Shown piece by piece: positions 1-64,000 of a stretch of DNA of 64,000 nucleotides. The translations under genes were made by a program, and so were the position numbers. A model generated the notes under the pieces. That model did not search any database and had not been told where the DNA came from. It was given only the letters and a program-made list of their open reading frames with translations. The stretch's first letter is position 1. Every line of letters starts with the position of its first letter. This DNA is from Sipunculus nudus (lineage: Eukaryota; Annelida; Sipuncula; Golfingiida; Sipunculidae), in NCBI GenBank assembly GCA_026874595.1, contig CM049309.1, forward strand, positions 45,972,079 to 46,036,078, read 5' to 3'.

Positions 1-196
1 TTCACATAAATATAGTGCATCAGGCTTGACGGGGCGGCACTCTCGATATTCCTCAGTGTGAAGTGAACCTGGGCATAAACGAAGTACAACCCGTCCTTTG
101 GTACCCTGATGTATGTGCCGTTCACCAAACCCCCGCTCAGGGCATCCCAGCCTCGCCCTATCCGCCATCCTTTCAGAGTGTAGAGTTTTTCTTCAG
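1..196 (-). CDS. TNF ligand exon 4: TNF-domain core, cut by window edge
   Basis: Opens after the acceptor TTTATAG. It contains the family's most diagnostic stretch (NGTYIRVPKDGLYFVYAQV). The reading frame stays open to the window edge. Confidence 0.82.
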
Positions 197-566
197 CTAT
201 AAATCAAATGAAAACATATATATAAGTATACAACCTTTCAAATAAATATATTTTAAGTATCCCTTTATATTTATAAATATATTTTTAAAATATATTAAAT
301 CAAAGAATCTGTTCCGTTTATTTTTATTCCTAAATCTTTCTATATACACATACATATTTAGCGACAAATATATTTCACACACACAAACAAAAGTGAACAG
401 AAACTATTGACCAGATATGTCACTTTGAATATCAGGAAGGAATTTCAGTTGTTTTTTATTTACCAGTATTATACATAGAATATCGGTGATAGCCAGACTT
501 AAGTAATTAAATTGAAAGAACTGATATTAAATTTAATTCTTTTAATATATGCTATATAAAACAATA

Positions 567-618
<52 letters not shown>

Positions 619-2449
619 ATACATTTATTTATCATACGTATTTATTTTTAAAAAATATATCCATATATGAATATAAATGAATAAGTTATTGGATATGAGG
701 GGATGGGGGTGATCAGCTGTCTATGGATCAGCTACAGATCAGTTATAGTTTCGGAATATATGTAACAGTTTCTACTTACTTGTTGGTCCTTCAGATAATA
801 AAGTGCCAGCTTTCACTTTTATAGACCATGTGCGATGCCGTCGCCCTGAAATAATAAAAAATAATAATAATAATAATTATAATTATAATAATAATAATAA
901 CTAAAAATTTGTACTCAGAGAACGCAGACCTTCTCTGAGGCAGCTCATTACACCCAATATGGCATTTTCAGAAATGTATCTTTTTTCCTTAAAAAAAATC
1001 CTGTATCATTGCCGAGCAATCCTGAAAATATCATTAAAATCCTAATAACTTTTTTCAGTAATGTTTCTTACAGACAAACAATAAAAACAGACAAAGCAAT
1101 GCCGGCAAAAAAGATACTCCTCGCCCCTCAAAGTATGGTGATCCGGATTAACTAAAAAAAATAATGGTTTGTTTCTTGGATTTTATTCCACTTACATGAC
1201 CTTTATAAACTAAAGGTAATCCCTTGGAGCTTTTATAAAAATAGGCCAGAAAACATGGATATCACCGCATACAGCATACAGCATACACAGCATACGCTTA
1301 TTTCAACGTGTTTACAATATGTTGGGGCCCGCCAAAATAATCAAAGCAAATTCAACAAAGGCATCTGACAGCAGGTCAGAAAAGCAAATAGCGTTTTGCA
1401 ACAAGTGGCCTTTTAACCTCCGCATATATGCAACCTACCACCTTAGGTTTCATGTTTTTCCTGTTTGTCAACAAAGCTGTGTTTACAAACATGTTGTTGA
1501 TAATCAAGTTCATTCATCCTTCACGAAAACCTTATAACAACTTTTCACAACCAAAGTTACCCTTAGATCACAAATATATATACAGGGGAAGCTAGAAATC
1601 ACATAAATTATTTTTCGAAAGGTGGATGGATGGGCAGTTTTATAATACATTACAACTTTAATATATCATACATTAACTATGACTAACACTATTACTACTA
1701 CCACTATTATATACTGATACAAGTATACTGCTACTACAATGATTATGTTAATATACTACCATGCATATATAATCATGTATTTTATTATCTCCATGATTCT
1801 ACTTAACAGATAACAATAACAACGAAAATATTTACAAAGGTATTTATGTGTGTTATTACAAATATCACCACTTCATGTTCCATTATAATGATATAGTAAT
1901 AATAATTACAACAGGCATCGTCATACATTGGAAATTATGACAATGCCGGGAATGAATAATATATGGAATTACCATGATGTCATTAGTTAATATCTTTATG
2001 ATGAAGATATGCACTGGTGTTATTTCATGTGGTTTTTTACAACCCTTCACGTATGAACTCATTAGTATTTAATTATAAACATAGTCGTCCTCCACGCATG
2101 AGTAGGAAGGGTTTCGGTTTTGGGTATTTTGCCCTATGACATAGGAACTGTCCCATGTAAATCTTTTTTGTCAGTGTTTGTACTTCACACTGATGAGCGA
2201 TTCGTCATTAGTCATGTGTGACGCCCACTGGGGAAGTACAGACTTTCCTTTCTATACGTCACACTCTATTCACAGAGTGAAGCACGTTTACCTTAACCTG
2301 ATAATCAAACAGCAGTTGGACGATCACGGTATGCACTGGCGATTAGCTGCAGCACGACCTCCCAATTGCCGAAACACACGAAGCGTGTATGACGACATCA
2401 TTTGGCTCAATTACCCCCGCCAAAAGGCATGCCCACATTTACTAACACC

Positions 2450-2511
<62 letters not shown>

Positions 2512-4016
2512 CACATATATACAGAAATACACATAAACATTTAAGAGGTATCCTGAATGTATATGTACCTGGCAATTTCAAGTTAACTTTAGTTTCCCAA
2601 AATATACCTGTGTAATTATGTTCGACATGCGCGTATTTATTTCATTTAGCAGACCTAACTAGGTCGATGTTCGCGTTTTATAGGGAGTTCTTCGGACTTT
2701 GTCATAAAAGTAATTAAAATAAAAGTATTTATAACATTTTACCCACCTGAGGTTACTTGTTTGTCTGTATCTTCCTTCGTGAATCTGTGAATCTGTGAAT
2801 AATAAAGCAAGGAACCTTCAGCAGGGCAATATATATCATGTTCGTGTTCAGGTTTGTACTGTTCATGCACGTCGTGTTCAAGTCAGTGCTATATAATTTC
2901 TTACTTTTATCAAATAAATACTATTTCCAGAAAAAAAATTGTTTTGATCCAATTTACTTTTTCTACAACTAAAACAGACGAATTGACCATATGAAATAAT
3001 ATTATAAACGTTAAATAATATATACACATAAGAGCTAGCATAATATAAAAAATATAATAATCACTCTTTGATTGGGGTACCTTTCTTTGCTAAAACATTC
3101 CACTATCAAGAAATATTGAAAAAGCATATCCCGCTCTCACCAAGTTTATTTATTTTATAATATATCTTTATTCAGGGTGGCTTGTTCAGAATATACTGAT
3201 CTTCCACAAGGCCCTGATAGTAATTGAAATTTTAAACATGATCAAATAGCATGACAGTAATATACAAGCAAATATATATGTGCAGAATATTGTAGCTGAA
3301 TATAACATATATTATTAGTTCCTGTACTAGTATGACCATTAAAATGTATGTGTAAACAGCCAAAAATTACCATCTTAAAGATGATGATTTGAGTATTAAA
3401 TGTTTAAAAAATTATTAACAGCTTGATAAAATAATATTAAAGTGTCATAAGTAGTCTTATCTGAATAATAAGTATAATACTTTTTCATATATGTAAAGCC
3501 AAATGTGAGCCAGTTATTTCTCCGGTAATGAGAAATTAAGGTTTTATCTCAAATAAAAAAAAACAAAAAAAAAAAAAACAACTCAAATACCTGTTCTAAG
3601 TACGAGCCGATTTTCTGCCTTTTGATGCAGCAAGTCTGTCCCTTCCTCTCTCCGCCGGTCTCGTGATTTCTCGCGTGTTCGATGTCCTCGTGTATATTAG
3701 AATCCTCTTGAAACTGTTTGGTTAGAGCGCAAGGGAAACACATATGTTCTGAACTGTCTATTTGCTGTTGAAGGTTTTTCAGTTTAGGAATTAAAAATAT
3801 AACACAAGCGGCCACAAGACAGAAGGTCAAAATCAAGCTGACGATAGCTAAACTTCCGGTAACAATGCTGTTGCATTTTCGATGTCGATGTCTTGTGTCA
3901 CACTGAACGGTTGTTTGATAGACGTTTCTGTGATCGGGGAAGGGTGGAGGCGACAGAACCACAGCTGTGAAGGGAGTTTCAGCAGTGTTTGCGTAATTAT
4001 TCATTGTTGACCACAT
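1..4016 (-). CDS. TNF superfamily ligand, 3' end beyond window
   Basis: Predicted type II membrane cytokine of the tumour necrosis factor family. Coding exons on the minus strand are 4016-3591, 2792-2747, 845-780 and 196 to beyond position 1. Each has AG and GT borders, and the phases agree (0, 1, 1). From Met at 4016 there is a cytoplasmic stretch of about 45 residues, a hydrophobic segment at about 50-77, then a stalk with Cys pairs (CFPC, TCC). The last visible exon has the TNF-domain core: GW..G..W..L..G.V followed by VPKDGLYFVYAQVHF. The C-terminal strands of the domain lie outside the window. Met at 4061 or 4004 are alternative starts; I prefer 4016 because the longer form adds an unexplained hydrophobic N-terminus. 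The class is clear but I cannot name the ligand. It would be expected to trimerise and bind a TNF receptor. Confidence 0.8.
574..616. repeat. (AT)n microsatellite
   Basis: Uninterrupted AT dinucleotide run within the TNF ligand intron. Confidence 0.95.
780..845 (-). CDS. TNF ligand exon 3 (66 nt)
   Basis: Acceptor TTTCAG and donor GTAAGT are both strong. It encodes RRHRTWSIKVKAGTLLSEGP, which fits the start of a TNF homology domain, and joins the next exon in phase 1. Confidence 0.72.
1197..1640. repeat. Interspersed repeat D, copy 1
   Basis: This stretch matches 47553-48604 after removal of the 642-bp insertion there. Shared landmarks are the segment from TATAAACTAAAGGTAATCCC to GGGGCCCGCCAAAATAA, and later ACCTACCACCTTAGGTT and AACTTTTCACAACCAAA. 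It lies in a TNF ligand intron. No coding capacity is evident. Confidence 0.75.
2453..2520. repeat. (AT)n microsatellite
   Basis: AT run with one GT interruption. It produces a spurious Ile-Tyr open frame. Confidence 0.95.
2747..2792 (-). CDS. TNF ligand exon 2 (46 nt)
   Basis: Bordered by TTCACAG at 5' and GTGGGT at 3'. Its 46 nt (1 modulo 3) are what is needed to link the phase-0 end of exon 1 with the phase-1 entry of the exon at 845. It encodes IHRFTKEDTDKQVTS. It was found by looking for an exon that satisfied this constraint, so it is less certain than its neighbours. Confidence 0.6.
3591..4016 (-). CDS. TNF ligand exon 1: cytoplasmic tail, membrane segment, stalk
   Basis: 142 codons ending in phase 0 at the donor CAG|GTATTT. 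A basic run rich in His and Arg (RHRHRK) precedes the hydrophobic segment, as expected for an N-in, C-out membrane protein. A short Gln- and Leu-rich stalk follows the membrane segment. Confidence 0.7.
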
Positions 4017-4061
4017 AAATTCAAATATCAGCTGTAAACAGAGTTGTTGAATCAGCAGCAC

Positions 4062-5500
4062 TAAATAATCTAACAGTTTTAAGGAGAGCTTTTAAGTAAC
4101 GTTTAATGCAGGTTCGTTTCAGTATCGGAGTATAAGTCGTTTATTTATAGAATATATTAAGCACGTGCAATCCGGATTGAAAATCTTTCAAAAAGCCCAT
4201 ACACCGCCTGCGGGGGAGAAGTTCTTATCTGATGAACAGTCGACTTGCTTGCTGTTATCATATGCTGAACTCTGGTTTTTCAGGCCCGCCTGATGAAGCG
4301 TATATATATATATATATATATGCTCAGTATTTACCATTAAACAGCTGAGCTATGATGGTTATTGCAGCTATTAATATCATAATACACGGAGCCGGTATAT
4401 TTATTTGGATTTCCCCCTTATATAGCCAATATATCACAAACATAAGGTCTGCTAATGCTACTTATATTAAGTTTTCTTCTCTTACGCTGTAGTGTAGAAT
4501 GTTCTCCTCCGATGTGTAGAATAATAAAAAATTATGAAATGAATGTTCGAATGCAGATGAACTTGTTCTATACAGCTCGTTTAATGAACAAGATAAAAAG
4601 TCTTCCGGCGAGATCATCCGCTCAAACGATCAGTTCTTTAAAATATGTTGTCATTCTTCGATAAACTTTTAATATGTTTTGCCACTTGACCAAAAAGCAT
4701 TACTTTAGCTTGTATTTTACCTCAAGTCTTCAGTTGTAGGTCAGTAAATACTATAAACAAATCAGTTTGTATTTTTGTAGGTTATAAATACAAACACATC
4801 TGATTTAGTCTGGTACACGTTTGTATAGTAGGATCGGCCTTACGCAGTATCAGCCAACTCCCAATAAACATCAGTGGTCCGTGTTACGCGGGTTGCTGTC
4901 ATAACAGTAATACTGCCACCTTTGATTTGTCAGAAAATATTTACATATTCTATATATACCGGTTGTTAGTTTCGATTCGTGTGCAAAAAAAATCTTCCCG
5001 CGGTAATACCGTTATAGACTAGACAGTTATATATGTCATGTATAAAGACTTACTTTAATGCATATAAGGTGTAATTAAAGTGTCCAGCAATAAAGGAAGA
5101 GAGTGCGGAACCTGCATTAATCATGCATGGCCCCATCGTACGAGATCCCAAAACGAAACTTTCTCGGGGGATTCCCCATGCACTATCATGGACTTGCACT
5201 TAGTCACCGTGAAAACAAAACGTCACCGAGGCTATAGCGAAACATTCACGAAAGCGGGTCTAGACATGTTATAGGGCTGTCATGCAAGGTTTGGATTGCC
5301 AACTTGCCACCCTTGTCAATCTGTCGACTGTTCTTGTGTATACCTGTTTCATGTCTGATGGTGTATGGTTTATAATTATATATTTGGAGGGGACAAATTA
5401 CGAATTATGTGTTTTGTTGCTGATAATTTACGAGCTCTCTGTACCTCTCGAGTCCCTTTTTATACACATGTCTAATTAAGACATGTCCTGTCATGATATT
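4062..5500. other. Intergenic, no recognised gene
   Basis: Upstream of the TNF ligand, so it should hold that gene's promoter; no core element stands out. There is a short AT run at 4303-4321. Open frames of 60-70 codons here (4455-4664, 5080-5274, 5282-5479) match nothing I recognise. Confidence 0.5.
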
Positions 5501-5514
5501 GGTAGCGCCCGTCT

Positions 5515-6895
5515 TTTTACGTTTAGTGTCGCCGCAATAACTTACCAGGGATTTGATGGATTTTCACAAAACTAACTCCACAAATAGATAATCTCCCCCT
5601 GAGCATAATCCAAGTTCTTATCAGGGCATCGTGCACAACGATATCTAAATATAGACTTCCAAAATCATCATTATTTATTTATTATTATTATAAGTGAGTC
5701 TCTTAATCAAAGCGCTACATCAATAAACCTATCAAGCATAATTATACTGTTTTGCCACTGTATGTCCCATGCATATACGCTGACAGGTTATACCTAAGGG
5801 CTATTATCAAATAGCCCTCCGTTGGGCCCAACGGTTTCAGTTACCTTTACAAGTATATGTTAACCGATATACAGATGTTTTAAATATTTCTCCATTACAC
5901 CAAATGATCGCTTACATTTAATTTCGTTGAGTGTGTTAAACTGTCATTTTTATGGGGAAATACCACGGGATGTTCATATGGAATTTTAGTCACTAATTGT
6001 GTTACTTGATTGCACACAAGAGGCCGCTTAGATACAGATACGGTACTGTCTCGTATTTTTTTAATTATTATACGTTATGGCCCACAATGAAATGTTTATC
6101 GTAAAATTATACATAAGTTATTCCAAGGTAGGTAAATAAATACATTTAAAAAATCAGCGGCCCATTCTGGCCTGATTTTAAAGCAATATTTCTGCTAAAT
6201 ATGAAATGCAAATATATCATACATATAGGCATTATGATACATGCTACCTAATGTGTGTGTTTGTATTTTAACTTTTATACATGTAATACTTTATAAGTAA
6301 TCACTTTAATAATTTTAATTAGTGTGTTCGGTCGGACGGTGAGTTAGAATATCCGGAATCCGTGAAACATTCACGCAAAAATCTCTTCTCTCCTCCGTTA
6401 TTAACATAGTAACGTGTAGGTGCTTCCCGTTCATATATGCACAAACCTTTATAACTAGAATGGTGTTAGTAGAGCGCAAACCTACGCCAAGGTAAAACCC
6501 TTTATCCCGAACAGCACCAAAACTGAATGTAGTTTCGATTCTTCACACCATACCCCTCCTCTATGTTTTTTAGAAAATCAGGACTGTATAGTTTTATTAG
6601 TTTTATGCTTATAGCACAGCTTACAGACATTACCACAAACTTAATTATCGAAAAAGGTGGGTAAACCTGTATTATATTCATGCATATATTGATATATTAT
6701 TTTTATCTAACACGGCATTCAAAAATTATATTTGTATATGAAAGTAAATGTTGATCAACTCAATCACAACTCAGTCACAATTACCTAAACTATAGCCTAG
6801 ATTCGCATCTGTATCAATCTCAATTAAGTTTTGATAAAATCCATCAAATCTCTGGTAAGTTATCGCGACGCACCAAAAGTTAACTAACGCAGCAC
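5515..6895. mobile_element. Possible element bounded by diverged inverted repeats
   Basis: The left arm near 5528-5575 reads CAATAACTTACCAGGGATTT then GATGGATTTT. The right arm near 6820-6880 gives, on the reverse strand, GATAACTTACCAGAGATTT then GATGGATTTT. The arms are about 50 bp and about 1.3 kb apart. No transposase-like frame is seen between them. It could be a non-autonomous DNA transposon or two separate insertions. Confidence 0.4.
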
Positions 6896-7568
6896 ATACC
6901 ATCATTCGACCGTAATAAACCAATTTAAAGGAAACGAACACATAAAATATTTATGGCACAGAAACGTCACTAGATTGAATTTTGAAAATGAATCGTTAAC
7001 TTTTTAAGTCACAATTACAGATTTTGTGCCAAAATAGCCCTATACATCACATCTTGTCAGCTTAAACGTGCAGTCAGCAGAAAATAAACAAGAAGTTTGT
7101 GCAAGAAGTTCGTGACTGATAAATTTAAATGATAAAATTTCAGTTTCTGTTGTAACTGCTTACGAAAGACCGGCGATGCGCGCACCCCTATCCTAGAAAC
7201 CAAGGATTCCAAACACATCCTGTCAATCAAACTTTGATAAGGCAGTTACGTCACCTGGGATTCCGGAAGAGGAAGAATTCAATTATTGTCGTACCTTTTT
7301 TAGACACTCAAGAGGAAATTTGTGGTCTGTATAGCATCTCTTATTAATATGCCTACCATGACGAAGGCTATTAAATTTTGCAGATGTGACACCTGTTTTC
7401 ATATGGGCCAGGGCGCAATATAATGCATGACAACATGTAATATGCATTTGGAACCCCCTTGAAATGTTTTATTCCAAACTGGAGTTCAATCGGTTACTTA
7501 TATTTATTGTTGACGATTTCATTCATTGTCTTTATTTTCACTTTTAACATGGAGTAAAAAGAACACAC

Positions 7569-7639
<71 letters not shown>

Positions 7640-7795
7640 TGTACACACCTACACTCATTTATATGTTGGGGGGGGGGGGGAGGATGAGTCATGGATATAT
7701 ATTAGCATATACCCAATGTTTAGAAGAAAAAGAAATAAAAAGGTATGAATTATATATATCGAAATATGAATATATATATATATGTTATATATATG

Positions 7796-7832
<37 letters not shown>

Positions 7833-8076
7833 TTAAAAGGGAAAATACAATATGTTTTTTAAATGTTGATATAGATAGTTATTGCTATCTCTAAAGATAT
7901 AGACTTTGTCGCAATCGGTTACCTAATGATAGATATACACATCCTTATGAACAATATTTCAGATGTCTTCGTATATAGATAGTATATAAACTTACAGTTA
8001 TTCGAATGAGTGGTTCGTGCACTATATATGCATTTGTATCTCTTTACAGCTGAAGAATGTATTATCTGGTAAATAG

Positions 8077-8128
<52 letters not shown>

Positions 8129-8624
8129 AGTATTTATTCTCTGCAATTATATGATTTGATCTACTCTGCTACATACAGATGGCCCACAAAATACCACTCC
8201 CGCCTTCTTGTCTCACCAAGTTAACCTAATTTAATTATATAATTTTTATGACTTACAGAGATTATTAAGAATTTTTAATTCATATACGTGTGCATTATGT
8301 GTAGACAGTCTATGTAAGTATGCATGTACGAAAAAAAAACACAACTCTCCCTCTCTCTCTACCAGATGATTAAGTTTAAAGGTATGGGGGTATAATTAGT
8401 CGGCAAGTAGACTTTGTGTGTCGCAATGTGTTTATATAATGTGTTTCCCTTATTGTCATGAATTTCCTGTCCAGAAATTCAGGATATGTTATTGAATTAT
8501 ATAATCCTTATCACTGATAGAGACTGTAAATCCAAATTTGAACTGTAATCCAAATAACAATATGTATGCCATATATAGTGTTAATATTGATTATGCACGG
8601 TTATACAGCTATCTTCTAACCCCC

Positions 8625-8662
<38 letters not shown>

Positions 8663-9850
8663 CGTGATGTTTAACTTAATGTATATTTGTGCCGAAATAT
8701 CAATCGCCACGATATAATTCAAACCCCAGCTGACTGAAAGGCATTCTGGGGTGGGGTGGGGGGGGGGGGGGGGGGGTTAGAGATTTTCTTAGTTAGGGAG
8801 TTGGGGACAATGTCTTTTGCCCCCTCACGTTTCAGAGAATAAAACCCATAATTTCAAACATGGCCATTTCGAAATAAAACTGTCATCAAGTATGCGCTTT
8901 AGACAGATTGTTCCCAATAAGCTTTCAGTTATATGCATCTCACATGAAGAAAATGTAGACACGGTATGCAACGCATGCCTCAACAGTCTGTTAATAATGT
9001 TGAATGTTTGTATTGGGGTGATTTTAACAAAGTGTTGAAGAATGAGCAAAATTATTCATTAATAGGTGATGGGGGTGGAGAAAATCAGGATATTCGGTGT
9101 GTTTGTGTGTGTGTGGTTGGGGGGGGGGATTGGTTAGGGGGATGCCGGAGTGGGCATGCTCCCCCCCCCCCCCCCCCCCCCATCATTCTAAGACCATGCA
9201 GCTTTGCATATAATATTGATGATAAACTTCCAAGACCCACTATAGGAAAGTGTATACATGAAAATGTTGGTCATGTTTACATCTAGATTTATCAATGTAC
9301 ATTTGAATTTGCAACAAGTTAAAGGTAGAAAGGATTATATCCTCGGGCCCTTATTTCTGAATTTTAGTCATGAGATTTATGATAATGAAACATGCATCCC
9401 AAACAAATAATTTCAAAGTTAAACTGATTGTTATAATTTACACTTTTTCACTCATTATCAATTTTCATGTGTGATATGGCAAACATTTTCTCCTTTTTTC
9501 AATATTAAAAAGTTCCATGAATATTGAAAATCTATGCAGATTCTCATCAGAATCTAAATTTTTCTTGGATTTAAATCTCGACAGTCTCAAACTCAAACAT
9601 ATACGTCTAAATATATCTTTTGTCCTCTTTGCATTCCTAAACTTGCATATATATATATGCATGCGTGTAGGCATTATATGAATATACAAGTATATGCACA
9701 TATGAAAAATTCTCTCCCAGATAATTCAGTCGGAATGTGTTGGGACATAATAGTCCCTTAGTAGACTTTACATGCCATAGTGTCTATAAACCGTGGGTTC
9801 CATGTACCTTCAATCATGAATTATCCGTCTCGGAATTCAGGAAATATGTC
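6896..9850. other. Gene-free, microsatellite-rich stretch
   Basis: Holds long AT runs (7570-7636, 7771-7832, 8082-8120), a CT run (8629-8659), poly-G (8751-8776) and poly-C (about 9161-9181). The open frames here are low-complexity or short. No gene or structural RNA was recognised. Confidence 0.6.
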
Positions 9851-9862
9851 ATTTAATTAACG

Positions 9863-10099
9863 ACCTGGACAGCTGAGTGATAAAACGCTCGGGCTCCTCA
9901 GCTGGAGACCCGGGTTCGATTCCCGGTGTGTCTATGAGCGGGGGTTGTAGTGGCCCGTCCAAGGTCGTTGGTTTTCTCCGGGTCCATCCTCCACCCTTAC
10001 CGACTACCGAGCGCCAATATCCGAGCCATGGAGAGTGCCTTGTATTAGTTATTATAACTAGTTGTACATTCCATGTAAAATAAATATAAAATTTATAAA
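9863..10099 (+). mobile_element. tRNA-derived SINE with perfect target duplication
   Basis: A 237-bp unit flanked by a perfect 12-bp direct repeat, ATTTAATTAACG, at 9851-9862 and 10100-10111. The head resembles a tRNA gene: a B-box GGTTCGATTCC at 9913-9923 and an A-box-like stretch around GGACAGCTGAGTG. A central part follows (GGTTTTCTCCGGGT), then an AT-rich 3' tail. RNA polymerase III transcription and LINE-dependent insertion are known for this class. The intact duplication suggests a recent insertion. It is not a functional tRNA gene because no full cloverleaf can be folded by eye. Confidence 0.85.
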
Positions 10100-10500
10100 A
10101 TTTAATTAACGTGAACTACTGAGAAACACAGTGGCGTTAATTTATCTTCAAGGGTGGGGGATGACTCGCAGGCGTGGGAGGGTAATAAAATTTGGGACAA
10201 TTATATATTATTATTATTGTTATTATTATTATTATTATTATTTTCTGTGTGACACATTTCAAATATATTTCAATGAAAGATAAGGTTTAAAAGAAACAAG
10301 GTATTCTGTTCCAGTATAGGTTACTTCTATTGTAGGTTCAGATATATGATATTTGAGAAATGGAGTTTATAAAAAAAAGTCTATAATTCTGATTATTTGA
10401 ATATTATTCTCTTATTAGCAGTGGAGATGATTACTTTTAGCACTCCCCCCCCCCCCCTTGTTAATAGATGTGGGATATATATCCCCACCCCGTCTGTATT

Positions 10501-10690
10501 CAGGGGCGGATCCAAGATTTAGGAAAAGTGGGGGGGTCCAACCCAGGAGGACAAAGAAAACCCTTCAAAAAAAGGTCCTCAGGTCTGAAAAGTGGGGTCC
10601 AGGCGGCAAAATTTTGTCTGAAGCCCTTAAAAAAGTTGTCCCCGGATACCCCCCCCCCCCCCGGATCGGCTTCTTGTATTGTCGCCCCTG
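10501..10690 (+). mobile_element. G-rich short repeat family, copy 1
   Basis: Begins CAGGGGCGGATCCAAG and ends CGCCCCTG, which form short terminal inverted repeats. The interior (GGGGGGGTCCAACCCAGGAGG, GGTCCTCAGG, AAAATTTTGTCTGA) recurs at 16966-17173 and 23543-23740. It looks like a non-autonomous DNA element. Confidence 0.65.
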
Positions 10691-10756
10691 GAGAAACATG
10701 ATAATCAAGAAACCATCTATACATGTGTGTAATTGGGTGCAGGGGTGTGTGTTTGT

Positions 10757-11260
10757 GGGTCGGTGGATGGATGGGTGGATCGGTTTGTACATGTGTATAT
10801 AATTTCAGTCGGTATTAAACGAACACTTTTTTATTCAGCGAAGCGCGCATGCGGCTCTATTCTTAAAATGTAGCGTGTATTGGACGTAATTTATTCTGTA
10901 TTATCATTGATCAGATACGCTTCTTGTGAAATGACAGGTTTAGTCATTGGTTTGCATTGTTTAACTATGCAGATTCTCATCAGAATCTAAATTTTTCTTG
11001 GCTTCTAATCTCGATAGTCTCAAACTCAAACATATTACTTAAGTATATAAGTGGGGTGGGTGGGGGTGGATAGGTGTGTATATGTGTATAATTTTAGTCG
11101 GTATTAAATGCACAGTTTTTATTCAGCGAAGCTTGAATACGGCTCTATTCTAAAAATGTGGCGTGTATCGGACGTAATTTATTCTGTATAACTATTAACA
11201 TTGATCATATATGCTTCTTGTGAAATGACAGTTTTAGTCATTGATTTGCGTTGTTTAACG
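10757..11260. repeat. Two diverged copies of a roughly 210-bp unit
   Basis: 10757-10965 and 11050-11260 share TTTTATTCAGCGAAGC, CGGCTCTATTCT, GGACGTAATTTATTCTGTA and CTTCTTGTGAAATGACAG. The spacer at 10970-11035 is a copy of 9537-9602 (TCTCATCAGAATCTAAATTT). Together they suggest local duplication involving the whole interval. Confidence 0.7.
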
Positions 11261-11261
11261 G

Positions 11262-13515
11262 ACAATTAATAAATATACACTATCAATAATAAAACCTATT
11301 AAACCTAACTCAATCCCCATTTACAACCAGTTTATATCCCTTGCACATTAAAATTCAGGAAGTCTTCGGATGTTCAGGCGGATGACCTACTTTAAAAGCT
11401 GGCAGTACAAATTCTATTCAAAACCACGTCGTTACATCGTTGTGCAATAAAGGAATATTATATCCTGGTGTACTTTTTGACAAAATAACGTTTATCCTTC
11501 ATATTGCCGGACTTTTATGCTACTTTGTATTTATTTATGTAGGTTTATGATATAAACTGGTCTACCGGTCAAGTAATGAACAGATCTCAGGAAGTGGGAG
11601 TTACACTGATAGCGGACGCTTCCTTGTATTATTCCATCCGGCAGTGATTACCAGATGTAATAAATGACATAAACTTGTTACTAAATTGGTACAATCGTAT
11701 TTTTTATTATAAAGACTGTCATTTATTATAATGACCCCGAAGGAACTGTGATTTATTAAATAAGTAAATGAATTATACTGATACCGCAGCGTCAGGATTA
11801 AGTACAGAGAAATAACCACCACGAGATAATTCTATAATAAACAAACATATACATTATACATGCATATATGTATATGTAGGCCTATTAATGCTTACACCCA
11901 CAGTACCTGCGATTCATCTGAAAACACACAGTTGTCCTCGATCTCTTGCATGAAACCTGTACTTTTTTACCATGTTCAAATCAGAAATCTGCATTTAATG
12001 GAATGTAAGCCTCGCCAAGTGATTGCATTCACTTATTCGACCACCTTCCCAGGTTCATTCATATATACGTAACTGTACATTGTACATATTCCTTGATAAC
12101 GTTCCTGTACCCGGGTCATGCGCCAAATCCACACCAAAATATAAACGGTTATTCCTTTGCCCATTCCCAAGGAATGCTCTGAAAATGTATTGAGATTCCG
12201 TTCATAATTGTGTAAGCTATGTTGTGAACACACACACACACAAACGAAGGGCGAAGGCGACTAAAGCACAGATTCACATGCAGACAGACGCACTATCTCG
12301 GTATATGTCTGTCTCTTTACAAAGCACAGATAGATAAAGATGTAGGAGTCTACCTCATACGTTTAAACTATCAGATCATCAGTTATAATTGATATTTTCA
12401 ATCATTTTTATAATTTGTCTTTAATAAATGAACTTAATAAATATACTTTTTCAAATTTTACCACGGAAAACAGCTGTTACTTGAAAAAGTTTGATTGCGA
12501 TCATGGGATCATTAGATTTGTATTAAAGAGGAAAAAATATAATGTGCCAAGGTAACTATATTTGTATTATCCATGTAAATTAAATAAAGTTTATAGTTTT
12601 TACTCTGATTTTTGTGTGCATCGGAAGAAAGGTTTGTGGTTAAGGTTAATAAGAACAGTTGAACATTATATGATAGATTTATTCTGTGTTATATTCAGGG
12701 TTTAGGTTTTAAGGAAGAGTTTCCTCACAGAATTGCCACTATTATTCTACTAACACTTCTTTTTCATGGTATTCATCCAGGGTGATTAAATTAGTTAACA
12801 AAGAAAACTGAGGTACGACTCTGTATCATTCTTATTTTTTTTTATCATATTTGTCATATTTTTCTTTACATATTACATGCTGACCTATTTTCATTATGAG
12901 AACAACTATATATAATTAGAAGTTTCGATTTCCATTTGAACAACACCCTGAAATCCCCCCCCCCCCATATCAAAATATCTTTGTTCACCCTCCCACTTCC
13001 TGCACACATCGATTTATATTTTTAAATGTGATAACAATACGGTGCACTTAATGTATACTGTACATTTAAACAGGGTTGAAGCCATACATCGATATATCGT
13101 CCGATTAAGGTGACCGATACAATTATCGGTGGTTCTTACAAACATCGATACAGTTATCGATTGCTATGACAAATCAAACAAATACATGAGGGATGTAAAT
13201 GCAATGTTAAGAAAATGGTACCGCAAACCGAACAAGACTTTTTTTCAGACTACCCAGCATAGTGCCAGTTTTTGCAGTGAAACAAGTCTGCGGGGCTTCA
13301 GCCGGGTTTTCGCGGGACTGGTTTTCCATAACCTGAGTTCACATGGGCAGAGTTCACTAGCATAGTTTCTGGTGGATGGCGGTGCGATAGGCCATTCTCG
13401 AGAAAATGTCAAATTCCTCAGGATTTATTAGATAAGGGAAATTACCGATCTCAGAACACACTTTGAATTATCCCGACAGTTCAAGAGCAAATTACGGGCA
13501 TTTGCGTGACAAAAG
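11262..13515. other. Intergenic, nothing recognised
   Basis: No open frame with a recognisable domain and no long repeat. Short frames at 11601-11822 (-), 11860-12072 (+) and 13129-13365 (+) are not credible genes. Confidence 0.5.
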
Positions 13516-13516
13516 T

Positions 13517-14251
13517 TTAAGTATCATTACTTTTAATGTCTAAATTTAGTCCAAAAGTGGTTTATATTCATATTAGACCCCATAAAGTATACTTTATATA
13601 AATATATCATTTTAAACCTGGTACAGTTACCTTTCTGATAGTTTACATATTTCTTAACTTTTCATTCATTTTCACATGATTTTGTAACATTTAAAAAAAA
13701 TGAAAAGGTACACTATTTTAAGCCCCCAGTAACAATAATCAGCTTTTTAATGAATAAATATTGAACTACATGACAAAATCTCAAAAGTGATATTTTTTTC
13801 CTCTATCGTGATTCTATCTACCCTGAAATTTCAAAGTTTTTATTCAACGATTTATTGAAAGAAAATTTGAAATTTCAGGTTTAGGGTATATAGAATCTAC
13901 GCTCTTTACACAGCGCTTAACCTATGTAGGCCTACTACCTATATATAGAATCATGCTAGAGGAAAACAAAATAACACTTTTGAGATATTGTCATTTAGTT
14001 AATATAAGTTCATTAAAAAGTTGTTTTTTTACTGGGGGCTTGTATGAATGTACCTTTTTTCAAAATTAACTTTTTTATTAATGTTACAAAATAATGTGAA
14101 AATGAAAAACCCAAAAATATGTTTACTATCAGAAAGGTCACTGCATGAACAAGGTTTAAAATAATGTATACTTTATGGGGTTTAATATGAATAAAAAACA
14201 CTTTTAGATTGAATTTAGATATAAAGGTTTCATACAGTAATGATACCTTAA
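13517..14251. mobile_element. Foldback element with TTAA at both ends
   Basis: The two halves are inverted copies of each other around a centre near 13880. TTAAGTATCATTAC on the left pairs with GTAATGATACCTTAA on the right, and AACCCCATAAAGTATAC-like segments appear in both arms. TTAA at 13517-13520 and 14248-14251 could be a piggyBac-type target site or part of the termini. Diverged relatives occur near 20360-20610 and 47040-47240. The ORFs inside are shadows. Confidence 0.65.
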
Positions 14252-15417
14252 GTGCAGCCTCAACGGTCAACTATGATGTAGATTATTCTTAAACCTGAGT
14301 AAAAAAAAATCCTTACATAGTTTACGATTAAGGCTGAAAACGGGTAGTAAATATCGGACTCGTGTAATAACTACCGGACTCAAGTACCTGTTGCCGCCAT
14401 GAATAAACCTACCAACCACGTATTATTTCAAATGATATAGCGGAGATGAGTTTTGCATAAGATTTCCTTTTCAAATATGGCCGATATTGACTGTCTGAAC
14501 ATAAAACGAACTAAGTGTTCGGGTCCGTTATAACGAGGTCTTATTTGTTTTATCCCACATGATAAAGGCTTAAACATATTTTATCGTGAAGTGTAAGAGT
14601 CCTTTAATTTTCTGGCATATATTTAGTTTATTATAAGCAGGTATACATTAATATATATAATCATATATACAGCCAAACAAGTTTGTGCGAGTCTTATTTC
14701 AGTGACTGAATAAAAACTCATCGGACTCAGGTGTTCAGGGGAGACCTTATTACACAAACAGAATTCTTCAGCAAACGCACACCCCCACCCAAACAAAAAA
14801 AAACTTAAATATTTTATATTACACTGCATGTTCGATCAGGAAAATCCAGGAATTTAAAATAAATAGTTTTTTCTTTAAATATAAAGGGAAAAAATTTAGT
14901 AGATTCATCACCCATATACCAGGCCAGATTGAGAAACATCCAGGAAGATTTTGTCCGATCATTCAGTCCGGGTCAGATGGGGAGATAAAAGAATTATCTA
15001 AATTTATCAGTTTGATTAACGAGGGTTTGGTTTCGAATATTCCCACACATTTTGCAATCGATCTTTGTAAAATAAATCACTTATGATTCAAGTTTATAAT
15101 GATATCATAATATCAGTCGGTCCCCATTTTTCACACTTTATCACTTGACAATACTTGAGTTTCTGTTCATAGTTGAAGTTTGCTTTCAATTCAGCCTGTA
15201 ATATTGGTGCGGCAAAATATATAATATATAACATATAATTCTATATGGTTACCAATTAATCAAGATCCATGTCCCCACAGTCATGAGTAAACGTGTAATC
15301 ACTGTGGTTACTGGTTAATATGGGCTTTTTATAGCACAGAATGAATTCTTGTTCACAAAGAATTTCTGCTTGAATATAACCATCAACCAAGTCATGCTGG
15401 CAATTCTCTCTCTCCCT

Positions 15418-15474
<57 letters not shown>

Positions 15475-15990
15475 AAGTGAAGTATCAGTGAATTAAACTA
15501 TCGATTAGCCACAAAATGCTATTATATGCTGTATGACTGTAGACTTAAGTTTCATGTTTGCCTGTTTATCACCTTTGTGATATACCTCCGTGTACGTCTC
15601 AAGTGGCGTCAATTTATCTCTTAAAGGGTGTGTGTGTATGGGGGGGGGGGGGTTCGAGAGATAATTTTTGTGTAACTCTATATGAATTGAAATATCACAT
15701 TTTTTCCATATTTATATATTTATATATGTGTGTGTGACCCTTTTCAAATTTATTACAACTAAGTATGTGTTTTAAAAATGAGGTATTAATTAAAAACTCA
15801 TTAATCCTATACTTTATATATCAGACTTAGATATATAATATTTTATTGTAAACTCAGAAATTGAGAAATTGAACTAAAGTCAGTCTATTTCATTTTAACT
15901 ATTAATATATTTGATCTCCAATATATAAATCTTATTCTCTTGATCATCCCCTGGTGCTTAAACGTATGTGTGAGGGGGAGGGATATATAC
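14252..15990. other. Intergenic, simple repeats only
   Basis: Contains a long CT tract (about 15405-15472) and a G run (about 15642-15652). No gene recognised. Confidence 0.5.
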
Positions 15991-16189
15991 CCCACCCCCT
16001 GTATTGACGCCGCTGTACGTCACAACAGTAAATCAAGTACGCCTCATCGGGAGGTGCGGCGAAGAAGGAGTGTAAAAAATGTATAAACCGTAGAGGTTTT
16101 AGCGTACTATGTGAGGACTTCAGCTCGCAAGGGCGCAAACACACACAATTTCAGAATACAACATTTTAAACATGCGACACCCGCTCTCA

Positions 16190-16480
16190 GTGGCCTGATC
16201 ACGCCAAAACACCCGCTCTCGTTGGTCATATATTTTTGGCCCTGTGCCAGAACCGGTGAAATATGACCAACAAGAGCGGGTGACGCATATTTCAAATTGC
16301 AGCTGGATGCACAATGCGATACCACGCTCTCATTGGTCTGATTACAATCCTTTGGTATGTGCTCACCATGCAGGGTGTTCAAACCCAGAGAACCTTTCTA
16401 TGCAAAGCAGCGGTTAAACAAAATGAGACCTGAAACGACTGTAGTGTATAACCGCTGCGTGAGAAGCGTATATATGTTTG
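16190..16480. repeat. Interspersed repeat related to 20050-20255
   Basis: Shares GCTGGATGCACAATGCG, the direct or inverted TTAACCGCTGC(TTTG) motif and CCGCTGCGTGAGAAGCGTAT with the later copy. Boundaries are uncertain. Confidence 0.5.
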
Positions 16481-16965
16481 AATATATATTTAGTCAAGGT
16501 TCTCAGAGACGCTTTAACGCCCATCTCAGCCAGAAAGAGAGCTGAAAGTATGGAGCAGTACAAAAACTAGCCAAAACAAAATTACATATGCGCCAATTTT
16601 TTTTCTAAATTGGGAACTCTAAGTCTCCGGGCAGAACATATGTTAAACATTTATATAAAACTGTCGCTAGAACGGATCTGGAGACATGCATCCCTTATTC
16701 TTTCAATTCAGTTGTATATTTCGGATTCAAAAGCATGATTTCGTTTACAAAGCAGACATTGGATCCACAAATCTAGTCATTTGTTTATATACTTTGTAAA
16801 TTAAATATATATATATATATATGTATATATAGTATACACTGGTCACTGGCTCTCCAGTGATCTTGGGGAAGTTTAAAAACACACATGTCCGTTATATACA
16901 TACATACATGTACAATGTATTCCCAACCATTATACCCACTTGTTAAGGACACAAATATATGTTAC

Positions 16966-17173
16966 AGGGGCGGATCAAGGATTTTGGAAAGGGGAGGGTC
17001 CATTCCAGGAAGACTAAAAGAAATCCCCCCAAAAAGGTCCTCTGTTCTGGAAAGGAGGGGGTCCATACAGGTCGCAAAATTTGGTTTGAAACCATAAAAA
17101 AAAGTTGTTTCGGCTAGAACGGGGGGGGGGGGGGGTCCTGACCCCCTAAAACCCCCCTCTGGATCCTCCACTG
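16966..17173 (+). mobile_element. G-rich short repeat family, copy 2
   Basis: CAGGGGCGGATCAAGGATTT at the start and GGATCCTCCACTG at the end are inverted relatives. TGTTA lies directly outside both ends, a possible 5-bp target duplication. Confidence 0.65.
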
Positions 17174-17498
17174 TGTTAGTCTTTGCTCTTATAATACTTG
17201 ACTTTTTTTCGCTTCCATAAATAAGAACATGGGTCAGTACATTCTCTGCCTTTGATTGTGTAGCCTATATTCTTCACTATAGCTGTTGCGATACATATCA
17301 CGATAAGTAGCATCAAAGTTTACCATGCCGTTGCCCCCACACAACCTGAAGAGTCAATAAAGAAACAGTCCCTGGTTAGCAAATTAAATTCCGATTAACT
17401 AGATTTCTGGCTGATGATGTTTCGGCTCATAATAAATAACAGTCATCAATGAATATGGATCTCTAAGTCTAAGTACACACTACATTCTATATAACGCT

Positions 17499-17620
<122 letters not shown>

Positions 17621-17656
17621 CTTTGTTTGTTCGTATAACTCTTATTTATTTTCCAG

Positions 17657-17764
17657 GCCCTGGAACCAGAAGACATCGCGGAGGCGGTAATTTACATCCT
17701 GTCCACGCCCCCGCACGTGCAAATACACGAAATAATGGTCAGGCCGACCGAGCAGATACCGTAA
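17657..17764 (+). CDS. DHRS11-like short-chain dehydrogenase, last coding exon
   Basis: After the acceptor TTTTCCAG the exon encodes 35 residues and a TAA stop, in phase 0. The peptide contains [17 protein letters not shown] and ends MVRPTEQIP. From memory this matches the C-terminus of DHRS11 (SDR24C family), a cytosolic NADP-dependent carbonyl and steroid reductase, nearly residue for residue. The Rossmann fold and the Ser-Tyr-Lys catalytic residues are in upstream exons, which I could not find in 4-17.6 kb. Either the intron is very long, those exons were missed, or this is a stranded exon copy. The 3'UTR has AATAAA at about 18102. Minus-strand frames at 17692-17990 are shadows. Confidence 0.8.
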
Positions 17765-18101
17765 ACATCCGAGAGGATGACTTTTTTTGTTGATCTGACA
17801 CTGCGTGGCACAGACTCGTGCTCGACGCAGCGCCTCCAGTACATGGGAATATTATAGACTGATGGACGGGAACTAAATGGTGATGGGCCAACGACATATA
17901 TGCCTGAAGATGGCGCCATATAAAGCTGCCGATAGGTGGCGCCGCTGAGTGAGAATCGTGAACAAGTACAGGGGCTCGTGACTTTTGCATGATATATTCT
18001 CCTTACAATTAAGTTCGTGTAAGAAATACCCCTCGTGGTTGCTTAAAGGGGACAGGTCATCACGTGTTTTGCCTCAATATGTCATGTAACGCATAAACCT
18101 G

Positions 18102-18107
18102 AATAAA
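18102..18107 (+). terminator. Polyadenylation signal of the DHRS11-like gene
   Basis: AATAAA about 340 bp after the stop codon. It is the first canonical signal downstream on this strand. Confidence 0.55.
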
Positions 18108-18129
18108 AGCACTCTTTTTCTCCATATAA

Positions 18130-21100
18130 TCCGTTTACGGGGAAATCTCATGCACTGACGTTGTATGTAGCTCATGGGGTGGGTCGGTAGCTTGAAAATG
18201 TTGAAAATACGCATAAAATGCAGATGCTAAGTTTTATGTCAGACCTTATAGATAAAAATGTTTCTATTTAACTTGGCTGAACATTCCAAAACCCACTAGA
18301 TCAGATACTAAATTCATTGCCTCTCCGACAAGACAATATGTTTTGCTGTATTGTGCACTATATATGGCCCGGCCGGCCCACACTTTCAGTATATTTGGAG
18401 GGATGGACGACACAACCAAGATCTGTTCATGTTAATTACACATTCTTCTGCGTCATGTCATTCAGGAGGATTTATACGTTCCTATTGACCGCAATTAGCA
18501 CACAATGATTATTTTTCTTGTAAACAAGGCCTACATGCCTAGTGCGAACCTGTGAAACAGAATAAACATAAGGTATAATACCCGCCGATAATATACTTGG
18601 CCATTTTTATTTTAAGTAACTGATTATTTTTAAGTAAATGTATGACATGTACATGCACGAAGCAAGCACTAAACGTTTTGAATTTGAGAACAATCATGAT
18701 ACCTAAAATACATACCCTACACTCTAAGAAAAAAAAGGGTTCTTGAGGGTTCCTTTCAGAACCCGTATGGTTCTATCTGGAACCGTGGTATATGGATAAC
18801 ATTCATTTTGACCAGGCATGAACCTTTTATCCCAATCATCATTACATAATGGACTCATTGGGTCTTTCCTGGCGTAGTCCTATTTTTGATACCTTCGTGG
18901 TGCGCATGTTATAGTAAAGAAATGTAAGGGAAGTATTTTGTCACGTTAATTTGATTTCTTCTATGATAACTTTGTTCAGCTGTAAATAATAATCTGCCCA
19001 TGAACAGCTTATCTAAACAAGGATTCCTGCAAGTCGTATGTCCGGCGTGCAGCCGCTTTTCTAATGCTCGTCCGTCTGATACAGTGATAGGGGGCAACGC
19101 ATGATTCTAAGGTATTTATTATACGGATATATAAAGAGTCGTGTCGGTACCCTTCTTCTTAACAGTCTATTTATAAGTAGTTCAAATGGCCCTTTTCCTT
19201 CCTTTGTGCTGATAACTAATGCATGTTTGATCAATCTATATTTTCTCATGTTTGCACAAATTGAAATACATATTATACATCAAAGCATAAAACATGTATA
19301 ATAGGAGGAGAAACATTGAAAGGTACTGAAATAAAGACTTATAATAACATATTGTTAACCAGTATGTGTTTCCACACGCTGTCATTTATTACAAATTAAG
19401 TACATGTACACGCCTTATGGAAAACTTTAACTTGGACTAGGCTGGAATGTTTAATCCCAATCATCATTATATATATATTGATTTGTATAGACTTATATAT
19501 ACACGTTTAATGATACATGAATCGTATTTGAAATTGAGATTTTGGTGGCGCCACCTGCATCACCCTTTCAAGAAGGGTCGTCCGTCATCCGTATGTTAAC
19601 TATACTATCTCAGGTATGGCAGAAGTTAGCATCACCAAAGTTAATGTAAACATCGGTCACAAGTCAAACGCGGGATCGAGCTTTTCGTGGCGCCCCCGCC
19701 ATCGACTTTCACTTCACTGGAGAAACCCAGTAATCCTTTAAAAATCTTCTCCGAAAGCGTTCAGACAAATTGTTTATAATAATATTAATAGAAACGATCT
19801 CAGAACCAAGCTCTTTTTAAGTTTAATCGAATGCTTCCGATTTGAGCATGTGCTATATCATTTAGCTGCTGCTGTAGACCATTCTCATGGTTTGGTCTGT
19901 ATAGTGATGTACTTATATGTTAGGCTCCTCATTCTGCGGTTATACACTGCAGTCGTCCTGGCCGTGACACATACGACTCAGTAGGCCCTCCTACTTGACA
20001 GCCAGTAATATATTTTCGTAATGTCAGAGGGCGCTACAGTCGTCCCAGATCTCCTGTTGTTTTAACCGCTGCTTTGTATAGCAAAGTTCCTGATTACACA
20101 AGTTCTGGCACAGGACCAAGAATCAGACCAACGAGAGTGGGTTTAGCATGTTTAAAATCTGGAACTGGATGCACAATGCGAAAACACGCTCGGTTAAAAT
20201 AAAGGGGAACTGGGATGACTGCAGTGCATATAACCGCTGCGTGAGAAGCGTATGTTATGTTTGCATGTCTATGTACGTATTGGATAACTTTCTCATTTAC
20301 AAGTTTAGTGGCGAGACCTACAATTGTTTTTTTATAGTGTACATCCGTGCACATATCATATGATTTTGAAACATTTAAAAAATTAATTTTAAATGGTTCA
20401 CTATTTTTAGCCCCTAGTAACAATAAGCCACTTTTAATGGGCTAATATTTATCTGCATGGCAATATCTCAAAAACATTTTTTGTTTTTGTTTTTCTCTAT
20501 TATGTTTCTTTCTACCCTAAACTGGTATTTTAAATTTTCATTCCAAATTTCCTGAATAAAAATTTAAAGCACTTTTGAATTGAATTCAAACAATAATGAT
20601 ACCTCAATTCATGAAAGTGGTCAGAGGCCACAACCTCCTGCAGCAAGGGTGGATTTAGTTTGGGGCAACCCCCCACCACCCACCCCCACCCCCATACACA
20701 CGCACATACACAAAATAGAAAATCTATTCGACCTTAAAATCTGGATATTACTATTAGATTAAAAAAAAACCAGCGCCGGGTTTTGCGTCTCGCGCCGTTT
20801 TCTTTATACTTCTGGACACGAGAGTTATGTATAAAAGTCACTTGCATTCCAAACACGTTTAGTCCCTCAACAACTCTATTCACTGGTTATTTCTTTCAAA
20901 CCCTGGTGCTGGAACTGACAATTAAGCACAAAAGAAAGATTGCCATACTAAAATGGAACACTTTTAGTGAAAAGAAATACAAGTATATGATATAGCGATC
21001 CGGATCACCTCCTAAATATGATGGATCGTTCCTTGTTACCGTAACCCTCCATAAAATATCAAGAAATTGTGTTAAGTACTTTTCGCGTTAATCTACTGAC

Positions 21101-21915
21101 AGATAAACTAAATAACGGAAGGTAATACATATTACTTCTCACCCCCGGCTGAGGTATATGGCAGTGTGAGGAAACACACAAATAATCTGTGATTACAGGT
21201 TTAAATTTCAATATACCTTTCAACCTTTTTAAAGCTATTTTACTTGATCCAAGATGTATAAAGCTCTACTTAAGCAACACGCGGAAAGTCTGACATATCT
21301 TTCTTAAGTTCCTTCAGTTCAATTTGCGCGAACGTGAGAACATATTTGTGCAAATATATGAGAAATGTAGATTAATTAAGTGGTGATTTACAGCTGAGCA
21401 AAGTTTTTGTTAGACGAAGTCCAATTAACGTGCTAAGACACTTCCCTGATATTTCTTCAGTGTAACATTCGCGTCACGGACATATCCAAAAGGGGTCTCG
21501 ACCAGGAAGGCCCACCAGAGCTGTGCCCATTAAGTATTCCAGGAAAACACGCTGGATGGCGTTATTTTAAACTCTTGTCGACTGGGCCGGTCTAGGCACG
21601 ACTTAACTTGACAACTGAAATCTTCTTGAAACGTACCAAGCGTAATCTACTCTTAACTTTCTGTGCCGATCCTGCACCCGATAAAGAATAAAGAATACTT
21701 AAAAAAACGTCTTTGAAAAACAAGTGACCCATTGACAATGACGCTAAGTTTTTTCCAAAAGTAACCCGAGCTTGCAGTTATTCCGAAGGCAGGTATTTGT
21801 CATCTTTATGTGTATCCATCACTGAGCTAACAAAGTTCATTGGTGAAGCTGAGCTGTACACCAGGTGATTTTGTATGTGAGAGGATATTCATCTACAGTC
21901 TGTAATCAATACATA
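18130..21915. other. Gene-free stretch with repeat fragments
   Basis: Contains a perfect GGTGGCGCCACC at 19544, the repeat copy at 20050 and a half-copy of the foldback family near 20360-20610. The motif GGGTTCTTGAGGGTTCC near 18737 has internal symmetry. No gene seen. Confidence 0.5.
20050..20255. repeat. Interspersed repeat related to 16190-16480
   Basis: TTTTAACCGCTGCTTTG begins this copy and ATAACCGCTGCGTGAGAAGC ends it, with the shared interior GGATGCACAATGCG. Probably a short non-autonomous element. Confidence 0.5.
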
Positions 21916-21918
21916 TTA

Positions 21919-22201
21919 GGCCAAAAAAAATTTTAACCCCCGCATGAAAAATTTTTATTTTGATTTTCATCTTTCAAGAGGATAAAATAATACAATTTTG
22001 ATAAGATTTCCTTAGTTATGAAGTGCTTTTACCTGTGTAGCAAAAAAATTATGTTATTATCATGCTTTTCCCTGATCATATGACACTTTTATCGAAACAT
22101 ACAAAAGAAGGTAAAAATAAAAAAAAAAAAAATAAAAAAAATCGCCTTTCCGCCCGCACTGATTTATGAAAAAAGTGCCCGAGGACAATACCTTTTTTGG
22201 C
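21919..22201. mobile_element. Harbinger-like MITE, copy a (diverged)
   Basis: Starts TTA|GGCCAAAA and ends TTTTTTGGC. The interior (CATGCTTTTCCCTGATCATA, CGCCCGCACTGATTT) matches the copies at 57083, 61230 and 62446. The left terminal repeat has lost its GGTATGGTTCTCAGG part and the right flank is degraded. Confidence 0.75.
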
Positions 22202-23540
22202 TATTTCGATCTTTATATGTGATATGACCAACTAAAACTGTCGACTTCTACCAGTAAGCACACAAAATTTCATCACAATATATATGTTAGCCATGAAAAA
22301 TCATATCTACAAAGCCATTCTGAAATAATAGCGTTATCTGATATATTTCATGAATTCTTACTGTACAAATTATTACTTTCCAGGTGTCCAAATCCAAGTC
22401 ACATTAACCTTATTTCATGTTTGCCAGAAGATATTATTAAGACCTTTCTGTGTTTCATGATACAACTGCACCTTGGATGTATTATAATCAGTATAAATTT
22501 ATAAAAGCCGATAGAATGATAAAATACTAGAAGGAGGGGACCACTAGAAGAACTGATTTTATTAGTTAGCCGCGAATGAACTGCCCATGGATACACCTTT
22601 ACATTCAGCAAAAATTATAAACAAACACTCTTTTTTTCAAAAACTTTATTCGACATTTAAGTAAACAAGAAAAGTACGATATCATAACGTATCAATATAT
22701 TAATAATAAGAAATCAACGTTAACTATTGAGATGGAGTAAACATTTGTAATAACAACCAAGATACCTCAACGCAGGTGCTTCTCAACAAGTCTTATAGCA
22801 ACAACATGTGTTATGGAAAAATAAAGCAAATCCACACTGCGCAGAATCGGACTCCAGTAGTGGACGACTCTGCTGGTTAGGGTTTATGGGCATTGAATAT
22901 CAAACCCCACAATGCACTGGGTATTTTAAATACACCAGCGGTGTAGACATAAATGTAGTGAAAAGGGAAATGTAGTCCGTTCGAATAGGTTTTATAAGAA
23001 TTGTCTCAGGGCGAATTACATTGTTTTTGCGGTGAGGACTTCATGGAATAAGCAATATTTTGCAAGTATGTGCATGTAAAACGTAAACAGAAGAGTTTCC
23101 TTGAAATGTGACAAATATCGATTTTGAAATTTGACAGTTGAGATAAGTAGTCCCAGCCGTCCCACAGTGCCTAACTGGAAAAGGTTTGTTTTGAGTCGAA
23201 ATGAACTCTGGCGGAAGGGTTAAGCAAATCCTGAACAATTTGAAAATATCCATATCATAAACAAGATATCACTGACCTCAAGTGACTTTATTTTATCGAT
23301 TTGTGAAAGTTATATACCTATCCAAGTGTGTGTGTGTCTGTGTGTGTTTATATATAGAGAGTTAAAGCTGTTACGAAAAAGGTTTTGGAATACACATAAT
23401 ATTTCTTCTGCAAATTACAGGTCATTGTCTAGGTTTTTCTTTGCTGCAGTCTTGCAGCGCTGACATATAGTAAACACTGATTCATATCACATAAATGGAG
23501 TCCGTACGTGGCGGACTAGGTTTTTCTTACGTGAGAATGT
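22202..23540. other. Intergenic, no recognised gene
   Basis: On the minus strand AATAAA is followed by an A-rich run (plus-strand 22624-22650), which could be the 3' end of a transcript or a retrocopy. The frames upstream of it (22399-22611, 23041-23253) are not recognisable. Confidence 0.4.
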
Positions 23541-23542
23541 CG

Positions 23543-23740
23543 GACGAGGATTTAGGAAAAGGGGGGGTCCAACCCAGGAGGACTAAGGAAAAACCTAAAA
23601 AAAAGGTCCCATGTCAGGAAAGGGGGGGGGGGGCGTCCAGGCCGGAAAATTTTGTCTGATACCCTTAGAAAAAGGTTGTTACGGATAAAAAAGGAGGGGC
23701 CCGGACCCCCTGGAACCCCCCCCCCCCCCCCAGGGATTTG
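23543..23740 (+). mobile_element. G-rich short repeat family, copy 3
   Basis: Shares GGGGGGGTCCAACCCAGGAGG-type sequence, the AAAATTTTGTCTGA block and the C-rich right end with copies 1 and 2. The terminal CAGGGGCG is mutated. Confidence 0.6.
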
Positions 23741-24528
23741 CTTCTGGTGTGTGTGAATGTGAAGAAGTATGAGAAAGAGCCATGACATTTGGCCTTCACC
23801 AGAAGTGTTACAAAATCAGATATGTATAGATTTAGAACTTTCTAATTCAGCATTTCTCAGTATGTTATAGTACACTGTGTATTCTAAATCGGTATGTTGG
23901 TCCAGATTATTATTAATTTTTTTTTTGCTTGGGAGGGGCTTCTATAGCCCCCTTGAATGCAAAACCTTCATTTTTTTCTCTTTTTTTCTGACCTTATTTG
24001 GGCAAAACCTCCAATACAGATGATTTTAAAGACTGGGTTAGAGTGATATTATCAGGTGAAAATTTTTATTTGATAAATTTATATTTTTTTTACCAGTCCT
24101 GCCATGGGAGCTTCTTGTGATAGCTGCACAAAGCAAATCTTCTGACCTTCTTCTGTCACATTTTGTAAGGTGTCACAAGGTGTCACAATTTAACTCTCCA
24201 AACCAACTTTTAACCTGTGTGGGGGGGGGGGCATACTGTCACTTACTTTCATATCACATCCTCATTGTTCATGAATAAATACATCTTTAAACAAAACAGT
24301 CAGGGCTCTCATCACTCTCACCAGCAGCAGTCTTATTTGTGCACTATTGTATTATCATGTCAAGTGTTAGATGTGTGTGACACAGGAAGAAAGATGGAGA
24401 AAAAATTCATCATAATTCAAAGTGTTCTCAAGAGTGCCTAATAATTCTTAGTCTGGATTAGTTACTGCAATTTGGAAAAGTTGTTCATATCTTTATACAT
24501 CATTCAGTCAAATTCACATGTGTTTGTG

Positions 24529-24534
<6 letters not shown>

Positions 24535-24588
<54 letters not shown>

Positions 24589-24602
24589 GAGAGAGAGAGA
24601 GA
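24535..24602. repeat. (GA)n microsatellite
   Basis: GA dinucleotide tract, about 300 bp beyond the stop codon of the PLAG-like gene. Confidence 0.95.
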
Positions 24603-24902
24603 AAGTAAGAGAGATTAGGCTTGTCATTGTTCAAAGTCTTGGATCTAAGCTGAGGGATCCTGGGAAGGGGTTACATGTAATCTTAATCAAAATGTACATA
24701 ATAACAGTCTGGAGTATTTTATGTAATTCTGAGCTGTGTGTGTACCTTTATATACCAATCAATTAAATCCTAGTATATACATGCATGTGCATCTGTGTGT
24801 ATGTGTGTGTATGAGAGACAGAGAGAAAGAGAGAGAAAACATGGAAACCATGGTGTGAGTGTGTTTGTGTATGTTTTTGAGAGAAAGACAGAGAAAACAA
24901 GT

Positions 24903-26340
24903 TTATCCCTGTCCAAAGTCTTGGCTGTATGCTGGTGGGTCTAGGGAAGGGTTCACCAGCAATGAAACGGTACTGCTAACACTGGAAGTAGGCAATTGAC
25001 CTTGACCCATGGAGAGGTTACCGAGGACACGGAGAGCATCAGTATAACTTATCCTCTCTTGCGCCATTTGTGAAGTAAGGGCATTGAGAGCAGTGTTAGC
25101 CTTTTCCACCACTGGGGATTGTGGGATTGCCCCGGTCACTTGCGCTGAATACTGGTGGTCTGCGATGGTGTGACCAGGTTGCTGCGTGACGAGTTGTGTT
25201 GCAGTGGGCTGCGTGGTGACGTACTGCGGGGCTGGACTGACCTGAGTCACTTGAGCTGCTGTACCTCCAATCACAAAATTAACACCACCAGATGGCGTCA
25301 CCAGTGTTGACGCTATTGTGTATGGCACCAGAGTCTGTGGATCATAAGCTGGCACACTTGTTAACTTTGTGAAAACTGGATTTGACTGGAGAACCTGCCC
25401 TGTATAGTCACTGCCTGGAATTTCTGTTTGCACTACAGCTTGGGTGTCTATTTTACCAGCCATGTTAGCTGGAACTATGTATGCCTGGCTCATATTTGTC
25501 TCCTGAATACCTTGAACAGGACATATCTCTATAGGTCTAACAGACCCCACACCATAAATCAAATGCTGTGCTGTTAGGTCTTTATTAGTTGCCATGGTAT
25601 TCTGTTGCTCAGTGACCACTGTTTCCAATGCCTCCTGCTCAGTTGTTGCCATGGAAACAGTGGAAGCACTGGCATCTGCTAATATTGATATTGGAATATT
25701 GTTTATAGCTGCAACATGAGGCTCTGTTTTGTCCTTGACCTTTGGCCTAGGTGGTGACACATACTCTGGTGGCATGATGCGTGAGAACTGTATCTTATCT
25801 GGTTGAGCTTCATTTGGGTGAGATCGGCGGATGTGTCGCACCAAGTGATCTTTCCGACCAAACCTCTGTGGGCAGTACTGGCAGAGATAATCTCGATCCC
25901 GTGTATGGACGATCATATGTCGCTTAACATCTTTATCCACGAAAAATTTCTTACCACAATAAGGACACATACATTTTTTATCTGATTCATCTTTCACTGT
26001 CCTGGAGCCCATATGGACCTTAAGATGTTGGACGAGGGTCTCTTTTAACTCAAAATCCTTGTTGCACACCAGGCAGGTTAAACTGCCTTCATCTATAGCG
26101 TGAAAGGCTCGATGCATCTTAAATCCATAGTTAGATGTGTATTCCCTGTTACATTTGTCACAGTAGTGTTTCATTTTCTTTGGGTCATGGATTTGTATAT
26201 GAGTTTTCAGATGGTCTCTCCGGTGAAACCCCTTTGTACAGTAAGCACACTTGTATGGTTTGTCATCCTTGTGAATCAACAGGTGGCGCTGCAGTTTGAA
26301 CTTGGTATTAAATGACTTATCACAATCTGGTTCTGTACAC
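24903..26340 (-). CDS. Terminal exon: PLAG fingers 2-7 and C-terminal tail
   Basis: Fingers at residues 473-495, 503-523, 532-552, 561-581, 597-617 and 625-646. Finger 7 (CQYCPQRFGRKDHLVRH) and finger 3 (HRRDHLKTH) keep the helix residues of human PLAG1, whose fingers 3, 6 and 7 are known to bind a bipartite G-rich site. The same DNA specificity is therefore likely. The tail (647-950) is rich in Gln, Thr, Val and Ala, as in activation domains. The 21 codons before 26340 in this frame are intron. Confidence 0.92.
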
Positions 26341-29300
26341 CTGTGAAAAAAAAAATGAAAATGATAAAAATGATGAGCTTCTTCTGCTTTCCTCAATATC
26401 ATTTAAAGTCAAAAGTTACAACTGACTTTTCATATTTTATTGTAACCTCTGTGAAATGGAATAACTAAACCCCTTGTGTGTTTTGCCAGTACTGATAATT
26501 TGGAAGGATGTGGCTATCTGGAAATAATGTTTTATTTATAAAATATGGTCATACTTTTCAGGAGCTTATGCAAACTTGAAGGGTCTGAAAGGAAAATTTT
26601 ATATCACCTTATTATATTCTCTAAAACTGAATTCAAAAGTGTATGTATACATTTTGGTCCAGTTCATATTGTGTGCTCCTGTAGTAATTTTTTTTCTAGC
26701 CCAGGAAAATTAAAGTTTGGTAAGGAACATTAGCAGAAATGTTTCAATGCTACTTAAGGCAATTGTAAAAAATTTTAAACCCTAATAAGAAACTTTTTTA
26801 GATAATCTATAACCCTCATCAGGGCTTTTCTCATGAATTTAGTCTAGTCTCCTGAGCTATATAGAATAAAGGGTCTTGCTGTGTGACATTTGGGAATCAG
26901 GGAGGGATCACAATGCAATTTACAGCAATATGCTGGGTAATGTCAAGGAAATAAGAGGCCCCCTTAAGGCATTTTAACCAACCCTGAGTTGGGCACTTTG
27001 GCTCTAACAGTGACCTTAGGGGTTGGACATCCATATACTATGGTTTGCTCTCTATATACAAGGCTGAAATTTCATGATTTTAAAAATTTTGAAGGTTTCA
27101 CGAAAGTTTCATTTTCGTGATTGCACCAAAACCTATAAATTGAAGCACAGCAGTAATTGTGTTTATTTAGAATTTAGAATAAATCCTACAATACCTCACT
27201 CATTTCTGGTACAGTCATTTAATTATGACCTGTGTTGCAGTTAATAGATCCACTGTGATTCCTGCTGCTTTTACAATAGTTCATGGTTGTATGCATGGGC
27301 CAGTGTTGATACCATTTACAGATTAGTTTGCTCATTAGGTTGTCTCCAGAGGCGTGATTGTGTATCTTATTTGGTGGTGCATCTTATTCCCACGGGTTAC
27401 ATACTTATGATTATTTCACATTTTTGAATATCGAGAAATTGAAACCCTCACAAATAAAATGGCAAGTGGAATTGTTGTAATTCATACTGACCTGTAGATT
27501 CTCTCCCCAGCATGTTCTATTTTTTTGTGAATGGACAGCTCCCTTTCCGTGGCGTATGCCTTGTCACAGGCTTCACAGGTTATAAGCTGCCCTGGTGGCC
27601 GCTGCTTTTTTTGTCTGGCAGCCATACCACGAGCCCTGACACCAGCCCTCCTTGTTTTAACTCCTTTTCCTCGAAGTTTTCGAGATTTCTTTGATTTTTG
27701 TATCCCTGCTTCACTCACACCCTCAGGAACAGACAAACCAACTTTACTCTTCATTTCTTGTACAGTTTCATTTTTGCCTTTCTCAGTCATGACCTTGACT
27801 GGACGACCTTTCCTTTTACTTTTAGTTCTTCTTCCCTCAGCTTCGGCCTCATCAATATTCATCATATACGTAACAGTCTGTGTTTCTAATGCCTCTTTTA
27901 CCGCAAACACTTGTGCAGGATCAGGTTTGATAGAGTCTTGAAGCTGAAGGTCAATTTCTTTGACTTGCTCTGTTGCTTTTTCTTCATGTACATCAAAGTT
28001 CTGAATATCAGAACTCATGACTACTTCTGTTACTTCAGCTTTTGTGCTCTCCTTAACTGTAGATGCTGCGGCTGCTGCTGGCTCTATTGCTGACTCCTCA
28101 TCTGCTGCCTCATCTTTTACCTCATAGTCATCTTCATCATAAAAATCATCAACATCGGTAGCATCAGCAGCAGTACTGTCTGGAAAAATATGGATAAAAT
28201 CTTAAATGCACACCATGGACCATCCTAATATAAGTGAAACCTGCAAATTTGTGGAATTTAAGTCCCCCACTTCTGCCTCTTGTTGTCTTTCATGCTTATC
28301 TGATCAATATGTTTCAGTTTTCATGTTTGCCTGAAGATGTCTCCAGATCTATAGTGGCTGTGTTTAGTTATCATGGTGCCCTGAAGATGTCTCCACATGT
28401 CATAATTTGTTTTTGAAATATGAACAAAATTTAATATTTTTGTTTTGGAGTTGGAAAGTAAAAATTTTAGACAGACACTCCAAAATCAATCCCAACCAAG
28501 GTATGCATAAAGCAATCACTAAAACAAATTTGTAAAAAATCAGATAATATTTAGGAAAGTTATCACATAGAAACGAAAACCTGATGGACAGACAGAGGGA
28601 CAGACAGACAGACAAACCCAATCAATGTCCCCAGTTCCGGGAAGCGGGGGACAATAATAGTGTTACAAGCTAATGTTTTTTTATGCAAGTGAATATATGT
28701 TATTAAACTGATGAGTAGCATGTGTATTGTTCAGAATTGCTTGTTAAATCATAACTGGAAGTTGCAAGAGAAAAGCAACCAATTACTGATTATTAATTGA
28801 TTATTTCAACCTGTTCTAGTTATTACTTTCTCAACACTAAAAGGGCCATTTGACAAGCTTTCAAATGTCAAAATCCCATAACCATCCACCAATACATATA
28901 TATATAAGCAGTATATCATTACTAAATCATGTGCAGACTTGTCCTGCTATGATTTAGAATACTAAGATTACACTCATCAAGAGTTGTTACTACTTTTTGT
29001 TCCACTTTCCCTATGTTTCTGAAAGTTTGAAGATTAAACCTAAATATATGTGTCTTTGCATATGTGTACATTATCATTTCTGATCCATTTCATGGAAATA
29101 CATCCAATTCAATCAATTATGAAAAAAAAAATACCAATCATTGATTTAATTGACTTATCAGTACAACACTAATATTTCTGAGAGTCTTGAGAGATTTTTC
29201 CCAAGTTCATGTATTACATCTTTGAAATGCAACCAACTTAATCAATTGTTAAGAAAAATTACCATTCATCAATTTGATCAACTAATCAGCACAACACTAC

Positions 29301-32300
29301 TGAGTAAACCTTTGATCATACTAACAATAATGTGGAGAATAAAACGCAAGTTTAATTGATCTTTTTCACATAAATGAAAATCAGACTTAAACACTTAAAC
29401 CTACTATATAATGTTATGGTTATCAAGTTAAAGAAGGGGGAGAGGCCAGATGGTGCCCGAGCTGTAATGTTTTCACAGCCAAAACCAGGCCCAGGAAAGC
29501 TCCCTCAACAACATCGAAGAGGACAGCCATGGGCTTTTTTCATTTATCATGGTCCATTTTATGGAGAAAATGTAATAAAATAACAGAGGTGACATAGTCT
29601 AGGCTAAAATTTTGTAGGTGCTACTCCAAGCCTTGTGCAAAGAATCCAAGACACATGACCCAGCACAGCTCAAGACCCCTGCTCCGGATTCAAAAGGAGA
29701 AGTTGAACAAGCCAGCAGAGCAGCAGTACCCATGCCCATTTAGTTTCAAATGACTGAACAGGCCAGACACCAGCATGCACATGTATGGAACTCTTACAAT
29801 AAACGATGTAAGAGTGATCTTAGTTATCTTTAGAATTTGAAGTTCATATAAATGAAAATTCAGGTAACTGGATTCTTTGATAAATGAGGGTTTGCAATAA
29901 AGTATGAACTGTTAAAATGACAGCATGGGCACTGAAACTCCTGTGCATTTAAAGAAGATAAATCTAGTTATGTAAAGATTTACTAAAATATGAAGCTGTC
30001 AAGAAACACTTCGGATCTAAGAAATAATCCCTTCACACAACCTCTTTGGGTCCCAGGTGCTCAACTGCATGGCCAAATAATGCATGGGTGTGGTATGTCT
30101 GTGTGTCGGACCCAAGTAATCTGGCTCATAGTCATGGCTCATACAAACCCACATGAAACGATGATATAGCCGTTGAAAATGATGACGTATTATACCAAAG
30201 CCACTTATCCTGTTGCCACACCAGGTTATGAAAATAGCATTCAGGTTGAACTGTCATGACTAATATTTTAGATACAAGGTTTACAAGAGGATATGAACTA
30301 AATAAGATGAAAAAGCATGCATGTGATGGGTACAGCTGATTTTTATGCAACTGGAGTATGCTTCTTTAAACTTTTAGTTTAATGTTTAAATTTTTTTGCT
30401 CTATGAAAGTGAATCACATAAGGAGTACATGTATATGCAGTATGTGTAACAGACAAGCTTTTTATCCCTTTTTACCAGTATATCCAGCGAAATCATGCTA
30501 ACATGACCACCAACATGGGACCAGTTGTCCTCTGATAGTACACCAAATAAGAAGTATATATATTTACAAGACAAGCTTTTTTTCTCCCTTATAAACAGTA
30601 TACAGTGAAATCTTGCTAACACAACCACCTACATGGGACAAGCCAAAGTGGTTGTGTTAGCGAGGTGGTCGTGTTATTGGAAGGTTTTTATTATGAATTA
30701 CTGTACTCCAGGACCAAACAAGGGCCTAGAGGCACAAAAAGTCCTTGTGTGGCATCAATAATGGGGTGGGACGACATGACTGACAGACAGACACAGTCCA
30801 TTTAAGAAGTCCTCCCTCCTTATGGCAGGGGACTAAAAAGTGGTCATCTTAGCTCATGGGTCATGATACACTCTGAACACAGTGCTTGACCTCCTGCAGT
30901 CCTTCCACTCACAAGCTTTGAGAAAATGAAGGGTTCTTCAAGTTTGGCAAGCTGCCAAGCACCTAGCCAGTTTGCACTGGGAAAGGTAAAATCTGATCGG
31001 CTCAGCATGTAAACAAAGTTGACTGCGGCTATGCAGAAATTGTAAAACAAAATCTGATTGGCCCAGTGTGTACACAACGATGGCTGCATCCATGCATAGC
31101 TCCTCGAACGGCATTGCAAGAAAGGAAATTTGCAAACGGTGGGGATAATTAACTGACCCTAGACCATACCAGCATGTCAGTATAGAGACTGTCCTAAAAG
31201 TATACTTTGCATGCTGTGTATACCAACAGGGAGTGGTTAAATATAAAAAAGAAGGGAATTCCACAGAGACGGCACCACCTCGTGGCTAAACCTGACGGAC
31301 AACCGAGGTTTTGTGCAGTGGTTAGTGGAGCAAATAGTTGAGCATAGTATAACTGCTGCTTATGGAGCGTGGGGTCATGACAGCAAGAATGTCGTCAGGC
31401 CAGATTTCACTGTACACCATTTATTATATGCACTGTGAGTGCTTTCAAGGTACCTTCTGTGGTGATGGTTTCCTGTATGTCTGGTTTGGCTGGTTCTGCT
31501 GGTGTGCTGTTGGTATTCTCTTGTTGTCCAGAGTCTGCTAGACTGTCTGCTCCTATTGCCAGCCTGTAGGGCTCTGCATACCATACACGCAGCTCATCAC
31601 CAACTGCCAGGGCCTGTCATATTAAATTATTATAAATATTAACTACTATGGTTGATCTCATCGTGTTAAAGTTGTAGGGAAAAACTACATAAAACTATGT
31701 AAACTTTCCAAGGTTTGGGAGAAATGGGTTTTATAATTCAACCAGAGTTTGCTTGATCCCTGAGCTTGAAACTTCAATGTAAGCAGATCATTTAATTTAA
31801 GTGGGTTTGACACAGCAATAATTTGCTATATTGGACAATACTGGAAGATACTGGAAGCTCTGTAAAGATCTCCTCTTTTTCTACATAGATATAAAACAAT
31901 TTCCAATTTCAATATATTTAAATTAAACCTGTTTATTTATGTCCATATTATCAAATTTACATTAGATTCTTGACTAATCATGTTTTACAATAAATAATCT
32001 TGCTTCTCTATTCTTCTCAAATGTAAATTTAAGAAGTTCTGCATGGTTCATTTATAACTGAATGTAAATGTAAATGGTATGAATGTATCCTTTACCTCCA
32101 GTAAGGTGTTAATTTTTTAACTCACGTTTGCTTATTTTCAAAATGCAAAAGGATTTAAAACCAAGGAATTCAAATTTCATGTAAATCCAGTACAAGAACA
32201 AATTTGTTATATTCTGTAATTAATATATATATATATTAATATATATATCTCATAACTTTAGAAACTTCTATGCAGCCATAAATTTTATTTTATTTTACCT

Positions 32301-35300
32301 TAGTAGTAATGAAGTAGACCTGTTTCCTGAACTGCAGGGCCACAGCATTGTATTCCTCGCCATTCCTTGCGGGACGAACCAAAGTCATCCAGTTACATAG
32401 GTTCTCATTGCTGCTGTCCAAGAGCTTAGTGCTGCCATCTGGCTTGATTAGCTGCATTAATATACACATAATTAAATGACAGTTAAATCTATATACATTG
32501 TATATAGTTATTCAACTTTTGTGAATCATCACACATGTTTCTCTGGCATTTCAGCATTATTTTCCATACAGGTGTACTCCACTCAAATACCCAGTCTTTT
32601 TTATGTAATATTTCTCCTTAATTCATTTAGTCAGGAAACAATTGATTATTGACGCGAATATTCTTTTATGACATGTTGTCTTGTAAAATATACCTAAAGT
32701 CTTTCATGGCATTCCCTGAAAATGATGTGATTGGGCTGTAGGATTTCAAGCTTGCACATGCTCGCCAATGTAAGATTTTCCCACAGATAATAGAAAACAA
32801 CACAGGAATTTAAGTTTAAAATCACAAAATGGCCAAAAGGTCTGTCTGAAACATATACTGCCAGTATATTAGTTAAACGTGATAAACAGGGAAACTAGAA
32901 CTATCGCAGCAGCTATTGAACTTCACCTTATGTTGAAAAATGTTAAGCCCCTTAACATGTCAAAATGACTTAACCATGTGCGACCAGACGTTGGCGGCTG
33001 GGCCCATGTCTGGATCATACAAGCACAAGAGGTGAAGTGGTGCACTGCTGTGGGCCAGCCTACTGTTATGGAGTAGGAGAGTGCATATTTGTGACTTAAC
33101 ACATATTTCAAGGAATATTTCACATTTCATATTTCACAGATACAAGCTCAGTTTCAGGCATGTCAGACTAAACAATGAATGACTTCTCATAATTGATGAC
33201 CCCAACAACCAGTCATCCGGTCACACACAAATAGGCTTCTCTCCCAATTTAATCAGAGAACAGTACACCAAACCATTAAGGTCTATTTTAAGTCTGTGTA
33301 AACAGAAATAGTGTCACAGAATGACTTATGTGTTTAGTCTTTATGAGGGAATGGTAGAACACAATTAAAACATGTTATTTTATGTGACTCCACATGTGTA
33401 TATAAGCACTGTCCTCCAAATAGGACTTGTAGGTCAGTTTATAACTGGATGTATGTCAGGTCAGACTTGGGATTTTCCATAGAACTTTTGTTCAATCAGA
33501 TCACAGGAAAGTTAGAAAGTCAACTTACAACTCTGATATAATTGTGACCTACTTTGGGTCATCAAATAAGGTTTAGCCTTTATGACGAAATGCAGAAATA
33601 TGGTATGTACATCTCATATGTCACGTGAAAGTTTTGTAACAAAACTATCTGTACGTAGTGTGCGCTGAGAGTCAGAGAGAGGGACCATGTCTAGCTGGGC
33701 ACTGCAGGGCCTCAGCAAAGACTGGCCCAGACTCTGTCCTGTGAATAAAGACTTCTATCACCAAACTGGTCTTGGAACATTGTCAGCCACGCGCATCAGC
33801 AACCATATGTGATACAGGTGGGGACATCCCCAAACCCCACATCATATCATTATGGTGGATGAACCGGAATTCACTTCCAGCACATCAACACCAGAAATGA
33901 TGACAGTGCTGCCAGCTGGAGTGAAGAATGAAGATCCCCCCCTCGCAGCCACAGGTGCCATTGACTGGTCTACCAGTCTGAATATAGATAAGAGCAGTGG
34001 TAGATAGGCCTGATATCTTACAAAGCCTTCCATTTTGTGTTGTAAGTGACCAAGTTTATAGAATCTCAACAGACATTACATGTTCATGGCTTTTATTCTA
34101 CAAGCTCAGTTTTTATGACATCACTTGCTAAAATATCACAAATTTTCATCCTTTTTTTCATATTAAATCTATTTACAGGGCTTTGAATATCTTGATAAAC
34201 TTTTCAAATTATGACCATTTTGCCATCATTCTGATGGTATGCTTTAATCTGAATGTTGCATTAGGGAACTCTTTGGAGCGTTGTTTCAGTTTAACTGTCA
34301 ATCATGATCCTGTAAAACCTCCAAAATTATGACCACCAATGGTACCTCGGTAAAGCAGTAGCATTTTTGAGGTGATAATCTAAGCAAGGTCTGCTATAAA
34401 GAGCAACAAGCAAATTCGTGGAATTTATGTACCCCTGCTTCCGCCTCTTGCTATTTAAGCTTTCTGTGATCTCAATATTTTTTAGTTTTTATTGTCCTCT
34501 GAAGATGTCTCCACATGTCATAATTGTTCTTGTGAATTGGGAACAAAAGGAAAATTTTTGTTTTGAAGCTGGTGATAATAAATTTTCAAACAGACACTCC
34601 AAAACCCATCCCATCAAAGATATGCATGAGTGCAATCACTGACCCAAATTGGAATGAAAACGGATAATATTTAGGAAAGTTATCGCACAGAAACAAAAAC
34701 CTGATGGACAGACAGACACACAGACAGACAAACTCAAATCAAAGTTCTGCAGAAGCGGCGGATAAAAAAAGAATTGAACCATGAAAAAGTGGTCATTATT
34801 TTTAGGTGGTCATTGGGCAAGGTTTTACTATAATAAAATTTTTGTTATTAAGAATTTACCACTGCAAGCTGCAAACACAAGTGAAGAGTAAATAGTAACA
34901 TATAGGATACAGTAGAGAATATAGTTTTATATACAATACCTACCCTTATAGTTAGTCCCTTCTGTTTATCCAGACTGTCACTAGTAGCTTCTGGTGCTTC
35001 ATATGGACCAAACTGTGAACTTTTCTGGACAACCTTCTTGGCAAACACACCTGTCTCTGAGAAAATGATTAAAAAATAGAAATGACCAAAAGTAACTCAG
35101 CTTAATAATAAACTATAAGACAAATTCTCATTAGAAGTTATGTGAGCTGGCAGCAATTGTTCAGTCAGCTGCAAAACCTTAAATAGGTCAAAATAAAAAT
35201 AATGTCATACTTATGTAAACTTCCTGTGTGGAACACTCTTGTTATGTCATACTAGTGTATAAAAAGGACCTTATGAGGCAAAACAAGTGACCAATGGGTC

Positions 35301-38300
35301 ATGACACTAAGCTGACTGGGAAGAGATTCGTAAAAAGGAAATTTTATCATCAGAATATACTCATTCAACTGAAGCATCAATGAGATTAACCAACAGGCCA
35401 AGATTTAGTCTGTATTTATATATCTCAAAAATAGAGAAAAAATTTATAAACTTTAAAAACTAGAATACAGGTAGCCGACAAGTGACTACGTGTATCCGCC
35501 AAAATCAGAGCGGGTGAAGTGAGGCATGGATTGAGTGGCAAGGGGAAATAGAGTGAGGTATGTTGCATATTAGCATGGATGTCTGCAGCCTAAATGTGTA
35601 TGTAGGTTGTGCCACCTACCACAAATCCAGAAAGCTGTCCAACTTGGATACATATGCGAAATTTTAGGCAGAAAAGTCAAACCACTAGATGTATATGAGT
35701 GATTTTAGTCGACAGCAGACAAACAGACAGACGCTGTGCAAAATGGTTGCAGGTGGCCCCTCCAGTTTTGTGTATGATAAAGACCTATGTGAGATCAAAA
35801 CACATGCACAATTTTGGCCCAATTGGTCAAATGGTTCCTGAGATATGAGCTTGGATGTGTGCAGCGTTAACTATAAGTTAGGTGGCGCCACCTGTCATAA
35901 AATCAAGAAAGCTATCCAGGATGTATAAACCTGCAAAATTTTAGGCAGTTATGTCAAACCACTACAGAGAAATGAGTGATTTTAGGCAACGGCAGACAAA
36001 CAGACAGACGCTTTGCAAAATGTGCAAAAATGGTTGCAGGTGGCCCCTCCAGTTTTGTGTATGATAAAGACCTATGTGAGATCTATACACATGCAAAATT
36101 TTGGCCCAATCATTCAAACCATTCCCGAGATATGAGCTTGGATGTCTGCAGCGAAAACTAGAATGTAGGTGGCGCCACCTGTCATAAAATCAAGAAAGCT
36201 ATCCAGGATGTATAAAGCTGCAAAATTTTAGGCAGATATGTCAAACCACTGCAGAGATATAAGTGACATTATCCCACGGCAGACAAACAGACAGACGCTG
36301 TGCAAAAATGGTTGCAGGTGGCCCCTCCAGTTGTGTGTATGATAAAGACCTATGTTAGATCGAAACACATGCACAATTTCGGCCCAATCGGTCAAATGGT
36401 TCCTGAGATATGAGCTTGGATGTGTGCAGCATTAACTAGAATGAAGGTGGCGCCACCTGTCATAAAATCAAGAAAGCTGTCCAGGATGTACAAACCTGCA
36501 AAATTTTAGGCAGTTATGTCAAACAACTACAGAGAAATGAGTGATTTTAGGCCACGGCAGACAAACAGACAGACGCTGTGCAAAATGTGCAAAAATGGTT
36601 GCAGGTGGCCCCTCCAGTTTTGTGTATGATAAAGACCTATATGAGATCAATACACATGTATGCAAAATTTTGGTCCAATCGTTTAAACGGTTCCCGAGAT
36701 ATGAGCTTGGATGTCTGCAGTGTAAACTAGAATGTAGGTGGCGCCAACTGTCATAAAATCAAGAAAGCTATCCAGGATGTATAAAACTGCAAAATTTTAG
36801 GCAGATATGTCAAACCACTGCCGAGATATGAGTGACATTATCCCACGACAGACAAACAGAAGGACGCTGTGCAAAAATGGTTGCAGGTGGCACCACCATT
36901 TTTTTGTGTATGTTATAAAGCTATCAAAGGGCTACATTTGTATAAATTTTATTTCCCGATCGGTCAAACGGTTCCCGAGATATGAGCTTGGATGTCATCA
37001 GCGTGAACGTGAATGTAGGTGGTGCCACCTTTCATAAAATCAAGAAAGCTATCCAGGATATATACGCATGCAGAATTTCAGGTGAATCAGTCAATTCACT
37101 GCAGAGATATTAGTGATTTTAACCCAAGGCAGATGAACAGATGGACACTGTGCAAACATGGTTACAGGTGGCGCCACCATTCTTTGTGTATGTTATTAAG
37201 CTATCCAAGGGCTACATTTGTATAAATTTTATTTCCTGATGGGTCAAACGGTTCCCGAGATATGAGGGTTTATGTGTGGAAACAGACGCACAAATGGACG
37301 CTGGGCAGTGAGGAAAGGTAAGAGGTCAACGCAAATTGGCTAGGCACCAGTTCACATGTGACCCGATAATTGGTGTAAGTTTTGGAGAAATCGGTCCATT
37401 AGTCTCAGAGGAGTTCTCTGGAAATGAACGCGGCGGTGGCGGAGGAACCCCGTCAAAAACATAGTATCCGCAAAACTTTGTTTTGGGGGATACAAAAATA
37501 CAGGTGGCTCCACCAGTCTGCAGAAACTAATAAAAACACTTAATGGTCAATATCCATGCAAAGAATCATGGTGATCTCCGCATTAGTTGTTAAGATACTT
37601 CAGCTTTTGTATCAAATTGTCCATTATTCTGAGGGATACTTCGGAGTCCTATAGCTTGAAGGATATGGGTAACAGAGACCTAATTTCAAGTTTCCACAGG
37701 CACTTTTCATGGGCCTTGCATGACAAGAATGAAGATTCTAGGTCCAGTTGTTGCGATTTGTACCCTGTTGACAGTTAACCACATCTTTAAAGGTCTTAAA
37801 AAAAGAGAAAAAAATTCGTAAAATTTGAAAAAAATAGAGGTGGTGCACCCAGTCTGCAGAAACTGATGGAACAGCTCATGATCAATATGTATGCCGAAAA
37901 TCATGACCATCAGTGTTGTAGTTGTTGAGATACTGCAGTTTTTGTATCAAATTTTCCATTATTCTGGGGGGTATTTTGGAGCCATACAGCTTAAAGAATA
38001 TGGGTAACAGAGACCTAATTTCAGGTTTCCATGGAGACTTTTCATGGGTCTCCCTGTGTGTCAAGAAAGGTCCAGTTTTTATGATTTGTGCCCTGTTAAC
38101 AGATGATCTTATCTTAAAAGGTCTCAAAAATAGAGAAAAAATTCGTAAAAAAACCCGAACAAATACAGGTGGTACCACCAGTCTGCAGAAACTGACGAAA
38201 CACTCCATGATCAATATCCATGCAAACAATTATGGTGATCTCTGCATTAGTTGTTCAGATACTTCAGCTTTTGTATAAAATTTTCCATTATTCTGGGGGA

Positions 38301-41300
38301 TACTTCGGAGCCCCATAGCTTGAAGAATATGGGTAACAGAGACCTAATTCCAGGTTTCCATGGAGACTTTTCAAGGACCTCTCTGGATGTAAAGTTAGAA
38401 GTTTCCAGGTCCAGCAGTTACGATTCGTGCCCTGTTAACAGATGATCACATCTTTTATGGTCTCAAAATAGAGAAAAAAAATCGTAAAAAAAAATCGAAA
38501 AAATACAGGTGGCGCCACCAGTCTGCAGGAACTGATGGAACACCTCTTGATCAATATGTATGCCAAAAATCATGACCACCAGTGTTGTAGGTCTCTGTTA
38601 CCCATATCCTTTCAGTCAGCTGAGCTAAAAAAGTATGGCTTTCAGGCACTTTTTTAACAAGGGACCCATTGGAAATGACTTATAGTCAGCTGAGCTAAAA
38701 ATTGAGGTTTTTCCTTAAGTTCTCGAAGGAACAAAGTTGCAAAGACCCAGTTTTCAGCTTGGTAGGAGATCTTTGGGACATCTAACGTTATGCCAACAGC
38801 CTGGGGAGCATAGATATGCACTGAATGACCTACAGTCACCAAAGTGGACTGCTTGACAATGTAAGGGAATACAACAAGAGCCTCCTAAAAATTCAATAAC
38901 TAGCCTAATTTTGCAGCTTTTATTTTCAAATTTCAGATTTTAACAGATTAAATCCTTATGTGTACATGCTGTGAAAATTAAATCCACAGTACTTACAGGA
39001 AAAAAAGTTGCTGTGGCCAAACTTGGGCAAAATTTAAGGTACCAATTTTATATTTTTGCCAATATTTAAAAAAAAAATTTTAACAGATTTTGATCTAATT
39101 TTTGGTATACAATTAAATTTTGATTAATTAAAGTTGTATTACTGATAAAAAGTCCCTACCTTTAACACTTTTGGTCTTAAGTGACCAAATATCTTTCCTG
39201 ATTTTTTACAAAGTCCATTATGTTTGGGCCAATAACTATTTAAATTAAATAATACTGACTTAATTTCTGACATGTACATAGGAACTATATAGAGGAATAT
39301 TTATGGTAAATATGAAGAAAACCAGATGAGTGGTTTTGATATTAGGCAGTCCTGAAGTGTAAAAATAGATTTCTAATAAAAAATTGTTTTTCCTTAATAT
39401 CTCGAAGGAACGAAGTCCTATTGACCCAATTTTCAGCATGGTAGGAGATTTTGGGGACATCTAACTGTATGCCGATTTCAGATTCGTAGGTCCAATGGTG
39501 TCGAAAGGTGCCAGTCTTCCGGACGGACATCCAGACAGACGGACGGACAGACAGACGGACGGACGGACAGTTGACGGACAATGGACCACGACTATAGCTC
39601 AGATGACTTATAGTCAGCTGAGCTAAAAATCAGTGCGGGTGGGCGATATTTATTTTTTACCTTTTTTTAATGTTTCAATAAAATTGTCATATGATCAGGG
39701 AAAAGCATGAAATAACAGAATTTTTTTTGCGAAACATGTAAAAGCACTGCATAATAAAGGAAATCTTATCAAAATTATATTATATTATCTTCTTGAAAGA
39801 TGAAAATCAAATAAAAATGTTTGATGCGGGGGGTTAAAATTGATGCGTGCGGTGCCTAAGAACCGTATACCTTTTTTTTTTTGCCTATGAGGCCCCAGAG
39901 CACAATGAACCAACACAATGAAAGACAGACTAAAGCATCAAGAACCACTGACTAGCTTGTGTCTCTCGTAATGCAAGTAATGCTACCTACCATGCTGGCC
40001 CTCTGTGCGGTACGCCAGTACTCGAGCCGATAACATGTGAGGTACTGTTAGTCTTGCTCTGCTGGGGATTTTACGATCTCTAATCCGAGTGAACTTCCCA
40101 TGTCTTTTGCACTGCCTCCTCACTGAATTCTTACACTGGTCACACCCTACAATGTAACAGAGGTCAGAGGTCATCTAGACTGGTATTCTGCTCATTTCAA
40201 GTCATGTGTTCTGCTCTGTCACAGAGACTTGAATCAATTCCACACCTAGATTTACAAAAAGCAATGATTCTGGCTGATTCCTAATTCATTTTTTGCCTTT
40301 TTTAGCTCTGCAAATAACACATGGACACTGACATATACCAGAAATTTTTGAGTGATGGAAATGTTTAGTGTCTAGTTCAAAGGTAAATATTACTAAAGCT
40401 GTTTTTTTTCATAGTAGGAGCATGCTAGCACCTGCAGCTAATGAAATTCAAAATATTTTATAATTAATAATTAATAATTTCATGCAGATATCTATAACAT
40501 ATAGGCCCACTCATGAGGAAATGCACTGATAAAGTATTTCATGTGAACCACTTACCAGTGAGTAAAAGAATTTACAATATCACTATGAATCCCCATTTTC
40601 CCTTATAAGTATTATGATTTATACCCCTTTCCCATCATAACCATGCATTGTGTAATTGTGGCAGTAAAAGGCACTGGGATTAGGTTTAAGATCGTCTGCA
40701 GGAACAAAAATCATGATTACTGGAACTCACACATAAAGTTGTCATCATAGCTGACTGGTGCTGGCTGGCTGTTCTGCAAAAGTGCTGCCCCCTTGAGGAG
40801 GTTCTCAATCTGTAGTGTGCTGACTATCTGTGGGTTAGTCAGAGGCACCTCTGTAAGGGACTCTATAAAACAAGCAAAATATTTCTTAAGCACTAGGACT
40901 GATCTAGCTTTCAAGACTTGGAACCTTTTTTGCTTCAAGGCGATATTATTACTGCATTGTTTAAAAGGTGAAGGGGGAGGAAGGGCAATAATAATCCATG
41001 AAACTATTATTGAAACAAAAGTTTTTCTGCAGACTTCTGTCAATCAAAAACTTTAGGCTATATTGCCTGCACAATTTCATTACAGTAAAACAAAGTTGAA
41101 CCTTGAATTACACAATATATGCATTAAACCTTTCATGTCTATTCCTTTGAGATAATGAGGTTTTATGCTATTTTACTACATACATATTGTGTTCTCTCCA
41201 AAATACTGCAAACTATGAACAAATTTGTCACTAATCTTTCACCATTGCCAGAAAAAAACCCAATAAAATTTCTGTGACAGTGTTTTGCTTTTCCTGCCTA

Positions 41301-42347
41301 GGAACTTAGAAATCTGACATGGTCCATCTTAAGAGAGGGCAGGAGTCAGACATTAGCATCCCCACTGTGTAAATAAGGCAGTACATGCAGTAATATCCAG
41401 ATATAAACCATGTACTCTTTTAATTACAACACTGTTTTATGAACACAATATGAAGGGGAATATCTTCTTAAATGTTCAAAGGACAACTGCATTAGGTGTT
41501 ATTCACTTAGCTGTTAGACTGTTAGTCATTATTATAACTCACTAACTCATAAATTTATGTTTTTAATTAATATAAGCTTACCTGTAGTAATAATTAAAGC
41601 CATCTATTAACCTGCATGAACTATAGAATTGATGTAATTTTTTGGTTTACATTGCACAGATTAATGAAATGTTCTTGTGGAATATGTTTGGCTTATTTTG
41701 CTGAGCCCCCCACCTTATATAGTTATAAACAGAAACATGGATATAAACAAATTAAACAGCCTGTGTACCATGGGATAGGCGTTTATTAGCCTATTTTTAT
41801 GAAAGGTTCAAGTAACTCTTTTTTGTTAATGGACATCTGATATTAGAATAAGCGCCTTTAAGGATGGGTAGATTGATTAAATTTATTTTAGTTTTACATT
41901 AAGACATAATCCAATTTAATTAGACATCCTTATTTAGACAGAGTTGCCTAATGAGGCAAATCTAAATCAAAGAAAAATAGGAAACCTTTAATTACAGAGT
42001 TGCTAATTTTAATAATTTGCAAATACCTCATACTATTCTTTTATCAACCGCTCATGTGTTAATAAATTAAACGCTGTTAACAATATGCAAATATTTTAAC
42101 TTTTTCCGCTTCATGTAAGAAAAAAAGGAAATCGTTATTTACAGTTTGGACTGTCACCTGGTAGGACCACGTGCTTTTGCTGTCGTTTGTTTACAACAAG
42201 CCACATTCGTCAGCCAATCAGCACTGTTGGGGTTCACTCGGGATTTCTGATACACACTCGCTCCAAATACGGTCCTGTGCTGACATAATCATGCACGGTG
42301 GGTGTATGATCCCACAATCAAATCTTACCATGGGTTATATTTTCCAT
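24903..42347 (-). CDS. PR/SET-domain protein with PLAG1-type seven zinc fingers
   Basis: Predicted nuclear transcription factor of about 950 residues. Exons: 42347-42329, 40862-40731, 40146-39991, 35050-34944, 32451-32299, 31613-31454, 28179-27492, 26340-24903. All have AG/GT borders and matching phases (1,1,1,0,0,1,2), totalling 2853 nt. In order: zinc knuckle WC-x2-C-x7-C-x2-H (51-66); PR/SET domain (about 78-205, with FGP, CNWM, VRPAR, ELRVWY); acidic linker (about 250-275); basic region with KRKGRP (364-369); seven C2H2 fingers (444-646); Gln/Thr-rich tail. The fingers match human PLAG1 in order, spacing and sequence. An in-frame ATG at 42356 would add three residues, with a stop just upstream. 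The PR region resembles the PRDM4/9 type; methyltransferase activity cannot be judged. Introns carry large repeat insertions. Confidence 0.85.
27492..28179 (-). CDS. Exon with acidic and basic linkers and PLAG finger 1
   Basis: Acceptor TTTTCCAG, donor CTACAG|GTCAGT. It carries the acidic stretch DDFYDEDDYEVKDE, two Lys/Arg-rich blocks and finger 1 (C444, C447, H460, H465). The intron splits the linker between fingers 1 and 2 in phase 2 and restores GERIYR-C. The exon begins 54 codons upstream of the Met at 28018. Confidence 0.9.
28236..28655 (+). repeat. Interspersed repeat C, copy 1
   Basis: Starts GCAAATTTGTGGAATTTAAG, ends GAAGCGGGGGACAA. The TCCCCCACTT and AAGCGGGGGA near the two ends are inverted relatives. 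Copies also lie at 34405 and 48640. A duplicated CCTGAAGATGTCTCCA block is special to this copy. It lies in an intron of the PLAG-like gene. Confidence 0.75.
28656..31453. other. Intron of the PLAG-like gene, no other gene recognised
   Basis: Contains an inverted pair TTGCTAACACAACCACC / GTGGTTGTGTTAGCGAGG near 30614-30670. The plus frame at 29374-29583 includes a Pro/Gln-rich stretch with no recognised family. Confidence 0.5.
31454..31613 (-). CDS. PR-domain C-terminal exon
   Basis: Encodes ALAVGDELRVWYAEPY, the closing strand and conserved WY of PR/SET domains, then a Ser/Thr/Pro-rich linker. It enters in phase 0 and leaves in phase 1, fitting both neighbours. Confidence 0.85.
32299..32451 (-). 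CDS. PR-domain core exon
   Basis: 51 codons with no phase change. Contains NLCNWMTLVRPARNGEEYN, the hallmark of PRDM proteins (xNWMxxVxxA), then FRKQVYFITTK. Confidence 0.88.
34405..34765 (+). repeat. Interspersed repeat C, copy 2
   Basis: Shares CTGAAGATGTCTCCACATGT, ATAATATTTAGGAAAGTTAT and the GACAGACAGAC tract with copy 1; the end is degraded to AGAAGCGGCGGATA. Confidence 0.75.
34944..35050 (-). CDS. PR-domain N-terminal exon
   Basis: Encodes GVFAKKVVQKSSQFGPYEAP. The VFA...FGP pattern is the opening of PR domains. Acceptor GAGACAG, donor AGG|GTAGGT. Confidence 0.85.
35283..38627 (+). mobile_element. Helitron-like array element, copy 1, with nested array
   Basis: The 5' end is AACAAGTGACCAATGGGTCA, shared with 50361 (AACAAGTAACCCATGGGTCA). 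The 3' end is CAGTCAGCTGAGCT, shared with 51231. Inside are four monomers of 320-345 bp starting near 37501, 37841, 38166 and 38516, each beginning with a variant of CAGGTGGCGCCACCAGTCTG. A second array element is inserted at 35467-37495. The whole lies in the intron between the zinc-knuckle and PR exons. Confidence 0.65.
35467..37495 (+). repeat. Tandem array element B1, about 285-bp period
   Basis: GGTGGCGCCACC or a close variant recurs at 35881, 36168, 36446, 36737 and 37018 (spacing 287, 278, 291, 281 bp); a half-unit related sequence lies midway in each. The ends carry GTGTATCCGCC and GGGGGATACAAA, possible inverted termini. The flanks match sequence that is continuous at 50530-50560, which shows that B1 was inserted. 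Confidence 0.75.
38653..39627 (+). mobile_element. Helitron-like array element, copy 2
   Basis: Starts AACAAGGGACCCATTGG and ends AGCTCAGATGACTTATAGTC followed by AGCTGAGCTAAAAA. The 3' AGCTCAG...CTGAGCT can form a hairpin. It splits a Harbinger-like MITE whose arms are at 38628-38652 and 39628-39885. A GACGGACAGACGGACG-type tract precedes the hairpin. Confidence 0.6.
39628..39885. mobile_element. Harbinger-like MITE, split copy (right part)
   Basis: Carries ATCAGTGCGGGTGGGCG, GATCAGGGAAAAGCATGAAA and GGTGCCTAAGAACCGTATACC, as in the intact copies. Its left terminus (GTATGGCTTTCAGGCACTTT) is stranded at 38628-38652. Confidence 0.65.
39991..40146 (-). CDS. Pre-PR zinc-knuckle exon
   Basis: Encodes CDQCKNSVRRQCKRHG and then SRARLTVPHML, matching the knuckle and SRARxxxP lead-in that precede the PR domain in PRDM4 and PRDM9. 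The next intron, 4.9 kb, is almost filled by repeat elements. Confidence 0.85.
40731..40862 (-). CDS. Second coding exon, N-terminal region
   Basis: Encodes SLTEVPLTNPQIVSTLQIEN through YDDNFM. No domain is recognised. Phases fit both neighbours: the junction to exon 3 creates the Trp before the knuckle. Confidence 0.7.
42329..42347 (-). CDS. First coding exon (19 nt)
   Basis: ATGGAAAATATAACCCATG then GTAAGA, a strong donor. The ATG has A at -3 and G at +4. The 1-nt overhang is what the next exon needs. Two other ATGs upstream on this strand open short frames that end quickly. Confidence 0.6.
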
Positions 42348-42599
42348 GTTGATCATCTCTATTGCTTATTTCTCGCCACATGAACCCGAAAGCCATGAGT
42401 TGTCACACCGGTACCAATCGAGGTCAACTCCCCTTGTCCGAAGCCATTACTGCTGGGAATGCTGGGAAAAGGAATTCCCGGGGTCATCATAGGGTCAAAC
42501 GTCTTCCCTCAACAAGCCTGAGAGCTGAGTTGTCAAACGTGTGGCATGTACTGTGGTGTGATTTGTTAGGTTATAAATATTACTGTCACAGGTGTCAAA
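42348..42599. promoter_or_regulatory. Bidirectional promoter between the PLAG-like gene and CHCHD7
   Basis: Only 252 bp separate the two divergent start codons. The interval is less AT-rich than its surroundings. It holds TTCCCAGCATTCCCAGCAGT (reverse strand, about 42448-42468), which resembles the ZNF143 binding site found in many bidirectional promoters, plus GGAATTCCCGGGG. Just inside the PLAG-side intron are CACGTG (42167) and GCCAATCAG (42214). Transcription start sites are not visible. Confidence 0.7.
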
Positions 42600-45500
42600 A
42601 TGTCAGGGACAGAAGAACCAGTAATGACAAAACAAGAAAGAGAGAATCTTAGGCAAGAAAGAATAAGAAGGGCAACAAAAATGACAGATGAACTAAAAAA
42701 CCCATGCATCAAGGTCAGATATCTCTGCTGGTATAAACATGTTATATCACCTCCACTTCAACATGTATTTGGGTAATAAATATGATAGTAGTATTGATAC
42801 AGAATTTTAAGTTTCTACCCGAATGATATTGACAAATGATTTTATAGTCTGTTTTGAATGAAGAGAAAGTCCTAAACGGTCTGTCAGGCTATGAGGCTAC
42901 TATTAATGCATGTACTATAGTCTATATATACCTTTCCGCCTGGGATACATTCAAACTCAAACGGTTAAATTTGAGTCAAAATTGGATTTTGAAAATTTAT
43001 GATTTTTATGCATTTTTGTTAACACTGTATTTAGTAAAACAGTTGTACTATATATGAAATATAAGATGAATATACTGAACAATTGCAAATGGTTTGATGA
43101 AAGTTTTTCATATCAGATTCCCAGAGACGGAGTTATCATAGCTGTCACAGTATTTTGTTCAACTTCCAAGTGGCAGTATTTAATATATAGGAAACCTGCA
43201 GTTCATCATCATTATATGTTACTAATTTTCATCATTTTGGTGAATATATTCATTGACAGTTTGATTGGTACAATAAACATTATGGTACATATGGATTGGG
43301 ACTGAGCAGTGACATATATAGCTCATTGGTAGTTTTTATCCCCTATTTGTTTCATTTTAAGTAAACATGATAAAGTAATTAAGCATTACAATATTGTGCT
43401 GGTATTTAGCGTGGTAATAGTTGATACAGATATAGGAAAATTAGGGTATTTTTTTATAAATTAATAATATGGATGAATAATATTAAAAAATGTATACAAT
43501 TCCTCTAAATGCAAGTCAACATATACCTTTCCAGTATGATACATGTATCTTGATTGCATTACACTAAGTACATGTAATTTACTACCAGGTTCAGGTATCA
43601 GGTACTCATGAAATCCAGGTACGTGTACAGGTACTCTGAATTAGGTACATAGATACAGGTGTGAGTACCTGACCTCAACTGTGTTTATTGCCGTCCATAA
43701 AATCAAAACTGACTTTTTAAACAAATTCTCAACTATTACAGGATCTATAGTCATGTATTTGCAAATAATAAATAGATTTATCACATGCAAATTACACCTG
43801 GCTACAGTTGAAATGAAGAATATTGATAGACACCAAGGTGTTGAAAGGGTGCCATGAGATGAATGAAAATAATTATGTAGAGATAATCAAAGAAATACTG
43901 TCATCAAATATTGCTAACATGTGGATGGTAAATCTGACGCACATTGTCTTACAGGAACAGAAGATGTCTATGAGATGCATTCATGAACACTTTGACAACA
44001 AAGAAGTGTGTGGCCCATATTTCCAGAATTATAACAACTGTAAAAATTTCTGGGTAAGAACACTGAATTATATCACCATTAACATAACCTATTCTCTCAT
44101 TAGGACAACTTCTCATTAATTACAACTGAGCTGCATTTAAAATTTGTTTCAGTCATCCAATAATTAATAAATAATTATGAAATATTACAGAATTGTGTAC
44201 AATATTATTTATCTCTCTAATATTGTCTCTCTTTCCATATTCCTTGCTTTCACATGAGGAATATTTAAGATCTTATTTTTTGGAGAAACATTTTATACCT
44301 TTGAAATGAAACATTTGTATTTGTATTTAAGTGCGCTGAGTGAAAAAGGACTTTTTTTCATATTTAAAGTACAAGTAGTTGATAAGCGACTGTGTATCCG
44401 CTGTATCACAGAGGCATAGGTAAAGTAATTCATGGAATGTTCCTGACATGACTATAAATTTGTGACACCAGTGATGCCATTTAAAACTCCTCATTTATGT
44501 GCAATTTTCACCAAAAGCAGATCTACAGATAGATAAACCGTGCAAGATTTCAGGCTCAGACACCAGTCAACTACTGAGAAAAAGTGCATCAATGTATTCT
44601 TTAAAACAACAGCAGGTGGCACAACCTCTCTGGTCTACAACAAAGCTATCCAAGACAGACAAACATGCCAACATGTCAGGCTAGTACATGCATCCACTCC
44701 TCAGATATGAGCAGTTTTTACCCAAAGCAAATAGATGGATGGATACAAGTCCTGAATACAAGATGGCGATATCCAAGCTCTATTGACATGTACAATTTAA
44801 GGCCAATACGGCATATCACTCCTGAGAAAAGGGCATTAATTTATTATATAAAAACAGGAAGGTAGGTGGCGCAACCTGTCTGGTCTACGAGAAAACTCTC
44901 CAAGATTATGTACATGCCAAATTTTAGACCAATACATTGAATCACTATAGAGATATGAAACTATTTATCTAAAGCAAATGTAAGGATGGACTCCACACAG
45001 AAATGATTGTAGATGGCACCACCAGTGTTAAATACGAGATGGAAGTATCCAAGATCTATGAATAAGTACAATTTCAGGCAAATATGGCAAATCACTCCTG
45101 AGAAAAAGGTGATTAATTTATACTATGAAACAGGAAGGTAGGTTGAGCCACCTGTGTGGCTGATAAAAAAACTCTTCTAGATGGATGTACATGCCAAATT
45201 TCAGACAAATACATTGAACCACTCCTGAAATATGAGCAATTTTCACCTAAAGCAAACATACAAATAGATGCCACACAAAAACAATTACAGGTGGCGCCAA
45301 CAGTCTTAGATACAAGATGGAGGATTCCAGGATCTACGGACCCGCACAATTTCAGGCCAATACATTTTAACCAATCACTAAGAAGAACAGATGGCAAACG
45401 CATTGATTGATGGCATGCAAAAATTATTGCAGGTGGCGCCACCAGGTTTGCAGTTACTAGTTGGAGAGATCCAAGATCTATGGACATGTAAAATTTCAGC

Positions 45501-46032
45501 TCAATACACTGAACCACTCCTGAGATATGGGCTGTTATTAAAAAGACACCCAGATTCATACTGCACAATAAGGACTGCATATGGTGCCCCCGTCTTTGTT
45601 AGGCACAACTACGCAGGTGAAAGCATAACTATGCCCAGTTTCAGAAATATCAGTCCAAGGGTCTCAGAAGATTTCACCAGACATGAACACAATGGTGGCG
45701 GCATAGAAAGCTGCAGAACCCGTTCAAACCCATTCAAAAATAAATTTTTGGCAGATACAATTAACAAAAAATCATGGTAGGAATATACATTACATTAACA
45801 TCCAAATGTTTCCTTATTATAATATCAGTTGAAGTAAAATATTCATTTTAATATATTTCCATTTGCTAGTTACATTTTTGTTGGCTTTTAAACTATGTTT
45901 TCTTTAATCCAGGACAGAGTGAAGATTGATCGCAAGAGAAAGGGACTCAGTGATCCTCTCCCACCTCCAGAGGAGAGAGAGAAAGTAAAAGCAGAATATA
46001 TGAAAAAAATGAGAGACCCGCTGTCGCTATAA
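42600..46032 (+). CDS. CHCHD7: CHCHD7-like twin CX9C protein
   Basis: Complete 110-residue protein from three exons: 42600-42713, 43955-44053 and 45913-46032, all in phase 0 with AG/GT borders. The twin CX9C motif is intact: C36-x9-C46 and C57-x9-C67, which in this family form two disulphides holding a helical hairpin. Proteins of this class are imported into the mitochondrial intermembrane space by the MIA40 pathway. Sequence (NPC.....MRC, FQNYNNCKNFW, RKRKG, P.PPEERE) and layout match vertebrate CHCHD7 from memory. The N-terminal 35 residues are charged and rich in Arg and Glu, with no signal peptide. Intron 2 contains an array element. AATAAA occurs at 46122 and 46660. Confidence 0.9.
44371..45770 (+). 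repeat. Tandem array element B2 in CHCHD7 intron 2
   Basis: Starts ACTGTGTATCCGC, as B1 does. Monomers begin near 44605, 44866 and 45136 (CAGGTGGCACAACC and variants), with half-units at 45291 and 45432, the latter a perfect GGTGGCGCCACC. It ends GGCAGATACAATTAAC. It is more diverged than B1. Confidence 0.65.
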
Positions 46033-46121
46033 TCTGTGTTAGTGCTATGAAGAAGTAAGACTATTATTTCCTTGGCTGTAGTCTGTCTATTCCTCCTACA
46101 AATGCCCCTTTTATGGCAAAA

Positions 46122-46665
46122 AATAAAGTCTACAGCCAGGATTTATTGCCAAAATGAAGCAGAAAGCTGCAGTTGTATGTGGTCTGGCTTGAAATCATAG
46201 TTATAGACATGAAGCCATCTCTGGATTTTCTTTGGAAATATTTAAAAGGTAACTATGCAAATGGTGTCTTTCAAACGCTTCTTCTTCTGTAGATGTTTAT
46301 CTTCCCTGACCACTAGCTGAATGTTCCACATATTGCTATAATTTTGAATACCTTTGGCAGTTGAATAAGCAAGCCTTGTCCCAACTGCTGTTGAAGCTGG
46401 ATTTTGACAATCATCTGTGTATATGGAATACTGCTAATAAGGAATGGGCGACTTGTTGGTGCAGCAGACTGTTATCAGTTGACTCCTTCATAGCATCTTC
46501 ACAGGCAGCCACTGTGAACAGCAACCAGAGACTGGATTTTTGGCTGTTAACAAAACAGTATGAAACAGCAGAATTCCTGGGAATTGCTTTGGAATAATCC
46601 TGAGAATGATAAGATTATTACGTATCATTGTCAACTTCTTTAAATATGCTTATATATAAAATAAA
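46122..46665 (+). terminator. Candidate polyadenylation signals of CHCHD7
   Basis: AATAAA at 46122-46127 and again at 46660-46665. The 78-codon frame at 46361-46597 between them is probably 3'UTR. Confidence 0.5.
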
Positions 46666-47533
46666 TATATTGTTAAAAAAAATTTTCAATCATTTGATTT
46701 AAATGTTGTACACATTGGTGTTGTAGTTTTCCGCCCACCAATTCAAAAAAGCTTAAGGCCATACAAAAGAAAGAGACCCATGGATCATGGCACTCAGCTG
46801 AATTTTGTAAAATTTTAGCAGATGCATTTTTTAAAATAATTTTTATATACATGTATTTAAGATAAGAGGAAATTGCCCTGATATTTGGTGATAATCATAT
46901 ACTAAATATAAGATTGCTGAACAAAATCTCTTACAAGACTGCCATAAATAAAAAGAAAATTGAATAACTTCTGGTTTTGAATGTACAGATTTAAGGAATA
47001 AATTCATCACATGAATGATTAAGGCAGCATACCTGACGAAACCCCTATATCTAAAATTCAGTCTAAAAGGTGTTTAAAATTCCTATTAGACCTCATATAA
47101 AGTATACATTATTTTAACTTTTTTACAGTGTTCTTTCTGATTTTATGCATACTTTTGAACTTTACATCCATTTTCTTATGACTTAAATATTTTGCAAAAT
47201 TATAAAAAAAATCTCTGTTATTTTATGACTTGAAAGTCCATTTAAATTATGTTAGCTGTTAGTCCTAAACATTATTTGTTTAAGTAAAATAGTACTTCAT
47301 TTTCTTGAAAAAATGTCATCAACTGTGATTAATTGAATCAGAATGCCTTATTAAACTGATAAAATTATAATTCCCACATCTTTCAGGACCATTTACTGTA
47401 AAAACCTTTCAGCCACTTCTGGGATGCCTTTAGATAATGCACATAGCATTTTTCATGCATAATGATGATTGAAACTAGAATGACATTCCATATGATGCAG
47501 TTCACTCATTTATCCAGATCTACATCAAAACTT
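46666..47533. other. Intergenic downstream of CHCHD7
   Basis: Holds a fragment resembling the 5' end of the Helitron-like family (46763-46800, GACCCATGGATCATGGCAC) and a degenerate foldback relative at 47040-47240. No gene. Confidence 0.45.
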
Positions 47534-48613
47534 AAAGGGGCCAAATCACCTATCTCACCTTTATAAACTAAAGGTAATCCCTTGGAGCTTTCATAAATAT
47601 AGGCCAGTAAAGGTGGATATAATGCCAGTGACAGCACACAGGCTGCTTGTTTTGTTTATATCAACGTGTTTATAATATGTGGGGGCCCGCCAAAATAAAA
47701 CAAATTCAACAAGGGCACCTGGCAGCAGGTAGTGGTGGGAGTCGGTTCCTTTTTCATAATCAATCATTGGTTGGAACAAACCAAACGATGATCGATTATT
47801 AATCAGTTCAGACAAATATAAATAAATATGTAATTATCTGTGAAACTCTACTTTCTTCACCCAACCTGTATTTCTTAGAAATTCTACCTTAAGAATAGAA
47901 GTCTTTGCCTTTTTTTTATATTTTTATATGCTTTTCAAAGTTTCATTTTAATTAATTATAATAATCAGGAATTAAGCCACGATCCAGGACATCTACTTGC
48001 TGGCCTTCATACTCGCGCGTATCACCACCAGCAAGGACTTTCATTTTATAATAATTATGATGACTGCCGACATGCATGCTGGTTTCACAGGCCCGCCAGA
48101 AAAATTACAGGCCCATATATTTTTTTTTGCATTAAAATTTTTTTTAAATAATTTAAAACTAAAAATATAATCTGTTCTTGCATCTTCCATGTCATACTCA
48201 TTTACATATGGAAGTTATCAGGAAAACAGACTCTGTATATGAAGCGCAGAATGTTGTTAAAATGGCATTCTGATTATGATGTAATTGATTGATGCCTTTG
48301 GTATTCAAGAGCTTGAGAGTGGCAGCAAAGCGACTGACTTTCAATAAAACTCAATGATCGGCCCACCACTAGCAGCAAGTCCGATAAGCCAGAGCTTTGC
48401 AAATGGCATTTTGCAACAAGAACCTCCACATATATATAACCTACCACCTTAGGTTACACTTTACATGTTGTTGATAAACAAGTTCACAATCCTTCCCGAA
48501 GGCCTTGTAAGAACTTTTCACAACCAAAATTACCCTTAGATCATTAAAATATACTTAGAAGAAGCCAGAAATTACATAAATGCTTTTTCAAAAGGTAGGT
48601 GATTGGGCACCTT
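47534..48613. mobile_element. Interspersed repeat D, copy 2, with terminal inverted repeats
   Basis: The left end AAAGGGGCCAAATCACCTA and the right end TAGGTGATTGGGCACCTTT are imperfect inverted repeats of about 19 bp. The interior matches 1197-1640. A hAT-like element interrupts it at 47730-48371. Confidence 0.7.
47730..48371. mobile_element. hAT-like non-autonomous element, 642 bp, nested
   Basis: Terminal inverted repeats TAGTGGTGGG and CCCACCACTA are perfect over 10 bp. The 8-bp flanks GCAGCAGG (47722-47729) and GCAGCAAG (48372-48379) differ at one base. Copy 1 of the host repeat has this site once (ACAGCAGG). An 8-bp duplication with such termini is characteristic of the hAT superfamily. 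No transposase frame. Confidence 0.8.
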
Positions 48614-48639
48614 TAAATAAGGGCCTAACAATTCATAGG

Positions 48640-49530
48640 AAAAAAAGCAAATTTGTGGAATTAATGTACCCCACTTTGGGCTCTTGTCGTCTTTCATGCT
48701 TGATAAGCAACCAAAATTATGACGTGTAAAGAAAATCTTGAGGGCACATGAAAACTGAAACAGAACATCTATGACATGTGGAGACATCTGCAGTTGAACA
48801 TAAAAACTAAAACACATTGAACAATAGGACCAAAATTTGATAATTTTGTTTTTGAGCTGGAGAGAATAATTTTCAGATAGACACTCAAAACCAATCCCAA
48901 CCAAGGTATGCATGAGAGCAATCACTGACCCAAATTTGAATGAAATGGAATAATATTTAGGAAATTATCGCACTGAAACTAAACCTGACAGACAGACAGC
49001 TAGACAAACCCAAGTCATGTCCCTGGTTCCAAAGAAGCGGTATGCTCCCAAGGCAGCAGAAATCTTGCGCTTCTTAAGAAGCTACTGATTTTCACGCTGC
49101 CTGCTTTGACCGTTTATGATGCACTTAAACACCAGGTGGTGCATATGGACCTGTCTGCTGAAAAAACTGCTGATATGATGAGCAGCCAACCAAATGCAAG
49201 TCAACAAAACCCTTAACAGGCATCAGGCTCTGCCCAGAAACTATGTGCAGGGCTATTCTCTCTGACCCTGTGGCCTGTTCAAACGGTCGCCGGAGCGATG
49301 AGCTGTCACTCAACACGAAATGAACATTGGCTTCATGTATTCCTCGCTTGGCTGATAAACCATTTTATCTTCAGCACAGGGTCTCATCTGATTGGACCAA
49401 AATACAGTGCTCCCCTCTGGTGTAGAGATTCAGGATACAAGGTCATAACAAACCGCGCTTACGAAATAGGGAGTTGGCCTATGTAAAGAGCGTTGTGTAA
49501 AGAGCGTAATGAAGCGGGGGACAATTAAAT
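48640..49530 (+). repeat. Interspersed repeat C, copy 3, interrupted
   Basis: Matches copies 1 and 2 up to GAAGCGG at 49040, then resumes with GAAGCGGGGGACAATT at 49511. The intervening 470 bp is an insertion. Confidence 0.75.
49041..49510. mobile_element. 470-bp insertion in repeat C copy 3
   Basis: Flanked by the 7-bp direct repeat GAAGCGG (49034-49040 and 49511-49517), where the uninterrupted copies have it once. No clear terminal inverted repeats. The right end has GTAAAGAGCGTTGTGTAAAGAGCGT, a short tandem. The minus-strand frame at 49125-49316 is not recognised. The class is unknown. Confidence 0.5.
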
Positions 49531-50360
49531 CCCTATATTCTATCAGAATTCCCTGCATGTTTCACAAATGAGATGGACTGTGGAAGTTTCAAATCTGAAA
49601 CAGTATAATTAAGGCTTTTCCCATATATTGTCATGTGGGAAGAGTTCACAGGTGTGCATTAAATGCATTTGGCCTTGTTTAAATAAATGTTTTGTTACTT
49701 AAACACAAAACATGACTTTCTCAGCATTCATGAACATCGCTTGCTGACTTGTTCAAATAGTTAATTAATGTCATGAGTCCTTGAATAACAATTGTGCAAT
49801 CTTTATTGTAGAAAATACAAATTGAAAATACAAAGTGCAATCACACCCAGATGCAAAATATGACATGTAAAATTATGCATTAATTAAAGTGCAAAAATGA
49901 GGTACCTGTGCGCACTAATTTGACTAAAGCCCTGACAGTGATGTGAGAAGTTTGAATCTTAGGTTTAAAATATAAACAGAATTCTTTTATAAATATACTC
50001 TTTTCTAACCTACATATTTACTGTAAATGATATAAAGTTCAATTTGGCCCCTCATAAACAGAAATTATGTATGAATTTAAACAATACCGACTTTTTTACA
50101 AATATAAATCTGAGGAATTTTCACCAAATTTTTTTTTTACAAATACAGTTAATCCTTCCTACTACATACACTTGGTGTCTGTAATAGAGCGTTCCTTAAA
50201 GGGGAGGTTTTCCTCCAATTACAAAAGTACATGATATACAAGCACCCATATCTCAGAAGCCACAAACTGTTGTATCTTCTACACAGAAGATGTCCCCATT
50301 ACACATGTATTTAAAATTAAAAACCAGTTTCTTATCATGTTATTTCCAATTCACAACCAT

Positions 50361-51231
50361 AAACAAGTAACCCATGGGTCACGATGCTCAGCTGACTGGG
50401 AAGAGATTCGCAAAAGGAAATTTTATCATCTGAATGGTAGTATATACACATTCAACTGACGCATCAAACAGATTAACCAACAGGCCAAGATTGTGTCTGT
50501 ATTTATATATCTCAAAAATAGAGAAAAAATGTGTAAACTTTAAAAAAAATACAGGTGGCTCCACCAGTCTGCAGAAACTAATAAAAACACTTAATGGTCA
50601 ATATCCATGCAAAGAATCATTGTGATCTCTGCATTAGATACTTCAGCTTTTGTATCAAATTTTCCATTATTCTGAGCTGTACTTTGGACTGCCATGGCTC
50701 AAAGGATATGGGTAACAGAGACCTAATTTCAGGTTTCCATGGAGACTTTTCATGGGTCTCCCTGTGTGTCAAGAATGAAGATTCTAGGTCCAGCTGTTAT
50801 ATTTTGTGCCCTGTTAACAGATGTTCACATTTTTAAAGGTCTCAAAAATAGAGGAAAAAAATTGTAAAAATTTGAAAAAATACAGGGGGCGCCACCAGTC
50901 TGCAGGAACTGATGGAACATCTCATGTTCAATATGTATGCCAAAAATCATGACCATCAGTGATGTAGTTAATGAGATATTGTAGTTTCTGTATGAAATTT
51001 TTGACTATTCTTGGGGGTACTTTGGGGCCCCATAGCTCAAAGGATATGGGTAACAGAGACCTAATTTCTGGTTTCCAAGGAGATTTTTCATGGACCTCTC
51101 AGAATGCCAATTTACAAGATTCTAAGTCCAGCGGTTACGATTTGTGCCTGGTTAACGGATGGACAGACAGACGGATGACGGACAAGGAGTGATCGCTATA
51201 GCTCAGACGACTTTCTGTCAGCTGAGCTAAA
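50361..51231 (+). mobile_element. Helitron-like array element, short copy
   Basis: About 870 bp with both termini: AACAAGTAACCCATGGGTCA at the start and AGCTCAGACGACTTTCTGTC then AGCTGAGCT at the end. It contains two monomers, starting at about 50552 and 50883. It serves as the reference for locating the nested insertion in copy 1. Confidence 0.65.
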
Positions 51232-52633
51232 AAAAACAATAGTTCTGATGAGGATTGAAGCACATAATTAATACAAACTGGTGATCCTAATTAAGCATCT
51301 TATTAAGGCCTGGATGCTTTATGGATATTGTGTTAATGACCAAGGCAAAAATCATGATTGTCTGTAATTCATGCAATTGTTGAAATGACTTTTTTGATGG
51401 ATATCTGACACAACACTTCATTAGGGAGTAATTAATACTGATAAATGGAGGAAAGTAGTTGTATACCTGGAAGTCCCTTTATAATTAGAGCCATGATATA
51501 AGGTGGACAGAACATTCCTGGCCCTTTGCTAATGACCTGGTGGTGATTTCCATCAAACTGCTTTTGTTAGCATTGTATAAGGAACGGTGAAAGTGGCATG
51601 ATAACTGTGTAAGGATTTGACTGTAAGCTCTATATGTACATTGATTCCTCTTGAGAACTTGTGCAGTGCTACAGAGTTATCTATGGTACAGTAACCACAC
51701 ATTGCATAGAGTTTTTCAGATATAGCTGAACAATCTGAGGCCTGATTTATGACCCACTATGTTTAGTCACCAATTTTTTTTCAAGTGTTTAACTCGGGGT
51801 GCACTTGGGAGTTAAGTTTAACACTCCATACTTTATATCCTGTCCAAAATCAGGTGCTAAAGAAATTTGAAACCATGCACTTTTGAAAGATTAAATAACT
51901 CCAGTGCCTCATAGATCACTGAAGATTATATGACTAGTAAGGTTTTGATCCAGTATTTAAATAAGGCACTGTGGGTGTAATATTTTGGTTATCACACACA
52001 TTGCACACTCTGCTATCTGACTTGTTGCAGAGCATACTACTAAGATACATGACACATCAATGTTGGGAACCCGTACACCCTCTCCAACTGTAACACATAA
52101 CATCAGTCTAACAGGAACTTCACTGGTTGCCTCTTGGGCATCATTAACAAAATCTTTTAACAAACATTTAAGAATTGCATAATAAGGCACCTAATTTCAG
52201 CCAGCTCCTATCATCTTATACAATCACTCAAGAAAACAGACTTTTGTCATCTTATCAATTGTTCATCCTTAAAACAGGATTTGATCGTTTGATTACCAGT
52301 GGCTTTCCAATGATAATAATCAACGACTACTTAATCCAGAATCATGGCATTCTTTAACAACTTCTCAGAATTCTTATCCACTTTTCACTGGTCTGCATTG
52401 GCTCAAGCATCATTATGCATAATACATCTTTATGAAAGAGAAATGGCATTAGAAAAATGAATGTATAAATTGTCTGAATACTGCAGTGTCACTGATATGA
52501 TTATAACAGTCATGGTTATAAAATTAAAGACAAAAAATATTAGACATGACATTGCTCAAACAGTCCAGTGATGATGTCTTTAAGACATAAAATTCATCTT
52601 CATCCTTAACATCTGATGGTCACACCATCATCC
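51232..52633. other. Intergenic between CHCHD7 side and SRD5A 3' end
   Basis: No recognised gene or long repeat. It should hold the 3'UTR of the SRD5A-like gene; no clear AATAAA on the minus strand was seen close to the stop. Confidence 0.45.
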
Positions 52634-55600
52634 TCAAAATATAAACGGAATGAGAGCCTTCCTGTTGCGGGGGTAGTGCTGAAACTGGTCTTTGTACCTG
52701 AAAAAGATAATAAAACATAGAAAATTATGATAAAACAATATCCTCATCATGTCATGCTGGTCATGAGAGAACTAGTAATGTTGCCACTCATACAAAAGCT
52801 GCCTTTCTCATATATCTGGACCTAACATAACTGCCCAGTTGATATTCTCTAAATCGTCAGTTTTGAGGCAATGAAATAATCATACAATTTGCTGATACAT
52901 GGCAGCATCTACATACATTGTAATTTGTTTACACTTACCAGTCTGTGTGAGCTTGAACAGTTTTGTTTGACTTGGTGATGCTATTCAGGGATTATTTTTT
53001 ATTGCACATCTTTAATTGGCAAATATTTAACAAAATCCGTACAAACTCTGTCCATCATCACCCTTTAAGGTGGCCAGCAAAACATGTTTCATCCCTGTAT
53101 AGGCTTATTAATTAATTCTACAAATGTTATTACTTGTTTGTTACAGCTTGATTTTCCAATGCCTGTGTTCATATTTACAGTTACAAATTGACACACTTAC
53201 CTAGCGGATATAAATATTTATATTTTTAATTGTGTGAATGATTGTAAGCCAAATTTACACTATATATGCACAAGAAAAAGTTGACTGTAGTCCCTACATA
53301 TAGGTCCTTAAAAGAAACTCTCCTATCCCCATGCACACAGAATAACACCAGTATGTGATCACTTAAGTGACCAACCAGTCGTCATGCTTTCACATACTGT
53401 TCAGCTGATTAAGGGCACAAATAAAAAGTCTTTAGTAGTACATGCATACAGATTAATATACTGACCACTGGTGGTTGTGTCTTGCCCTGGGAACAAAAGT
53501 AGCTGCTCCAAATAAACACCAAGCTAAACCAGCCAAAGACCATGTGGCTAAAGCCCTGGAATAAATAGAAAATTAGAATACTGATTAGTGATACAAACAT
53601 TGGATATACTAACTTTTTTTTAAGATACAATTTAAATCACAGATTCTGATCATTCCAGAAGTAAAAGCTTGGATTAAAACTAGTACATCATTTTATCTTT
53701 CATAAAATACCAGATAATCTGCCCACAAATTCATTCAAAATCTCATTTATTAAGACTTGAGATGACAGTAGCAATAACACTTATCGTTTGAACAGTCTAT
53801 TTTTCACGTAAACAGATTGTATGATGTAGCATTCATAAGCTGAATAAACAATATGTCCTTAAATCTGCTGTCACAGTAGCACATCAGATTACACTAGTGG
53901 TCTCTTGTGCTCCTGATTAGACAGTAGAATTCCAATCAAACTTTAACTTGGTTAAGTCTAGTTTAATTTTTAAATTATTATACATCATTGCAGATGCTGT
54001 GACTGAAACCCTGTTTATCAATTTAAGTCATAGCTAATTAATGCACCCCTGGTGTCTGTATTTTATACATCACTCACCAGCCTGCCCACTGTACAAGTTC
54101 TCCGAAGTAGTTAGCACAGGTCACCAGCTCAAACAGTCCACCATAGGGGATGTAGTAGCCCTTAGACCCTGTAGACATGGAAGCTTCTTCATTAGCTGGC
54201 CCTACATTATGTACGTGTAACTGATGTTAGATTAAAGTAACACTTCTCTACATAATGAAACTGGTAAAAGTGCAGTGTAGGTCACCTGCATAAGACTTGC
54301 TTCCTTACTGATGATCTGTCCTTATTTTTCTTGCTCCCACAAGGGGCTTAATTGATGCCGAATTCAATCAACATGCAAAAGTTTTACAAAATTTATATAG
54401 AAATTACACAACACCAAAGGAAACATTAAGTAAGATTTCCTAAGAGTTAAGCCTGTTAGCAGCAAGTTGCTTCACTACACTTTTACCATGTTACTAAATA
54501 TACCCAAATTTAAAATTTCATGCCTCTACTTTGTGTTAACAATTTATTTTAAAATGTTATGATGTGCCCCTACCTTAAGTTTTAAAGGAAAAGCTTGTGT
54601 ATCTAATATTATTGAATGAACCATAATTTTAATGGTGTAACTATAGGTCATGTATGTAATTAATGTTAGTTAAATTATGATTCACTCTTACCAAATAAAA
54701 TTTTGGTAAAATTTAGGTAACTTAGGTTACTTATTAACTTAATTTTACCTTGATTTCTCAGATTCCTGAGTTTCCAGTCTGCCCAGCGGTTTGCAACATA
54801 GCCAAACACATACAGAACCACACCCAGTATAAAACGGGGATCACTGAAACAGTAACAGAATCAAAGCAGATTGAGAACTAAATGTGTCGGAACGACACGA
54901 ATGCCCCCGCCTTGGGCAAATTAGAAACATTTGTAAAATTTTGAAAATTTTTTTAAGTTCAGGAGGTGTCGTATGGTCAAAAGTAGGGCAACAAGGGCAA
55001 AATGCAAACTCGATCTGTAACAGGTCATTATCAAGCAACACACCAAAAATCATGCCAGTATATGCAGGCATTGTGAAAAAAAGTCCATACATGTGCATTT
55101 TCCATAAAAATTTCTGTCTTTCATGAAATTTTCTAAGTTTAGGAGCTGTAAAACAATCAAAAGTAGGTCAACCGGGATGAAACGCGAACTCGATCTGTAA
55201 CTGTCATTATCTGCCCACACATAAAAAATCAGGGTGGTATCTGCAGGCATTGAGGAAAAAAAGTCAGTACATATGCATTTGTTATGAAAATATATATTTT
55301 TCATGAAACTTTCTATGTTCAGGAGCAGTCAAATGGTCAAAAGTAGGTCAACTGAGAGAAAACAAGAACTCTATCTGCAACTGGTCATTATCTGCCTACA
55401 CACCAAAAATCAGGCCCGTATCTGCAGGCACTGCAAAAAAAAAAGGCCATACATATGCACCTTTTTATGAAATTTTCTATGTTAGAGCACCGTCAAACGG
55501 TCAAAAATAGGTCAACTGGGACAAAACGTGAACTTGATCTGTAACTGGTCATTATCTGCCCACACACCAAAAATCAGGCCAATATCTGCAGGTATTGTGA

Positions 55601-58600
55601 AGAAAAGTCTGTACAAGTGTATTTGTCATGAAAATTTACATTTTACATGAAATTTTCTATGTTCAGGAGCCGTAAAACAGTCAAAAGTAGGTCAACCAGG
55701 ACGAAATGCGAACTCAATCTGTAACTGGTCAATATCTGGCCACACACCAAAAATCAGGCCAATATCTGCAGGCATTGCGAAAAAAAGTCCGTACATGTGT
55801 AATTGTCATGATATTTCATATTTTTCATGAAATTTTCTAAGTTCAGGAGCCGTAAAAAGGTCAAAAGTAGGTCAACCAGGACGAAACGCCAACTCGATCT
55901 GTAACTGGTCTATATCTGCCCACACACCAAAAATCAGGCCAATATCTGCAGGCATTTGGAAAAAAAGTCTGTACATGTGTATCTTTCATGAATATTTCTA
56001 TTTTTCATGAAATTTTCTATGTTTGTACAACGGTCAAAAGTAGGTCAACCAGGACGAAACGCGAACTCGATCTGTTACTGGTCTATATTTGCCCACACAC
56101 CAAAAATCAGGCCAATATCTGCAGGCATTGCGAAAAAAAGTCCGTACATGTGTATCTGTCATGAATATTTCTATTTTTCATTAAATTTTCTAAGTTTAGG
56201 AGCCGTAAAACAGTCAAAAGTAGGTCAACCGAGACAAAACGCGAACTAGATCTGTAACTGGTCTATATCTGTCCACACACCAAAAATCAGGCCAATATCT
56301 GCAGGCACTGCTAAAAAAAGTCCGTACATGTGTATCTGTCATGAATATTTCAATTTTTCATGAAATTTTCTAAGTTTAGGAGCCGTAAAACGGTCAAAAG
56401 TAGGTCAACTGGGATGAAACGCGAACTTGATCTGTAACTGGTCTATATCTGCCCACACACCAAAAATTAGGCCAATATCTGCAGGCATTGCGAAAAAAAG
56501 TCCGTACAACTGTTTGATTTCGGAATGACGGAAGGACGGAATGACAGACATGGGTAAAACTATATGCCCCGGCCACTTTGTTGCGGGGGCATAAAAATTA
56601 TTTAGTGAAGATTTCTGTAGCAGAAAATTTCGTTTTAGGGTTAAGGCTTGCTTAATGATAACCGGTGAACCTCCAAATAAACTTGCAGATTATTTTATAG
56701 TTTATATAAAGGCTCAAGGATTGATTTAGATCGTTCTTAGCCTTTGCATACAAATCCTTAAACCCACATACCTAAATTTTAATATATCCCTCTTATTATA
56801 TGGCTACATTCATTCTCAGACATTCAATAGACAGAGCCATGATTAGGTCATGGACTTTCCAACATGAGTTCATTGACCTATCATTATAAACTGTATATAA
56901 AATATATAAATGATTACGCCTTATTCAAACCACAGTGCTTCGGCAATAAGAGGCTGGGAAAAACATGTTTTGTTTATATACTGTCTTTAATGACTTGTAA
57001 TGTATCAGAAACATGTGTAAGTCTGTTTTATTGGGCCTATATGAAGTTTACATGGAGCGTTAAAATAAACAAACACATTTAAGGCCAAAATAAAAAAAAG
57101 GTATGGTTCTCAGGCACTTTTTTTTCAGAAATCAATGCGGGCGGGCGCTTTTTTTATTTTAAATTTTTTGGTATGTTTCGATAAAAATATCAAATGATAA
57201 AGGAAAAGCATGAAAATAACAGTTTTATTTTGCTAAATAAGTACAAGCAATACAAAACAAAGGAAATTGTATGGTTTTATCTTCTTGGAAGAAATGTCAG
57301 AGCGGCAGCAGCTCAAAATTGGAAAGTTTTTATTGAAAATCAAAATAAAAATGTTTGATGCGGGGGTTTAAAATTGATGCGGGCGGTGCCTGAGAACCAT
57401 ACCTTTAATTTTTTTTGGCCTAAGTTGTACATCTTTTTTTTGCAAGTATAAACCATAGATGTATATGTATGTATAAATGATTAGAAGTGCCTCTGGTATT
57501 TATTTGTACTCACTAGTAATAGTTGCTGGCATATGCTGCTGAGCCAATCCAGTCTGCATTGATGAAGTGGTAAATCACATTAGGTATAAAGCCTCCAATG
57601 GTGATCCTGTTGAATATGTGAAAAAAATTTAAATAATCAGCATAATTTAGACAAATTTCTGACCAGAATTTAAAGGGAATTATGTGATGCTAACAAGCAA
57701 TGCATTAAACGTCCACTCATATCAGCATGCTTTTTCAGCAGATACAACCTACTAGATGTGACAAGATAAAAGTAATACTCACCCGATAGGCACAGTTGGT
57801 TTGCTGTATCTCATTACCAAAGGGTGTATTAATCCCCTGTAATTATAATTATAATCCAACCAACAAAAAAGTTATGTTCAGCATCCTAAAAAACTGATGA
57901 GCATTAAGTAACAAGTCTGGTTAAAACTATAAAATTAGCAAGAGTTGCAATCATAGTTCAGATTAATTCATTTCATACACTCCCATTATCAGCTCATTAG
58001 TTTGTAATAGCATTTTTATAGACTGACTAAAATAGAGCCACCGTGCTATATATTGAGGCACTTGAAAGCGGACGAATGCTTTATTCAGTTCATACTTGAC
58101 TATATAACCAAGGAATACTATTAATCACATAACGGAAGAATCTTTTGTCTACTAGTAAATATAACCTAAGTGACTCAGTTCTACATGTATGAAAGTAATA
58201 CAATTGGGCCCAAAATCAGTATTACATGATTTTCTACAGCAGTCATACCATAATATAAGTGGTAAATATGTCAGTCAAAATTTAATAACCATCATTATAT
58301 ATAAGCAGAACAACTGAAACTGTAGGCCCAGGTTTCAATAAGTCTCTTGTTCAACCCTTTTTTCACGTAAAAGATGTAAATTTCAGAATTTCTTAAAAAT
58401 AAATGAAAACATATATGCCTCTGGATAAAGAATGTGCGTGAAACTTACCGGTGAACATAATGTGCCTGGAACAAAGCCAGGAAGACATAGTTGATTGGTC
58501 CCCGCTGATTGCCGTACAGGAAAAACACCTATTCAAAGATGAAGAAAAAATTATTTTTCTAGGCTGGGTGGTATTGTAAAGTCTGTATCTTTATCAGACC

Positions 58601-59034
58601 TACAACAGAATAATAAATGTTATGTCATCATGGCTGACCCATCACACACTTTTTTTCTAGAGAGATTTCTATTACACACTTACAGGGCTATCTTTCTCAT
58701 GACAAAAACAGGGGTTTCTCATACACACTTAGGGCTATTGTTCTGGGGACAAAAAGAGAGATTTCAGTTTAACAGATTCTGATAGTAAAATGATTATGTT
58801 GTATTCCAAATTAAGGGGATTTAGAAAGGAATATTACAAACATATAATCACCTAAGAGCGATATCTACTTATCTTTTTTTTTTTTATGACACACTGATAT
58901 AAGTAATTCTTACCAATATAAACATAACAACTCCAGGAAGTGCATCTGAGAAAATGTGACCCAGTCTCTGTGGGATTTCTGGTCCCCAGCCAGCATTCTG
59001 GAAAATAAACAGCCATAATTATCACATATATAAC

Positions 59035-59100
<66 letters not shown>

Positions 59101-59871
59101 AGTTTGTTTTCAGTAGAGGTAACCACCTAAATTTTTAATAACCAATTATGTACAGAATTCCATTTCAGTTTTGGACTGTGCATCACACACTTCCTCCCAT
59201 TTAAATCCTGGTGTTAACTTCTGCATCTGCAGGTCATGGGTGTGTAATAACCCTGCTGCTTGCTGGTTCTAAACATCAAGGACCCCCCCCCCCCCCCCAC
59301 CCGGCCCCGTAGAGTGTACTCATTTGTGAATGAAACACAGCAGTGGGGCACAGCCTTCTAATTTAGCCAACAGAACAGTCACTTGGATGTAGGCGTACAA
59401 TGGAAAATTTTGCAGTTTTTCAGCTGAGATTCAAACTCACAATTTCCTGGCTTTGAGTCATGTGCTCTACCCTGTACCACAGAAGCCAGTGGAAATTCTC
59501 ATATTAATCTTAACCAAACAGGTGTAATTATCTAATAATAACTGAGACAATCTTATGTAATTCTCATGTGAAATTTCAAATAAGCAACAGTTATTCTTTT
59601 TATCATTTATAATATTTTTCATGTATAAAAATCTTTATTTGAGTGTTAAATGTAATGTAACAAGAACTTGCTGATAATAAACACACATCTTAACAACACA
59701 TCTTAACAACGGGATGTACTAACCTACCTCTCTGCCATGTTTACCATATGGTGCCGGTTTGACCCACTGGCCAACAGCTGTTGCGATGACAAACACAAAA
59801 CCCAAAATGACCAGCCCATAGTGCACCCAGAAATGTGTAGGGTCATCAGTGAAGGCTGTCCATGGCAGTGG
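52634..59871 (-). CDS. Steroid 5-alpha-reductase (SRD5A1/2 type), first codons missing
   Basis: Membrane enzyme of the endoplasmic reticulum that, in this family, reduces the 4,5 double bond of 3-oxo steroids with NADPH. Nine exons: 59871-59728, 58997-58914, 58528-58449, 57836-57783, 57606-57514, 54843-54749, 54168-54078, 53555-53466, 52697-52634. All phases agree and they give 264 residues and a stop; human SRD5A2 has 254. Family marks: PYGKHG near the start, AHYVHR (Tyr and Arg of the active site), DPRF, LRNLRNQG, PYGGLFELV, CANYFGE, GWALATWS and the C-terminus YPRNRKALIPFIF. Several hydrophobic segments fit a seven-helix protein. Counting visible residues, Ala67 stands where human Glu57 is expected, and HHH near the C-terminus is HNH. 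The initiator Met must lie in an upstream exon ending in phase 0. Confidence 0.9.
54885..56598 (+). repeat. 177-bp tandem array with inverted ends, in SRD5A intron
   Basis: Nine monomers, marked by GGTCAAAAGTAGGTCAAC at about 54974, 55154, 55333, 55498, 55680, 55859, 56032, 56213 and 56393 (mean spacing 177 bp). The array is enclosed by ATGCCCCCGCC on the left and GCGGGGGCAT on the right. The left end also has the small palindrome GTGTCGGAACGACAC; the right end has a hairpin-like GCCCCGGCC...GCGGGGGC. Only a short unique stretch and a MITE separate it from the next exon. Its frames are shadows of the repeat. Confidence 0.85.
57083..57420. mobile_element. Harbinger-like MITE, copy d (338 bp)
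   Basis: GGCCAAAA...TTTTGGCC ends, extended inverted repeats including GGTATGGTTCTCAGGCAC, and TAA on both sides (57080-57082 and 57421-57423). TWA target duplications of 3 bp are typical of PIF/Harbinger elements. It lies in an SRD5A intron. Confidence 0.85.
59041..59096. repeat. (AT)n microsatellite
   Basis: Pure AT run in the first visible SRD5A intron. Confidence 0.95.
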
Positions 59872-61229
59872 CTACAATTAAAAAGGTAATACAGTGAGAC
59901 TTCATATATACAGAAGCTGATTATCAGAAAATTCAAGATCCAAAGCTAGCGTCATATTGACCCTCTGGCATTACAACCAGTTTACTGTCGCCAGAGTGTC
60001 ATGACAACTACGTCTGAGGATCGCATTATAAGGCCTTATGAAGATGCAAATATTTTTGTCATTTCTGACAACGCTTCATGGGCTACAGGTACACTGTCAA
60101 TCAACATAAACCAGACCATTCGTTAGCATTTTTTGTGTACTTTCTAATAATACCAAATATGAGCGGGAAAAGTTCCTATATAACCCAGTACATTTGTAAA
60201 CCCCTTGGCATGTTTGTTGAATTTATGACCGCATGAACACAAGCATGGCTTGCATGGGTTACAGTATGCAGGAAACTTGCTGGCAACACTGGAAATGACC
60301 CGTGTCCATGGAGACAGTGTTTCAGTTTGGGTTGCGAGCTCACATATATACTATTGTGTTTATTCACCATTCTAAGCAAAATACTGAGATTATGGGCCGT
60401 TTTCAACAATATGAATGCAACCAGATGCAAGACCACTGCGATACATTCGTCCATATTACTAGTATCATGACTCGAGTAGGCTTACCAGCCCAATTATCTG
60501 ATTGCCAACTGAGTCAGGTTGTCACGGCAAGATCCAAAGCCTGCTCATGGAAATTTCATATTTTTAGCACAGGTGAGTGTATTGGGCTGATGTTACCACT
60601 GAACTTCTAAATGGGATGAACAGCTCATTAAATCATCTGATTCCTTGGTTACATAGTCTGTCCTATAACTGTCATATGTGCTCATTTGTATAACATCTTT
60701 AAATTAAGACAGCAGATTTAAAATATTCTTTTTTCACTGGCTTGTATTTTCTGCCCTGACAGAGCTATTTTGCTCTCTGCCAAGTGCATTTTATCATGGT
60801 TTATTAATTACTTTCATAAGTGCCCTCAGACCTTTTTATTTGATATTCATCAGTTTGCCAAGCAGCTACTGAATAAATCATACATGTGATAGCTCATGTA
60901 CATGCTGTTTCTGTGTAGAACTATGAATCTACAAACATGATTTTGCCATAAAACTGAGATTTTGTGTGGGATAATGAACACTGACAGCAAATCATCTGTG
61001 CAATAATGAACAATAAGGGTCATATTATGTTTAAGACATGCCAGCTTATCCAGGTGCAGATATTAAAAGTAGGAGGAAAAACAAAAAGCCACCTGGCTCA
61101 AATATTTTAGGTTTATTAATCTAAGACGGAAAAATATCTTTTCATTTATTATTTGGATCTGATTTTAAAGAGCTGCAATTAATTTTATTAAGTTGTAATT
61201 TTTCTTTCGCCTAAGCAAATTATGTGTTA
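59872..61229. other. Region upstream of the first visible SRD5A exon
   Basis: Should be intron, or promoter if the start exon is close. The frames 60176-60454 (-) and 60302-60610 (+) overlap and match nothing I know. No promoter element is certain. Confidence 0.4.
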
Positions 61230-61566
61230 GGCCAAAAAAAATAAAAGGTATGGTTCTCAGGCACGGCCTGCATCAATTTTAAACCCTTACATCAAAAATT
61301 TTTATTTTGATTTTTAATAGAAACTTACCAATCATGAGCTGCAGCCACTCGGACATTTCTTTCAAGAAGATAAAATCATACAATTTCCTTTGTTAGTAGT
61401 GCTTTTACTTGTTTAGGAAAATAAATCGGTTATTATCATGCTTTTCCCTTATCATTTGACATTTTTATCAAAACATACAAAAAAATTAAATACAAAAAAA
61501 ACGCCCAACCCGCATTGATTTCTGAATAAAAGTGCCTGAGAACCATACTTTTTTTTTATTTTGGCC
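61230..61566. mobile_element. Harbinger-like MITE, copy e (337 bp)
   Basis: GGCCAAAA...TTTTGGCC with TTA directly outside both ends (61227-61229 and 61567-61569). Oriented opposite to copy d, judged by the position of CATGCTTTTCCCTTATCATT. Confidence 0.85.
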
Positions 61567-62445
61567 TTATCTCTGATTTTTATGTGAGAATGTACTGATG
61601 AATGTCTCTTAAATATGAATTGAATCATTGATACAGCTGTATTATAAAGCCTATGTCTGCACAGTCCAAACTAATACATTGATAATGGCTCAAACTGGTG
61701 GTAGTGGTTGCAGGACTTGAGGCTGGAGCAGTGCTGCCAATGTAAGCAAAACACTGCATGTGTTGGCTGGCAGAAATCCAGCAACTGGAGACCATTTTTA
61801 CCAGAACAGCCAACATGAATAAGACACTGCTGCATGACTAGTCTTCATGCTGGGTGATCATTAATTTTTTTAATTAATTACCTTTTGCCATTAAATGGGA
61901 AGATAACAGGGAGGAGAAAGTCATTTATCCTTGAGGCTTAAAGATTTAATACATTACATGACTGCAAAGTTTGCCAACCAGGACAGTTTCAAAGAAGGAA
62001 GGGGTGATGCAAGCATTGTGCTTGTGTGTGTAAAACACTTGCACGTTTTTACTTATACCAATTAGTTTTGGGCAAATACTATGTTCTGTTCTCACCCATT
62101 AAATCATTAAATTTAGGAACAAGGTAACTTTTATACAAATTTTAGGAAATTTTGGTTCTCATTGTTTTAATTTCAGGCTAAAATTTTTTTTTATACGGTC
62201 CTTTGATCCCATACATTAAATTCCACTGTTTTTTTTTTCATAAATTATTTAGTGCTCACATATTATATAGAATGGAGTAGGTTAGTCAGAATATTTACAT
62301 TTTAATATTTTTTTTTTTTTTATGTAGATTTTTTTTCTTATTATAACATTATTATTGCTTCAATGGTTTCAAAGAGTGTTCTTCTAGTTTTTTATCCAAA
62401 GACCACACTTAAACCTGGCAATTTTAACTGAAAAAAAATATATAA

Positions 62446-62730
62446 GGCCAAAAAAATAAAAGGTATGGTTCTCAGGCTCTTTTTTCAAGAAATCAGTGCC
62501 GGCAGGCAGTATTTTATTTTTGACCTTTTTTGTATGTTTCAATAAAAATGTCATATGATCAGGGAAAAGCATGAAAATAACAACTTGTTTTGCTAAACAG
62601 GTAAAAGCACTACACAAATTGTATTATATATCTTTTTTGAAGATAAAAATCAAAATAATAATTTTTGATGCAGGGTGTAAAAATTGATACAGGCAGTGCC
62701 TGAGAACCATACCTTTTATTATTTTTGGCC
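62446..62730. mobile_element. Harbinger-like MITE, copy f (285 bp)
   Basis: Intact termini and TAA flanks (62443-62445 and 62731-62733). About 50 bp shorter than copies d and e because of interior deletions. Confidence 0.85.
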
Positions 62731-64000
62731 TAACAGAAAGTAAATGGTATCTTTAATTGAATAAGGGTCTTGTGGCTTCTTGGTCCAACTGATTCAGTCT
62801 TCTTTTCTCACACATTCGCATGAAATTTTGTCTTTTCTCAGTAATTATCCCAAACACAAAATTTGAACCTCAAAGCAAATCAAAAGGGCAAGTATGCAAA
62901 TCAGCCTCCATAACCCCCCAGCTTTCTAATTTTCTTTCAATTACAATTTACATGGTGGATGGGAAAATTTGCAAGGGGAATTGAGTTAAAATGATAGGCT
63001 GAACTGTCCATAAAAATAATGCATGCGAAGAGTATTTGTGTGCATATGTTTGTGTTGTCATTCATATCACTGGATATAAATGTGTGCAAGCAAGGCCTAT
63101 AAGGCTTATGCAAACCTGTGCAGATATGCGATATACATCAGGTATAATGCTTCCATGATAACATGTTATGTTTTTAAGTATGTGTGACATATACATGTTA
63201 AATGCAAATACTAAACATTTTAAACATGAGTACAAGCACCAATTACACAAAAATCACTCCTTAAATAGGTGCATGGATGTACACAACACTGAAATGATTG
63301 TAGGTGGCACCACAAGACTTGTGTATGAGAAAGCAATCAAAGAGGTATTGACATGTAAATCTTCAGGCAGATACTTAAACCACTTCTAATTGAGCTTTGT
63401 GCACAGATGCATGAAACCAACTAGAATATCAGCAGAAGCTGACAAAAGCCCTCAGCCAAAAGAAAAGTGTTTAGAGGTGGTAACAGTAACAAGTACTAAA
63501 TATCTGTTCTCACATGGATGTATATCTGTACATGTCTCAGTTATAAATTTAAAATGAGGAGGTATGTACCATGAATCATAAAAATCCACCAAATGCTTCC
63601 TGAAAAATAAGCTTCTAGTAAGTTTTATTCTATTATCAGCTCTGTGACCTTCGAACTTGACCGAGATTTTGTCGATATACAGCTTCACCAAAGAAATAAA
63701 ATTCCTATTGTGAATCCTTTTAGAGATATCCCGCTCACAAGGCCAAAGTTGAAAAACTCATTAAAAATAAAAAATTGCAGGTGGCGCCCCCAAACTTGTG
63801 CAGCAGTTACAGACCATCACTCCCTATGATCATAGTAAGTATTGTGAAAATCCAGCCAATGGTTCCTGAGAAATAAGCTTCTAAATGTTTTTTCTATAAT
63901 CAGCTCTTAAACGTAGAAAAATAGGTCAAGGTCACCCTTCTTCGAACTTGACCGAGATTTTGTCAATATACATCTTTACTAGAAAAATAAAATTCCTACG
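62731..64000. other. Window end: array family B fragments
   Basis: From about 63265 onward there are B-type units: GTAGGTGGCACCACAAGACT at 63301, CAGGTGGCGCCCCCAAACTT at 63779, and a repeated CTTCGAACTTGACCGAGATT at about 63651 and 63942. The element runs off the right edge. Before it lies unrecognised AT-rich DNA. Confidence 0.5.

Follow-up and report, generated by a model that had tools for sequence, protein, structure and literature searches.

A gene on the minus strand of the Sipunculus nudus genome, here called PR-PLAG, probably joins a PRDM-type zinc knuckle and PR domain to the seven zinc fingers of the PLAG family within one protein. The best explanation of the evidence as a whole, to which we assign a probability of roughly 85%, is a single gene that is both a PLAG orthologue and a PRDM protein, with an ancestral PR-PLAG gene being favoured. 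The original prediction that the PR domain and the PLAG fingers belong to one gene is well supported, and two observations are added to it: the identity of the divergent neighbour, CHCHD7, and the point at which coding begins in the finger-1 exon. The window, by which we mean the whole 64-kb stretch of DNA that was analysed, covers positions 45972079-46036078 of contig C4 (CM049309.1) in a genome of 1.43 Gb and 153 contigs. Since contig C17 measures 61 Mb and C18 52.5 kb, the assembly seemingly contains 17 chromosome-scale pieces.

Gene model and the PR-to-finger junction

PR-PLAG was modelled as eight exons (42347-24903, minus strand) in a single frame. The placement of the exons on one strand and in frame, as predicted, is borne out by seven introns that are all GT-AG and by the lack of an internal stop; the predicted length of 2853 nt is replaced by a coding sequence of 2859 nt including the stop codon (952 aa). 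The encoded protein reads, in order, PRDM zinc knuckle, PR domain, a linker that is acidic and then basic, seven PLAG-type fingers, and a tail. Exon 1 (42329..42347, start codon ATG at 42347) is the weakest, being placed by its position and donor only; a second in-frame ATG lies three codons upstream at 42356, and an in-frame stop seven codons upstream. Exon 2 (40731..40862) encodes the N-terminal region in an open frame with a codon score of -0.12, compared with an intron mean of -0.53. The next four exons are based on the gene model together with PDB matches: exon 3 (39991..40146) carries the zinc knuckle CX2CX7CX2H (WCDQC...), exon 4 (34944..35056) the first half of the PR domain with its FGPY motif, exon 5 (32299..32451) the PR core (NWMTLVRPARN), and exon 6 (31454..31613) the end of the PR domain (VWYAEPY) and the start of the linker. 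Exon 7 (27492..28179), placed by the gene model and the codon score, encodes finger 1 and, ahead of it, the linker, acidic at first and then basic, and exon 8 (24903..26340), placed by the gene model and finger comparisons, encodes fingers 2-7, the C-terminal tail, and the stop codon. Intron 3 contains two tandem arrays, at 35567-37192 (period 287, 5.8 copies) and 37494-38574 (period 329, 3.2 copies). Beyond the stop codon, at a distance of about 290 bp, an AG dinucleotide repeat occupies 24534-24614, probably within the 3' UTR.

Could the PR exons and the finger exons belong to two genes instead? Under such an arrangement, a short zinc-knuckle/PR protein, similar in plan to vertebrate PRDM11, which is not known to have a finger array, would lie beside CHCHD7, and a distinct PLAG gene with a start of its own would come after it. 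It is consistent with exon 6, whose frame stays open for 15 more codons until it meets a stop near 31407 (an AATAAA immediately precedes this stop), and with the ordinary splice signals at the PR-finger junction. Splice sites were scored with a generic matrix, by which the donor of exon 6 ranked among the best 5.9% of all GT dinucleotides and the acceptor of exon 7 among the best 4% of all AG dinucleotides; the same intron contains five further AGs with higher scores than this acceptor. The strength of the junction is therefore middling and does not decide the matter. By the same matrix, the acceptors of exon 5 (top 26%) and exon 6 (top 20%) are weak.

The coding signal, on the other hand, argues against two genes. 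For a codon score, we used 17 long open frames from this genome, a set rich in zinc fingers, as the training data. By this score, the top coding segment of the whole window (28183-27500) coincides with the modelled exon 7 to within a few bases, and its signal starts no more than 4 nt from the acceptor, ahead of any methionine. A stretch of 148 nt of exon 7, wholly before the first methionine, scores +0.38, whereas all 939 frame-windows in the 3.27-kb intron between the PR and finger exons (31453-28180) score below it, the highest reaching -0.01 and none rising above zero. Because exon 7 is coding before any methionine, translation very likely reaches the finger frame through a coding exon further upstream, a role that PR exon 6, being in phase, can fill. 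Furthermore, an extra gene would separate CHCHD7 from PLAG and break up their head-to-head pair. Taken together, we consider a two-gene arrangement improbable.

The codon score does miss some coding sequence, for exon 2 and the C-terminal tail (-0.02) do not rise above the best intron window; a short first coding exon could therefore hide in the 31453-28180 intron, where it would give rise to a PLAG-only transcript. CpG counts across 28.0-31.4 kb range from 0 to 11 per 400 bp, compared with 13 at the presumed promoter, and their maximum, at 31001-31400, comes so near to 13 that CpG decides nothing about a separate finger promoter. For the single-gene model, we infer a splice from 31454 to 28179 that joins the PR domain to the fingers. 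The common frame and phase, together with coding from the acceptor onwards, point to C2H2 fingers C-terminal to the PR domain within the same predicted protein.

Identity of the PR domain and the fingers

The PR region matched 15 distinct PDB sequences at E<=0.01 (best 2.1e-18), and all 15 are PRDM proteins if MECOM is counted, as we do here, as PRDM3. The Pfam family PRDM2_PR matched the same region at 2e-27. When the knuckle and the PR domain were compared together, the PDB scores were similar for PRDM11 (70.1 bits), PRDM9 (69.7) and PRDM10 (68), the match to the PRDM10 chain starting after the knuckle cysteines. With the PR core alone, PRDM10 came first (51 bits), followed by PRDM9 (43.1) and PRDM4 (41.5), and the VRPA motif is common to PR-PLAG and PRDM10. 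The zinc knuckle ahead of the PR domain, a feature of some PRDM proteins, aligned with those of PRDM9 and PRDM11 with equal spacing; the Pfam family Zn_ribbon_PRDM4 matched it at 0.035, below the cut-off. We take the finger array of PRDM9 to differ from that of PR-PLAG.

Given this nearest PR core, is PR-PLAG simply the PRDM10 or PRDM4 of this animal, with fingers that diverged in the ordinary way? We think this very improbable. PRDM10 is present as another gene of this genome, with a finger array of its own, at C17:6452000-6463976 (loci L054 and L067), and a PR core at C6:9066447 is nearest to PRDM4 (58.1 bits, with 53.8 for PRDM10). PR-PLAG is therefore a further PRDM gene. The fingers of PRDM10 also differ from those of PR-PLAG, in which fingers of the PRDM10 type were not found. 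A similar last finger had suggested that the PLAG fingers could derive from PRDM10 fingers, but this idea was not supported: among 181 finger pairs, drawn largely from loci themselves selected for matching well, the highest-ranking PRDM10 pair comes 12th for the window and 27th for PLAG1. Elsewhere in the genome, 17 of the 48 PR-domain matches lie within 0.33 Mb of contig C16 (48182323-48516423; loci L026, L030, L031, L034-L037, L039-L044 and L046), a local expansion of PR exons.

The fingers, for their part, have the order and spacing of the PLAG family. Aligned with a working version of the human PLAG1 sequence, the seven C2H2 fingers are identical at 100 of 206 positions with two one-residue gaps. 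Identity is 7/21 in finger 1, which is poorly kept, 12/23 in finger 2, 13/21 in finger 3, 9/21 in finger 4, 10/21 in finger 5, 11/21 in finger 6, and 17/22 in finger 7, so that finger 2 is kept as well as finger 6. Searching the genome with this version of PLAG1, we obtained 194.6 bits at the PR-PLAG locus and 125.4 at the next (150 of 2013 candidates scored); similarly, the fingers of the window scored 455.5 bits against themselves and 106.5 against the next array (150 of 1854 candidates scored). Of the candidates scored, PR-PLAG alone is thus a clear PLAG-type array, and, with 150 scored in each search, a second PLAG gene in the genome is unlikely.

PLAG1 is described as having seven C2H2 fingers (PMC7762056), of which fingers 3, 6 and 7 are named as DNA-binding (PMC12317869). 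At the contact positions (-1, 2, 3, 6), finger 7 reads RDHR in both the window and the working PLAG1 sequence, and fingers 3 (RDHT vs. RDHN) and 6 (VKDR vs. TKDR) keep three of four residues each. Because these contacts are kept, the most likely target of PR-PLAG would be a G-rich site resembling the one recognised by mammalian PLAG1, which is given as GRGGC-N6-8-GGG (PMC6262857). Compared with PLAG1, PLAGL1/ZAC1 and PLAGL2, the gene likewise has seven fingers in identical order, with similar linkers and with nearly all contacts of fingers 3, 6 and 7 kept, but it adds a zinc knuckle, a PR domain, and a long acidic/basic linker before the fingers. Vertebrate PLAG proteins are not known to have a PR domain. 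Since the PR exons share a frame with the fingers, PR-PLAG is a PLAG orthologue without being a typical PLAG member. Its last exon encodes fingers 2-7, whereas human PLAG1 exon 5 on its own preserves fingers 3-7 (PMC12317869).

The CHCHD7 neighbour and the history of the gene

The divergent neighbour of PR-PLAG, on the plus strand, is CHCHD7. Its three exons (42600..42713, 43955..44053 and 45913..46032), placed by a PDB match and the gene model, encode 110 residues, for which 2LQT (4.3e-13) was the sole PDB match at E<=0.1; the Pfam family CHCH scored 21.1 bits, below its cut-off of 27.2. The start codons of the two genes are separated by 252 bp (42348..42599), a presumed bidirectional promoter that probably serves both. 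In humans, CHCHD7 and PLAG1 lie head-to-head about 500 bp apart (PMC9405559), and in cattle a common bidirectional promoter is described for the two (PMC5359603). The head-to-head CHCHD7 is therefore a trait that PR-PLAG has in common with mammalian PLAG1, and within the PLAG family it belongs to PLAG1 only. With CHCHD7 as the divergent neighbour, as in mammals, the PR exons are flanked by the conserved promoter position on one side and by the fingers on the other. The pairing would be a neighbourhood kept since vertebrates split from the Sipunculus nudus lineage, and it makes the history of PR-PLAG readable beside CHCHD7 in any animal genome.

Did vertebrates lose the PR exons, or did the Sipunculus nudus lineage gain them? 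The original prediction named both possibilities. We built a tree of 21 PR cores over 76 columns, with 12 rows from the genome (the window and 11 hand-picked loci, out of 48 PR matches) and 9 of the 15 PDB sequences. In this tree, human PRDM10 and the genome's own PRDM10 form a pair (98/93) with the window outside it, and the window stands beside this pair (90/80, below the program's threshold for counting as shown), on a long branch of 1.21. The window and PRDM10 together fall inside a group with PRDM4 (95/98). By the AU test, grouping the window with PRDM9 gave p 0.0365, whereas grouping it with its own PRDM10 (0.127), human PRDM10 (0.133) or PRDM4 (0.374) was not rejected.

In the best tree, the split of the PR domain of the window predates the split between the Sipunculus nudus lineage and vertebrates, and an ancestral fusion is therefore favoured, on short data. 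The tree thus leans towards the loss named in the prediction, with a join to the animal's own PRDM10 left unrejected. The favoured, though unproven, account starts from an ancestral PRDM-PLAG gene and has its PR exons disappear in the line leading to vertebrate PLAG1. We give slightly better than even odds to a broader history, in which the PLAG family is a subfamily of PRDM: a bilaterian PRDM-PLAG gene would have stood beside CHCHD7, and vertebrates would have lost the PR exons while keeping the fingers, the neighbour, and the promoter position.

The converse history, in which a PLAG gene captured PR exons in the Sipunculus nudus lineage and vertebrate PLAG1 has the ancestral form, is equally compatible with one gene, and we regard it as possible but rather unlikely. 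It agrees with the unrejected grouping of the window with its own PRDM10, with evidence that comes from one species, and with a PR core exon whose start is similarly placed in PR-PLAG and in the animal's own PRDM10. The intron that ends this exon, on the other hand, differs, following TTK in PR-PLAG and ELK in PRDM10, and the best tree sets the window outside the PRDM10 pair on its long branch.

No relatives elsewhere were confirmed in the viral and genome contig collections searched. Similarly, neither a PR-PLAG protein nor an account of the origin of PLAG1 was found in the open-access literature among the matches listed, the former having been sought in titles and abstract openings; genome databases may carry PR-PLAG gene models under other names. 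The original prediction also raised the idea that PR-PLAG might correspond to an invertebrate-only Prdm group already listed under another name. By the count of a survey in the bivalve Mulinia lateralis, there are 11 PRDM proteins with 0-20 fingers and none with seven (PMC10451705), and the main text of a survey of C2H2 families in Daphnia does not include PLAG (PMC2889900).

Predicted function and other features of the window

Transcription would most likely start in the short gap common to CHCHD7 and PR-PLAG, the transcript covering first the exons for the zinc knuckle and PR domain and then those for the PLAG fingers. In the resulting protein, the fingers would bind G-rich, PLAG1-like sites, and the PR domain would most likely recruit chromatin factors to these sites by binding partner proteins. 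Methyltransferase residues occur in some PRDM proteins only, and residues N320-C321 of PRDM9 matter for cofactor binding. In PDB alignments, PR-PLAG has R-P at these two positions, as does PRDM10. The active-site tyrosines of PRDM9 are Y276, Y341 and Y357 (PMC5519329), and the corresponding residues of PR-PLAG in PDB alignments, numbered by matching tyrosines, are Y, F and Y. Judged from these residues, a methyltransferase activity of its own is doubtful for the PR domain, which most likely recruits rather than catalyses.

PLAG1 is a mammalian growth-control gene and a salivary-gland oncogene, and PR-PLAG suggests that it may descend from a PRDM gene. If PLAG1 is indeed a PRDM gene that has lost the PR domain, the PRDM proteins become the frame in which to interpret its biology. 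Domain loss would then separate the ancestral factor from the present activators, which would have been left without a chromatin module.

In the rest of the 64-kb window, no Rfam families or tRNAs were found, and none of 10 ORFs, selected for their length, matched a Pfam family at E<=0.01. An open frame of 180 codons at 3552-4091 on the minus strand, also without a Pfam match, contains a hydrophobic stretch that resembles a membrane anchor.
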